A DNA stretch of 64,000 nt from Dillenia suffruticosa (Eukaryota > Streptophyta > Magnoliopsida > Dilleniales > Dilleniaceae): NCBI GenBank assembly GCA_033439265.1, contig JAVTVX010000015.1, forward strand, positions 22,559,947 to 22,623,946. The letters run 5' to 3'. The translations under genes were made by a program, and so were the position numbers. A model generated the notes under the pieces. The model worked only from the letters and a program-made list of their open reading frames with translations, did not search any database and was not told the DNA's origin. Shown in pieces: positions 1-64,000 of this stretch. Within the stretch, counting starts at the first letter, position 1. Each line of letters begins with the position of its first letter.

Positions 1-1197
1 ATGTATCAGCACACAAATTTGAAATGTTTTGATAAACTATGCGGGTTGGATGCCTGCTAGTTATGTGATGTTTGCGAAATGATTGGTACTTGTGCATGAT
101 TAATGGCTATAGTCATTCCTCCCACAGCGCGACCCGACGAGGCAACGTGGATGAGGGTTGGATTATATTCGGCGGTAGAGACATACATGTCTCCCTCTGC
201 AGTCGGTTGGGCTATATCCGGTTACACCCCTGTGAGGCACGACCCAACGCCAAGGAAATGGGTATATTTTGAAACATGATGGAAAAGCCCTTGGCGGGGT
301 TTCGTCTGGGTTTCGGTCAACTTGAGACGAAAGTGTTTTCGATGGGACCCCAGAATTTTCTGAAAAAGATGTTTGATACAGATGCATATATATATGATAT
401 CGTATGATTTATTAAATAAGTTCATATTTCGGAAGATATTATGTTTAGTTACAAATTATGAATTTTTGCTTAAGAAAAATGTTATTTAACACTCCAATGG
501 TTCACCGACACTATTTATACTTGATATTAATCCTCCTCACTCACTGGGTATCTTCCCTAATACTGACCCCTCTCTTCTCCTTTCTTAGACAGGATTATTG
601 TGATAGAGCGATATTATAGGTTCTTAAAGTTTTGATAGTTTCGGTGGATTTGGTATTTACTACGGTGAGCTCTAAGTTAAATCTGAAAGATGAGTTTCTT
701 ACTTTATTTCGACCTTGCGAGATCTTGATATTAAGGTCCGTAGTTGGCTGTGTGTATATTTATGGGATGACTGTATGAATAATGAACATTTATTCATGAA
801 ACTCTCGTACAGACTCATTCCTTTTACGTTGAGACACTTCAAAATATTTGAAATGTTAACTTGAGAAATTTGTTGTACATTTTATAAAAATATTTAGAAT
901 CGCTCGGTGTAGCGGCTGCTCATATTTTAGTTGGGTATGACAGTAGAGGTTTGTGGCTAGGACTACTAGAAATTTTATAGTCTTGCATTGTCCTGAATGT
1001 TTGCGGTAGGATTTGTTGATTTTGGAGAGGCCGGGATGGCTGTTTGTTTATTTGACGGGTTGATTTTGAATATACAGGTCAAATTGTATATGGGAGACCT
1101 CCGAAATATGGGGAGATTCTACTCAATTTTTTGTAAAAATATAGCCGGTATCCAGGGTAACGGGTGGCTGCTCACAAACCCGGTTTGGGGCGTGACA
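1..1197 (+). repeat. Ty3/gypsy LTR, 3' part, cut by window start
   Basis: The segment ends in GGGGCGTGACA at 1187-1197, the same terminus (in opposite orientation) as the LTRs of the gypsy element at the right end of this window. Blocks around 1020-1040 (GGCCGGGATGGCTG) and 1145-1197 match the reverse complement of 54149-54320 at roughly three quarters identity, so it is a related subfamily rather than a recent copy. The block at 121-350 is also shared with the compound LTR at 32.2-34.9 kb. It is inserted in the tRNA-Asn array: sequence from about 1211 onward matches the uninterrupted array at 37941. The rest of the element, if any, lies left of the window. No coding sequence seen. Confidence 0.8.
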
Positions 1198-1723
1198 CTA
1201 GGAGTATGAAATTTGCATTGGTGGATAGGCTCGAACCTTTGGCCTTGTGGTTAACTGCCACACGCTCTAATCAATTGAGCTATTTGACCTTTTGCAAGAG
1301 AAACGAAAAAGCATTTAGGTCCCATAAACCTGTCAGAATAGTAAAGTAGTTCGGGAAATTGTTGGCAGGGAATTTTTGTAGTTAAAAACAATTGGAGTAA
1401 TTTACAACGGGTTACTCTAGCTTCTGCTAGAGATAGAAGAAAGCGATAAGGTCTGGTGGACGAGTTGGAAGAGTAAAGAACTGGCTTGGAAAATTGTTGG
1501 CGAGCAACTATAGTTATTTAGAAGTGAAAAAAAAATTGGAGTAATTTACACTAGAGGATGGGCTTGAACCTTCAGCCTTGTGCTTAACAGCCACAAAGTT
1601 TAATCAAGCTACTCCAGCTTCTGCTGGAGAAACAATAAAGCATGAAGGTGCCCTAAACCAATCAAAATAGTAATGAAAATAATCTAGAAGCTTTAAGGTG
1701 CCCTTACACTAGGCTTGAACATC

Positions 1724-1756
<33 letters not shown>

Positions 1757-2720
1757 AACTAAGCTACTACAGCTTCTGGTAGAGAAATAAGAAAGGATTA
1801 AGGTCTCCTTGGCCAATCAAAATATAAAAGAAGTAGCTTGTGAAATTATTGATGGGAAATTATAGTAATCTAAAAGTGGAAAAAAATTGGAGAAATGGAG
1901 GGTTTTAACCTTCAGCCTTACAGTTAACAGCCATACGCTCTAACAAACTGAGCTACTCCAATTTCTTAGGGAAACAAGAAAGCATTAAGGTTCCCTAGAC
2001 TTATAGAATAGTAATGAAATAGCTTAGGAAATTGTCAGTGGGCTATTATAGTAATCTAATAGTGGAAAAAAAATTGGAGTAATTTTGCGGTAGGCTTGAA
2101 TCTTCGACCTTGTGATTAACAACCACATGTTCTAACTAACTAAGCTACTCCAAATTTTGTTAGAGAAACAAGTAAGCATTAAAGTCCCATATACTAGTCG
2201 GAATACTAAAGAATAAAGAAGTAGTAGGTTAAACCTTCAACCTTGTGGTAGTTTGGAGTAATTTATGCTAAAGGAAGGCTTGAGCCTTCGACCTTGTTGT
2301 TAATAGCCACGCGCTCTAACAAACTGATAGGGAAACAAGAAAGCATTAAGTTATCATCCCCTAAACCAGTTGGAATTGAGCTGCTTGATCTTTTGCTAGT
2401 GGAACAAGAAAGCATTAAGTTGCTGTTCCCTAGACTAGTTAGAATTTATTGGTGGGCAATTATAATAATTTAGAAGTAGAAAAAAAAATATGAGTAATTT
2501 ATAGCAGAGGAAGGGCTTGGACCTTCAAACCTGTGATTAATAGCCACACGCTCTAATCAACTGTACTTTTGCTAGTGAAACAAGAAAGCATTAAGTTGCC
2601 TACGTTGAAGAAAGGGGTTTGAACTTCGACCTTGTGGTTAGCAGCCACACGCTCTAATCAACTAAGTTACTCTAGCTTCTTCTAGATAAGCAATAAAGCA
2701 CGTTTAGAAGCTCAGTAAAA
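1198..2720 (-). repeat. tRNA-Asn-derived tandem array (copy A portion)
   Basis: About eight tRNA-Asn-like cores on the minus strand are spaced at roughly 120-200 bp, for example 1216-1289, 1549-1618, 1707-1773 and others near 1890, 2090, 2270, 2500 and 2610. Each shows, in reverse complement, an A-box-like TAGCTNAGTTGG, an anticodon region GGCTGTTAACC and a B-box GGTTCRANCC. Most are followed by an oligo-T run as read on the minus strand. Acceptor stems are eroded and several cores lack their 5' end, so these look like pseudogenes. The core near 2610-2680 reads anticodon GCT instead of GTT. The matching array in copy B is 37941-39470. Confidence 0.85.
1216..1289 (-). pseudogene. tRNA-Asn(GTT)-like pseudogene
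   Basis: A 74-nt core with anticodon GTT, a good D-arm (AGCTCAATTGATTAGAGC) and B-box GGTTCGAGCC. The 5' end starts GGTCAAA instead of the usual GCTGGAG and does not pair with the 3' strand, so the acceptor stem is lost. The copy B counterpart is 37946-38019, where the anticodon reads ATT. Confidence 0.75.
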
Positions 2721-4386
2721 TTAAAAATTTCAACCAATTCAAATCTCTTGCTAAAAGTTTCATTTTAATACTCTTTTTAACAAATTAATGACTTTTGGCT
2801 TTTGAAGTTCATGACTAGAATGCTTTTTCTTCCCAATTGGTAATTACCAAACATTACGACCATGTCTTTCTTGAAGCTTATTTCTTTATTCTGCCTAAGT
2901 ATTTGGTTAAAGAAGGCATAGTAGCATTGAAAATATTCTCTAGTTGAATTATAGAATATGAGAATAATAGTTTTGCTGGTCTATTTAGATTTGAAGAGTG
3001 TGGATTTGAATGGATAGAAATCATGTGGAACGCTATTTAATTTCCTTATATACTTCTATGTAGTCAAATTTATATGCACATAGGCATTTATTAATGCATG
3101 TATTTCAAATAGCTAGCTATTATGTCTCAAAATATAATGCTAGGTCATGGTATGGTTTTAACTCTAGTTGAGGTGCTTTGACAAGAAAATGTCATAATCA
3201 AGCGTGGCTTTACTGTAGTAATGATATCCAATTGTTTTAACCAAAATATAATTTAAGTTAATTCTGTTTCTTTGTTGGCATTAAAGTTGTGTAACTGTAC
3301 TTCTTTCTCATCGTGACTAAAGTTGACCACCAAAGAGCAGTTGGTGATCTTGTTAACCAAAAAGTAAAGAATAAGCAAAAGTTTGTTTTTTATAAGTAAA
3401 ATAAGATTTTAGAAATTGAAAATTTGGAGAAATTAACGGTAGAGGAAGGGCATCAACCTTCATAGCTAGACATTCTAACCAACTGAGCTAGTCCAGCTAG
3501 GGTTACAAATTAGCAAAGTACTAATCTAATTACCCATTTTTACTTTAACCACATGAAGCCAAAGAAATAAAAATGGAAATGAATCAATTGACACAAATCT
3601 CAAGCAAAAAATTTCAATACAATCCGTGTTCTTCCCTTTTTTGTTATAAAAAAAATAATGTCTATTTTGCTTTCTAACTTCATGACTGAATTTTTTGCTT
3701 TCGTAGTTTATAGACCAATCAGCCGTTTTTAGTTTTTTATCCCCACATATCCCAAAAAAAAAAAACCTTATTGATTGAAGTTTTTATACAGTCTCCCAAA
3801 TATTTGGTTGAAGGAGTAGTACTTTGTGGGATTACTTTTAAATTGTGTAGTAGAAGATGTGAGCAATATGATGCGGTCAAATGACAAAGATTTGCCCAAG
3901 GGTTTTGGATCTTATATGGTATGGGGACTGAAAGTATAGCTAAATAGGAAATTAAGCTATTGAGTGTAAAGAAAAAAGTTTTTAAGAATGTGGCTATTCC
4001 ATTTCAGAATTCACATGCATGCTTATTATTGCAAAAATTTGGAAAACCAATGTAAATATCCCTATGAGTTAACTGATCACTCCAACTGATCTTATATAGG
4101 AAGTTTATGCTTATTAGTGCTTACCTTATTATTTCTTCACATTTTTTGTTCCATCTGTTTGAGTCATCCAATTAAACTAGCTTTAATTTGCACAAGTAAA
4201 TATAGGCTGGTGTTTGATTTAAAAAAAACAAAAATTGAGTTTTAATAATAAATCTAATTTATTTAGTGGTCAATATGAAAGATAATTATTTTTTATTGTG
4301 TAGTCTCGATCCCATATGTCTCGTATTAGATATTTTGAAAAAATTAGCTTTCAATTTATCTATAAATTCATTGTATTAATGGTATT
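2720..4386. other. Non-coding segment with one short tRNA-like core
   Basis: About 1.65 kb of AT-rich sequence, conserved at 39480-41208 in copy B. I find no convincing open frame, no splice-site pattern and no transposon termini. The only recognisable item is the truncated tRNA-like core at 3437-3497. The last five bases (GTATT, 4382-4386) are the target duplication of the copia element that follows. Confidence 0.6.
3437..3497 (-). pseudogene. Truncated tRNA-Asn-like core without anticodon arm
   Basis: In reverse complement it begins with GCTGGACTAGCTCAGTTGG, an intact tRNA-Asn 5' half, and ends with a T-arm-like GGTTGATGCCCTTCC and CTACCG. It is 61 nt instead of 74: the anticodon arm is missing. 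It lies about 750 bp outside the main array. Copy B has the same 61-nt form at 40204-40264, so the deletion predates the duplication. Confidence 0.65.
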
Positions 4387-4889
4387 TGAAGGTTTCGTGT
4401 AAACCAACAAATAATTTTTTTTGCATGCGGAAATTCACGGATCTAATTAGGTTAGAATCATTTACCTCTTTCCGACAGTTGAGTATTCTCGGTCTAAAAG
4501 ATGCCACGAAATTGGATGACATTCAGTTTTTCACGATGCAAATGCTTGATGATAAAATGATCAAAATTCTTTAAACCATTTCTTTTGTTTCTCAAAATAG
4601 GAGAAAATCACACTCTCTTCATTCTTGCTCTCAAACAAAAAAAAAAATGGTTTTTATGAATTCCCTTTATTTTATTTCTTCCCGTCACATCCCAATAGTT
4701 AAGGGAAATGGGAAGTTCTTATTTTCTTGGTGAGAGGTTTCCAAAAGGACAGAGTGAGGGGAGTTAAGGGGTGGTTGCCAAAATTAACCACTCCACTCCC
4801 CATTTCATTTTGTTATTTAATTTTCAAATTCAAAATGGAAGTGGTTTGTGGGTTTGCCTTCGTGGGTGAACCACGTTCATTTTCCAACA
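4387..4889 (-). repeat. Copia A 3' LTR
   Basis: 503 bp starting TGAAGG and ending CCAACA on the plus strand, so it has TG...CA ends. It aligns with 11616-12123 over its full length. On its inner side, at about 4890-4902, is the polypurine tract (CTCCCACTTG on the plus strand). Confidence 0.88.
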
Positions 4890-5156
4890 TCTCCCACTTG
4901 CACATGAGAGCAAGATTCGTATGCAACATGATCATTACAATCAAATACCAATTTCATACAGGCAAGTGGATCGTGTAACCTACGAGAATACCAAGAGTTC
5001 TAGAGCTATACACCGATTAAGAATATATAGCAACTCAACGTCAATGTGGTGATGAGGACGCTGTTTCTCGCTATACCCCAGACCTCTTAGACTCGACAAA
5101 GTCAACGTATCTCTCATTTTTCAAAACAATATAAGAGTATACTTTACTCAAACCAT

Positions 5157-5489
5157 TCATGTATTCACAATTACGTCTTTAAAGTCTAAGTCAAAGATAT
5201 AATTGATCGGTCTGTGAATATAGAACAATGTGTCGATCAAAGACAGTCTTCCTTTTATGCTATTAATTTTCAATCTTATCTTAACTGCTATCCTAGACAT
5301 ACACCGCCAAACCGAATCAACCATAATTTCTTGGTGACATGCTAAAGTAGTAACACTAAAATAAAATCTCAAAAGATAGACCAAAGTCCTAAGGGAATAA
5401 ATTGGGGTTAAATATAAACCTCCGAGTCTCACACAATGAGATAAAGAGGGATGCACTATCTCATTACCCATATGGTCACATATGCACAC
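5157..5489 (-). CDS. 110-aa open frame in the copia 3' region (unknown)
   Basis: An uninterrupted minus-strand frame of 110 residues, in the same sense as the element and between RNase H and the 3' LTR. Copy B has an open frame of the same length at 41984-42316 that differs at about 14 positions. I do not recognise the protein. It contains hydrophobic stretches (for example LRFYFSVTTLA) but no clear signal peptide or domain. Related nucleotide sequence occurs in element D near 22700-22900. It could be a relic extra ORF of this copia family, or a chance frame kept because the duplication is young. Confidence 0.3.
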   Translation of the reverse strand: MCICDHMGNEIVHPSLSHCVRLGGLYLTPIYSLRTLVYLLRFYFSVTTLACHQEIMVDSVWRCMSRIAVKIRLKINSIKGRLSLIDTLFYIHRPINYIFDLDFKDVIVNT

Positions 5490-5989
5490 GTGGTATGAAA
5501 CACGTGCTACGATGCGCTATCTTTCCATCTGAAAGCGTATGTCTTATTTCTAAAATAAAAAGCATCGTACAAGGCTTAGTCCAAGTGTACACAACACCTA
5601 ACCTGATTTTTCCTTCTTATATGTCCTCAAGAAAATCTCACAATATCAAGGAAAAAACTTACACCTGGCTATTCGACAAGTCTAATGGATTGTGGGAATT
5701 CCATTTCGATTACCATATATGTATACTTAATGGGTAATCTTATCTTAGTACTTAACTAAGGTGGCATATATATGTGTTAATGTACCACAAATTAACGTAA
5801 CCTCATCTCTACATATCACACAAACATTAGAGGCGATTGCTCGTTTGAGAGCCAATCTCAAAATTTATCCGACATACTTTTAACGTAAACACTAGAATTT
5901 TGGACACAAACAAAATTCAAATATCATTGAATATGAGCATTATATCATATATACTTTGTATATGATTACAATCACAATCACAGTACTAT

Positions 5990-6420
5990 CATAATAATCT
6001 ACACAACTCTAGAAACCCAACATGTCCTTAGGTGTTGACTTTGCAAACGAGTCAGCTACCATCAAATGTGTAGACATGTACTTTAGTGTCATTTCCTTAT
6101 TTTCAATCATGTCTTTAACAAGATTGATTTTTGTGACTATATGTTTGGTTTTGCCATCATATTTGGAGTTTCTAGCATAGGCAACAACTGATTTATTGTC
6201 ACTAAGTCATAACTCCTACTGAATGCTTACTACTCTCAAATATGGTAAAAAATCTATACAACCAAACATCTTCTGAACTATAAAGTACAGATCTCAAAGT
6301 TTACTTTCACTGTAGAAAGAGATACACAAATTTGTTTCTTGCTACTCCATAAGATAGCGCTATCATTGAGCAAGCAAACATAACCAGAGGTAGATTTTAT
6401 TTCATTTAAATTATCTCGCC
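5990..6420 (-). pseudogene. Copia RNase H domain remnant
   Basis: Translating the minus strand over about 6235-6000 gives DNKSVVAYARN, KTKHI, LVKDMI and ADSFAKS-like blocks, matching the C-terminal copia RNase H pattern (DN-SA-ALA-N, TKHID, F-RD, LADI-TK). An in-frame stop precedes the DNKS block. Counterpart in copy B: about 42840-43250. Non-functional. Confidence 0.75.
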
Positions 6421-6820
6421 AATCACTATCGTGTATCATTTCAATACTAGATTGTTTTCTTAATTACAAAGGAAATAATCTGCAGTTCTATTAAGGTATC
6501 TCAAAATCCTATTCACATCAATCCAATTATTATTTTCTGGATTGGATGGATACCTGCTAGCCAAATCCATAGCATGACAAATATTAGGACAAGTACACAT
6601 CATAGTGTACTTCAAGCTCCCAACTGTGCTAATATGTTATATTCTGGACATTTCATTTATTTATCAGGAGTTTTAGAGTATTGCATCACTTGAACTATCG
6701 TCTTTAGCCACAAAAGTATTAATGGGTTTGGAGTTTTCAATTTTGTATCGTTTCAGAGTTTTTATAATATGAGACTCCTAAGATAATCCAAATAATCTCT
6801 CGGAACGATCTTTATGAGTT

Positions 6821-7250
6821 TTAACCCATATCTTTCATCTCAAAATTAGAATACAACAATTTCAAAATCTGAAGGACATACTCCTTATTATTCCCGATTA
6901 ACAATATGTCATCGACATATAGGGATAGAATTACAAAGTTGTCATTGGATATCTCAACATGAGTACAATGGTTTTCGTCCATCATGACGAAGTCATAAGA
7001 TATCACACTTTTGTGAAATCTTAAACACCATTGTTTAGAAGACTGCTTAAAGCTATAAATTGATCTATTCAATTTATATACTCTGTTTTCCTAGTCTTCA
7101 ATGACAAAACCCTTTGGTTATGCCATATAGACTTCTTCCTCAAGTTCTCAACTGAGAAAAGCAGTCTTCATGTCCATCTGACGTAATTCTAAATCCAAAT
7201 TAGCTATTATTTTCAACAATAGGTGAAATGGAGAAAATCTCATTACTAGG
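6821..7250 (-). pseudogene. Copia reverse transcriptase remnant
   Basis: The frame 7072-6821 carries LNRSIYSFKQSSKQW, followed by the catalytic block LSLYVDDILLIGN and the downstream FEMKDMG motif, all diagnostic of copia RT. Upstream (7190-7078) the reading continues with a DMKTAFL...ELEEEVYMA block but is broken by stops, among them TAA at 7118-7120. Copy B still has a CAA glutamine codon at the same place (43963-43965), so that stop arose after the duplication. The YVDD core is intact but the domain as a whole cannot be translated. Confidence 0.88.
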
Positions 7251-7699
7251 AAAATGTTTCCTCATAATAAACACTTTTTAAAGAGTGTAACCTCTTATTA
7301 CCAGTTGAGACTTTTACCTTTAAAGAGTTCAATATACCAAACACTTGGTTTTGAGAACTTACTTGTTCCCAGTAACCATATGTCCCAATAGAAGTTCAAC
7401 TAATTTCAATATATGGTTAGAACTCAATAACTCAAATTCTTCTTTTTCTATTGCTTTTATCCACTCATTCTTGGTAGGACTAGATGGAGTCTAATATATG
7501 TTTTAGACCCTTCTTCATCTTCTGGAGAAACAATAAATACGTGCAATTTATTCTCAAAATAACAGATGGGCACTACTTTCCTAACACTTTTCTGAGTTTG
7601 TAACTCAGTTAGATCGTTAGAATTCAAATCTCTCCCACTGGAATTAACTTCATTCTAATGATCCACTATAGATAGAGTCATCCTTTAAATCAAATAATT

Positions 7700-8600
7700 C
7701 AAATAAAAGCTCATGTCTTCATGTCACTTCTACTAGGAAATTCATTTTCCAGTGTGACATCCATGATCCAATCTTTACTACAGTACCATCTTCTTGTTCA
7801 CCAATGAACATTTAACTTTTAGACTGGTTGGAGTATCTTATAAAGATACTTTTACTTTTATGGGGACCCATTTTTCCAAACTCGTTGGAAATGTTAAATA
7901 TAGACGATCGATCCCCAAGATCTGAGATTATTCAGAATTGGCTTTCTATTAGTTCAAAGTTCATATAATGTCAATAGTACTGATTTTGAAGGTATTTTGT
8001 TCAAAAATATAATCCGCAGTTGACAAAACCTCTCTCAAAAGGAAATTGATAAGTTAACTTGTACCATCATGGATTTTGTCATATCCAACAATATCTTATT
8101 GTTTCTTACTACAACACCACGATGCTGAGGTGTTTAAGGAATACTCAAATGTTGGATTATACTCTTTCATTACACAGATTCTTAATCCGATCTAATAGAT
8201 ATTTACACCATCTATCCATTCGATTCTCTAATATGCTCATATAATGTCTAAAACACTTCAGTATTTTCAAACTTGTGAGAAATCAAATAGACATAACCAA
8301 ATGACGTGAAGTTATCTATGAATGTAATAAAACACAAAATTTCATATCTTCCTGCCTTCAAACTCATTGAACCACAAATGTCCGAATAGACTAACAGCAA
8401 TGGAATTTAGCCTAAATAGCTTTTCCAAATGGTTTTTCCATTATTTTGCAAACATAACAATATTCAACTTAATAGTTAAACATTTGTCCATTATATTATA
8501 AAAAATATAAAACCATTTACAAACTGTCCAGAACCAATACATGTCATTCAATGACAAATTTAACTTGTCTTTCTGAAAGTACAAAAACATAGCCAAGTTC
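7700..8600 (-). pseudogene. Copia integrase remnant
   Basis: Minus-strand reading around 8130-8030 gives TPQHRGV, then ILLDMTKSMMVQ, corresponding to the integrase stretch TPQQNGV...R-N-TLLDM-RSMM that contains the catalytic glutamate region. The plus-strand frame 8059-8244 is a shadow of this. Several stops and indels; domain ends are not resolvable by eye. Counterpart: about 44560-45420 in copy B. Confidence 0.65.
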
Positions 8601-8787
8601 CAAAAGAACAAGAACAGATAAGATTCCGTTATATTTCGGGCATGTAGAGAACATCACGCAAAATGAGAGCTCGGTAACTTTGTAACTTCAATTTACAAGT
8701 GTCTGTTTCTCTAACCTCTATTTTTGCATTGTCCACACCGATCTATCTCTAACTAGAAGATATTCGACAAAAATCTTCAAGTGTCTC

Positions 8788-9500
8788 TTAATTTGTTCTT
8801 ATGTCCAGAGTTGTTCTTTTGTGATCTTTTTCCGTTCTCATTTCCTTTCTTGTTTTCATTTTAGTCCGTTTCACACTTAGAGTCTGAAACTCTCTTAGAA
8901 CTGACTCTATAACAAAAGTATCAGCTGTGGATCTTACAGCATCAAGCTGCTCAACCTCAAGCTTAATGTGGCATGCAATATTCGAGAAAGTCTTCACACT
9001 ATCATTATGAGTCAAACCGACTTTCAGGTGCTCCCACTTGGCAGAAAGGGATTAGATTAAGATTTAAACTTTCTATTTATCGGAGAAGACATGACCAGTT
9101 GACTACCATTCTCTAATTATATTAGACATGACCCTTAATTACTGTTTGATACAATGACAATATCACTTTTCATAGATATCAAACATTATGGTCATTTGTC
9201 TAATATGAGTCACTGTTGCCTCCATGTTTTACCATGAGGTATACTTAGATATCATGAGCAGTCACATATTACTTACACTCGGATATCATGTCATCGATCA
9301 CAGAGCTAACCAAGGTTGTACAAATAGTGGAATTTATCATTTTTCACCTCTGGTAAACCTCTTGTTCTCTCCTTTATGGAGCAGCATTGCCTATACTAAG
9401 GTCCACCAAGACATGCTTGATACCTTCCAAGGTATCATATTCTTTCAGCACATATCACATTTTATGGCGTCATATCTCATAATTGTCACAATTTAATTTG
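8788..9500 (-). pseudogene. Copia gag remnant
   Basis: Two pieces are in the right order for a copia Gag. The N-terminal part (about 9500-9300) has a YVLKEYDTLEGIKHV block and SSVIDDMI, like the WK-K--Y-L...L and LSSM-DDL blocks of the family. The C-terminal part (9015-8788) starts MTHNDSVKTFSNIACHIKLE, the typical LTHND-VKTF-DV--H-ELE signature just before the zinc knuckle. Stops separate them. The same sequences occur in copy B (46292-46110 and about 45880-45650) and in plus orientation at 21642-21839 in element C. Confidence 0.8.
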
Positions 9501-9736
9501 TCATCTCTATTCAAGTCCATAATAATAGATTTCGATACTATGTTTAGGTTTTCTAAGAGGGTGGACACTAATGCTTATATTATACATATAATTTTATATT
9601 TCCAAAATTAATATTCATGACAGGTCAACATTAGGTATAGAATAAAAAATTCACTATGCTCCCAATAATCATCTATGATGCTAATGCATCACCATCATAA
9701 ATTTAATTTGAAACTACAAAATTCAATAGGTTTTAG

Positions 9737-9930
9737 GTGAGAATTACTCAAATTCTGCCAACTAAAAAATCTCCCACTTAAATACACAAAGTATTTAAAT
9801 AACATTACAATTTTCGATGAAAATTACTCAAATTCTATCAATTCAAAATTTTCATTTAAATACACAAAGTATTTAAATAATATTTTAATTTCAGATGAGA
9901 AGTACTCAAATTCTACCAATTCAAAATATT
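9737..9930. repeat. Minisatellite of about 75 bp, about 2.5 copies, inside copia A
   Basis: The unit contains GATGARAATTACTCAAATTC followed by TTTAAATACACAAAGTATTTAAATAA-type sequence and recurs almost tandemly. The TTAAATAC...GTATTTAA part is itself a short palindrome. Copy B has the same array at about 46577-46770; element C has a shorter inverted version at about 20855-20960. Confidence 0.7.
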
Positions 9931-10373
9931 TAGTTAAGGGATCCTAGTTTTCTTTTACCTACATGATCATACACTTTAATAAATAAAACCAACAATTGCA
10001 AAAAAAGAAACTTTGCATTAAAAAAAAGTTCTTCTCTTACATGATTATACTCATAGCCAGCAGTTAAAATATGCAAAAGAAGACATATGAATAAATTATC
10101 TCGTTTAGGACAAATCTATTCGGGATATCATATTTACAATTCCCTTAGATAGTCTATTACTGGGTGCAAATCTCTTGACCGCTCGTGGAGAACTATTTAT
10201 TTTTGGGATAACCTTTTCTTTATTTGGCTCTCCATATTTTTGACTTCCCACTTTTCTATTAATAATGGCCACACATCATCCAAAATTATGTGCCCATTTT
10301 CGACAAATAACTCATCAACTACGCTAGCCCAATAAGGAGACAGAGAGTTTCTCAATATGTACACGTCATCCCC

Positions 10374-10571
10374 CTAAAAGGCATGACCTAACTGAATAAG
10401 CTCCAAGCGTCTCACTTCCATGATCTCCATATGATCCGGCAAAGTATGAGATAGGTTTATTCTGTAAGTCAATATTTGACCAAAGTTCATCAAACACTCT
10501 GGAGTTCTCAAATTATTTTCCCTTCCCCAGAGGTCTGAAAGACTTTCAAAAAAACATCTAATTATCACCAT
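10374..10571 (-). pseudogene. Gag-like module upstream of copia gag (fragment)
   Basis: The open frame contains MNFGQILTYRINLSHTLPDH and EIMEVRRLELIQLGHAF. In copy B (47336-47088) it continues through FWEDDVYILRNFLSPYW, LLTENGHMILDDVRSLLIEKW. The pattern (DH--EIME--RLEL--LGH...IL--LSP-W) looks like part of a copia capsid domain, yet it lies about 0.9 kb upstream of a second, separate gag block. It may be a captured or duplicated capsid segment in the leader. I am unsure of its role. Confidence 0.45.
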
Positions 10572-10599
10572 TTTCCCTGAAGAAAAATATTAGGTTTGA

Positions 10600-11615
10600 C
10601 ACAAAGCCAACCACCATATTACAATAAATCTCAAAAAATTTAATTTAAAAAATATTTGCTCAAATTTCAAATAATTTTATATCACAAAAGCTAATTTTTG
10701 AATATAAATAATTGAGCAAAAAATTCAAACAAAAAGTGAGTGAAAAACAATTCTTCACCCAGTAGCCAAAATTAAGAAAATAATTTTCTAGTCTCATATA
10801 AAAATTTTCAGGATTTTTCATGCACCGAAAATAATTTTTCTATAATTTTATATAATTTTTAAGTCAAAAAATTAATAAAATTATTTTTTCAATCTAAAAA
10901 ATAAATTAAAATTTACAAAAAAATTCAAAGGGAGTAAAACATTGTTCCGATGAAATTCTAGCCAAAACGAAGCCATCACGCTCCCCCACGCACCGCCAGA
11001 GTGGGCTATCCAAAATGGACACACGACCACTCTCCTTGCGTGGCGCGTGACCTTCACTCACCGCCTTCCCAGCACCGGATGGCTCCGAAATTTTGGCTAC
11101 CCCTCCCATTTTCAATGTCTCGGAGTTCAATAGTACTTTTGGATTTTCAATTGGAGGTCTCTAGCCTAGGGGTGGATCTCACTTGCCGCTGCCGAGAGTG
11201 GGATTGGTCCGACACTATTCATCTTCTGCTCCAAATTTCTGGTTTTCGACCCAAATTTTGAACAACCATATCTCTCTCAATTCGTAACCATTTTTTGCTT
11301 TCTTTATTTGTTTGGAAAGCATTTTTTAAGAGAAATCTAACCATATAAATTGCATTTAATGAAACATAATATTTTTATAGATCCGAGTACATTAACTTTC
11401 GGCTAGGGTTTGCTATATCTCATACTTATCAAATACATGCGAAATTTTGCAGATTTTATCCTCATGCAACAAGTATCCTACTGTGTAAAAGTGAGAGCAT
11501 TCCATTAAGCCATTTTCAAGTTGCCATTGATGAACCTTGAAAATTAATTTTGGTATTTTCATTTTTAATACCCAACTAAAGAGGCAAGAAATACCCTAAA
11601 CGGCTCTAATACTAA
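10600..11615 (-). other. Copia A untranslated leader with GC-rich patch and PBS
   Basis: About 1 kb between the 5' LTR and the first gag-like frame. 11602-11614 reads TAGTATTAGAGCC on the minus strand, a one- or two-base variant of the initiator-Met tRNA primer site. The stretch 10930-11220 is clearly more GC-rich than its surroundings and is conserved in copy B (about 47790-48070) and, inverted, in element C (about 19600-19750). No open frame is conserved among the three. Confidence 0.6.
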
Positions 11616-12123
11616 TAAAGGTTTCGTATAAACTAACAAATAATTTTTTTTGCGTGTAGAAATTCAAGGATCTAATTGGGTTAGAATCACTTATATCTTT
11701 CTGATGGTTGAGTATTCTCGGTCTAGAAGATGTTACGAAATTGGATCACCTTTTGTTTTTCACGATGCAAATGCCTTGATGATGAAATGATCAAAATTCT
11801 TCTAGCCCTTTCTTTTGCTTCTCAAAATAGAAGAAAATTACAATCTCTTCATTCTTGCTCTCAAACAAAAAAAATGGTTTTTATGAATTCCCTTTTTTTT
11901 TTTGTTTTTTCCCATCACATTCCAATAGCAAAGGAAATTGGGAAGTTCTTATTTTCTTGGTGAGAGGTTTCCAAAACAAAGGAGAGAGCGAGGGGAGTTA
12001 AGGGGTGGTTGCCAAAATTAACCACCCCATTCCCCATTTCATTTTGTTATTTAATTTTCAAATTCAAAATGGAAGTGGCTTGTAGGTTTGCCCTCATGGG
12101 TGAACCACATTCATTTTCCAACG
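11616..12123 (-). repeat. Copia A 5' LTR
   Basis: 508 bp, aligning with 4387-4889. Its ends have decayed from TG...CA to TA...CG, and it is followed directly by the target repeat GTATT (12124-12128). Confidence 0.87.
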
Positions 12124-12128
12124 GTATT

Positions 12129-15100
12129 AAATCCAAAACCCCCAAACTACCATTTCATGAGGTTTTACTTATCAAACTAACATTACTAACAAGCAGACAT
12201 GGGCTGGTGTCGAGTACCAAGAGAGCCAATTTTGAATTTTAGTAACTATAGTTTTTTGATAATCAGATTGAAAACGAGTCCTTTGTGCTGGTTGTCTTCA
12301 TTTTTTTGAGCGTTTCCAAGGTTAACACAAATAAGTAAATGAAGTATCCAAACACATTTACGTTAATCACAATAATTTCACATGATCTTGTTATTATCAT
12401 AACATTACTTCTTATGCAATGCTGAATTTTGCAATTATAAAATTTTACATGGCTCTCCAATTACCAATCTCCAATTTTCGTTTCTTCAGATTTTCTTCTG
12501 ACTACTGATTTAAATTCCAATTGCTCTTATTGACTGGACATTGAGTAACAAAACTGCATGAGAGTGAACCAAATTAGATATACAAATAAGGGAAGAACTT
12601 CGAGGTAGGGGGATGGATGAGTACGGTTTATCATAATAGAATCACAAGATAAGCTTCAACAGCTTCTACTAATTTGGAGGATGTTTTGATCCAATGCTGG
12701 CAGAATTTTATTTATAGGATATTGAAAAGCTTTTCTTGTCTGTGTAATGTGCTGAAGATTATAGCTAATGGCAAAATCAGTCTCCTTGTGCTCCATATTA
12801 TCAACAGGTTCGCTGAAGTTAACCATATTGTAACATGATTAGCCTTTTCTATTTTCCATTGTGATAAAAAATCCTAAGCATGTAGGAAAAGGAACTGGAG
12901 ATTATGCTGTCGGAGAAGAGATTAGACAATGGGTGCGGACGACATTTCTTTAGCAATAGGCTTGTTAGATACATTGCATTAGTGTAAGTAGAAAGGTATA
13001 GATATAGATTTTTGGGGACTCTGGCTATTCATCCACCTGCAGTACCAGGATGTATTTATTTGTAGTTAAAAACATGACTGGTTTAGTTGATTGGGGTTTC
13101 AATGAAAATCCACATAAATGAATAAGAAAGGGGATGAAAATTTTCCAGTAGGTAGAGTTCAAGGAGGACTTCGAGATTGGCTCTCATTTCAAAAGAAAAT
13201 TTTTGGAATCACTCTTAATTATGCAATGATGGTGCACTAGAAAGCATCTTAAAGTACATGTATGTGCATTTGGAGTTTGGTTTCTACATAGATGTTGCTT
13301 GAAGTGATGATATAGTAGCCCAGAGAGAGCTGGTTAAGCCATTAGAGTGTCCACAAGAGGGAGGAACAAGCTATTCAAGGAGTAAGAGCATGGGGGAGGG
13401 TATATGCCATTTCTAGACAATATTTATAGAAGTGTCTGATAAACACATGGTAGCACTCATCTTACTCTCAGCTGGGGCTCACCCGGTGCACGAATTGCTT
13501 CCCTGCTTAGTGGGGGTAAGGGAAGGGTGAGCATATATATATATATGTAGTTTTCCCCTTGCATTTTTGTAAAGAGGTTGTTTTCATGCCTCAAACCCGT
13601 AATCTTGAATATTAATTGATCATTGCTCTTCTAAATTTTGTTGCGTCATACACCTCTGAGCAATATTGATTCTCTCTTAGTGATCGTAGATATTTTATTT
13701 TGCAAGTTCCTCTTGTTCAATTTACCCATGTATGCTCTGGACAGAAGTTAAGCATTTATTTTGGCCTCACATCCCCATCCATGATCCCTTTGGAGGAAAA
13801 AAAACACAAAGAGGAACAAAAGAAGAGACCAAAGTTGAGGTCCCTAACTAAATAATTTTTTTTCTATAGAGTATACAAAAGAACAACTAGGTGGGCTTTT
13901 GTAATTTGTTTGTAAACTACGAGATCTTTTTTGTTTCACTTTTAATTGGAAGCTTTGGAAAGGAGATCCGAATTTAACTCTTACATGTCCTCCTCTAGCT
14001 CTCTCATTCTGCTACCTACTGCATTGTATGGGAATTTGCCTTCCTGGTTTAAAGCAGCCTTCCTCTTTGAATTTCCTTTCTACAACAAGAATTTTCCTGG
14101 AGAAGGGGCAAACTGGTAACTTTACTCTCGGTCTCCGCAGATTCTAGTTTGCTTTCTTAATTGAGACCTGCATTCACTACCCATTTGTTCACTGAGACTT
14201 ATAAGCATGATGTGAATGCCTTGTTTAAAGCTTTCTTAACTCTGCCATGCTATTTGCTTTACTTTTATTATAATATAGATCTCTAAGAGAGACCTAAGCT
14301 TTAGCATAAATCTACTTTTTCATTTGTGATAGATTCATTTTTCCATAACTAATATGGGAAGGTGCAAATGTGAGGAGGAAAAAATTATTGCATGACTGGA
14401 AAAGAGTAATGGATCTAAGCTGGACTTAGCATATAGAGGTGTGCATTATTTTTTGTGATGGCTTATTGTCATTTTCCTTTTTGTTGTGCAATGTTGGATA
14501 TGGTTTTGTGCAAACTCTCTCTCTCTCTCTCTATTTCCCCTATTTCAGGTAAGGTAGAATAAAATATTGGGAAGAGAGAAAAAAAAAGAGAAAGGAGACA
14601 AGAAACATACAAAGAGGGACTATTGCAGACCACCAACATAAGTTAAAGGCAAACTTCAATCTAATTCATTAATCAAAGCATTACAAAGAACACTAATGCC
14701 TTAATCACAAATTAATGTAGGTGAATGAGGTAACTTTGTAGGTGAACTGCACGTGAAAACAGGCCCACAATCACAAATTTACAAATATCATGATAGCAGT
14801 TAAAATTGTCATCAAAGAGAATAAGGATTTGAATTCTCTTTGTTGGTAATTTAACAAATTAATGTAAGTTCCATACCTACAAATGATATGTAGAAAAAGC
14901 AGAGAAGCAAATGAAGAAACCTAGGATGACATGACAATTACCCATAATTCAAAAGAAAAGCATCTTTTTCAATAATTGTATCAAATCAATTTGCCTCACA
15001 CCATTAAAAACTCATTCACAATTTTATATTTTTCACATCCATTTCAACCTTTACAATATTCTCAATATTCTAGACTAGATCTGTTTCAAAGTTTTCCTTT

Positions 15101-15720
15101 TCCTCTTGTGGACATGAAACAAGAATGTGATCAACCATAGGTTGTGTCTCTTCAATTACTGAGAACTCTCATCAACTATAAGGAGATTCATTAGATTCCA
15201 ATTTTGTACCAGCCTCTTGGGATTCTGGATATTGATTAACTCTTAACGGATTTGTCTAAACTTACTTTTGAATTCTTTAACCTTCACGAATACATGTTGT
15301 TTAACTTCATTAGTGCATTCCATTCGGCAAATTATTTAAAACCATGATTAAATGGCTGAGATGTAAATTCCCTCTTTATTTTGGTATGGTATTCTACATA
15401 ATTATGTGCATTTGAGTGTTGGACACCATAGTCAAAGAATCTGCATAAAAGGAGTCGGTCTCGAAAGTGTATGTGGGGACTTGTCTTGAAAAAAAGGAAT
15501 AACATGAAGGATGAAAACTACAAAGAGAACTATAATCGTTATTTATATGAGAATTTGCAATGGCAAAAGTCACTCAAGTAATAAAATAGTGAAGTAATGA
15601 TTGTCCCCCAAGGATTGCTAATTATTAATTTAGCTTACTATTTGTAATGTTTAGAATATGAACTTTATGACTAATGAATCTAGTTAACTAAAATCTACCG
15701 ACTAAACTATAATGCATGAA
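12129..15720. other. Non-coding DNA, no gene recognised
   Basis: 12129-13690 matches copy B (48972-49398 and 53018-54148). I see no protein-coding pattern. A degenerate block at about 13479-13530 (CACCCGGTGCACGAATTGC ... GGGGTAAGGGAAGGG) resembles the CCGGTGCACNAAGCTCCCGC...GGGTCCGGGGAAGGG block common in plant repeats and recurs at about 53940-53995. Short AT and CT microsatellites occur at about 13530 and 14515-14532. 13691-15720 is single-copy in this window; nothing else recognised. Confidence 0.5.
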
Positions 15721-15729
15721 TTAATGAAA

Positions 15730-15905
15730 AATAAATTCTACGAGATAAAGAAGGAAGACATTTAATGGAGACATTTAGAGTACATAGGGACTTGCATATG
15801 ATATTTATTAATTTAGAAAAACATATGATAGGGTTCTCAAAGATAAACTTTGGTAGATGCTGTTGAAGAACGAGATCCACATGACATACATTAATCTATA
15901 TAAAA
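15730..15905 (+). pseudogene. LINE (non-LTR) reverse transcriptase scrap
   Basis: The plus strand from 15792 reads LHMIFINLEK, then after loss of one base in an A run it continues TYDRVLKDKLW, a stop, and MLLKNE. This matches the plant L1-type RT block H-VFIDLEKAYDRVPR--LW--L. Only this short motif region is recognisable. Frameshift and stop make it a dead fragment. Full element borders are not visible. Confidence 0.65.
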
Positions 15906-16259
15906 TCAATAATTACTTCTAAAATTTATATTAATAAATAAAAATAAAATAAGGAAATCTCTCTCCCTTCCCTAATTTCATAAAAATGATCGAAAAGTAT
16001 AAAAAGGGACAAAGTACTCCCTCTCTCTCTGGTTTCTTGAAAACAATGTGAGTAAGAGAGGGGGCAAAGTCTGAGAAAGGAAAAAAATGATCAAATTAAA
16101 GGAGAACTGTCGGATCAAAAAGGAATTTCCAAAAGACGAGCTTAAGTAATTTCAAAAGCCCCATTAAAAGACGTAGGCCCATAGCAATAGGAATTCAAAA
16201 AGCCCTCTCTCTTTTTCAGGTTTGAGAAGGGAATTTCAAAAGAGGTGGGCCATAGCTTA

Positions 16260-16630
16260 AGAAATTTCAAAAGCCTTCTCTCTCTCTCTCTAAAAGAAAT
16301 TGAAGGAAAGCGTCAGAGTAGATGACGGAGGCAGATCGCAAAGTTCAAGGAGGCTTCTGGTCTCTTTGACACGATGGCGATGGTATATCTTTTTTTTTTA
16401 TCTTCTTTTTCCTCCTCCTATATTTATTTTCCATTCTTTTTATTTCTACTCTCTCTCTCTCTCTCTCCCCCTCCCCCTCTCCCTCTCCCTCCTTGTCATA
16501 CGAAGTTGCTTGTTCAAGAAAGATTGAAATGAGTAGTAGTTGAAGAAGTTGAGATCTCGAGGGCTTAGATGGGTTTATAATTCCGTTGATGGAATTCATT
16601 CCTTGCATTTTTAGAAAGAGAGTTGAGTTT
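16260..16630 (+). other. CT-rich block resembling a plant 5' leader
   Basis: Pyrimidine runs (CT repeats at about 16275-16291 and 16450-16480) flank a less biased stretch, 16300-16375, that ends ATGGCGATG followed by GTATAT, a possible 5' splice site. This looks like a plant 5' UTR or first exon, but no following exon with coding potential was found in the next 2 kb. Could equally be chance in microsatellite-rich DNA. Confidence 0.2.
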
Positions 16631-17124
16631 TTTTTTTTACCCGTGGCTTTTGTTTTAACTCACACGTCACACAAGTCGCAGTTCATCCACAATTGATCCG
16701 CGTTTTTAAGTTCCATGTAGAAACAATATTATGATTGGACCGACCCATGACATGTCTAAGTGGTCAGTTGAACTGGTCTGACCGATGGGTCGGTTCGATT
16801 TTAATAACACGAGTATAACTAATAAGTTTAATTTCTCTATAATTAGAATAATTTTATATGTTACCATTCTTATATAGTGATATAATTATGCTCTCTCTCC
16901 ATATTTGGGGATATTTTCTTTGATTTTTGATCTACCGTTTTGATCTTTGATCTTTTATCTTTGATCTTCTGTTTCAAATTTATATACCTTTTTGTCAGAT
17001 CTATCGTTTTTGTCTTTGAATATGTTGATTTCGTCAATTTTCGGTCAAAATTTTGGAAATTTAGTGTTTGTGTTTTTTGTATAGAAGAGACATTTTGCCT
17101 CTCTCTCTCTCTCTACATTTTTTG

Positions 17125-17312
17125 GGCTTAAAAACAAACTCGGGCTTGTCCCGAAATGGGCCCGAGGACCTTTTAATTTTTTGGGCCGAGCTCGAGCCTT
17201 GATTCTTTGAGCTTTCTTGACCCAGGCTTGGGCTCGGGCCTATAAAATTTTAAACGGGCTGAGCCTGAGTTTTGCAAAGCCCGACTCTGACACCTTGATT
17301 GCCAGCCCTAAC
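17125..17312 (-). mobile_element. hAT-like non-autonomous element end
   Basis: The stretch is made of interspersed GGGCTCGGGCC and AAGCCCGA-type words and ends on the minus strand with TAGGGCTGGCAATCAAGG at 17312. This terminus is typical of a large plant hAT non-autonomous group (TAGGGCTGGCAA-type ends with GGGC/GCCC-rich interior). I could not find the opposite inverted repeat or an 8-bp target repeat, so it is probably truncated. Confidence 0.45.
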
Positions 17313-18059
17313 CGGCACCCTCCTTTATTCAGCCTTTGGACTGGCCATGGCAGAGTTAATAGAAACCATTCTAAAGCCCTAAATATTAAATAATTTCTAA
17401 TGTAATCTGTGTCATTAGGTTTCGCCTTTTCTTTGACTAAAGAAAGGACCAATAGTGCACTTTTAGTAACCTACATAAGCACATTACTAGGGGCATCATT
17501 TGTGCTTGTGTAGGGAAGAAATGTGAATATATTGTGAAGCAGTAACCAAAACAATGCTAGTGGCTGATATGAAAACATCACGTGTGTTGGTTTCTTTTTT
17601 ATTTTCCTTTTTTTTTCCCCTGGATTTTGTTGATAAGGGGTACAAGGGCTTTTTGTTTTTTTCTTCTTATGTTTCGTTTGGGGGGAGAGGTTGGAAGGAG
17701 AAAAGAGATCTAGGTTTCTATTGGTTTGTCGGTCCGACTTCAAATCAACAAAAGTTACTTTTAGCTGGATCAGTGATGTGAGAGCATTTTTGTTGTCCAC
17801 TAAGCTTTATGATAAACTACACAGCTTGCATTACATTGTAGGTAAAGTCATATGTAGATTATACTGCAAGGGTTTGAGTGGAAATATCTTATAACTTTTT
17901 TAGCACCTTACCAAAAATCTAAGGTAGGTGTTGTTGAGCTTCACTGAATGTACTTATTGAAGAGTACTTCATTTCTTTATACACATCTTGCTATAATTCT
18001 CTATTGCGAGGGTGATATAAAAGAGGTTCTCTTAATGTGTGATTGTATGTATTCAATAT

Positions 18060-18300
18060 AGTGTTTAGTTGAGGGGGAGTGTTGAGTAAACACTTGCAAA
18101 AATTGGACTAGTGCCTTAGAAAACTAGTGATTTGTACTAACTGATTTAATTAGTGGATTCTGAACTCTAATATGAAATTGAAGAATAGATGTACACTAAA
18201 AAATTAGAATCACTATAAATCATTGTATCAACTTATTCTCTTTTTGACTAAATTCCTTCAAATTCATCTTAATTGTTTAGTACTTACAAAAGTGGGCAAC
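18060..18300 (+). repeat. Possible copia PPT plus LTR remnant
   Basis: GAGGGGGAGTGTTGAG at about 18070 is the classic plus-strand copia junction: a polypurine tract followed by an LTR beginning TGTTG. The following about 220 bp could be an LTR ending near GGGCAACA at about 18300. No coding remnant was recognised upstream, and no partner LTR was found. Confidence 0.4.
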
Positions 18301-18950
18301 AAAGATTCTCATACTTTTTGCAACAACCATTGTTGTTCTTTTATTCACAAAAGATGGCCATTGACACCCCGACCATTCAAAGGATACAAATAATTTCCTA
18401 TGACGTGTCTAATTATGACAAGTGCTATTACGATAATCGCCATATAGTTGTCTTGTTCTAACATGTCAAAACCCCATTGTAATAATGCAGCCTCTCGTCC
18501 TCTTTCTTTGTGTTCCAAAAGTATAGTTCCATAAGTACAGTAATAGCTGCTTTGATTTGTCCTTATCAAGACATCAATAATCGTATGAATGTATCATTAC
18601 TAGACTCGTTAACCAAAATCTCCGATTATTTTTATTTTAATAATAAAAAATAAATATAAAAATAATGATATGAATGTATCATTACTAAACTCGTTAATCA
18701 AAATGAAATGAGATTAATCATTACAAAAGCAACTTCCCAATTCCCACCTTTTTTTGAGTGTGACGGGAAGAAAGAAAAACAAAAAAAAAAAGGAAGAAGC
18801 CAATTTTATTTATTTATTTATTTATTATTATTGGGTTTGACAGCAAGTGAGAAAAAGAGAGAGATTCTTTTTCTCAAGTTTGAGAAATAAAGAAAAAGGG
18901 TTCGAAAACTCATTGATCATTCTACACTACGGTATTTGGATTGTGAAACA
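18300..18950. other. No feature recognised
   Basis: AT-rich DNA with a TTTA microsatellite at about 18806-18830 and an A run at 18780-18791. Nothing coding. Confidence 0.5.
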
Positions 18951-20088
18951 TAGAAAGTGATATAATTTATGTGACATTTTCTTAACATAGAGTACCCAAC
19001 CGTCGGAAAGATGTAAATGATTTTAATCCAATTTAGATTTGTCAATTTCAACATATGAAAAATATTTATAATTTTATATGAAAATTTTCATTCGTATCAA
19101 ATTCATTTATGGTTTATCCTACATCTTTTGTTGGGTATTGAAAATGAAAATGCCTAAAATAATTTTCAAGATTCATTAATGTCAATTTGACGTGGGTCTC
19201 ATGAAATGCTCTCAATTTTATACAGTAAGATATTTGTTGTATGAGGATAATTTGCAAAATTTAGCATGTATCTGATTAATATATCATGAGATATTGCAAA
19301 CTCTGGCCGAAACTTAATATATTCGTATCTATAAAAATACTATATTTCATAATATGAAATTTATATGGTTAGATTTCTTTTAAAAAATTGCTTTCCAACC
19401 ATATAAAGAATGCGTAAAATGGTTAAAAATAGAGAGATATGATTATTTGAAATTTGGGTTGAAAACCAAAAATTTCATTCCAACTCTTGGCTATGGCAAG
19501 TGAAGTCCAACCCCTAGGTTAGAGACCTTCGATTGACAATCCAAGAGCACCATTAAAGTTAGAGATATAAAAAATGTGAGGTAGCCAAAATCTTGGAGTC
19601 ACCCGCCACTAGGAAGATAGCGAGTGCATGTCACACGCCACCTAAGGACAGTGGGCGTACGTCCACTTTGGATAGCCCACTCTGGCGACTCATGGGGGCG
19701 CATAAAGGCCCCATGTCAGCTGAAATTTTCATCGGAATAATTCTTTATTCCCTCCGAATTTTTTTGTAATTTTTAATTTATTTTTGAGAGCCGAAAAATA
19801 ATTTTTTTAATTTTTAATTTTTAATTTGTTTAAAATAATAGAAAAAATTATTTCTGGTGCACAAAAAAACTTCTGAAAATTTTTATATGTGTTAAGAAAA
19901 TTATTTTCTTAATTTTGGCTACTCAGGTGAAAATTTGTTTTTCTCCCATCATTTGTTTGAATTTTTGCTCGGTTATTTATGTTTAAAAATTAGTTTTTTT
20001 AACATAAAATTACTTTAAATTTGAGCAAATATTTTTAAAAAAATAAATACTCTGATATTTATTATAATATTATAGTTGACTTGGTGTC

Positions 20089-20385
20089 CAACCTAATATT
20101 GTTCCCATTTTCAAAAGTAATGGTGATTTCAAATGGAATGTCGTCTTTGGGTAAAAGTTAGAGTATTAAGAAATTTAAAATGTATGATAAAATTGGATCA
20201 AATATTTATTTATAAGATGGACCCATCTCATATTTTCAACCTAATATTGTTCCATTTTCAAAAATAATTGTGATTTCAAATGGAATGTCATCTCTGGGTG
20301 AAAGAGTATTAAGAAGTTTAAAATGTATGATGAAATTAGATCAAATATTTATTTATAAGATGGACTTATCTCAGATTTTTCCGTT
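20089..20385. repeat. Tandem duplication of about 149 bp in element C
   Basis: Two consecutive copies start CCAACCTAATATTGTTCC at about 20089 and 20238. Both contain GTGATTTCAAATGGAATGTC and end in the TTTATTTATAAGATGGAC block. They cover the gag-like leader module seen once in copia A and B. Confidence 0.75.
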
Positions 20386-21641
20386 TGGAACTTCTTAAAT
20401 TAGATCATTTCTTTTTTGGAATAATGATATATATATTTTAAGAAATTTTCTAACTCTTTATTGGGTTTGTGTGGTTGATAAAATGAATGCTGAGAGAAAA
20501 AATATGAATCTTGATAATGTAGGACCTATATTAATAGAAATGAGGAGGGTATCTAGAAATCCAAATGAAGAAAAAGTTATCCCATAATATGAATAGCACT
20601 AACCCTCGTGCTAAAGGAGATTTTCCTTCTAGGGATACACAATCCAAGGGGATGGTGAATATGTTTACTCGAATGGACATATTATGAATTGAAATAATGA
20701 ATTTGCATGTTTTTTTTTTTGTACACTATGGTTGTTTGTTTGAAATATGATCATATGTCAAAAACTTTTTTAAGTTTTTTTATATAAAGTTTCTATTGAA
20801 AATATGATTAAGAATATTTGTTATTTTTATATGATCATGCATGCAAAAGAAACCAAGGGTATTTAAATAATTTGTGTATTTAAGTGAGATATTTTTGGTT
20901 TGAGAATTTGAGTAATTCTCACCTAAAACCTATTGAATTTTGTAATTTTAAATTAAATTTGTGATAGTGATATATTAGGACCATAGATGATGATTGGAAA
21001 TGTAGTGAACTTTTGATTATATACCTAATGTTGACCCAACATGAATGTTAAATTTGAAATACAAAATTATATGTATGATATGAGTATTAATACAAGTGTC
21101 CACCCTCTTAGACACCCAAACCATAACATCAAAATCTATTATTAGGGATTTTGAATAGATATGACAAATTTAATGATGACGATCATGAGATATGACGCCA
21201 TAAAATGTGATATGTGTTGAAAAAACAAGATATCTTAAAAGGTATCAAACATGTCATTTAGGACTTTGGTGTGGGCAATGTTGCTCTGTAAATGAGAGAA
21301 CAAGAGATTTACCAGGTATAAAAAATGATAGATTTCATTGTTCCTGGTTAACTCTATGATTGATGACATGATATCCGAATGTGAACAATATGTGATTGTT
21401 CATGACATCTGGGTGTACCTCATGGTAAGACATAAAGGTATCAGTGACTCATTTTAGACAAATGATCATAATGTTTGATGCCTATGAAAAGTGATATTGT
21501 CACAGTATCAAACAGTATTTAAGGATCATGTCTAACTTGAGTAGAGAGTTGTAGTCAGCTGGTCATATCCTCTCCAATAAATAGAAAATTCAAATTTTGA
21601 TTTGATCCATTCCTACCAAGTGGGAGCACCTGAAACTCAGT

Positions 21642-21839
21642 TTGACTCACAATGATAGTGTGAAGACTATCTTGGATGTTGCTTACCACGTTGAGATTGA
21701 GGATGGACAGCTTCGTGTTGCAAGATCCACTTTGCAAATTTTCCATGTCATGACCAAATGTGTAGACTTGCGAGTGTCCAGACTTGCAAGAAAATTTAGA
21801 GAAAATTTTCCATGTCACACTCAAGATCCTTTCTCGTAA
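21642..21839 (+). pseudogene. Copia C gag fragment
   Basis: Starts MTHNDSVKTILDVAYHVEIE, the C-terminal Gag signature just before the zinc knuckle position. It corresponds to 9015-8788 of copia A. The frame then diverges and no knuckle follows; a short repeat of the 21740-21930 stretch suggests local rearrangement. Confidence 0.7.
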
Positions 21840-21944
21840 GTCATGTAGACCAATTGAAGATTTAGAGAAAATTGATCCACTTTTCAAAATTTCCATGTCA
21901 TTTTCAAGATCCCTTCTCGCAAGTCTTGCCACTTTCTATGTCAC

Positions 21945-22224
21945 GCCATTTGGTCATGTCCATTTGGTGAACCCAATGATGGAAGAAATTTTCCTACTCG
22001 AAAAGCGTACACTCTCTCACTTTGCAATGTGTAGGATTTTCTCTCACAGAGCACTAGCAAAACCAAGCCCGCTTCTCATATATACTCTGACGTAAGATTG
22101 TATTGGGGAAGAAGTTAGGGAGATAATTATTAGTGGGATGATGAGAGTTATCCTATTATCCCAATATGTGTTTTTACTTATGGTAAAATGCCCTAAAATG
22201 CCCATACATGGGCATTTATCAATA
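21945..22224 (-). repeat. Copia D 3' LTR (approximate)
   Basis: On the minus strand the segment starts just after the PPT-like AGGAGATATTG and contains a TATA-like AGTATATATGAGAAG (about 22085), as expected for an LTR promoter. Its far end near 21945 is set only by the loss of element C similarity. No target repeat seen. Confidence 0.45.
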
Positions 22225-23556
22225 TCTCCTAATTGCACACGAGAGCATTTTACGTCCGTCACAATATCACAACTCATGCGATCTTTCACATCACCCTGCT
22301 AGAATTTCATAAAGAATTGAGCGTCGTGCGATCGGTGAGCACACCTACAAGTAAAGACTTCTCAATGCACCTGTTAGGATGACTGATAAGTCACCATTAG
22401 TATAAAAAAGAATTCGATGTACCCTAAACTCAACGCAATTACATCATTCGAGCTACTTTTCTCATCAAAAGTGATCCTCAATCATTTGCTCAACTACGTA
22501 TTCACTATTATGTTTGAATCCTAACATGGATTAACATAACAGATTGACCTGTAAATACAACACCATAATGCAATGATGATTGATCTTTCTTTTCCCAAAC
22601 TCAAATCATTGTGTCTCAAGTCAGCTATTTTTCTAGACCTGTCCCTTAAATCTCAATTTATCTTCTAGGTCATAGGTAAGCAGACTAAAGTATCAAATAC
22701 TGAATTAAGACTTCTAAAAACAGTTGAAAATAACAAGGGCAAAAGAGATCTCATCCAACGGATCTCGGGTCTCATATAGTGGGAACGTGCATCATGATCA
22801 CACTATTATCTCAAATTATAGCTCCTACTATTACTTGGTCGTTTTATCACATTTGGTATGAAATAGGTGCCACAGTGTTGTTCCCCTATCTCTCAAAAGG
22901 GCATATGTCAGATTTCTCAGACACTATGTAGGTATGGAACTCAATCTACACATAATACTTTATCCAGAGATCTTAGAGACAATATCACCAGTCGCAGATG
23001 ATATCTAAGATCTCAAACCTGGCTACTCAAAGGAAACATAGATGTGGGCATATCCATGTTGGTCCTATTGTATATGTCCTGATCCTGAACACATGTCAGG
23101 GTGATTTATGTTCTAGTAGGGCCACTCTCAAAGCCTCTTACGACTAAAAACGTCCCATCCCTACTCACTCAAAGCTAGATGTGGTTATTCGTGTGAGAGA
23201 GTTGACTACGCCTGCCTGACATATCTTTTATCATAACTTACTATAAATATATGACAATAAACAAGTATAAGAAGTAAACTTGTAACTGTATAATGCACCT
23301 ATGTCATATATATCAATAATCATTAAAATCAGTACATAGTGAGAAATGTCAAAATATAGTAAATCCAATAATTCCATGTCTCACAAAGGAATCTATCACA
23401 ATAGGTTTGGCAAAAGGATCAGCTACCATACTATATGTAAAAGCATACTTAATTGTTACAGAACCCTTTTCAGTATATCTCTCACACAATAGTATTGGTA
23501 TCAATGTGTTTGGTTTTAATATGATACTTAGGATTTCAATTGTTGACAGTGGTAGA

Positions 23557-23838
23557 CTAATTATTATAATAAAATATCAATGGCCTCCCACTGTCTATCA
23601 CAACTTCTAAATCATCTAGAAATCTCTGGAGCCAAATACTCTCCTGAACTACTACTGAACATACCACAAGCTCAGTCTCTGCTGTAGATAGAGATACATA
23701 GATTTGATTCTTGCTTCTCCAAGATATAACACAATTAATGAGCAAGATAGCAAATCTTGATGTTAGTTTGCATTTATCCAGATTGTCACTCCCAGTCAGC
23801 ATCTGAATACCCAATAAAACACAAATAGCTGCTTTCAT
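23557..23838 (-). pseudogene. Copia D RNase H remnant
   Basis: The frame contains DNLDKCKLTSRFAI, VISWRSKNQIYVSLSTAETE and ESIWLQRFLDDL, matching the copia RNase H pattern D-DKR-ST-G, SW-SK-Q--VALSTTEAEY, E--WL---L-DL. Several conserved residues are changed and the frame stops at both ends. Confidence 0.85.
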
Positions 23839-23927
23839 AACACAAAGAAAGGTCCTATGTTCCTTTAAGATATCTTAGAATCATGGTCACTGCTCTCCAG
23901 TGATCCCTTCCAGAATTTTATTGATAT

Positions 23928-24218
23928 CTACTTACCAGATTGACTGCAAAACAAATGTCTGGTCGTGTACGTCTCATTGCATACAGAAGACTGCCCATTA
24001 CACCGGTCGTATATCAACATCCAAAATTGACAGACCTTGTCCTCATGACCTACTACAATGAACCTAGAGGGTTGCTCCATGTAGATCTCCTTATCCAAAC
24101 TTCCATTACAGAAGGTGGTTGTTACGTCCATTTGGGATAACTCTAGATCCATGTTTCTGAAAATTGCTAAAAGTAAATGGATTGAGATAAATTGGACTAT
24201 GACTCTATGATAGTCCAC
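23928..24218 (-). pseudogene. Copia D reverse transcriptase N-terminal remnant
   Basis: The frame includes LLLAIFRNMDLELSQMDV, TTFCNGSLDKEIYMEQP and HEDKVCQ, the standard N-terminal copia RT blocks (DVKTAFLNGELDEEIYM-QP-GF). The YVDD catalytic block is missing between this piece and RNase H; about 90 bp separate the two remnants, so an internal deletion removed the catalytic core. Confidence 0.85.
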
Positions 24219-25069
24219 GCCCTTAGGTTAAGTGTAACCCTTAGTTACTAGACGGGATTTATACCTCTCCACCGATCCATCAACCTTTCTCTCGATCTTG
24301 AGAACCTAATTGTTCTCGATACTCCTTCTGCCTTTAGGTAAATCAACTAGATCTTTGAGAGCCTACTCGTTCCCATTGGTCTTTTTACCCTCAGGAAAAT
24401 CAACTAGGTACCAGACCTTATTAATTCTCATCGATTTCTTCTCTTCATCTATGGTATTTAACAAATGGTCATTTGGAAAACCCTCGAGAGTCTCTTAGAC
24501 CATTATAGATTTTTCATCATCCTCAAGAATCACAATGAGGGTCTCACCTCAATCAGGAAGCGACATTTAAGTTCGTATCTTCAATACTCCTACGAGGAGA
24601 GAGAATCTCTTCATCTCTTGACGGATCGCTCCCACTAGGACCAAGATCCGAAATGGATTCTTGTATCTCACCGTTGGGTTCGTCTAAGCCACTAGGCTTA
24701 TCCATCTCATAGAAGGTAAAATCCTTATCAATTTCATCTCTCTTAAGGAAATCATTCTCAAGGATTGTGGTATCACAAGACTCAATCATATCGACAGTAC
24801 TGTCCGTTTGTTCTCTTAAGAACACATATCCCCTGGAGTGTTTTAAGTATCTTATAAAGATACTTTTCTTTTCTCGCTGGCCTAACTTGTCGCATGGATA
24901 CGAGAAATCGTGATCATATGCGATACAACCCCTTAACCTTAAACGGCTAAGGTCAGACTGTCTCTATATCCAAAACTCATATAAGGTACTGACTGTGAAC
25001 TTAATGAGACACGGTTGAAGATGTAGGCTGCAATCAATAAAACATCTCCCCAATGGGAGATGGACAATT

Positions 25070-25571
25070 TGACTTACACCATCATAGACTTCACTATCTC
25101 TAACAAAGTTATATTTCTTCTCTTAACAACTCTATTCTGTTGAGACGTAGCAAAAATAGTTAGCTGTCTCGTAATATTTTTCTCGAAATAGAGCCCTCTA
25201 TATAGTTCTGACAAATACTCGTGCCCTCAATTGGTTTTGAAAGTCTTCATTTTCAAGTCTAACTGATTCTCAATCTTGCTAACAAATCTCCTGAAACATT
25301 CTAATACTTCAGACTTATGTGAGATTAGATAAATATAACCGAAACGTGTGTAATCATCTATGAATGTAATAAAGTACACAGCTCCATTTCAGGATCTCAT
25401 GCTCATAAGGCTACAGATATTAGAGTGAAGCAACTGTAATGGAGTCCCAGCTCTCATTGCATTGTCAAATAGTTTTCTTGTAACTTTGACAGCTAGGAAA
25501 AAGTTACATACGGGCAACTCGAACCTAGTTAGCGGGTCCAACAAACCACTCGTTGCTAATCGATTCATCAT
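25070..25571 (-). pseudogene. Copia D GAG-pre-integrase and integrase remnant
   Basis: 25571-25389 carries LPVCNFFLAVKVTRKLFDNA and LLHSNICSLM, like the C--C--GK-TR-PF and LLH-DICGPM blocks of pre-integrase. At about 25155-25080 the minus strand reads ATSQQNRVVKRRN then TLLEIVKSMM, the TPQQNGV-ERRN-TLL-MVRSMM block of integrase. The middle is unreadable. Confidence 0.7.
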
Positions 25572-25959
25572 CTCTTAGCCTATATGTCCAACTCTACTAT
25601 GCCATTCATTTATATCATTATATATGCAATTAGATGTAAATGCAATAAAAGAATGATAAGAAAACCATTAGAAGAAGTAGCACCCAGTGTGTACAATCCA
25701 TCATAGATAAAATCAGAACATATCAAAGAGCTGTCCTATTTAATAAAAAAACGGATGATTTTCTTGCATATCCTAGGCAATCTTAGACAAAGTACTGAAA
25801 TCAAGTTCCGATAATATCTGGAGAATAAAGAATGTCATTTAGATATAAAGTCTGGCTAATTTACAACTCCAACATGCAAGTGCCAATCCCTCTGATGATG
25901 ACAAATGTTCCGTTCTTCACGTAAATCCTCCCAACCTGAGAATTCACTCAGGGGAACTC

Positions 25960-26155
25960 CACATACGCATTATTGTTTGGAGCTACGTAGTTAGTGGCTC
26001 CTGAGTTTTCAATCTACAAAAGAGAGAAATTAGCTAGCATTACAGTAAGTGAGACAAAACTCAAACCATATAAAAAACAAGGACATTCTTTTTACTCGTC
26101 ACACTCACAAGCAAAATGACCAAATCCACCTCAGACGTAGCACTTTGCATTTGTC
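25960..26155 (-). pseudogene. Copia D zinc knuckle and protease remnant
   Basis: At about 26150-26101 the minus strand reads KCYV, a TGA stop, GGFGHFACEC: a CX2CX4HX4C knuckle whose second cysteine codon has become TGA. About 100 bp further on, ENSGATNYVAPNN matches the copia protease DSGATNHV motif with the catalytic Asp changed to Asn. Both are inactivating. Confidence 0.65.
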
Positions 26156-26419
26156 TTTTCAAAACTCCTTCTTGCGCTTTTGTACCTTGTTGTCAGTTTT
26201 CTTAGATGGTTTCTTATTGCCTAGATCTTAGGTCTTCTTCTTATGCTTATGCTATTGGTACCACGAGAGCTCTTACTCGACTTCGCAGCATAAAAATAAC
26301 CCGAGTATGGCCTACTCGCCTCCAAGCGCTCCTCCTTGAGCTAACAATATCTACTCACATCAGCAAAAATACAAATACTCTCATCACACATGAGATAGGT
26401 TTTCATGATCTCCCATAAA

Positions 26420-26737
26420 TTAGGTAAAAGACTAGATCACACCTCGTTGTAAAATTTCACAGATCTCACCACTTAGTTTATCCTCCTTGCAAAAATCTAA
26501 TACAACAGTTCTAATTGCATTAAGAGAGATTTTAGTGACTTAATGATGTTTACTCTCACATTTTATGTACCATATGAATCAACAAATCCCAAATGATTCA
26601 AGTATAGACCCCAAAGTGAGTATATGAGTCAACGGACACAATGCACCACAACTCAAAATCGGACTTTACCATTCGAACTTGGATTTGGCACACAAAAACC
26701 CATAAATAGTCATATATATAGTGGTTGTATCCTACAA
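26420..26737. other. No feature recognised
   Basis: About 320 bp between the last copia D block and the start of the tRNA array. It might hold the truncated 5' part of element D. No LTR match found. Confidence 0.4.
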
Positions 26738-27310
26738 GCATTAAGGTCCCATAGACGAGTCAGATGAGTAAAGAAATAACTTGGGAAATTGTTGGTAGGC
26801 AATTGTATTTATCTAGAAGTGGAAAAAATTTGGAGTAATTTGTACTAAAGGATGGGCTTGAACCTTCAAGCTAGTGCTTAATAGCCACACACTCTAACCG
26901 AACTACTCTAGCTTCTACTAGAGAAACAATGAAGCATTAAGGTGCCATAGACCAGTGGGACTGGTAAAGAAGTAGTTTGAGAAATTATTTGAGGGCAATT
27001 ATAGTAGTCATACACTTTAATCAACTAAGCTACACTATCTTTTGCCAAAGAAAGAAGAAAGCATTAAGATGCCCTAGACTAGTCAAAATAGTAAAGAAGT
27101 AGCTTACAAAATTGTTAGTGCAAGATCATAGTAGGCTATGAACCTTAGACCTTTTGGTTAACATCCATACACTCTAACCAATTAAGCAACTAAGAAAGAA
27201 TAAAGCATTAAGATGCCGTAGACTAGTCGGAATAGTAGAAAAGTAGCTAAGGAAATTGTTGGTGGGCAATTATCATATTGTAGATGTGGGAAAAAAATTT
27301 GAATAATTTA

Positions 27311-27384
27311 CGCTAGAGGAAGGGTTTGAACCTTTGACCTTGTGGTTAACAGCCACACGCTTTAACCGACTGAGCTACTCCAGC
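27311..27384 (-). tRNA. tRNA-Asn(GTT)-like, near-intact
   Basis: 74 nt. Acceptor GCTGGAG pairs with CTCTAGC with one G-U, discriminator G. Anticodon stem TGTGG/CCACA is perfect with anticodon GTT; B-box GGTTCAAACCC. One mismatch each in the D stem (GCTC/AAGC) and T stem (AAAGG/CCTTC). An oligo-T run of seven lies at 27291-27297 downstream. No intron. Possibly transcribed, probably a weak or dead gene. Confidence 0.65.
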
Positions 27385-27654
27385 TTTTGCTAGGGAAAGA
27401 GGAAAGCATTAACATCCCCTGAACCAGTCGGAATACTAAAGAAGTAGATTGAGAAATTGTTGTCGGGGAATTATAGTGTTATGACTTTATGGTTAATAGT
27501 TCTACACTCTAATCAATTGAGCTATTCTAGCTTTTGCTATAGAAACAAGAAACTATTAAGGTCTCATGCACTGTCAAAATACTAGAGAAGTAGTTTGGAA
27601 AATTATTGGTAGGCAATTACAGTAATCTAAAAGTAGGAAAAATGTGGTAATTTG

Positions 27655-27728
27655 CACTAGAGGAAGGAATTGAACCTTCGACCTTGTGGTTAACAACCAC
27701 AAACTGTAACGAACTGAGCTACTTCACC
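27655..27728 (-). pseudogene. tRNA-Asn(GTT)-like, GGTGAAG type
   Basis: 74 nt with anticodon GTT and a clean T stem (GAAGG/CCTTC). The 5' end GGTGAAG cannot pair properly with CTCTAGT at the 3' end and the D stem is broken (GCTC/CAGT). This 5' variant defines one monomer type that recurs at 29350, 30560, 31733, 35190 and 36260. Confidence 0.7.
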
Positions 27729-28669
27729 TTCTGTAAGAGGAAAAAAAAACATTAAGGTCCCATGTACCAGTCAGAATAGTAAATAAGTATTTTGGGAAAT
27801 TGTTGATTGATATTTTTAGTAATAAAAAAAATAGAGTAATTTGCACTGAGTTACTCCAGCTTCTGCTATAGATACAAGAAAGCTTTAATGTCCCGTAGAC
27901 GAGTCAGAAGAGTAAAGAAATAGTTTGGGAAATTGTTGGAGGGCAATTTTAGTTATCTAGAAGTGGATAAAATTTAGAGTAATTTACGCTAAAGGATAGG
28001 CTTGAACCTTCACCCTTGTGCTTAATAGCCACATACTCTAACCGAGCTACTCCAACTTCTGCTAGAGAAACAATAAAGCATTAAGGCGCCCTGGACCAGT
28101 CGAAATAGAAAAGTAGTTTGGTAAATTGTTAGTGGGCAATTATAGTAATGTAATAATGGAAAAAAATTGGGGTAATTTATGGTTAACAGCCATAAGTTGT
28201 AACGAACTAAGCTACTTCACCTTCTGCAAGAGAAAAAAAAAACATTAAGGTCCCATGTACTAGTCAGAATAGTAAATAAGTAGTTTGGGACATTGTTGAT
28301 GGATAATTTTAGTAATAAAAAAAGAGTAATTTATACTGAGTTACTCCAGCTTCTGCTACAGATACAAGAAAGTGGTAATGTCCCCTAGATGAGTTAGAAG
28401 AGTAAAGAAATAGTTTAGGAAATTGTTGGTGCGCAATTGTATTTATCTAGAAGTGGATAAAATTTGGAGTAATTCATGTCAGAGGATGGGCTTGAACCTT
28501 CAACCTTGTACTTAATAGCCACATACTCTAACCAAGCTACTCCAACATCTGCTAGAGAAACAATAAAGCATTAAGGCGCCCTGGACCAGTCAAAATAGAA
28601 AAATAGTTTAGGAAATTGTTGATGGACAATTATAGTAATGTAGTAGTGAAAAAAAATTGGGGTAATTTA

Positions 28670-28743
28670 TGCTAGAGGATGGGCTTCAACCTTCAACCTT
28701 GTGGTTAATAGCCATACGCTCTTACCAACTAAGCTACTCCAGC
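28670..28743 (-). pseudogene. tRNA-Asn-like with ATT anticodon
   Basis: 74 nt, full-length type. The anticodon loop reads ATT in place of GTT. Acceptor GCTGGAG against CTCTAGC is good, but the D stem has a mismatch and the B-box is changed (GGTTGAAGCCC). Oligo-T follows at about 28650-28656. Confidence 0.65.
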
Positions 28744-29349
28744 TTTTGATAAAGAAAGAAGAAAGCATTAAGGTGTGTTAGACCAGTTGGAATAGTAAAA
28801 AAGTAGTTTGGGAAATTGTTGATGGGAAATTATAGTGGGCTTTGAACCTTCGACCTTTTGGTTAACAGCCACACCCTCTAACTAATAGAGCTACTGAGAA
28901 AGAATAAAGCATTAAGGTGCCCTAGACTGGTCGTTATAGTAAAGTAGTTTGGAAATTATTGGTAGACAATTATCGTAATCTAGAAGTGAGGAAAAATTGG
29001 AATAATTTAAGCTACAGGAAGGGTTTGAATCTTTGACCTTATGGTTAACAACCACGTGCTCTAACCTATTGAGCTAGTCCAACTTTTGCTAGGGAAAGAG
29101 GAAACCATTAACATACCATGGACTAGTTGAAATAATAAAGTAATTTGGAACATTGTTGGTAGGGAATTATAGTATTTTGCCTTTGTGGTATATTGCCATA
29201 CGCTCTAACCGACTGACTCTAGCTTTTGCTAGAGAAACATAAAAGCATTAAGATTTTGTAGATCAATCGGAATAGTGAAGAAGTATCTTGGGAAATTGTT
29301 GGCGAACAATTATAGTAATCTAGAAGTGGGAAAATATTGGGGTACTTTG

Positions 29350-29423
29350 CGTTAGAAGAAGGGTTTGAACCTTTGGCCTTGTGGTTAATAGCTACACGCT
29401 CTAACCAATTGAGCTACTTCATC
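29350..29423 (-). pseudogene. tRNA-Asn-like, GGTGAAG-type monomer, ATT anticodon
   Basis: 74 nt, with A-box TAGCTCAATTGG and B-box GGTTCAAACCC both fine, anticodon ATT. 5' end GATGAAG does not pair with CTTCTAACG. Confidence 0.65.
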
Positions 29424-31083
29424 TTTTGAAGCGAAACAAAAAGCATTAAAGTCCCATAGACTAGTCAGAAGAGTAAAAAAATAGTTTGGGAAATTGTTGA
29501 CGGATAATTATATTAATAAAAAAATTAGAATAATTTACAAGGAGTTACTCCAGCTTCTGCTAGAGATGCAACAAAGCATTAAGGTCCCATAGATAAGTTG
29601 GAAGAGCAAAGAAGATGTTTAGGAAATTCTTGGTGGGCAATTGTCGTTATCTAGAAGTAGAAAAAATTTATAGTAATTTACGCTAGTGGATCTTGAACCT
29701 TCAACCTTGTGCTTAATAGCCACACTGTAATCAAGTTAGTCCAGCTTCTGCTAGAGAAACAATAAAGCATTAAGGTGCCCTAGACCAGTTGGAATAATAA
29801 AGAAGTAGTTTGGAAAATTATTGATCGACAATTATAGTAATCTAGAAGTGAAAAAAAAAGTGGAGTAATTTATGCTAGAGGAAGGGCTTGAACTTTCGAC
29901 CTTATGGTTAACAGCCTCACGCTTTAACTAACTGAGTTACTCTAGTTTTTGCTTGAGAAAAAAGAAAGTTTTACGGTACCCTAAACTAGTCAGAATAGTA
30001 ACTAAGTAGCTAAGGAAATTGTTGGTGTGAAATTGTAGTAGGATTGGACCTTTAACCTTATGGTTAACTGCCACACACTCTAACCAACTAAGCTACTGAG
30101 AAAGAATATGGCATTAAGGTGCCCTAGACCAATTGGAATAGTAAAGAATTAGTTTGGAAAACTGTTGGTGGTCAATTATCGTATTCTAGAACTGGAAAAA
30201 ATTGAAATAATTTACACAAGAGGAAAGGTTTGAACCTTTGACCTTGTGATTAACAGCCCATACTTTAACCAATTGAGCTACTTTAGCTTTTGCTAGGGAA
30301 AGAGGATAGCATTAACGTCGCCTAACCAGTCAGAATAGTAAAGAAATAGTTTGGAAAATTATTGGTAGGGAATTATAGTGTTATTACCTTGTGGTTAACA
30401 GTCACACACTCTGAGCAACTAAACTACTCTAGCTTTTGCTAGAGAAACAAGAAAGCATTAAGGTCTCGTAGACCAATCGGAATAGTAAAAAAGTTACTTG
30501 GGATATTGTTGGTAGACAATCATGTAACCTAGAAATGGGAAAAAATTTGGGTAATTTGTCCTGAAGGAAGAGATTGAACCTTTGGCTTTGGGGCTAAAAG
30601 CCACATGCTGTAACCAACTTAGTTACTTCACATTTCGCAAGAGAAACAAGAAAACGTTAAGGTCCAGTAGACCTGTTAGAATAGTGAAGAAGTAGATTGA
30701 GAAATTGTTGGTGGATAATTTTAGTAATAAAAAAATTGTAGTAATTTATACCGACTTACTCTAACTTCTGCTAGAGATATAAGAAAGTGTTAATGTCTCA
30801 TAGATGAGTTAGAACTATAAAGAAATAGTTTGGGAAATTGTTGATGGGTAATTTTAGTTATCTTGAAGTGGAAAAAAATTGAAGAAATTTACGATAGAGG
30901 ATGGACTTGAACCTTCAACATTGTACTTAGCAGCCATATACTCTAACCGAGCCACTCCAGCTTCTGCTAGAGAAACAATGAAGTATTAAGGTGCCCTAGA
31001 TAGTTCAAATATAAAAGTAGTTTGGAAAATTGTTGGTGGGCAATAAAAGTGATCTAGAAGTAGAAAAAAATAAAAGTAATTTA

Positions 31084-31157
31084 CGCTAGAGGAAGGGTTT
31101 GAACTTTCGACCTTGTGGTTAACAGCCATACGCTTTAATGAACTGAGTTACTCCAGC
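31084..31157 (-). pseudogene. tRNA-Asn(GTT)-like, full-length type
   Basis: 74 nt with anticodon GTT and acceptor GCTGGAG/CTCTAGC intact (one G-U). D arm has lost the conserved GG of its loop (CAGTTCATT), and the T stem and B-box carry one change (GAAAG TTCAAAC CCTTC). Likely defective. Confidence 0.65.
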
Positions 31158-32246
31158 TTCAACTAGAGAAAGAAGAAAGCGTGAAGGTGTCTTAGACCAG
31201 TTGAAGTAGTAAAGAAGTAGCTTGGGTAATTGTTGGTGGGAAAGCCACGTGCTCTAACCAACTGAGCTATTTAGAAAGAATAAAGCATTAGGTACCCTAA
31301 ACCAGTCAGAATAGTAAAGAGGTAGCTTGGGAAATTGTTGGTGGGAAATTGTCGTAATCTAGAAGTGAGAAAAAATTAGAATAATTTACACTAGAGGAAG
31401 GGTTTAAAAGTTCGACTTTGTGGTTCACAGTCATAAGTTCTCACCAACTGAGTTATTCCAGCTTTTGCTAGGGATAGAGGAAAATATTAACATCCCCTAA
31501 ACAAGTCTAAATAGTAAACAAATAGCTTGGTAAATTATTGGTAGGGAATTTTAGTATAATGACCTTGTGGTTAGCAGCCACACAGTACCAACTGAACTAC
31601 TCTAGCTTTTGCTAGAGAAACAAGAAAGCATTAAGATCTCGTAGTCTAGTCAGAGGAGTAAAGAAGTAGCTTGAGAAATTGTTGGTAGGCAATTATAGTA
31701 ATCTAGAAGTAAGAAAAAATTGGGGTAATTTGCACTAGAGGAAAGCTTGAACCTTGGGCCTTGTGGTTAATAGCTACACGTTCTAACCGACTGACCCACT
31801 TCACCTTTTGCAAGAAAAATAAAAAAGCATTAAGGTCCCATAGATCAGTTAGAATAGTAAAGAAGTAGATTTGAAAATTGTTGACGGACAATTGAAATAA
31901 AAAAATTGGAGAAATTTGTACAGAGTTACTTTAGCTTCTACAAGCGATGCAAGAAATCATTAAGGTCTAATAGATGAGTCAGAAGAGTAAAGAAGTTGTT
32001 TGAGAAATTGTTGGTAGGCAGTTGTATTCATATAGAAGTGAAAAAAATTTGGAGTAATTTGCACTAGAGGATGGGCTTGAACCTTCAAGCTTATGCTTAA
32101 CAGCCACACACTCTACCTCGACTACTCCAGCTTCTAATAGAGAAACAATAAAGTATTAAGGTGCCCTAGACCAGTCGGAATAGTAAAGAAGTAGTTTGAG
32201 AAATTTTTGATGGACAATTATAGTAATTTAGTAGTGGAAAAAAATT

Positions 32247-34930
32247 GTTGTATGGGTATAAGGGATCAAATGAATCCATGGGTCAATTACTGGTCTAGTT
32301 TCATGCCGGAGTGATGAATCCCACTTTAGAATAGATTTTGGATCTAGGAAAATTGTGAATAGAGATTTTATAATGATGCAAATAATGACAAATTGATAAA
32401 AATGAGAACAAGAACAAGAAAATATTCAAAATTTGGGTTTAAATAATATTAGGAAAAATTTGTAAACCTTTGAATTTAAGGAGAAATGACCCGAAAATTA
32501 TTATTGTTGGTTAGGATAATCTGTTGAAGCTTAAAAGGAGATTTCTTTGGAGCCGATAATGCCTAGGGAATGAATACCCTCTTCAAGTGAGTGGAGGGCT
32601 ATGTTTCATATAAATGAGAAATTGCTTTCGACCATGGTTTCTCAATTGAAATTTTAAATGAGTTTGTGGAATGAATTTATAAATGTTTTGTGATTGTGGT
32701 GAGCCTTGAAATGGATTTTATGACAAAACCATGACTCCCGAATTTTAATGATGATTTATTTGCACCATGTTACGGTTGAATACTCATATGAATTGTGAAA
32801 TGTTGCTCTATCTTATACATTGAGCATGAATTGATTATGAAATTGAATGTGGTGACATGGTATTGGAAATGAAACGACTATAGTCTAAGTCTTGTCACGG
32901 ATGGGCCATCGGGGCGGCGTGGTTAAGGTTGGTTAAATTGTCTTGGGGGTAAGTGGGTTGGAGAGCCTCCACCAATTGCCAGATAACATGGTAGCACCCC
33001 ATGGAGCTTAGGGCTAATGCCAAGGAAAAAAAGAAATTTTATAAAAAAACTATGGAAAACCCCTTGGCGAATCCTTCCAATGGCCATTGGTAGGATAATT
33101 TTTCGGCACACCCCAAAATTGTGAAAAAATGAATATAGACTGTTTGATTCGATTATATGAGTCATGGTGGTTTGATATGAATGATTTTATGTGAATGAAT
33201 TTCTTTATCATATTAAATTATATTTGATACACATATTTGACATCACCACCTTCACCCCTCATTTATATGTTGCATTCCATTGCATTCCCACTCACTGGGT
33301 ATTAAAAATACTCACCCCCTCATTTTTAAAAATTCTTTCCAGAGGAAGTATAGAGTGACGACGTCTATAGTGTCGATCAGAGGTCTATTTTTGGTTGATT
33401 TTGAGTAGGTATGGATTATGTAATCATTTCGGGAGTTGTAGATCATTGGACCATGGAAAGGAAGTCCTGTACATCTCATAACGTGTAGATTTTATTGAAA
33501 CTCGCTTAATTTCCTCTAGCAAGTATTGGAAAAATTCGAACGACTATGATTTGAGACTTCATTTTTTTGTATGAAATTATTTTGAGAAAATGATTTATCT
33601 TGTACTAGGACATTTGGATTATAATGATGTATTTCGATATATTATTCCGATTTTATGAGTTTTATGAACTGTCTGAGAATTCTGCATTGGCCGGGATAGC
33701 CACAATGCATGTATGCATATACAGGGATTCCCCGATTGTGTGCCGATGCATGCATGTGTGTATAGGGATGGGCCAGATAGGTCCCTTGTATGTGTGTTGT
33801 GTATATGATTTCTATTTGATGGATTTTATGTTTTGGATGATTTATTGTATAATTGGAATGACTTGCGCTATCCCGTTGTATGGGGAGGTCATGCCTGTAT
33901 GTCGAGATAACACGGCGGTTGTTACGTGCCCGACGAGAGAGTAGGGGCATGACAGGGTTGGATAAGCTGGGGAGGCAGACTGGCTCCCTTTGCTGAAATC
34001 GTGTTATATCTGGACGCACCTCGGTGGGGTATGAGTCAACGCCAAGGAAGGGGGAACTATGATTGCTAAACAAATAGATTGAAAACCCATTGACGGGCTT
34101 TCATCCGAGTTTGGCCAAACCTAGGATGGGAGTGATTTCTTTGGGAGACCCCATGATTTTGGAAAGACTGAAATTTATGGATATATGTTTGGTTGAATTA
34201 TTCAGAATGTTGAGACTATTTTATATTTAAAGAGTTATTTATGAAATATGCTTTGAATTCCCAACATTCACCCCTCATTTATTGACATAATCATGATATT
34301 GCACTCTATTCATTGAGTATTTCCATACTCACCCCTCTATTCTCTATTTTTTAGAGGAAGTTTAGGTGGGAGATGTCATTAGAGCAAGTTGAAGATACTT
34401 TTTTTGCTGAATTGCTATAGGTATTGATGATGTAGATATTATTTTTGAGTTGATATGGTATGATCCGGAAAGAGGCTTGTACTCTTCATTTTGGTTTGGA
34501 TTTAATCGATACTTGTTTTATTTTCTTTGAAGCAAATATTGGTAAAATCCTTACTTGATTTTTTGTGGAACTTTATAAACTTTTGCTTATATTTGTCTTT
34601 TGTAAAACTTATGATTTCATTGGGACATTTGAACTTTATTGTGAATTTTGAGATGTTTGGAATTTGTGAAGACTTTATTAAGAATTCTTTGAGATGGCTG
34701 AGATGGCCTTATACATGCATTTGATTTTGATTGATTGGGATGACCTTATGCATGTCTGTTGTGATAAAATGGACTGGGATAGTTCTTTATATGTTGTTGA
34801 GTTATTTTTCTAAAATAGGTTGAACAAATTTAACGCCTTGCGGTATCCCGGTATATGGGGAGGTTCTGTCCGTATACCGAGATAATACGGCCGTTGTTGC
34901 GTGCTTGATTCGAGGGTTGGGGTGTGACAG
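32247..34930 (+). repeat. Compound gypsy LTR inserted in the tRNA array
   Basis: Two LTR-type 3' ends lie in tandem. The first ends GGGGCATGACA at about 33956 after the phrase TATCCCGTTGTATGGGGAGG. The second ends GGGGTGTGACA at about 34929 after a near-copy of that phrase (TATCCCGGTATATGGGGAGG, about 34845). The second copy starts mid-LTR: its GGTTGGATAAGC and GCCAAGGAA blocks match 32930-33030 and also 150-260 of the window-start LTR. So this is one LTR of about 1.7 kb plus a second, 5'-truncated LTR of about 1 kb. No internal domain and no clean target repeat were found; array sequence resumes at 34931 in a different phase of the monomer. Confidence 0.65.
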
Positions 34931-35698
34931 AAAGAGGAAAGCATTAACGTCCCTTGGACTAGTCGGAATAGTAAAGAAGTTGCTTAGGATATTGTTGGTC
35001 GGGAATTATAATGTTATGACCTTGTGGTTAACAACTCTACACTCTAACCGAGTTATTCTAGCTTTCGTTAGAGAAACAAGAAAGCATTAAGGTCTCGTGG
35101 ACCGATCAAAATACTAAAGAAGTAGTTTGGGAAATTATTGATAGGCAATTGTAATAACTTTGAAGTGGGAAAAATTGTGGTAATTTGCATTTGAGGAAGG
35201 GATAGAACCTTCGGTCTTGTGGTTAACAATCACAAGCTGTAACGAACTGAGCTACTTCACCTTACGCAAGAGAAACATAAAAACATTAAGCTCCCATGTA
35301 CTAGTCAGAATAGTAAAGAAGTAATTTGAGAAATTGTTGACAGGCAATTTTAGTGAGGAAAAAAAAAATTGGAGTAATTTACATTGAGTTACTCCAGCTT
35401 CTACTACAAATACAAGAAAGCATTAATGTCTTCTAGATGAGTCAGAAGAGTAAAGAAGTAGATTTGGAAATTGTTGGTGGGTAATTGTAGTTATATTGAA
35501 GTGGAAAAAATTTAGAGTAATTTACGCCGGAGGATGGGCTTGAACCTTCAACCTTGTGCTTAATAGCCACATACTCTAATCAAGCTACTCCAGCTTCTAC
35601 TAGAGAAACAATAAAGCATTAAGGTGCTCTGGATTAGTCAGAATAGAAAAGTAGTTTGGGAAATTGATGGTAGACAATTATAGTAATGTGGTAGTGGG

Positions 35699-35704
35699 AA
35701 AAAA
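35699..35704 (-). terminator. Pol III oligo-T terminator of the tRNA at 35718-35791
   Basis: Six consecutive A on the plus strand read as T6 on the transcript strand, 13 nt past the tRNA 3' end. The equivalent run (5-9 bases) follows most array units at the same distance, consistent with RNA polymerase III termination. Confidence 0.6.
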
Positions 35705-35717
35705 TTGGAGTAATTTA

Positions 35718-35741
35718 CGCTATAGGAAGGGCTTGAACCTT

Positions 35742-35774
<33 letters not shown>

Positions 35775-35791
35775 AACTGAGCTACTCCAGC
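35718..35791 (-). tRNA. tRNA-Asn(GTT), near-intact
   Basis: 74 nt. D stem GCTC/GAGC, anticodon stem TGTGG/CCACA and T stem GAAGG/CCTTC are all perfect; A-box and B-box (GGTTCAAGCCC) are canonical; anticodon GTT. The only flaw is the acceptor (GCTGGAG/CTATAGC), with one G-U and one G-A mismatch. A six-T terminator (A run 35699-35704 on the plus strand) lies 13 nt past the 3' end. A plausible expressed gene. Confidence 0.75.
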
Positions 35792-37346
35792 ATCTGATAG
35801 AGAAAGAAGAAAGCATTAAGGTGCACTAGACTAGTTGGCATAGTAAAGAAGTAGTTTGGGAAATTGTTGGTGGGAAATTATAGTGGGCTTTGAATCTTCG
35901 ACCTTTTGGTTAACAGCCACACCCTCTAACCAACAGAGCTACTGAGAAAGAATAAAGTATTAAGGTGCCCTAGACCAGTTGTTATATTTAAGAAGTTTTT
36001 TGGGAAATTGTTGATGGGTAATTATCGTAATCTAGAAGTGCAAACAAAATTGGAATAGTTTACTCTAGAGGAAGGGTTTGAATCTTTGACCTTGTGGTTA
36101 ACAGCCATGTATAATAACCAACTGAGTTGCTCCAGCTTTTGCTAAGGAAAGGGGAGACCATTAACATTTTCACCAATCGGAATAGTAAAGAAATAGTTTG
36201 TAAAATTGTTGGTAGACAATTATAGTAATCTAGAAGTGGGAAAAAATTAGGGTAATTTGCGTTAGAGGAAGGGCTTGAACCTTTGGCCTTGTGGTTAACA
36301 GTTACGCGCTTTAACCAACTGAGCTACTTCACCTCCTATTTGAGAAACAAAAAGTGTTAAAGTCCTTAGGACCCATCAGAAGAGTAAAGAAATAGTTTGG
36401 GAAATTGTTGACAGGCAATTATAGTAATAAAAAAATTGGAGTAATTTATAAGGAGTTACTCCAGCTTCTGCTAGAGATGCAAGAAAACGTTAAGGTCCTG
36501 TAGATGAGTCAGAAGAGCAAAGAAGTAGATTGAGAAATTCTTGGTGGTCGATTGTAGTTATCTAGAAGTGGAAAAAAATTTGGACTAATTTGTGCTTGTG
36601 GATGGGCTTGAACCTTCAACCTTGTTCTTAACAGCCACACACTCTAACTGAGTTACCCCAGCTTCTGCTAGAGAAACAATAAAGCATTAAGGTGCCCTAG
36701 ACCGGTTGGAATAATAAAGTAGTTTTGGAAATTGTTGATTAGCAATTATAGTAATCTAGAAGTGGAAAAAAATTGGAGTAATGTATGCTAGAGGAAGTGC
36801 TTGAACGTTCGACCTTGTAGTTAACAACTCACGCTCTAACCAACTGAGCTACTCCAGCTTCTGCTTGAGAAAAAAGAAAACATTAAGGTGCCTTAAACTA
36901 GTTGGAATAGTAAAGAAGTAGCTGAGTAAATTGTTGGTGTGAAATTATAGTAGGATTTGAACCTTATGGGTTTGAACTTTCAACTTTGTGGTTAACAGTC
37001 ATATGCTTTAACCAACTGAGCTACTCCAGCTTTTGCTAAGGAAAGAGTATAGCATTAACGTCCCATGACTAGTTGGAACAGTAAAGAAGTAGTTTGAGAA
37101 ATTGTTGGTGGGGAATTATGGAGTTATGACCTTGCGGCTAACAGCCATACACTCCAACCAACTTAGCTACTCTAGCTTTTTCTAGAGAAGCAAGAAAGCA
37201 TTAAGGTCTTGTAGACAAATTGGAATAGTAAAGAAGTTACTTTGGAAATTGTTGGTTGGCAATTACAGTAATCTAGAAGTGGGAAAAAATTGAGAAAATT
37301 TGTGCTAGAGGAAGGGCTTGAACCTTCGGCCTTAGGGTTTAATTTA

Positions 37347-37370
37347 CGCTAAAGGAAGGGTTTGAACCTT

Positions 37371-37403
<33 letters not shown>

Positions 37404-37420
37404 AACTGAGCTACTCCAGC
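37347..37420 (-). tRNA. tRNA-Asn(GTT), foldable without mismatch
   Basis: 74 nt and the best core in the window. Acceptor GCTGGAG pairs with CTTTAGC using two G-U pairs and no mismatch; discriminator G. D stem GCTC/GAGC, anticodon stem TGTGG/CCACA and T stem GAAGG/CCTTC are perfect. Anticodon GTT for Asn; B-box GGTTCAAACCC canonical. Its own terminator was lost: immediately 3' lies a truncated second core (about 37305-37338), so a transcript would run through that to the next oligo-T near 37285. No CCA is encoded, as expected for a nuclear gene. Confidence 0.75.
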
Positions 37421-39479
37421 TCCTACTAGAGAAAGAAGAAAGCATTAATGTGTGCTAGACCGGTTGGAATAGTAAACAAGTAGCTTGGGTAATTGTTGGT
37501 GGGAAATTATGGTAGGTTCTGAACCTTCGACCTTGTGGTTAATAGCCACACACTCTAACTAACTTAACTACTGAGGAAGAATAAAGCTTTAAGGTGCCCA
37601 AGACCAATCGAAATGGTAAAGAAGTAGCTTTGGACATTGATGATAGGCAATTATCGTAATCCAAAAATGGAAAAAAAATTAGAATAAATTATGTTAGAGG
37701 AAGGGTTCCATACGCTCTAACTAATTGAACTACTCCAGCTTTTGCTAGGGAAAGAGGAAAACATAGTCCACTAGATCAATCAGAATAGTAAAGAAATAGT
37801 TTGGAAAATTGTTGGTAGGGAATTATAGTATTGTGACCTTGTGGTTAATAGCCAGACACGCTAACCAGCTGAGCTACCCTAACTCGGGAAATTGTTGATA
37901 GGCAATTATAGTAATATAGAAGTGTGAAAAAATTGGGGTAATTTGCATTGGTGCATGGGCTTGAACCTTTGGCCTTGTGGTTAATTGCCACAAGCTCTAA
38001 TCAATTGAGCTATTTGACCTTTTGCAAGAGAAACGAAAAAAAAATTAGGTCCCATAAACCAGTCAGAATAGTAAAGTAGTTCGGGAAATTGTTGACAGGG
38101 AATTTTTGTAGTTAAAAATAATTGGAGTAATTTACACCGAGTTACTCTAGCTTCTGCTAGGATAGAAGAAAGCGATAAGGTCTGGTGGACGAGTTGGAAG
38201 AGTAAAGAAGTGGCTTGGAAAATTGTTGGCGAGCAACTATAGTTATCTAGAAGTGGAACAAAAATTGGAGTAATTTACACTAGAGGATAGGCTTGAACCT
38301 TCAACTTTGTGCTTAACAACCACACAGTTTAATCAAGCTACTCTAGCTTCTGCTAGAGAAACAATAAAGCATTAAGGTGCCCTAGACTAGTTGGAATAGT
38401 AAAGGAGTAGTTTGAAAATTTGTTAGTAGGTAATTATAGTAATCTAGAACTGGAAAAAAATTGGAGTAATTTACACTGGGCTTGAACATTTGACATTGTG
38501 GTTAACAGCCACACGCTCTAACCAACTAAGCTACTATAGCTTCTGGTAGAGAAATAAGAAAGGATTAAGGTCTCCTTGGCCAATCAAAATATAAAAGAAG
38601 TAGCTTGTGAAATTATTGATGGGAAATTATAATAATCTAAAAGTGGAAAAAAATTGGAGAAATTGAGGGTTTTAACTTTCGACCTTATAGTTAATAGTCA
38701 TACGCTCTAACCAACTAAGCTACTCTAATTTCTTAGGGAAATAAGAAAGCATTAAGGTTCCCTAGACTTATTGGAATAGTAATGAAATAGCTTATGAAAT
38801 TGTCGGTGGGCTATTATAGTAATCTAATAGTGGAAAAAAAATTGGGGTAATTTGTGGTGGGCTTGAATCTTTGACCTTGTGGTTAACAACCACATGCTCT
38901 AACTAACTGAGCTACTCTAACTTTTGTTAGAGAAACAGGTAAGCATTAAAGTCCCATATACTAGTCGAAATACTAAAGAATAAAGAAGTAATAGGTTAAA
39001 CCTTCAACCTTGTGGTAGTTTGGAGTAATTTATGCTAAAGGAAGGCTTGAGCCTTCGACCTTGTGGTTAACAGCCACGCGCTCTAACCAACTGATAGGGA
39101 AACAAGAAAGCATTAAGTTATCATCCCCTAGACCAGTTGGAATTGAGCTGCTCCATCTTTTGCTAGTGGAATAAGAAAGCATTAAGTTGTCGATCCCTAG
39201 ACTAGTTGGAATTTATTGATGGGCGATTATAATAATTTAGAAGTAGAAAAAAATAGGAGTAATTTATAGCAGAGGAAGGGCTTGGACCTTCAAACTTGTG
39301 ATTAATAGCCACACGCTCTAACCAACTGTGCTTTTGCTAAAGAAACAAGAAAGCATTAAGTTGCCTATGTTGATGAAAGGGGTTTGAACTTTCGACCTTG
39401 TGGTTAGCAGCCACACGCTCTAATCAACTGAGTTACTCTAGCTTCTTCTAGATAAGTAAGAAAGTACGTCTAAAAGCTT

Positions 39480-41208
39480 AGTAAAACTAAAAATTTCAAC
39501 CAATTCAAATCTCTGGCTAAAAGTTTCATTTTAATCCTCTTTTTAACAAATTAATGACTTTTGGCTTTTGAAGTTCATGACTAGAATGCTTTTTCTTCCC
39601 AATTGGTAATTACCAAACATTACGACCATGTCTTTCTTGAAGCTTATTTCTTTATTCTGCCTAAGTATTTGGTTAAAGAAGGCATAGTGGCATTGGAAAA
39701 TATTCTCTGGTTGAATTATAGAAGATGAGAATAGCAGTTTTGTTGGTCTATTTAGATTTGAAAAGTGTGGATTTGAATGAATAGAAATCACGTGGAACGC
39801 TATTTAATTTCCTTATATACTTCTATGTAGTCAAATTTATATGCACATAGGCATTTATTAATGCATGTATTTCAAATGGCTAGCTATTACGTCTCAAAAT
39901 ATAATGCTAGGTCATGGTGTGGTTTTAACTCTAGTTGAGGTGCTTTGACAAGAAAATGTCATAATCAAGCGTGGCTTTACTGTAGTACCGATATCCAACT
40001 ATTTTAACAAAAATATAACTTAAGTTAATTTTGTCTCACTATTGACAATAAAGTTGTGTACCTGTGCTTCTTTCTCACTGTGACTAAAGTTGACCACCAA
40101 AGAGCAGTTGGTGATCTTGTTAACCAAAAAGTAAAGAATAAGCAAATGTTTGATTTTTATAAGTAAAATAAGATTTTAGAAATTGAAAATTTGGAGAAAT
40201 TAACGGTAGAGGAAGGGATTCAACCTTTGCAGCTAGACATCCTAACCAACTGAGCTAGTCCAGCTAGGGTTACAAATTAGCAAAGTACGAATCTAATTAC
40301 CCATTTTTACTGTTAACCACGTGAAGCCAAAGAAATAAAAATGGAAATGAATCAATTGACACAAATCTCAAGCAAAAATTTTCAATACAATCCGTGTTCT
40401 TCCCTTTTTTGTTATAAAAAAAATAATGTCTATTCTGCTTTCGAATTTCATGACTGAATTTTCTGCTTTCGTAGTTTATAGACCAATCAGCTATTTTCAG
40501 TTTTTTACCCCCACACATCCCCCAAAAAAAACCTTATTGATTAAAGTTTTTATATAGTCTCCCAAATATTTGGTTGAAGGAGTAGCACTTGTAGGATTAC
40601 TTTTAAATTGTGTAGCAGAAGATGTGAGCAATATGATGCGGTCAACTGACAAAGATTTGCCCAAGGGTTTAGGATCTTATATGATATGGGGACTGAAAGT
40701 ATAGCTAAATAGGAAATTAAGCTATTGAGTGTAAAGAAGAAGGTTTTTAAGAATGTGCCTATTCCATTTCAGAAATCACATGCATGCTTATTATTGCAAA
40801 AGTTTGGAGAACCAATGAATATACCCCTTTGAGTTAACTGATCACTCCGACTAATCTTATATAGGAAGTTTATGCTTTTTAGTGCTTACCTTATTATTGC
40901 TAAATAGGAAATCACATGCATGCTTATCTTCTAGTTCATATTCTTATATCTATTTCTTCACATTTTTTGTTCCATCTATTTGAGTCATCCAATTAAATTA
41001 GCTTTAATTTGCACAAGTAAATATAGGCTGGTGTTTAATTTAAAAAAAAAACAAAGTTTGAGTTTTAATAATAAATCTAATTTATTTAGTGGTTAATATG
41101 AAAGATAATTATTTTTTATTGTGTAGTCCCGATCCTATATGTCTCGTATTAAATATTTTAAAAAATTAGCTTTCAATTTATCTATAAATTCATTGTGTTA
41201 ATGGTATT
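39480..41208. other. Non-coding segment (copy B of 2720-4386)
   Basis: No gene seen. Contains the 61-nt truncated tRNA-like core at 40204-40264. A short local duplication (AGGAAATCACATGCATGCTTAT) near 40905-40925, repeating sequence at about 40780, is absent from copy A. Ends with the copia target repeat GTATT at 41204-41208. Confidence 0.6.
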
Positions 41209-41716
41209 TGAAGGTTTCATGTAAACCAACAAATAATTTTTTTTTGCATGCAGAAATTCACGGATCTAATTAGATTAGAATCATTTACCTCTTTCTGACA
41301 GTTGAGTATCCTCGGTCTAGAAGATGTCACGAAATTGGTTCACATTCTGTTTTTCATGATGCAAATGCCTTGATGATAAAATGATCAAAATTCTTTAATC
41401 CCTTTTTTTTTTTGTTTCTCAAAATAGGAGAAAATTACACTCTCTTCATTCTTGCTCTTAAACAAAAAAAAATAGTTTTTACGAATTCTCCTTTTTTTTT
41501 ATTTCTTCTCGTCACATCCCAATAGTGAAGGGAATTGGGAGGTTCTTATTTTCTTGGTGAGAGGTTTCCAAAAGGACAGAGTGAGGGGAGTTAAGGGGTA
41601 GTTGCCAAAATTAACTACTCCACTTCCCATTTCATTTTGTCATTTAATTTTCAAATTCAAAATGGAAGTGGTTTGTGAGTTTGCCCTCATGGGTGAACCA
41701 CATTCATTTTCTAACA
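41209..41716 (-). repeat. Copia B 3' LTR
   Basis: Begins TGAAGG and ends CTAACA, with the PPT complement (CTCCCACTCG) just inside at 41719. Confidence 0.87.
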
Positions 41717-41983
41717 TCTCCCACTCGCACATGAGGGCTAGATTCGTATGCAACATGATCATTACAATCAAATACTAATTTCATACAGGCAAGTAGATCG
41801 TGTAATTTACGAGAATACCAAGAGCTCTAGAGCTATACACCGGTTAAGAATATATAGCAGCTCAACGTTAATGTGGTGATGAGGACGCCATTTCTTGCTA
41901 TACCCCAAACCTCTTAAACTCGACACAATCAACGTATCTCTCATTTCTCAAAACAATATAAGAGCATACTTCACTCAAACCAT

Positions 41984-42316
41984 TCATGTATTCACAATTA
42001 CATCTTTAAACACTAAGTCATAGATATAATTGATCGGTCTGTGAATACAGAGCAATGTGTCGATCAAAAACAGTCTTCGTTTTATGCTATTAATTTTCAA
42101 TCTTATCTTAACCGCTGTTCTAGACATGCACCGCCAAACCGAATCAACCATAATTTCTTGGTAACATGCTAAAGTAGCAACACTAAAATAAAATCTCAAA
42201 AGACAGACAAAAGTCCTAAGGGTATAAATTGGGGTTAAATATAAATCTCCGAGTCTCACACAATGAGATAAAGAGGGATGCACTATCTCATTGCCCATAT
42301 GCTCACATAAGCGCAC
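41984..42316 (-). CDS. 110-aa open frame in copia B 3' region (unknown)
   Basis: Same length and position as 5157-5489 in copy A. Starts MRLCEHMGNEIVHPSLSHC and ends FKDVIVNT. No recognised domain. Confidence 0.3.
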   Translation of the reverse strand: MRLCEHMGNEIVHPSLSHCVRLGDLYLTPIYTLRTFVCLLRFYFSVATLACYQEIMVDSVWRCMSRTAVKIRLKINSIKRRLFLIDTLLCIHRPINYIYDLVFKDVIVNT

Positions 42317-43725
42317 GTGGTATGAAACACGTGCTATGATACTCTATCTTCCGTCTGGAAGCGTATGTTTTATTTCTAAAAAAAGGGCATCGTACAAGAC
42401 TTAGTCCAAGTGTACACAACACTTGACCTGAGTTTTCCTTCTTATATGTCCTCAAGAAAATCTCATAATATCAAGGAAAAAACTCACACCTGGCTATTCG
42501 ACAAGTCCAATGGATTGTGGGGAATCCATTTTGATTACCACATATGTATACTTAATGGGTAATCTTATCTTAGTACTTAACTAAGGCGGCATATATGTGT
42601 GTTAATCTACCACAAATTAACACAATCTCATCTCTACATATCATACAAATATTAGAGGTGATTGCTCGTGTAAAAGAGCCAATCTCAAAACTTGTCTGAC
42701 ATACTTTTAACGTAAACACCAGAATTTTGGACACAAAAACAAAATTCAAATGTCATTGAATATGAGTATTATATCATATATACTCTGTATATGATTACAT
42801 TCTTAATCACAGTACTATCATAATAATCTACACAACTCTAGAAACCCAACATGTCCTTTGGTGATGGCTTTACGAATGGATCAGCTACCATCAAATGCAT
42901 AGACATGTACTTTAGTGTCATTTCCTTCTTTTCAATCATGTCTTTAACAAGATTGATTTTTGTGTCTATATGTTTAGTTTTGCCATCATATTTGGAGTGT
43001 CTAGCATAGGCAACAACTGACTTATTATCACTAAGTCATAACTCCCACTGAATGTTTACTACTCTCAAATATTGTAAAAAATCTATACAACCAAACATCT
43101 CTTGAACTGTAAAGTACAGATCTCAAAGTCTACTTTTACTGTAGAAAGAGATACACAAATTTGTTTTTTGCTACTCTATAAGATAGCGCTATCATTGAGC
43201 AAGCAAATATAACCAGAGATAGATTTTTTTCATCTAAATTATCTCACCAATCACTATAATGTATCATTTCAACACTAGATTATTTCCTTAATTACAAAGG
43301 AAATAATCTACAGTTCTATTCAGGTATCTCAAAATCCTATTCACATCAATCCAATTTTTACTTTCTGGTTTGGATGGATACCTGCTGGCCAAATCCATAA
43401 CTTGACAAATATCGGGACGAGTACACATCGTAGTGTACTTCAAGCTCCCAATTGTGTTAATATGTTATATTCTGGACATTTCATTTATTTATCAGGAGTT
43501 TTAGGGTATTGCATCATTTGAACTATCGCCTTTAGCCATAAGAGTATTAATGGGTTTCGAGTTTTCAATTTTGTATAGTTTCAGAGTCTTCATAATATGA
43601 GACTCCTGAGATAATCCAAACAATCTCTCGAAACGATTTTTATGTGTTTTAATTCCCAATCTGTCTTAACCCATATCCTTCATCTCAAAATTAGAATGCA
43701 ACAATTTCAAGATCTGAAAGACATA

Positions 43726-44040
43726 CTACTTATTATTCCCGAGTAACAATATGTCCTCGACATATAGGGATAGAATTACAAAGTTGTCATCGGACATCTC
43801 AACATGAGTACAATGGTTTTCGTCCACAATGACGAAATTATAAGATATCACACCTTTGTGAAATCTTAAATACCATTGTCTAGAAAACTGTTTAAAGTCA
43901 TAAATTGATCTACTCAATTTATATACTCTATTTTCCTAGTCTTCAATGACAAAACCCTTTGGTTGTGCCATATAGACTTCTTCCTCAAGTTCTCAACTGA
44001 GAAAAGCAGTCTTCATGTCCATCTAACGTAATTTTAAATC
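43726..44040 (-). pseudogene. Copia B reverse transcriptase remnant
   Basis: Contains FKQFSRQWYLRFHKGVISYN and LSLYVEDILLLGNNK: the catalytic YVDD is changed to YVED, unlike copy A, and a stop follows right after the block. Upstream KTAFL and ELEEEVYMAQPKGFVIED-type blocks are interrupted by stops shared with copy A. Confidence 0.8.
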
Positions 44041-45649
44041 CAAATTGGCCACTATTCCAACAATAGGTGAAAGGGGGTAAATCTCATTACTAGGAAAAGG
44101 TTTCCTCATAATCAACACTTTTTAGAGAGTGTAACCTCTTACTACTAGTTGAGTTTTTTACCTCTAAATAGTTTAATATACCATACACTTGGTTCTGAGA
44201 ACTCACTTGTTCCCAATAATCTTGTGCCCTAATAGAAGTTCAACCAATTCCAATATATGGTTAGAACTCAATAACTCAAATTCTTCTTTTTCCATTGCTT
44301 TTATCCACTCATCCTTGGTAGGACTAGATAGAGTCTAATATATGTTTTAGACCCTTGCTCATCTTCTGGAGAAACAATAAATACGTGCCATTTATTCTCA
44401 AAATAACAGATGGGCACTACTTTCCTAACACTTTTCTAAGTTTGTAACTCAGTTAAATCGTTAGAATTCAAATCTCTCCCACTAGGATTAATTTCATTCT
44501 AATGATCCACTATAGATAGAGACATCCTTTAAATCAACTAATTCAAATAAAAGTTCATGTCTTCATGTCACTTTTACTAGGAAATTCATTCTCCAGTGTG
44601 ACATCCATGATCCAATCTTTACTACAGTTTCATCTTCTTGTTTACCAATGAACATTTAACTTTTAGATTGGTCGGAGTATCTTATAAAAATACTCTTACT
44701 TTTATGGGGACCCATTTTTTCAAACTCATTGGAAATGTAAAATATAGATGATCGATTCCCAAGATCTAAGATTATTCAGAATTGGCTTTCTATCAGTTCA
44801 AAGTTCATGTAATGCGATGATATTGATTTTGAAGGCATTTTGTTCAAAAGTATAATCCGCAGTTAACAAGACATTTCCTCAAAAGGAAATTGATAAGTTA
44901 CCCCGTACCATCATGGATTTTGTCATATCCAACAATATTTTATTGTTTCTTACTACAACACCATGATGCTGAGGTGTTTAAGGAATGCTCAAATGTTGGA
45001 TTATACTTCTTTCATTACACAGATTCTTAATTCGATCTAATAGATATTCACACCATCATCCATTCAATTCTCTAATATGTTTATATAATATCTAAAATAC
45101 TTAAGTATTTTCAGACTTGTGAGAAATCAAATAGACACAACCAAATGGTGTGAAGTCATCTATGAATGTAATAAAACACAAATTTCATATCTTCCTGCCT
45201 TCAAACTCATTGAACCACAAATATTTGAATGGACTAACAACAATGGAATTCAGCCTAAATGGCTTTTCCAAATGATTTTCTCATTATTTTGCAAACATAA
45301 CAATATTCAACTTAATAGTTAAATATTTGTCCATTATATTATAAAAAATATAGAACCATTTACAAACTGTCCAGAACCAATACATGTCATTCAATGACAA
45401 ATTTACCTTGTCTTTCTGAAAGTTCAAAAACATAGCCAGGTTCCAAAAAACAAGAACATATAAGATTCTGTCGTATTTCGGGTATGTAGAGAACATCACG
45501 CAAAATAAGAGCTCGGTAACTTTGTAACTTCAATTTACAAGTGCCTGTTTCTCTAACCACCATTTTTACATTGTCCACATCGATCTATCTCGAACTAGAA
45601 GACATTCGACAAAAATCTTTAAGTGTCTCTTAATCTGTTCTTATTTCCA

Positions 45650-46400
45650 GAGTTATTCTTTTGTGATCTTTCTCCATTGTCCTTTCCTTTCTTGTTTTCA
45701 TTCTAGTCCCTTTCACACTTAGAGTCTGAAATTCTCTTGAAACTAGACTCTATAACAAAAATATCAGCTATGGATCTTACAGCATCAAGCCGCTCATCCT
45801 CAAGCTTAATGTGGCAAGCAACATCCGAGAAAGTTTTCACACTATCATTGTGAGTCAAACTGATTTTCAGGTGCTTCCACTTGGAGGAAGGGATTGGATC
45901 AAGATTTGAACTTTCTATTTATCGAAGAAGACATGACCAGCTGACTACCATTCTCTAATTATGTAGACATGACTCTTAATTACTATTTGATACTATGACA
46001 ATATCACTTTTCATAGATATCAAACATTATGGTTAGTTGTCTAAGATGAGTCACTGGTGTCTCCATGTTTTACCATGAGGTACACTTAGATATCATAAGC
46101 AGTTACATATTACTCACACTCGGATATCATGTCATCGATCACAGAGCTAACCAAGGTTGCACGAACAGTGGGGTCTATCATTTTCCACGTCTGGCAAACC
46201 TCTTGTTCTCTCCTCTGCGGAGCAGAATTGCCCACAGTAAGGTCCACCATGACATGCTTGATACCTTCCAAGGTATCATATTCTTTCAGCATGTATCACA
46301 TTTTATGGTGTCATATCTCATGATTGTCGCAATTCAATTTGTCACCTCTATTCAAGTCCCTAATAATAGACTTCGATACTATGTTTTGGTTTTCTAAGAG
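45650..46400 (-). pseudogene. Copia B gag remnant
   Basis: 46292-46110 carries MLKEYDTLEGIKHVMVDLTV and SSVIDDMISECE, the N-terminal Gag region. The C-terminal MTHNDSVKTF equivalent follows at about 45870. Opposite-strand frames here are shadows. Confidence 0.75.
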
Positions 46401-47087
46401 GGTGGACACTAATACTCATATTATACACATAATTTTGTATTTCCAAAATTAATATTCATGATGCGTCAACAATAGGTATAGAATAAAAAATTCACTATAT
46501 TCCCAATCATCATCTATGATGCTAATGCATCACCATCATAAATTTAATTTGAAATTACAAAATTCAATAGGTTTTAGGTGAGAATTACTCAAATTCTGCC
46601 AACAAAAAAATCTCCCACCTAAATACACAAAGTATTTAAATAACATTACAATTTTCGATGAAAATTACTCAAATTCTATCAATTCAAAATTTTCATTTAA
46701 ATATACAAAATATTTAAATAATATTTTAATTTCGGATGAGAATTACTCAAATTCTACCAATCCAAAATTTTTAGTTAAGAAATCCTAGTTTTCTTTTGAC
46801 TACATGATCATATACTTTAATAAATAAAACCAACAATTGCTAAAAAAGAAACTTTGCATTAAAAAAAAGGTTCCTCTATTACATGATCATACTCTTAGCC
46901 AGCAATTATAATACGCAAAAGAAGACATATGAATAAATTATTTCGTTTAGGACAAATCTATTCGGGATATCATATTTACAATTCCCTTAGATAGTCTATC
47001 ACTAGGTACAAATCTCTTGACCGCTCGTAGAGAACTATTTATATTTTGTGATAACTTTTTCTTTATTTGGCTCTCCATAGTTTTGAC

Positions 47088-47336
47088 TTACCATTTTTCT
47101 ATTAATAACGACCTCACATCATCCAAAATCATGTGTCCATTCTCGGTAAGCAACTCATTAACTACGCTAGCCCAATAAGGAGACAAAAAGTTTCTCAATA
47201 TGTACACGTCATCCTCCCAAAAGACATGACCTAACTGAATAAGCTCCAAGCGTCTCACTTCCATGATCTCCAGATGATCCGACAAAGTATGAGATGCATT
47301 CATTCTATAAGTCAACATTTGATCAAACTTCATCAA
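47088..47336 (-). pseudogene. Gag-like module upstream of copia B gag
   Basis: An 82-residue open frame with HTLSDHLEIMEVRRLELIQL, LRNFLSPYW and MILDDVRSLLIEKW, longer than in copy A, where it is interrupted. It resembles part of a copia capsid domain but is separate from, and 5' of, the main gag block. Confidence 0.5.
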
Positions 47337-48458
47337 ACGCTCTGGAGTTCTCAGATCTCTTTCCCTTCCCTAGAGGTCCGGAAGACTTTCAAAAAAACGT
47401 CTGATTATCACCATTTCCCCTGAAGAACAATATTAGGTTTGATAAGAAACCAACCACCAATTACAATAAATCTCAGAAAATTTAATTTAAAAAATATTTG
47501 CTCAAATTTCAAATAATTTTATATTACAAAAGCTAATTTTTGAATATAAATAATTGAACAAAAAATGCAAACAAATGGTGAGTGAAAAACAAATCTTCAC
47601 CTAGGTAGCCAAAATTAAGAAAATAATTTTCTACTCTCATATAAAAATTTTCAGAATTTTTCATGCGCCAAAAATAATTTGTCTACAATTTTATACAATT
47701 TTTAAGTCAAAAAATTAATAAAATTATTTTTTCAATCTAAAAAATAAATTAAAATATACAGAAAAATTCAGAGGGAGTAAAACATTGTTCCAGTGAAAAT
47801 TCTATCCAAAACGGAGCCATCACGCTCCCCCATGCACATCCAGAGTGGGCTGTCCAAAATGGACATACTACCACTCTCCTTGCGTGGTGCGTGACCTTCA
47901 CGCACCACCTTTCTGGCACCGGATGGCTCCGAAATTTTGGTTATCCCCCCATTTTCAATGTCTCGGAGTTCAATGGTACTTTTGGATTTTCAATTGGAGG
48001 TCTCTAGCCTAGGGGTGGATCTCACTTGCCACTGCCGAGAGTGAGATTGGCTTGACATTGTTCATCTTCTTCTTCAAATTTCTGGTTTTTGACCCAAATT
48101 TCGAACAGCCATATCTCTCTCAATTGCTAACCATATTTTGCGTTCTTTATTTGGTTGGAAAACATTTTTCAAGAGAAATCTAGTCATATAAATTGCATTT
48201 CATGAAACACAATATTTTTACAAATCCGAGTATATTAAGTTTCGGCTAGAGTTTGTTATATCTCATACTCATCAGATGCATGCCAAATTTTACAAATTTT
48301 ATCCTCATGCAACAAATATCCTACTGTGTAAAAGTGAGAGCATTCCATTAAGCCATTTGCAAGTTGCCATTGATGAACCTTGAAAATTAATTTTGGTATT
48401 TTCATTTTTAATACCCAACTAAAGAGGTAGGAAACATCTTAAATGGCTCTAATACTAA

Positions 48459-48966
48459 TAAAGGTTTCGTATAAACAAACAAATAATTTTTTTTGCATGT
48501 AGAAATTCACGGATCTAATTGGGTTAGAATCACTTATATCTTTTTGACAGTTAAGTATTCTCGGTCTAGAAGATGTCACGAAATTGAATCACCTTTTGTT
48601 TTTCACAATGCCAATGTCTTGATGATGAAATGATCAAAATTCTTCAAGCCCTTTCTTTTATTTCTCAAAATAGAAGAAAATCACACTCTCTTCATTCTTG
48701 CTCTCAAACAAAAAAATTGGTTTTTATGAATTCCCCCTTTTTTTTTGTTTCTTCCCATCACATCCCAATAGTGAAGGGAATTGGGAAGTTCTTATTTTCT
48801 TGGTGAGAGGTTTCCAAAACAAAGGAGAGAGTGAGGGGAGTTAAGGGGTGGTTGCCAAAATTAACCACCCCACTCCCCATTTCATTTTGTTATTTAATTT
48901 TCAAATTCAAAATGGAAGTGGATTGTAGGTTTGCCTTCATGGGTGAACCACATTCATTTTCCAACG
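48459..48966 (-). repeat. Copia B 5' LTR
   Basis: Starts TAAAGG and ends CCAACG, sharing both decayed termini with the copia A 5' LTR. The PBS variant TAGTATTAGAGCC (minus strand) is next to it, at about 48445-48457. Confidence 0.87.
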
Positions 48967-50184
48967 GTATTAAATCCAAAACCGGACTACCATTTCATGA
49001 GGTTTTACATATCAAACTAACATTACTAACAAGCAGTATAGGCTGATGTCGAGTACCCAGAGAGCCAATTTTGAATTTTAGTAACTATAGTTTTTTGATA
49101 ATCAGATCGAAAACGAGTCCTTTGTGCTGGTTGTCTTCATTTTTTTGAGCATTTCCAAGGTTAACACAAATAAGTAAATGAAGTATCCAAACACAATTAC
49201 ATTAATCACAATAATTTCACATGATCTTGTTATTATCATAACATTACTTCTTATGCAATGCTGAATTTTGCAATTATGAAATTTCACATGGTTCTCCAAT
49301 TACCAATCTCCAATTTTCGTTTCTTTAGATTTTCTTCTGATTGCTAATTTAAATTCCAATTGCACTTATTGACTGGACATTGAGTAATAGAACTGCATAT
49401 TGCAAATAAAAAATTTATGCTTCTTTAGGCTGCATCTTGATACATTGGTAAGTTTAATTTAACCTAATGTTACCTAAATTTCACCAAATAGTGGTATTGA
49501 TGAAGTTCATGTTATATTTTGATAGCTTTTGTGGGAAAATTATGACATTTATGCTTTCCTTTTTTTAATAATATCTTGATAATGTTGCTACTACTACTAT
49601 TAGTACTGTTGATGTTATTATAACTTTAGTGTTAGGTACATCAATATTGGATCTTAGTCATATTGTAGTTTTTGGAAGTATATTTTAACATCATTGGAGT
49701 TAAAGATCATGCGAGTTAGTTGAGGCTTTTCTCAAACATGTAGTGGCAAAGATGGTACAATCTAGTAATGGGGTGAAATGGACATTCTGCTATTAAAAGG
49801 GGTGATGATGTTGCTGGATGATAAATGACATGTGTAGCTAGTAAATTTGGTAACTTATTTCAAGAAACAAGTAGCATCATTAAGGACTATTACTTCTCAA
49901 GGAATATCTACAAATAAAAGTGGATATGCAAAAAAGGAATATTATTGTAGCAATATCCTGCAACATATAATGCACATTCAGATGTCAATGGAGAAAATGA
50001 GCTTGCCTAAAGCCAGAATGGAGAATAGGCGGAAGTAAGTTCAACAAGTTAAAATGCAAGTAAAATAGATAACTGTGGGAACTCATTTTACGACATAATT
50101 TATTAGGTTTTCCTAGGATAGCTTGTCAACTTGTCTGTACTTGTGATAACACACACTACAAAAAAACAGCCTTTTAGCCACAAA

Positions 50185-50645
50185 TTTAGCGACGAAAATT
50201 TTAAAAAAATTCGTCGCTAAAAACATTAGCGACGGATTTAGCGACGAAAAATTTTTCGTCGCTAATAACGCGTCGCAAAAATTTAGCGACGGAAATTAGA
50301 AATCCGTCGCTAAATTTAGCGACGAAAATCGAAATCCGTCGCTAATTTTAGCGACAAATAATTTTTCGTCGCTAAAATTCGTCACAAACTTTAGCGACGA
50401 AAAATTATCCGTCGCTAAATTAGCGACATAAAAAAAATCCGTTGCTAAATTTAGCGACGAAAATCTAAAATTCGTCGCTAAATTTAGCGACAGATAATTT
50501 TTGTCGCTAAAATCCGTCACTAATTAAGGGGAAAAAAATCTGTAATAATTAAAAAATCCGTCGCTAAATTCAGCGACGGATTTGGAATCCGTCACAAAAA
50601 TCCGTCGCTAAATTCAGCGACGGATTGAATCCGTCGCTGATTTCA
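50185..50645. repeat. CACTA left subterminal repeats
   Basis: About 25 copies of a 10-12-bp motif, TTAGCGACGAAA or TTAGCGACGGAT and complements, at near-helical to two-turn spacing. Opposed copies make many short hairpins (for example around 50185-50245 and 50590-50640). Confidence 0.88.
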
Positions 50646-50654
50646 AATTCAAAT

Positions 50655-50870
50655 GTTCAAGGAGGGCACGTGTTCCCCGAGCGCCACCCTTGCCCACCCC
50701 GCACCCCGCCCGAGCGCGTGCCACCTGAGCCAGCCGCACCCCGCGCATGCACTCTTAATTTTCTGGAAAATGCCTTCTGCCTCCTGCCTCCACCGTGTTT
50801 CGAACTCCGAACTCCGCACTCCTCGGAACTCCTGCATGCAACCTGTAAACCACCGAGCCAAATATATTAT
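50655..50870 (-). other. GC-rich island with tRNA-like segment in CACTA
   Basis: 50660-50760 is rich in C/G runs. On the minus strand 50862-50800 shows A-box-like TGGCTCGGTGGTTTA and B-box-like AGTTCGAAACA about 45 nt apart, the layout of an internal Pol III promoter. Acceptor pairing is not evident. Open frames here (up to 104 aa) are composition artefacts. Confidence 0.4.
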
Positions 50871-51439
50871 TATGATATAAATTTCTTTTTTTATTATTTA
50901 TTATCTTTATTTCACATTTTTCTAATAATAATAAAATAATATATAATAATAATTTAAAATAATAAATATAATAACTTTTTTTATTTATACCACCAACCTA
51001 AAATAATATTAATTAAAAATAATAAATATGATAATTTTTAATAAAATAAAAAATAATAAAATACTAATTTAAAATAAAATAATAAATTAATTAAAAAATA
51101 TGTTTATATTATATTTTGATTTCTTCTTTTCTCTTTTATCTTATTATCTTATTATTTTTTTCATTTTTATTTTATTTTTTTAATCCATAATTTAAAAATG
51201 GATTACAATATCTCAAAACTATAAAATTATAATTATCAATAAATTATAATATATTAATAATTTAAAAAATCTATATATTTAATTATAAAATATTTTTATT
51301 CGTTATAATAAAATTATTATATATTATAATAAAATTATTATATATAAGAAATGAGAGTAGAAAGAAAAAAAAATAGAGATAAGGAAAAAAAAGCGAGAAT
51401 AGAAAAAAAAGAGGAGGAAAAAAGTCACACAATAACACC

Positions 51440-51507
51440 TGTGGTGCAGTGGTAACATGTCTTTGAGGTCGAGATCCAAGTCCAAGGTTCGAATCCCATC
51501 AACCACA
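51440..51507 (+). other. tRNA-like segment in CACTA interior
   Basis: 68 nt beginning TGTGGTGCAGTGGTAAC and ending in a B-box GGTTCGAATCC and ACCACA. The first six bases pair perfectly with the last six. This is the layout of a tRNA-related SINE head or a captured tRNA pseudogene; the anticodon arm cannot be drawn cleanly. Confidence 0.5.
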
Positions 51508-51529
51508 TATTTATTTAAATTTTTTGTGA

Positions 51530-51665
51530 CACGCCCCAGGCAGGCACCCGCGCTTGCCCGCCTGGGCGCCTGCCTGGGCGCCCAGGCAGGCACGCCCCAG
51601 CACGCGCAGGGCGCGGGCGCCCGGGCAGGCAGGCGCCCGTGCGTGCAAGGGCCGGCGCCCGTACT
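51530..51665. repeat. GC-rich palindromic cluster in CACTA
   Basis: Dense runs of GCCTGGGCGCC, CAGGCAGGC and CGGGCGCC in both orientations within otherwise AT-only sequence. Capable of strong hairpins. No coding meaning. Confidence 0.7.
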
Positions 51666-51924
51666 ATATTAATATTTAATTAAAAAATTTATATTATTAA
51701 ATAAAATAAAACAAATAAAATAAAATTACCTATACAATAATAAAAATTATTAAATCAAAAAAAAGAAAAAAAATAATAAATTAATTAAAAAATATATATA
51801 ATTTAAATAAAATAAAATATATGGTTTTTTTTTAAATGTAAATTAAAATATTATAAAATAATAATATGATTTGTTAATATAAAATAATAAAATAAAATAA
51901 AATTATAATTAAAAGAAGATAAAA

Positions 51925-52570
51925 TTCAGCGACGGATTTCCAAATCCGTCGCTGAATTTATTAAAATAAAATAAAAATAAAACAAAATTTTAATTATTGA
52001 GCGACGGATTTGGAATTCGTCGCTGAATCAGCCACGGATTTGGAAATCCGTCGCTAAATTAAATTCGGTTGTTAAATTAATTTTTTAATTTAAATATTAT
52101 ATTAATATTTTATTTTATTTAATTATATATAAAAAACCTATTTAGCGACGGATTTCGAATTCGTCGCTGAATCAGCCACGGATTTAGAAATCCGTCGCTA
52201 AACCATGGTTGTTAAATTAATTTTTTAATTTAAGTATTATATTAATATTTTATTTTATTTTATTATATATAAAAAACTTATTTAGCGACGAAATTTGCAA
52301 TGAAAAATTTTTTTGTCGCCAATTAGCGACGAATTTAGTCACGAAAATTTTTTCGTCACTAATTAGCGACGAATTTAGCCATGAAAATTTTTTCGTCACT
52401 AATTAGCGACGAATTTTGCTACGAATGATGTGTCCGTCGCTAATTTAGCCACGACTTCCTTTTCGTTGTAAATTTTGTGGCAAATTAGCGACGAAAAAAT
52501 TTTTGTCGCTAAATTCGTCGTAAAATAGCCACGAATTTTTTCCGTCGCGAAAATCCGTGGCTAAAACCGT
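51925..52570. repeat. CACTA right subterminal repeats
   Basis: AGCGACGGATTT, AGCGACGAATTT and AGCCACG motifs in both orientations. A block of about 130 bp (about 52010-52135) recurs at 52143-52265, a tandem duplication of two motif pairs plus AT spacer. Confidence 0.85.
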
Positions 52571-54148
52571 ATTTTTTTGTAGTGACATCTTCTGTAGTGT
52601 GATTGCAATAGGCATATCCAACTAAGCATTTGTTAACATAGGGATTCAGGTGGCGTTGTATTTATGGATGTCAATTAAGTGTCATTTTATGAGAACGGAT
52701 GCCATTAGCATTGTAGAGACCGACAATACCTTTCAAGATACTTGTTTTATATGGACTCGAGGGGCCATTTAAATAGCTGAAGTGATGCGTTATGTAATGA
52801 AAGTTCACTTTTTGCTGTTCTTGCAAAGAGAAGCATGCTTTTGAGTATGAGGTTTGGTGTGATGCTGTGTTTGACAAGAAAGGAGGAACCTTGTGTTAAA
52901 AGCAAAGGTTGGATATTCAAGAAGAATTCTTGTTACTCAGGTCTTCTGCATCAAATTTCCCCCATTTTATAGAATTGCCCCCAAGGAAGTTTGCTCGTTT
53001 AATATATGCATGTATGGATGAGAGTGAACCAGATTAGATATACAAATAACGAAAGAACTTCAAGGTAGGGGGATGGATGAGTACGGTTTATTATAATGGA
53101 ATCACAAGATAAGCTTCAACAGCTTCTACTTATTTGGAGGATGTTTTGATCCAATGCTGGCAGAATTTCATTTATAGGATATTGAAAAGCTTTTCTTGTT
53201 TGTGTAATGTGCTGGAGATTATAGCTGATGGCAAAATTAGTCTCCTTTTGCTCCATATTATCAACAAGTTCGCAGAAGTTACCCATATTGTAACATGATT
53301 AGCTTTTTCTATTTTCCATTGTGATAAAAAATCCTAAGCATGTAGGAAAAGGAAGTGGAGATTATGCTGTCGGAGAGGAGACTGGACAATGGGTGCCGAA
53401 GACATTTCTTTAGCAATAGGCTTGTTGGATACATTGCATTAGTATGAGTAGAAAGGTATAGATATAGATTTCAGGGGACTCTGGCTATTCATCCACCTGT
53501 TGTACCAGGATGTATTTATTTGCAGTTAAAAACATGATTGGTTTAGCTGATTGGGGTTTCAATGAAAATCAACATAAATGAATGAGAAAGGGGATGAAAA
53601 TTTTCTAGTAGGTAGAGTTCAAGAAGGACTTCGAGATTGGCTCTTATTTCCAAAGAAAATTTGTGGAATCATTCTTAATTATGCAATGATGGCGCACTAG
53701 GAAGCATCTTAAAGTACATGTATATGCATTTGGAGTTTGGTTTCTACATTGATGTTGCTTGAAGTGATGATTTAGCAGCCCAGAGAGAGCTGGTTAAGCC
53801 ATTAGAGTGTCCACAAGAGGGAGGATCAAGCTATTCAAGGAGTAAGAGCATGGGGGAGGGTATATGCCATTTCTAGACAATATTTATAGAAGTGTCTGAT
53901 AAACACATGGCAGCACTCATCTTGCTCTCAGCTGGGGCTCACCCGGTGCACGAATTGCTTCCCTGCTTAGTGCAGGGGTAGGGGAAGGGTGAGCATATAT
54001 GTATGCAGTCTTTCTCTTGTATTTTTACAAAAAGACTGTTTTCATGCCTCAAACCTATAATCTCGAATATTAATTGATCATTGCTCTTTTAAATTTTGTT
54101 GCGTCAAACACCTCTAAACAATATTGATTCTCTCTTGGTGATTGTAGA

Positions 54149-56695
54149 TGTCACGCCCCAAATCGGGATCATGAACAGCCGCCCGTTGCCCTAGGATGCC
54201 GGCTGTATTTTTATAGAAAATCGGGTAGAACCTCCCCAAAAATCGGAGGTTTCCCGTGTACAATTAAATCTGTATAATCAAAATCAATCTATAATTTAAA
54301 TAAATGGCCATCCCGGCCTCTCCAAAATCAACAAACACCACCGCCAGCATCCAGAACAACGCAAGGCTACAAGTTTCTAGCAGTCCTAGCCACAGAGCTC
54401 TACTGTCATGTCCAATTAGAGTATGAGCAGCCGTTATACCGAGCGGACCTAAGTTTATACAATGTATAACACATTTCCCAAGTAACATTCAAATACGTAC
54501 AATCGCCTCAATGCAAATGAAATATGAGAGTTAAACTATACAGTCATCCCAAAATAAGTACATGGCCAACTACAGATCTCAATGTCAAGACCACGCAGGG
54601 TCGAAACTAAATTAAAAGTAAATCTCACCGTGAGAACACCAAATCTGCTCTAGAGTCTGTAACGCCGCTCTATCACAATCAACCGGTCTGAGGAGGGAAA
54701 AGAGAGGGGTGAGTATCATGGGAAGATACTCAGTGAGTGAGGGGAATAATATCAAGCATAAATAGTATAGGTAAACAATTGGAGTGTCAAATAATATCAT
54801 TTGAAACAAAAATTTACATTTCGCAGCAAAACATGATATATTTATCAATTTGAAATCATTTAATCAAACACATGATAGCAAGCATGTATGCATCCATTTA
54901 AAATCAAGTAATGTCAGAGCGAGCCAAAAATAGTCCTGGCAAAGGTCAACGGTTACCAAGGACAGGCGCGTCGGGGGTTTTATTATGCATAGATTTTGAA
55001 ACGCTCTCTACCCCGACGTTGGCCATGAGTTCGCTGGGGCCAACTCATCAACGTGTATAGGACCCCGCCCGGTGCTAGACGGTGACGTCATACACGTCCT
55101 CCCCCTACGTGGGTTCAACCGGCCGCGCCTATAGCCTTTAGAATAAATGACGTTTGCAGATACCTCCTGCAGAAGCGTATCCGGGCAACCTGTGCCTCTA
55201 CAAACGCCCTTCGTAGCTACGGAATCATCATAGTATGACAAGGGCACAACGTCCCACAAGTAACATCACATCATCTCATAACTAGAGGGCATCCAACCCA
55301 CATAGTTCATCAAAACATTTCAAATCTGCGTGCCAATACGTTTCATTGAATCTTCTCAAACAGCATATCAATGCGACGGTAGAAAAAAAATTTTAAAATT
55401 TCAAGTAATGGCACAATTATTGTTTCATTTCAAACCAGGGATACATAGTCATCGTAATTAAAATTCAAGACACTATAATAATCACAAAACAGATTTGAAA
55501 TTCAATGTCATACGTCAGGTCAATGCATATCAAAAGCATGTTTTATCGAAAACACGATAGAAAACAAGTTTTACTATTTTATGCAAGAGATCAGAGTTCC
55601 ACTCACTTATTTAGGGAGGGTGGTCACTCCCTACTTTTCAACGACTCTCCAAAAGATAAAACTAATTAAATCATCAAGTTTTTACATCAAATAAAACCCT
55701 AATAAGGGAAAATTTATTCACACTGTGAAGTGAGTGTGTTTCTCTTACCTAGAGTTCCTCGGGTTTCAGACCTAGCTGTCGTTCGCCCGTCGGAGTGGTC
55801 TAAAACCTGTAATTGTTTCAAATTTCAATTATATTAGAAACAACTAAATTTCTAACACCAAACCCTAGAACTTCAACCAAATATAGTCGTTACCTGTAGT
55901 ACAGAAGATGCAGGTGAGCTCTCGAAGGGGAAAGTCGGTCGTGGCCTCGCGGGCCGTCACGGGTTCGCCGGCCGGTGGGCTGGCTGCTAGCGGGCTGGCC
56001 CGCTGGTGGGTTACGGGCTCTCAGCCCGGCTTGCTGGCTGCAGCGGGCTTCGCGGGTTGCAGTGGGCGGCGGCTGGACTGGGCCTTGGGCCGCTGGTGGG
56101 CTCGCGGCTAGTGGGCTGGCCCGCTCACGGGCTAGGGCTCACGCTTGCAAGCTGGAACACGCGCTCGCGAGCTGAGGTGCACACTCGCGAGCTGAGGCGT
56201 GCGCTCAGGACAGGATCGCACACTGTGAGGCGCGCGCGCTCGCGTAGATGGGTCGCATGCTCTGCGCACTGTACTTGCGCAGGGGCGCGCCGGCTGGGTC
56301 ACGGGAGATCGCGCGCAGGCTAGGTCACGGGAGATCGCGCGCTGGCTGGGTTGCGGGGGATAGCGCGCTGTGGCGCATGGGGATCACGCGCTGTGGCGCG
56401 TGGGGATCACGCGCTGTGGCGTGTGGGGCTTGCAAGCTGTGGCGCGTAGGGCTTGCACGCTGGTTCGCGGGAGATCGCGAGCTGTGGCGTGCTGGGCTCG
56501 CGCGCTGGCTCCCGGGAGATCGCGAGCTGTGGCGCGCTGGGCTCGAACGCTGGCTCACGGAAGATCACGCTCACACGAGGAGGCAGTGCTCGCGTGGAGG
56601 AAGGAGCTGCTCGCGGGAGGGCGTTGCAACAGTGGGCGGCGTGCGGTGGCGGGAAAGAGAGGCTGCGGCGGAGAAGAGAGAGAGAAAGAGGGAAA

Positions 56696-56732
<37 letters not shown>

Positions 56733-56791
56733 TGAGAGAAACTTAGGGCTTTAAGCCCAAATTTAAAACCCTTTTTTTTTGTGGTGTTACA
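54149..56791 (-). repeat. Gypsy 3' LTR (complete, 2,643 bp)
   Basis: On the element strand it begins TGTAACACC at 56791 and ends GGGGCGTGACA at 54149. The first 900 bp in element orientation (56791-55900) are strongly GC-rich with a purine-pyrimidine microsatellite (AG repeat at 56700-56728) and tandem GGGAGATCGCG units; the remainder is average. Long plus-strand frames here (up to 168 aa) arise from the GC-rich repeats and are not genes. Confidence 0.92.
56290..56575. repeat. GC-rich tandem repeats in gypsy LTR
   Basis: Units built on CACGGGAGATCGCG and GCTGTGGCGCG repeat about every 25-60 bp, at least eight times. They lie near the start of the LTR in element orientation, within U3, so they may modulate transcription. 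Confidence 0.75.
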
Positions 56792-56812
56792 TTTTCTAAC
56801 CCCCTAAAAATA
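56792..56812 (-). other. Gypsy polypurine tract
   Basis: On the minus strand the bases just before the LTR read TTTTTAGGGGGTTAGAAAA, a purine-rich stretch ending at the TGTAACACC start of the 3' LTR. This is where plus-strand DNA priming is expected. Confidence 0.65.
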
Positions 56813-56839
56813 AGTTTCGTTCTCGAAACTAAAAGAAAA

Positions 56840-58090
56840 CTATACAAAAAATAGATGGGAGTACCGTTCCCTCATGGCTTCCTCAGGCTCCCACGTTTGT
56901 TCCTCGACATGGTCGTTCCTCCACAAAATTCTAATAAGAGGAACTTCTTTGCTCCGGAGCTTTCTAACCTGTCGATCCAGAATAGCCACGGGCTGAACAA
57001 GTAAGCTCAAGTCCTCTCGAAGCTCAACTGGCGGAGCCTCTAAAACATGTGAGGGGTCTGGCTGATGTCTCTTAAGTACTGAGACATGGAATACATCGTG
57101 AATACGCGATAGATCTGCTGGCAGTTCCAATTTATATACTACACTTCCGACCCTCTCAAGGATACGGAAGGGTCCAATATACTTGGGGCCCAACTTCCCT
57201 CTCTGCCCAAATCGAATGACTCCCTTTAACGGAGATATCCTTAAGAATACCATATCTCCCACAATAAACTCTAGAGGTCGCCGCCTACGATCTGCATAGG
57301 ATTTCTGTCTATCCTGGGCGACTTTCATCCGCGTACGGGTAATCCTCACTTTCTCCTTCGTCTCCTCTACTAGCTCAACATTGGTGAGTCGTCGCTCACC
57401 AATCTCATCCCAGCACAACGGGGTACGACACTTCCTCCCATACAATGCCTCATAAGGTGGCATGCCAATACTCGCCTGATAACTATTATTATAGGCGAAC
57501 TCCACTAAAGGAAGATGTCGATCCCAACTCCCCTGAAAATCCATTACACATGCTCTAAGCATGTCCTCTAAAGTCTGAATGGTCCTCTCTGACTGACCAT
57601 CCGTCTGGGGGTGATATGTTGTGCTGAAATTCAGTCTAGTGCCTAAAGCCTCCTGCAGACTGGGCCAAAAACGGGATGTAAATCTGGGGTCTCGATCTGA
57701 TACTATCGACACTGGAACCCCATGCAGTCTCACAATCATATCAATATAGAGGCGTGCCAATGCCTCAAGCGAGTAATCACTCCTAATCGGGATGAAGTGT
57801 GCGGACTTAGTAAGTCGGTCAACTATCACCCAAATAGCATCATGCTGTGCCGAAGTCCGTGGTAACCCCATTACGAAATCCATCGTGATATGTTCCCACT
57901 TCCACTCAGGAATGGGAAGGGGCTGCAGTGTGCCCGTTGGACGCTGATGCTCGGCCTTCACTTGCTGGTACACCAAGCATCTTGCCACAAACTCTGCTAT
58001 ATCCCTCTTCATGCCTAACCACCAGTAGCTACCTCTGATGGTCTGATACATCTTCGTACCCCCGGGATGCATAGCATATGGAATGTGCTT
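56840..58090 (-). pseudogene. Gypsy integrase with chromodomain-like tail
   Basis: The minus-strand frame is open from 58231 to the stop at 56840, with no stops in about 415 codons after the frameshift. Counting from 58231, the catalytic triad is D118 (MDFVMGLP), D179 (SDRDPRF) and E215 ([14 protein letters not shown]), with the D-E spacing of exactly 35. The zinc-binding HHCC has its last Cys replaced by Tyr (RCLVYQQ). The C-terminus carries LGPKYIGPF, the usual GPF/Y module, and a chromodomain-like end ([16 protein letters not shown]). It is in a different frame from RT/RNase H because of a small deletion near 58085. Confidence 0.88.
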
Positions 58091-58700
58091 CCTCAAGGAT
58101 AGCACGCCGAAGATCACTATCGGCCGGAATACACACTCTGTCTCTGAATACCATGAGTCCATCATCACGGACTCTGAAGTCTCCGCCCTCAGCTCTACGG
58201 ACTCTATCTGCAATACCCTGGATCTCCTCATCCGTACTCTGGAGCTCCCTGATACGGTCGAACAAAGTCAGCCTGATCTCAAATCTGGCTAATAAGCCTC
58301 CCTGATCATCGTTAGTCAAACTGACTCCTAAGGCTCGGAGTCCCACTAAATAAGAAAGGTAGGTTTTCTCTGTCGACTGTGAGGATGATGCTGACTTCCG
58401 ACTCAAAGCATCTGCTACAACGTTTGCCTTGCCCGGATAATAGTCAATAATGAGATCATAGTCTTTCAATAACTCCAACCATCTCTTTTGTCTCAAATTC
58501 AGCTCTTTTTGGGTAAATAGATATTTCAAACTCCTTTGGTCGGTAAATACCCTGCAGGTTACCCCATAAAGATAATGCCGCCATATCTTTAATGCGAAGA
58601 CTATGGCTGCCAACTCTAAATCATATGTCGGATAGTTAACCTCGTGTTTCTTCAGCTATCGCGAGGCATACACAATAACCCGACCATCCTGTATCAGAAG
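58029..58700 (-). pseudogene. Gypsy RNase H and integrase linker
   Basis: Contains [39 protein letters not shown] and [16 protein letters not shown], the standard Ty3 RNase H blocks. Two TAG stops at 58713-58715 and 58656-58658 split it from RT. The frame runs past AILEEAHS, after which (about 58085) the correct reading continues one frame over in the integrase. Confidence 0.88.
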
Positions 58701-58712
58701 ACAACCCAATCC

Positions 58713-59708
58713 CTATCGGCTAGCATCACTGTACACTGTATTCTCCCGACTACTAGTGGGAAGGGCTAAAATAGGAGCGGATGTTAACCGTTGTTTGAGC
58801 TCCTGAAAGCTTGCCTCACAACGGTCATCCCAAACAAACTTGACCCCCTTTTGGGTCAATCTCGACAACGGAGCAGCTATCCGGGAGAATCTTTCTACAA
58901 ATCTACGGTAATACCCGGCCAAACCGAGAAAACTAAGAATCTCGATAACTGTTTGTGGCTGCTCCCACTTCACTATAGCCTCAACCTTCCGCGGATCAAC
59001 ATAAATACCTTCCGCGGAGACAATGTGCCCCAAGAATCCAATTTGTCTTAGCCAAAACTCACATTTTGAGAATTTGGCATATAGTTGCTTCTCACGGAGT
59101 ATCTGCAATATCACCCGAAGGTGCTGAACATGATCTTCATCACTCCGTGAATATATCAAGATGTCATCGATGAATACGATGACGAATCGATCCAAATAGT
59201 CGTGAAAAACTCGGTTCATCAAATCCATAAAAGCAGCTGGGGCATTAGTCAGCCTAAACGGCATGACTAGAAACTCGTAATGGCCGTATCGGGTGCGAAA
59301 AGCTGTCTTGGGCATATCTTCTGCCTGAATCCTCAACTGATGATAACCCGAACGGAGATCAATCTTAGAGAAAACCTTAGCTCCCTACAGCTAATCAAAC
59401 AAGTCATCGATACGTGGCAGGGGATATCGATTCTTGATGGTGGCTTTGTTCAATTGCCTGTAGTCCACACAAAGCCGAAATGTACCATCATTTTTCTTTA
59501 CAAACAGTACCGGAGCGCCCCAAGGTGAGGTGCTCGGACGAATAAACCCCTTGTCCAGAAGTTCCTGTAATTGAGTTTTAAGCTCTCTCAGTTCAGCAGG
59601 CACCATTCTGTATGGCGGAATAGAAATAGGATTGGTCCCCGGTACTAAATCAATCTCGAAATCCAACTCCCGAGCTGGTGGTAATCCGGAAAGCTCATCA
59701 GGGAACAC
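58713..59708 (-). pseudogene. Gypsy reverse transcriptase
   Basis: Blocks in order: [42 protein letters not shown], (two TAG stops at 59391-59393 and 59385-59387), [13 protein letters not shown], the catalytic [10 protein letters not shown] at about 59178-59150, and [11 protein letters not shown] with FLGHIVS. The Gly of the PFGLTNAP block is Arg here. Apart from the stops the domain is full length and well conserved, which fits a recent loss of function. Confidence 0.92.
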
Positions 59709-60217
59709 ATCTAAAAATTCCTACACCACAGGGACATCTTCAAGTCTCGGTCCCTCAATGGTGATGTCGACAACATAAGCCAGATAAGCCGCACAACCAT
59801 GGCGTACCAAACATCTGGCCTTCATAACAGAGATAATACTGCGGGGTAACACTCGTCTCTCACCCCGGAATACTAACGGTGGCTGCTCGGACCTCCTAAA
59901 CTCAACCTCCTTCGTGAAACAATCCACGGAAGCCCGGTGTAAACTCAGCCAATCCATCCCTAGGATGGCATCGAAATCCATGATAGGGAGGGAAATTAGA
60001 TCTGCCTCTAATACTCTCTCCCCAATTCCGACCTCACAGCCCCTATAGACTGTATCTCATATGATATGCTTGTCAAGAGGAGTGACTACCAGAATCTCCG
60101 CATCAAGTGGCGAGAGAGGTCTATCAGAATGACAAGCGAACGTATCGTTCACATAGGAAAAATTTGACCCGTTATCTATGAGAATACGGGCATCGATACC
60201 GAATATTCGCATGGTAC
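59709..60217 (-). pseudogene. Gypsy protease region (exon 2 start)
   Basis: Begins directly after the proposed intron with TMRIFGIDARILIDNGSNFSY. The aspartic protease motif (D-S/T-G or the DPGS variant) is IDNGS here. It continues through a MDFDAILGMDWLSLHRA block, usual between protease and RT. Broken by TGA at 60057-60059 and TAG at 59721-59723. Confidence 0.82.
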
Positions 60218-60405
60218 CTAAAAGTAAGAAAAAGATCAACAGCATTTAAAATGCGAAGAAAAAGTGAACGAATATATATATATCAAACTAGTTAAGCTTC
60301 TAAAGTTTTGACTAGTCAAAACTGTACATCGACATCATGATATACAATAAGCTCATACAGAAAGTACACAAAAGTACTACACTAAGGGGTCTACGGGAGG
60401 ATTAC
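60218..60405 (-). other. Proposed spliceosomal intron between gag and pol
   Basis: 188 bp with GTAATC at the 5' end (60405) and TTTTTCTTACTTTTAG at the 3' end (60218). It is AT-rich, unlike the coding flanks, and holds stops in all frames. Gag (codons ending on one phase) and pol (another phase) fall into the same frame exactly when these 188 bases are removed: the joint codon is Gly, between ...DVIM and TMRIF. If retained, Gag ends nine codons into the intron (NPPVDPLV then TAG). This suggests unspliced RNA makes Gag and spliced RNA makes Gag-Pol. Confidence 0.7.
60304..60323. repeat. Perfect 20-bp palindrome inside the intron
   Basis: AGTTTTGACTAGTCAAAACT is its own reverse complement. In RNA it would form a 9-10 bp hairpin in the middle of the intron. 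Confidence 0.9.
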
Positions 60406-61819
60406 CCATAATAACATCAGGGTTTGCCTGTGCGTCCTCCTGTGTCATCGCAAACACACGAGCCTGGGCCCTAGGCTGCTGTCGCGACGATCCTGGCACT
60501 GTATTACTCCCGGCTACAGTCCGGGAAGTGGTAAGAGCTGAGTGCGTAGGTGCCCCCTGCTGGCCTGTGCCAGAAGTACCAGTACGACTCTGTAAAGTCA
60601 ATCCTCCCCGACCTAAATCGGGACAGACACTCCTAACGTGACCTTGCTTCCCACACTGGAAGCAAGTAACTGGTACTCTACATGCCCCAAAGGCATGGTG
60701 ATAGCTACATTTACGGCAAAAGGGCGGTCTCTGTGTAGTAGACTGTGTAGAGACACAAGAGGCTGGTGCCCCAAAGCCCTGTGGTCAAGGTCCCTGTCCC
60801 GGTGTTGCTGGTCTGAAGCTAGAAAAACCTCCGGGATATCCAGAACCTCTACCCCTCTTCGAAGACTATCCACCCTATGACCCAGTCTTCCTCTTCTGGT
60901 GACTCTCCCTCTGTCTCGCCTCTGCTCGGACGATCTCCTCCGCCCGATATGCTGAATCAATCACCTCCGATAGTGTAAAAGAGGGAGTCACCGTCATATA
61001 TTTCCTGATGCTCAATTGGAGGCCATCTTCAAACTTGAACCTCATCTGAGCCGGTGTAGCCATATCGGGGATAAAGGCCGCTAGTCCTCTAAGCTCAGCC
61101 TCGTACTCTGACACTGACTTCATCCCCTAGTGCAAGTGCAGGAACTTCGTCCTCATCCGATCCTGCTCGAGCGGGGTAAAGTACCTACGGTCGAACTCTC
61201 GTAAAAAGTCCTCCGACCGCAGGGTCTGTGTAACACTGTCACGGATAGCCTCCCACCACGAGAGGGGATCTCCGTCGAGGAGTCTCTCAGCAACTCTCAA
61301 TCTGAGCTCCTCTGACAACCCCAAATCCGTAAGGATCCTACGAATCCTGTTGATCTAGTGTTTCGCCGCTACTGCATCACTATATCCTGAAAAGTCTGTG
61401 CATCCGAGCTGCCGATACTCTTTCACCAACTGAGTGAGCTCGTAAATGCGCCTCAAAGTAGCCGACGTCTCATCGGTCGGAGTAGACACGGAAGGGCCGG
61501 CCACCGAAGGAGGAATCGGTGCCGAAGGAGCAGGTACGGCCACAGGTACGGTCGCTAGAGTCTGTAGTGAAGGTGGTGGCATCTGCGCCCTATATCTACT
61601 GCACCACTCCTGCCACTGTCTTAAGGCATCGAGTGGTGGTGGAGGAATCTTGGCTGTAGCAGCCGATGGAGGTGCTGGGGGTGGCGCTGGTGAGCGTGCT
61701 CGAGTAGAGGAAGCAACCTCTGGTACTCGTGGCGCCTCAGGTGCCCTAGGTGTATCAGGCACTGTAAGACCCTCAAGTGAGGCGAATCTAGTACCTCTCC
61801 AACCACGTCTAGATGGCAT
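60406..61819 (-). pseudogene. Gypsy gag (exon 1)
   Basis: Starts at the ATG at 61819 (MPSRRGWRGTRF), preferred over the ATG at 61840 because a splice acceptor-like site lies between them. Pro/Ala-rich N-terminus, then the capsid-like part (DGDPLSWWEAI, EFDRRYFTPLEQDRMRTKF, SEYEAELRGLAAFIPDM), a basic RNA-binding part and a zinc knuckle CFQCGKQGHVRSVC (CX2CX4HX4C) at about 60660-60620. Ends QEDAQANPDVIMG at the intron. Five in-frame stops: TAG at 61355, 61127, 60875 and 60866, TGA at 60785 (lower coordinate of each). The frame is otherwise continuous. Confidence 0.88.
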
Positions 61820-62089
61820 AATTCTGCGAAAAAAATACATTGTTAGTAGATAAAAATAAAGAATTAGGGTTAGTTGCTCCGTAACTAACCTCCTAAAATA
61901 AATGAACTATGACTCAGCATTAAATGCGAAATAACGAGTTAGAAACGTTATGTATCCAACTCCATCATCTAAAAGGACTTATATGCCTATGGCCAAGTAT
62001 GGGTCTTTAAATGACTGTATGAAACCCTCTAATGCATTGAGGACTTGTCATATACTTGGGAAGACTTTCATCATTTCTTAAACCTAGAC
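61820..62089 (-). other. Gypsy 5' leader with acceptor-like site
   Basis: 270 bp between PBS and gag. On the minus strand TACTAAC (61844-61850 area) is followed by AATGTATTTTTTTCGCAG ending at 61824, a textbook branch point, pyrimidine tract and CAG acceptor directly before the gag ATG. A possible donor is GTATATG at 62055. A leader intron of about 232 bp is therefore possible. Confidence 0.4.
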
Positions 62090-62102
62090 GCTTTGATACC
62101 AA
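62090..62102 (-). other. Gypsy primer-binding site
   Basis: On the minus strand TTGGTATCAAAGC lies six bases inside the 5' LTR. It matches TGGTATCAGAGC, the complement of the plant initiator-Met tRNA 3' end, with one change. Confidence 0.82.
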
Positions 62103-62108
62103 TAGAAC

Positions 62109-64000
62109 TGTCACGCCCCAAACCGGGATCGTGAACAGCCGCCCGTTGCCCTAGGATGTCGGCTGTATTTTTACAGAAAATCGGACAGAATCTTCCCATA
62201 AATCGGAGGTTTCCCGTGTACAATTAAACCTGTATAATCAAAATCAATTTATAATTTAAATAAATGGCTATCCCGGCCTCTCCAAAATCAACAAACACCA
62301 CCGCCAGCATCCAGAACAACGCAAGGTTACAAGTTTCTAGCAGTTCTAGGCACAGACCTCTACTGTCATGCCCAACTAGAGTATGAGCAGCCGCTATACC
62401 GAGCGGACCTAAGTTTGGACAATGTATAACACATTTCCCAAGTAACATTCAAATACGTACAATCGCCTCAATGCAAATGAAATATGAGAGTTAAACTATA
62501 CAATCATCCCAAAATAAGTACATGGCCAACTACGAACCTCAATGTCAAGACCTCGCAGGGTCGAAACAAAATTAGAAGTAAATCTCACCGTCAGAACACC
62601 AAATCCGCTCTAGAACCTGTAACGCCGCTCTATCACAATCAACCTGTCTGAGGAGGGAAAAAAGAGGGGTGAGTATCATGGGAAGATACTCAGTGAGTGA
62701 GGGGGATAATATCAAGCATAAATAGTATAGGTGAACAATTGGAGTGTCAAATAATATATTTGAAACAAAAATTTACATTTCGCAGCAAAATATGATATAT
62801 TTATCAATTTGAAATCATTTAATCAAACACACGATAGCAAGCATGTATGCATCCATTTAAAATCAAGTAATGTTAGAGCGAGCCAAAAATAGTCCTGACA
62901 AAGGTCAACCGTGACCAAGGACAGGCGCGTCGGCGGTTTTATTATGCATAGATTTTGAAACGCTCTCTACCCCGACGTTGGCCATGAGTACGCTGGGGCC
63001 AACTCATCAACATGTATAGGACCCCGCCCGGTGCTTGACGGTGGTGTCACACACGTCCTCCCCCTACGTGGGTTCAACCGGCCGCGCCTATAACCTTTAG
63101 AATAAATGACGTTTGCGGATACCTCCTGCAGAAGCGTATCCGGGCAACCCGTGCCTCTACAAACGCCCTTCGTAGCTACGGAATCATCATAGTATCACAA
63201 GGGCACAATATCCCATAGTATCACAAGGGCACAACGTCCCAGGGCACAATGTCCCACAAGTAACATCACATCATCTCGTAACTAGTGGGCATCCAACCCA
63301 CATAGTTCATCAAAACATTTCAAATCTGTGTGCCAATACGTTTCGTTGAATCTTTTCAAACAGCATATCAATGCGACGGTAGAAAAGAAATTTTAAAATT
63401 TCAAGTAATGGCACAATTATTGTTTCATTTCAAACCAGGGATGCATAGTCATCGTAATTAAAATTCAAGACACTCCAATAATCACAAAACAGATTTGAAA
63501 TTCAATGTCATACGTCAGGTCAATGCATATCAAAAGCATGTTTTATCGAAAACACGGCAGAAAACAAGTTTTACTATTTTATGCAAGAGATTAGAGTCCC
63601 ACTCACTTATTTAGGGAGGATGGTCACTCCCTACTTTTCAACGACTCTCTAAAAGACAAACCTAATTAAATCATCAAGTTTTTACATCAAATAAAACCCT
63701 AATAAGGGAAAATTTATTCACACTGTGAAGTGAGTGCATTTCTCTTACCTAGAGTTCCTCGGGTTTCAGACCTAGCTGTCGTTCGCCCGTCGGATTGGTC
63801 TAAAACCTGTAATTGTTTCAAATTTCAATTATATTAGAAACAACTAAATTTCTAACTCCAAACCCTAGAACTTCAACCAAATATAGTCGTTACCTACAGT
63901 ACAGAAGATGCAGGTGAGCTCTCGAAGGGGAAAGCCGGTCGCGGGCTCATGGGCCGTCACAGGCTCACGGGCCGGTGGGCTGGCTGCTAGTGGACTGGCC
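62109..64000 (-). repeat. Gypsy 5' LTR, cut by window end
   Basis: Aligns base for base with 54149-56000; differences are few. A local expansion of about 40 bp at 63191-63255 (repeated CACAAGGGCACAA-GTCCC units) is absent from the 3' LTR. The remaining about 790 bp, including the GC-rich start, lie outside the window. Confidence 0.92.

Follow-up and report, generated by a model that had tools for sequence, protein, structure and literature searches.

A probable relic of a higher-order satellite derived from a tRNA-Asn gene in Dillenia suffruticosa

The tRNA-Asn array and its higher-order repeat

The window analysed here is a stretch of 64,000 nucleotides from contig JAVTVX010000015.1 (C15) of Dillenia suffruticosa. 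Positions 26736 to 39466 are occupied by a minus-strand tandem of tRNA-Asn-derived monomers of about 140-195 bp, each made of a tRNA core and one common spacer, with constant junctions and a head-to-tail orientation as in a satellite. The Rfam tRNA model gave 25 matches above the gathering score, all 25 on the minus strand, with 20 in 26.8-39.5 kb and 5 in 1.5-2.7 kb. ARAGORN predicted seven genes, all of them tRNA-Asn and all inside the main array, and tiling with a monomer profile placed 63 matches across 26736-39466 and 10 across 1210-2701. The initial annotation, which had described a minus-strand tRNA-Asn tandem of about 10 kb and an extra piece of 1.5 kb at 1198-2720, was thus right on both. 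The satellite DNA itself amounts to about 10 kb because a 2.68-kb insert splits the array into a left part (26736-32251, minus strand), which contains a clean seven-monomer higher-order repeat (HOR), and a right part (34927-39466, minus strand), where the HOR is less regular and the final 1.5 kb consists of shortened monomers. The insert (32252-34926) is LTR-like and its ends read TG...CA by eye; no target-site duplication was identified for it. Judged by the expected monomer order, some 400 bp of array (B, C and part of D) are missing at its junction, a loss for which a simple insertion does not account. A Pfam scan of 10 of the 45 displayed open reading frames matched three, every one of them to retroelement domains.

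The clean HOR extends over 28480-32251 and is composed of monomer types A to G with a period of about 1.2 kb, repeated three times and followed by one extra A. Unit 1 (28480-29683) has its monomers at 28480 (A), 28671 (B), 28838 (C), 29011 (D), 29176 (E), 29352 (F) and 29542 (G), while unit 2 (A-G) lies at 29684-30894 and unit 3 (A-G, with C shortened) at 30895-32063, all on the minus strand. For the 22 monomers of this region, mean identity was 0.80, 0.82 and 0.85 at lags 7, 14 and 21 (15, 8 and 1 pairs, respectively) against 0.72-0.77 at the remaining lags, and none of 5000 shuffles of the monomer order matched the observed lag-7 contrast. The three sets of recurring monomers seen earlier correspond to types B (28671, 29874, 31085), D (29011, 30219, 31391) and F (29352, 30562, 31735). 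The period of about 1.2 kb previously given for the array is regular only in 28.5-32.2 kb; outside, units are fused or shortened, as in the 1070 bp between 35524 and 36594. We also built a monomer tree from 46 of the 63 window monomers and 21 of 41 monomers of a younger array described below, with labels assigned by where each monomer lies and which deletions it carries. Four of the seven types (A, D, F and G) formed one clade each (support 0.92-0.99) and four of six type B monomers fell in a single pure clade; types C and E were not monophyletic. Altogether, the Rfam matches, the tiling, the shuffles and the tree uphold the proposal of a centromere-satellite-like higher-order array made mostly of tRNA-Asn pseudogenes, both the periodicity near 1.2 kb and the similarity to tRNA-Asn on which it depended being present.

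Segmental copies and a young sister array on C15

The piece at 1210-2701 (minus strand) belongs to an adjacent copy of the array, of which it forms the tail; it is about 94% identical to 37940-39466, with which it is collinear, and has LTR-like sequence on its left border. It overlaps a segmental duplication of which the left copy, 1704-12559, is 92-94% identical to the right copy, 38471-49398, at an offset of about 36.8 kb. A paralogue at C15:22746090-22763559 is collinear with the window array at 93-97%, has the insert at the same site, and carries its own extra interruption of 5 kb, which is later than the copying. HOR copies and segmental duplicates are difficult to assemble, which could speak for an assembly artefact. 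However, monomers at the same position of successive HOR units in the window differ by about 20%, segmental copies differ by 5-8% and the paralogue has a different later insertion, so that an artefact is extremely improbable, as is chance in view of the shuffles.

In total, about 11 segmentally duplicated, decaying relics were located, so far on C15 only, at 22.31-22.90 Mb with one outlier at 23.28 Mb. A whole-genome search with the spacer alone gave at least 94 matches, 94 of 94 at C15:22.313-22.763 Mb (40 of 149 first-look candidates scored). With the B monomer, at least 217 matches were obtained, the listed places lying all in C15:22.31-22.76 Mb (40 of 240 candidates scored). A pattern of the young spacer, with up to 2 mismatches, matched 58 times, always at C15:22.8587-22.9031, although not in 22.8887-22.9000 Mb within the young array, where sequence was read at the right end only. 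The copy counts from the genome searches (at least 217, at least 94, at least 324, and 58) come from overlapping sets. Among the loci fetched, seven of eight single dispersed tRNA-Asn genes and four of four other Asn arrays or pairs were similar to the monomer in the core only; the dispersed gene L044 matched the monomer model to column 142, past the core. As far as the scored candidates go, the satellite thus appears restricted to C15.

A SINE consists of a tRNA head and an unrelated tail. The monomer has the same layout, and the genome searches scored part of their candidates, which leaves some room for tandem amplification of a tRNA-derived SINE or another mobile element. On the other hand, the spacer occurs in one region, for the older and the young type alike, the cores include near-complete tRNA genes, and the monomers stand head-to-tail with constant junctions. 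Dispersed copies with a non-tRNA body and target-site duplications were not found, spacer matches being on C15 only among the 40 of 149 candidates scored. A mobile origin is therefore highly improbable.

The young array is a homogenised sister of the window array at C15:22.857-22.903 Mb, about 260 kb from the window, and contains many intact tRNA-Asn genes. Its HOR comprises 3 or 6 monomers (549 or 1098 bp), mostly of 179-187 bp each, in the order abcabc, with an identity of 0.91 at lag 3 against 0.81 at lag 1. Ten of 13 trimers belong to two mostly alternating subtypes, with identities of 0.95-0.99 within and 0.89-0.91 between them, and three of 13 belong to neither. The a core was good in 14 of 14 units and the b core in some, while c was under the Rfam cut-off in 13 of 13.

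Constraint on the tRNA cores

In the window, 19 of the 63 monomers have a full core, counted as one lacking no more than 4 columns, and two of these 19 are within 3 mismatches of a dispersed gene. These are near-intact tRNA-Asn(GTT) cores of type B, the best preserved type of the relic, at 35717-35792 (66.9 bits; 1 mismatch over 72 columns) and 37347-37420 (71.4 bits; 2 mismatches over 72 columns), which score 69.5 and 66.3 bits in the paralogue. A further tRNA-Asn(GTT)-like gene, with 4 mismatches to a dispersed gene, lies at 27311-27384 (61.4 bits); all three are on the minus strand.

To look at constraint, we compared the window with the paralogue over six aligned blocks, with 395 array bases left out. 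Cores had diverged at 178/3160 sites (5.6%) and spacers at 307/6153 (5.0%; p 0.20), close to the insert (143/2670, 5.4%) and to flank and unassigned bases (203/3482, 5.8%). When five copies were compared, cores even outpaced spacers (309/6200 versus 453/11576, p 0.0009), which agrees with lost constraint. Base composition was rejected as the sole cause of the faster cores: with sites classed by the window base, the difference was 83/1420 versus 141/1965 at G/C sites (p 0.14), and an excess remained at A/T sites (95/1740 versus 165/4189, p 0.012). The composition split looked even when sites were classed by either copy's base. Given the A/T-site excess, we limit the claim to cores being not slower than spacers. 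Since they diverge at least at the pace of spacer, insert and flank, the window cores are best regarded as pseudogenes rather than as a maintained TFIIIC/Pol III domain, and the sequence comparisons show no constraint on them since the duplication.

The initial annotation had suggested such a domain, and the array could be a platform for Pol III and TFIIIC, maintained as an insulator, boundary or fragile site, that keeps A and B boxes for TFIIIC and does not need the tRNA. Among the 35 near-full window cores, 30 carry a B box with no more than 1 mismatch and 30 a T run of at least 4. Against the one paralogue the B-box columns showed a dip (20/656 versus 465/8657, with a nominal p of 0.008), and of 180 column windows the four lowest began at columns 6-9. 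Selection on the B box was nevertheless rejected, as the dip vanished once three further copies were added (55/1328, p 0.83 versus the rest, rank 77 of 180). Besides the rate of the cores, only 5 of 35 near-full cores combine a T run with an exactly matching B box and an A box (up to 1 mismatch), and types C, E and G keep their place in the regular HOR without part of the tRNA. The platform was thus not sustained and seems quite improbable.

The cluster could instead be a bank of functional tRNA-Asn genes supplying tRNA, like the Arabidopsis Ser/Tyr cluster, with the window copy included. The two near-intact type B cores and their high paralogue scores fit this, as does the young array, where 20 of 41 cores are within 3 mismatches of a dispersed gene. 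Yet in the window two of the 19 full cores come that close, the cores show no constraint since the duplication, and type B was rejected as still functional, its core drifting at the pace of its spacer (21/434 versus 27/554). Over the whole window array ARAGORN found 7 genes in 12.7 kb, fewer than the 3 or more intact genes per kb by which plant tRNA gene clusters are defined (PMC11700998, available text). In the young array it found 23 tRNA-Asn genes in 7.5 kb, about 3 per kb, by ARAGORN and not by the high-confidence filter of PMC11700998. A gene bank fits the young array better than it fits the window and, window included, is unlikely.

Within the young array, the a core varied significantly less than its own spacer and than the b and c cores (83 of 106 monomers; array-edge monomers and all of L058 omitted), with p values that are optimistic because the copies are related by exchange; core-limited gene conversion is an alternative to selection here. 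It is possible, if rather doubtful, that the genome's tRNA satellites are HORs built around genes, each exchange unit retaining one or more working tRNAs by selection while decayed passengers set a longer register for unequal exchange. The best-preserved type B core of the relic might, just as tentatively, be a trace of such selection. A tRNA-Ile array on C1 with an 819-bp HOR (one strong and one weak core) and a tRNA-Cys array on C11 with a 1160-bp HOR (one strong and two weaker cores) are, like the Asn array, compatible with this. For tRNA-Cys, the intact core had 9/73 variable sites versus 207/942 in the spacer (p 0.054) and p was 0.13 versus decayed cores, a weak contrast; for tRNA-Ile, the core (3/76), spacer (19/662) and decayed core (3/71) gave no support. 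If true, the HOR would be a by-product of selecting one gene per unit.

Origin of the array and known tRNA clusters

A common monomer, the HOR order and the segmental copies are observed. They very probably reflect a satellite that arose on C15 from a tRNA-Asn gene and acquired nested repeats, and whose older array was duplicated and decayed, the window holding one relic and the tail of a second. The ancestral monomer would have consisted of a nuclear tRNA-Asn(GTT) gene and some 115 bp of its flank. Unequal exchange, the likely motor, or gene conversion between out-of-register copies would have produced the nested repeats, leading to the HOR of 3 or 6 monomers (549/1098 bp) in the young array and to that of 7 monomers (1.2 kb) in the older branch. 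The older array and its flanks would then have been duplicated about 11 times across about 450 kb, each block spanning tens of kb, with retroelements breaking into the array and decay following. The relic arrays are presumably silent, and tRNA output, if any, would come from the young array and the few surviving cores.

Several tRNA arrays described in the available text of published work resemble this one in part. The maize tRNA satellite of Repbase, tRNASAT_ZM, forms a 91.95-kb array on chr4L of Mo17 (PMC10335936) and is likewise, by its description, a tRNA-named satellite array in a plant chromosome arm. The HOR method in that text names knob180, TR-1 and CentC. The Arabidopsis Ser-Tyr-Tyr (SYY) cluster is also a local tandem in a plant of a unit with several tRNA genes; it has two isotypes and is Pol III transcribed, silenced in most tissues and expressed in root cap cells (PMC12308677, available text). 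In contrast, the Dillenia array has one isotype, a common spacer and HORs of 3, 6 and 7 monomers, most of its window cores are dead, and it was copied in segmental blocks. The statement of the initial annotation that known plant tRNA clusters are simple tandems was therefore too strong, given the multi-gene Ser/Tyr repeat and the 92-kb maize satellite. Single-isotype tandems, a feature common to Dillenia, are reported as a maize tRNA-Ile cluster of 28 genes and angiosperm tRNA-Pro clusters (PMC11700998). There, relic monomers go uncounted because clusters are defined from high-confidence genes only, and 'higher-order' is absent from the text available. Arabidopsis tRNA-Cys clusters have repeat units of about 0.4 kb, an edge pseudogene and copy-number variation, and share repeat units and a pseudogene with the Dillenia array but have only 4-6 units (PMC10701932, whose available text contains neither 'satellite' nor 'higher-order'). 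In Entamoeba, as in Dillenia, tRNA genes form long tandem arrays; the Entamoeba arrays hold most of the organism's tRNA genes, in units with up to 5 tRNA genes each and short tandem repeats between (PMC2652664, available text). Among the papers listed in a literature search, with most subscription papers outside its reach, none dealt with a tRNA-Asn satellite or a HOR of tRNA monomers.

Centromeric satellites with HORs of the alpha-satellite type combine a homogenised young array, degenerate older copies and a nested monomer order. The Dillenia array is like them in layout and unlike them in that its ancestor is a known gene. Work on how satellites and HORs originate usually deals with sequences whose ancestor is lost, whereas here it is a known gene whose function can be tested. 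Within 600 kb lie a homogenised young array, an older HOR and about 11 relics, which divergence allows one to put in order, and the same genome has parallel arrays of other tRNAs. The locus would thus show a route from a working gene to satellite DNA, and it lets one ask directly if the HOR unit is shaped by function and at what stage constraint disappears.

The tRNA-Asn array of the window

The D. suffruticosa genome comprises 596 Mb in 37 contigs, and the window lies at 22559947-22623946 of contig JAVTVX010000015.1 (hereafter C15). The initial annotation had described a tandem array of minus-strand tRNA-Asn cores, and this was borne out. The Rfam tRNA model matched the window 25 times, exclusively on the minus strand: 20 matches fell in the main array and five in a left piece. 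All 7 genes called by ARAGORN were tRNA-Asn, and a single-monomer profile, which joins a tRNA core (columns 1-73) to a spacer no longer than 124 columns, tiled both 26736-39466 and 1210-2701. The array is divided by a 2.68-kb LTR-like insert. The fixed monomer order with a period of about 1.2 kb, also proposed there, held as well: seven monomer types, distinguished by sequence and deletions, were repeated within 28478-32247 in the order A-B-C-D-E-F-G, the successive periods being 1203, 1211, and 1172 bp. Monomer identity was 0.80, 0.82, and 0.85 at lags 7, 14, and 21 against 0.72-0.77 at other lags, a contrast matched by 0/5000 shuffles. On a tree of 46/63 window monomers and 21/41 monomers of a young sister array, types A, D, F, and G formed clades, B mostly did, and none was found for C and E.

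Within the window, 1704-12559 matches 38471-49398, about 36.8 kb apart, at 92-94% identity, indicating that the left piece is the tail of a neighbouring array copy. Each duplicated segment contains a copy of a 78-bp tandem repeat (9731 in one, 46579 in the other), and lone decayed tRNA-Asn-like monomers (3439-3524 and 40206-40273) lie about 0.7 kb past the ends of both array copies. Elsewhere in the window, tandem repeats of palindromic CGTCGCTAAATTTAGCGACGG-like units (50271-50635 and 51995-52416) flank an A/T-rich stretch, and LTR-like direct repeats 95% identical (54149-56000 and 62109-64000) enclose a minus-strand retroelement of Ty3 type (56840-61906), in which a chromodomain was weakly matched.

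Copies along C15 and other tRNA-Asn loci

A second whole collinear copy, the paralogue, was found at C15:22746090-22763559, with the 2.68-kb insert and an additional 5-kb interruption. Genome searches gave at least 217 matches for the B monomer, at least 94 for the A spacer alone, and at least 324 for the 549-bp unit of the young array; only C15 places appeared, for the B monomer and the 549-bp unit among the matches listed. As 40/240, 40/149, and 29/132 first-look candidates were scored, respectively, this C15-only placement holds for the scored, listed places. These comprised about 11 blocks at 22.3129-22.7636 Mb, counted by reading match positions, together with places at the young-array edge and at 23.283 Mb. 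Core and spacer were both present in 10/10 401-bp slices taken at core-pattern matches between 22.350 and 22.699 Mb. Monomers of this family also form an outlying array at C15:23282700-23285700, in a different order and with three ARAGORN tRNA-Asn calls.

Among single dispersed tRNA-Asn genes, 7/8 retrieved matched the core only, or a few bases more, while in L044 the match reached column 142; the other Asn arrays or pairs retrieved (C15:12.83 Mb and contigs C18, C21, and C29) all matched the core only (4/4). The spacer of the satellite is thus not common to dispersed tRNA-Asn genes, L044 excepted. The core pattern occurred 237 times forward and 27 times reverse in the genome at up to 3 mismatches, with positions listed for the first matches. 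A tRNA-Asn array at C15:12.80-12.90 Mb has mostly ~1893-bp spacing and an intact core pattern, and its spacer was unrelated in the 2.2 kb read.

The window array is real and very probably well explained as a relic higher-order repeat (HOR) satellite. A tRNA gene with its flank would have been amplified in tandem, unequal exchange would have set the HOR, array blocks would have been copied along C15, and copies would have decayed where exchange ceased. On rechecking, the relic reading was lowered very slightly; derivation from a SINE is highly improbable, and was judged marginally less so because the genome searches scored part of their candidates.

Decay and preservation of the cores

Window and paralogue were compared over six aligned blocks, leaving out 395 array bases. 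Divergence was 178/3160 in cores; spacers gave 307/6153 (p 0.20), the insert 143/2670, and flanks together with unassigned bases 203/3482. Over five copies, cores diverged faster than spacers (309/6200 vs 453/11576, p 0.0009); rates were alike at window G/C sites (p 0.14), and cores were faster at A/T sites (p 0.012). From these comparisons, the window array appears to be without constraint. Constraint on the B box was considered and rejected: a dip against one paralogue (20/656) was gone over five copies (55/1328, p 0.83). Cores were scored with the generally known A-box and B-box motifs, and 5/35 near-full window cores and 12/40 young-array cores combined a T run with an exact B box and an A box of at most 1 mismatch.

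The young array extends over C15 ~22857501-22903318, the stretch 22856000-22857500 beside it being without monomer. Its spacer pattern had 58 genome matches, which all fall within 22858665-22903070 and leave 22.8887-22.9001 Mb without a match; the stretch read there (22899000-22900064) was without monomers. Monomers follow at mostly 179-187 bp in the order abc (549 bp), and 10/13 trimers belong to two mostly alternating subtypes (1098 bp; identity 0.95-0.99 within, 0.89-0.91 between), with 3/13 outside both. In 7.5 kb, 23 ARAGORN tRNA-Asn genes and 26 Rfam matches were found: 14/14 a cores scored at least 55.8 bits, and among the matches listed were 12/13 b cores (39-72 bits) and 0/13 c cores. 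Up to 3 mismatches to a dispersed gene were seen in 20/41 young cores vs 2/19 full-length cores of the 63 window monomers.

Six type B relic cores lay 1-8 bases from a dispersed gene, compared with 4-17 bases for 20 further cores counted as full length, in which no more than 6 columns are missing (Mann-Whitney p 0.0007). In 83/106 young monomers, with full cores in 26 a, 27 b, and 26 c, a cores had 11/73 variable sites vs 26/74 in a spacers (p 0.007), 28/72 in b cores (p 0.001), and 29/72 in c cores (p 0.0008), these p values being only indicative since array copies are not independent; a, b, and c spacers did not differ in variability. This pattern of core preservation points to a trace of function.

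Other tRNA arrays and the gene-bearing reading

According to excerpts of PMC11700998 and PMC12308677, tRNA gene clusters occur commonly across angiosperms and are sometimes silenced. Tandem tRNA genes are also described in PMC12652284 and PMC10701932, and the word 'satellite' is absent from both papers; a maize tRNA satellite, tRNASAT_ZM, is on record (PMC10335936, in excerpt). Neither a tRNA-Asn satellite nor a HOR built of tRNA monomers appeared among the literature search entries examined.

On contig C1 (4318484-4359990), tRNA-Ile(TAT) forms a dimer HOR of 819 bp, with 11.4 copies at 99% in the centre and ~410-bp monomers of ~75% at the edges; each unit pairs a core scoring 61-63 bits with another scoring 28-32 bits. 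On C11 (12577500-12587499), tRNA-Cys(GCA) monomers of 388-391 bp form a trimer of 1160 bp. Each unit has a strong core of 58-64 bits and two weaker ones, which score ~38-43 bits in the final three units; in the two preceding units the second core reaches 50-56. The variability test was borderline for the Cys array (p 0.054) and negative for the C1 Ile array. Tandem tRNA-Cys, tRNA-Lys(TTT), and tRNA-Ile arrays also occur on C2, C8, C30, C29, and C13 (retrieved stretches L014, L017, L018, L021, and L011-L013), those on C13 with an offset near 7.69 kb.

The idea that each unit retains a gene through selection is a hypothesis, supported at a single locus. The reading as a whole, a gene-bearing HOR in which selection would keep at least one working tRNA per unit while passengers decay, is tentative and rather unlikely, and we lowered it slightly because core b is often intact and the Cys units are less clean.
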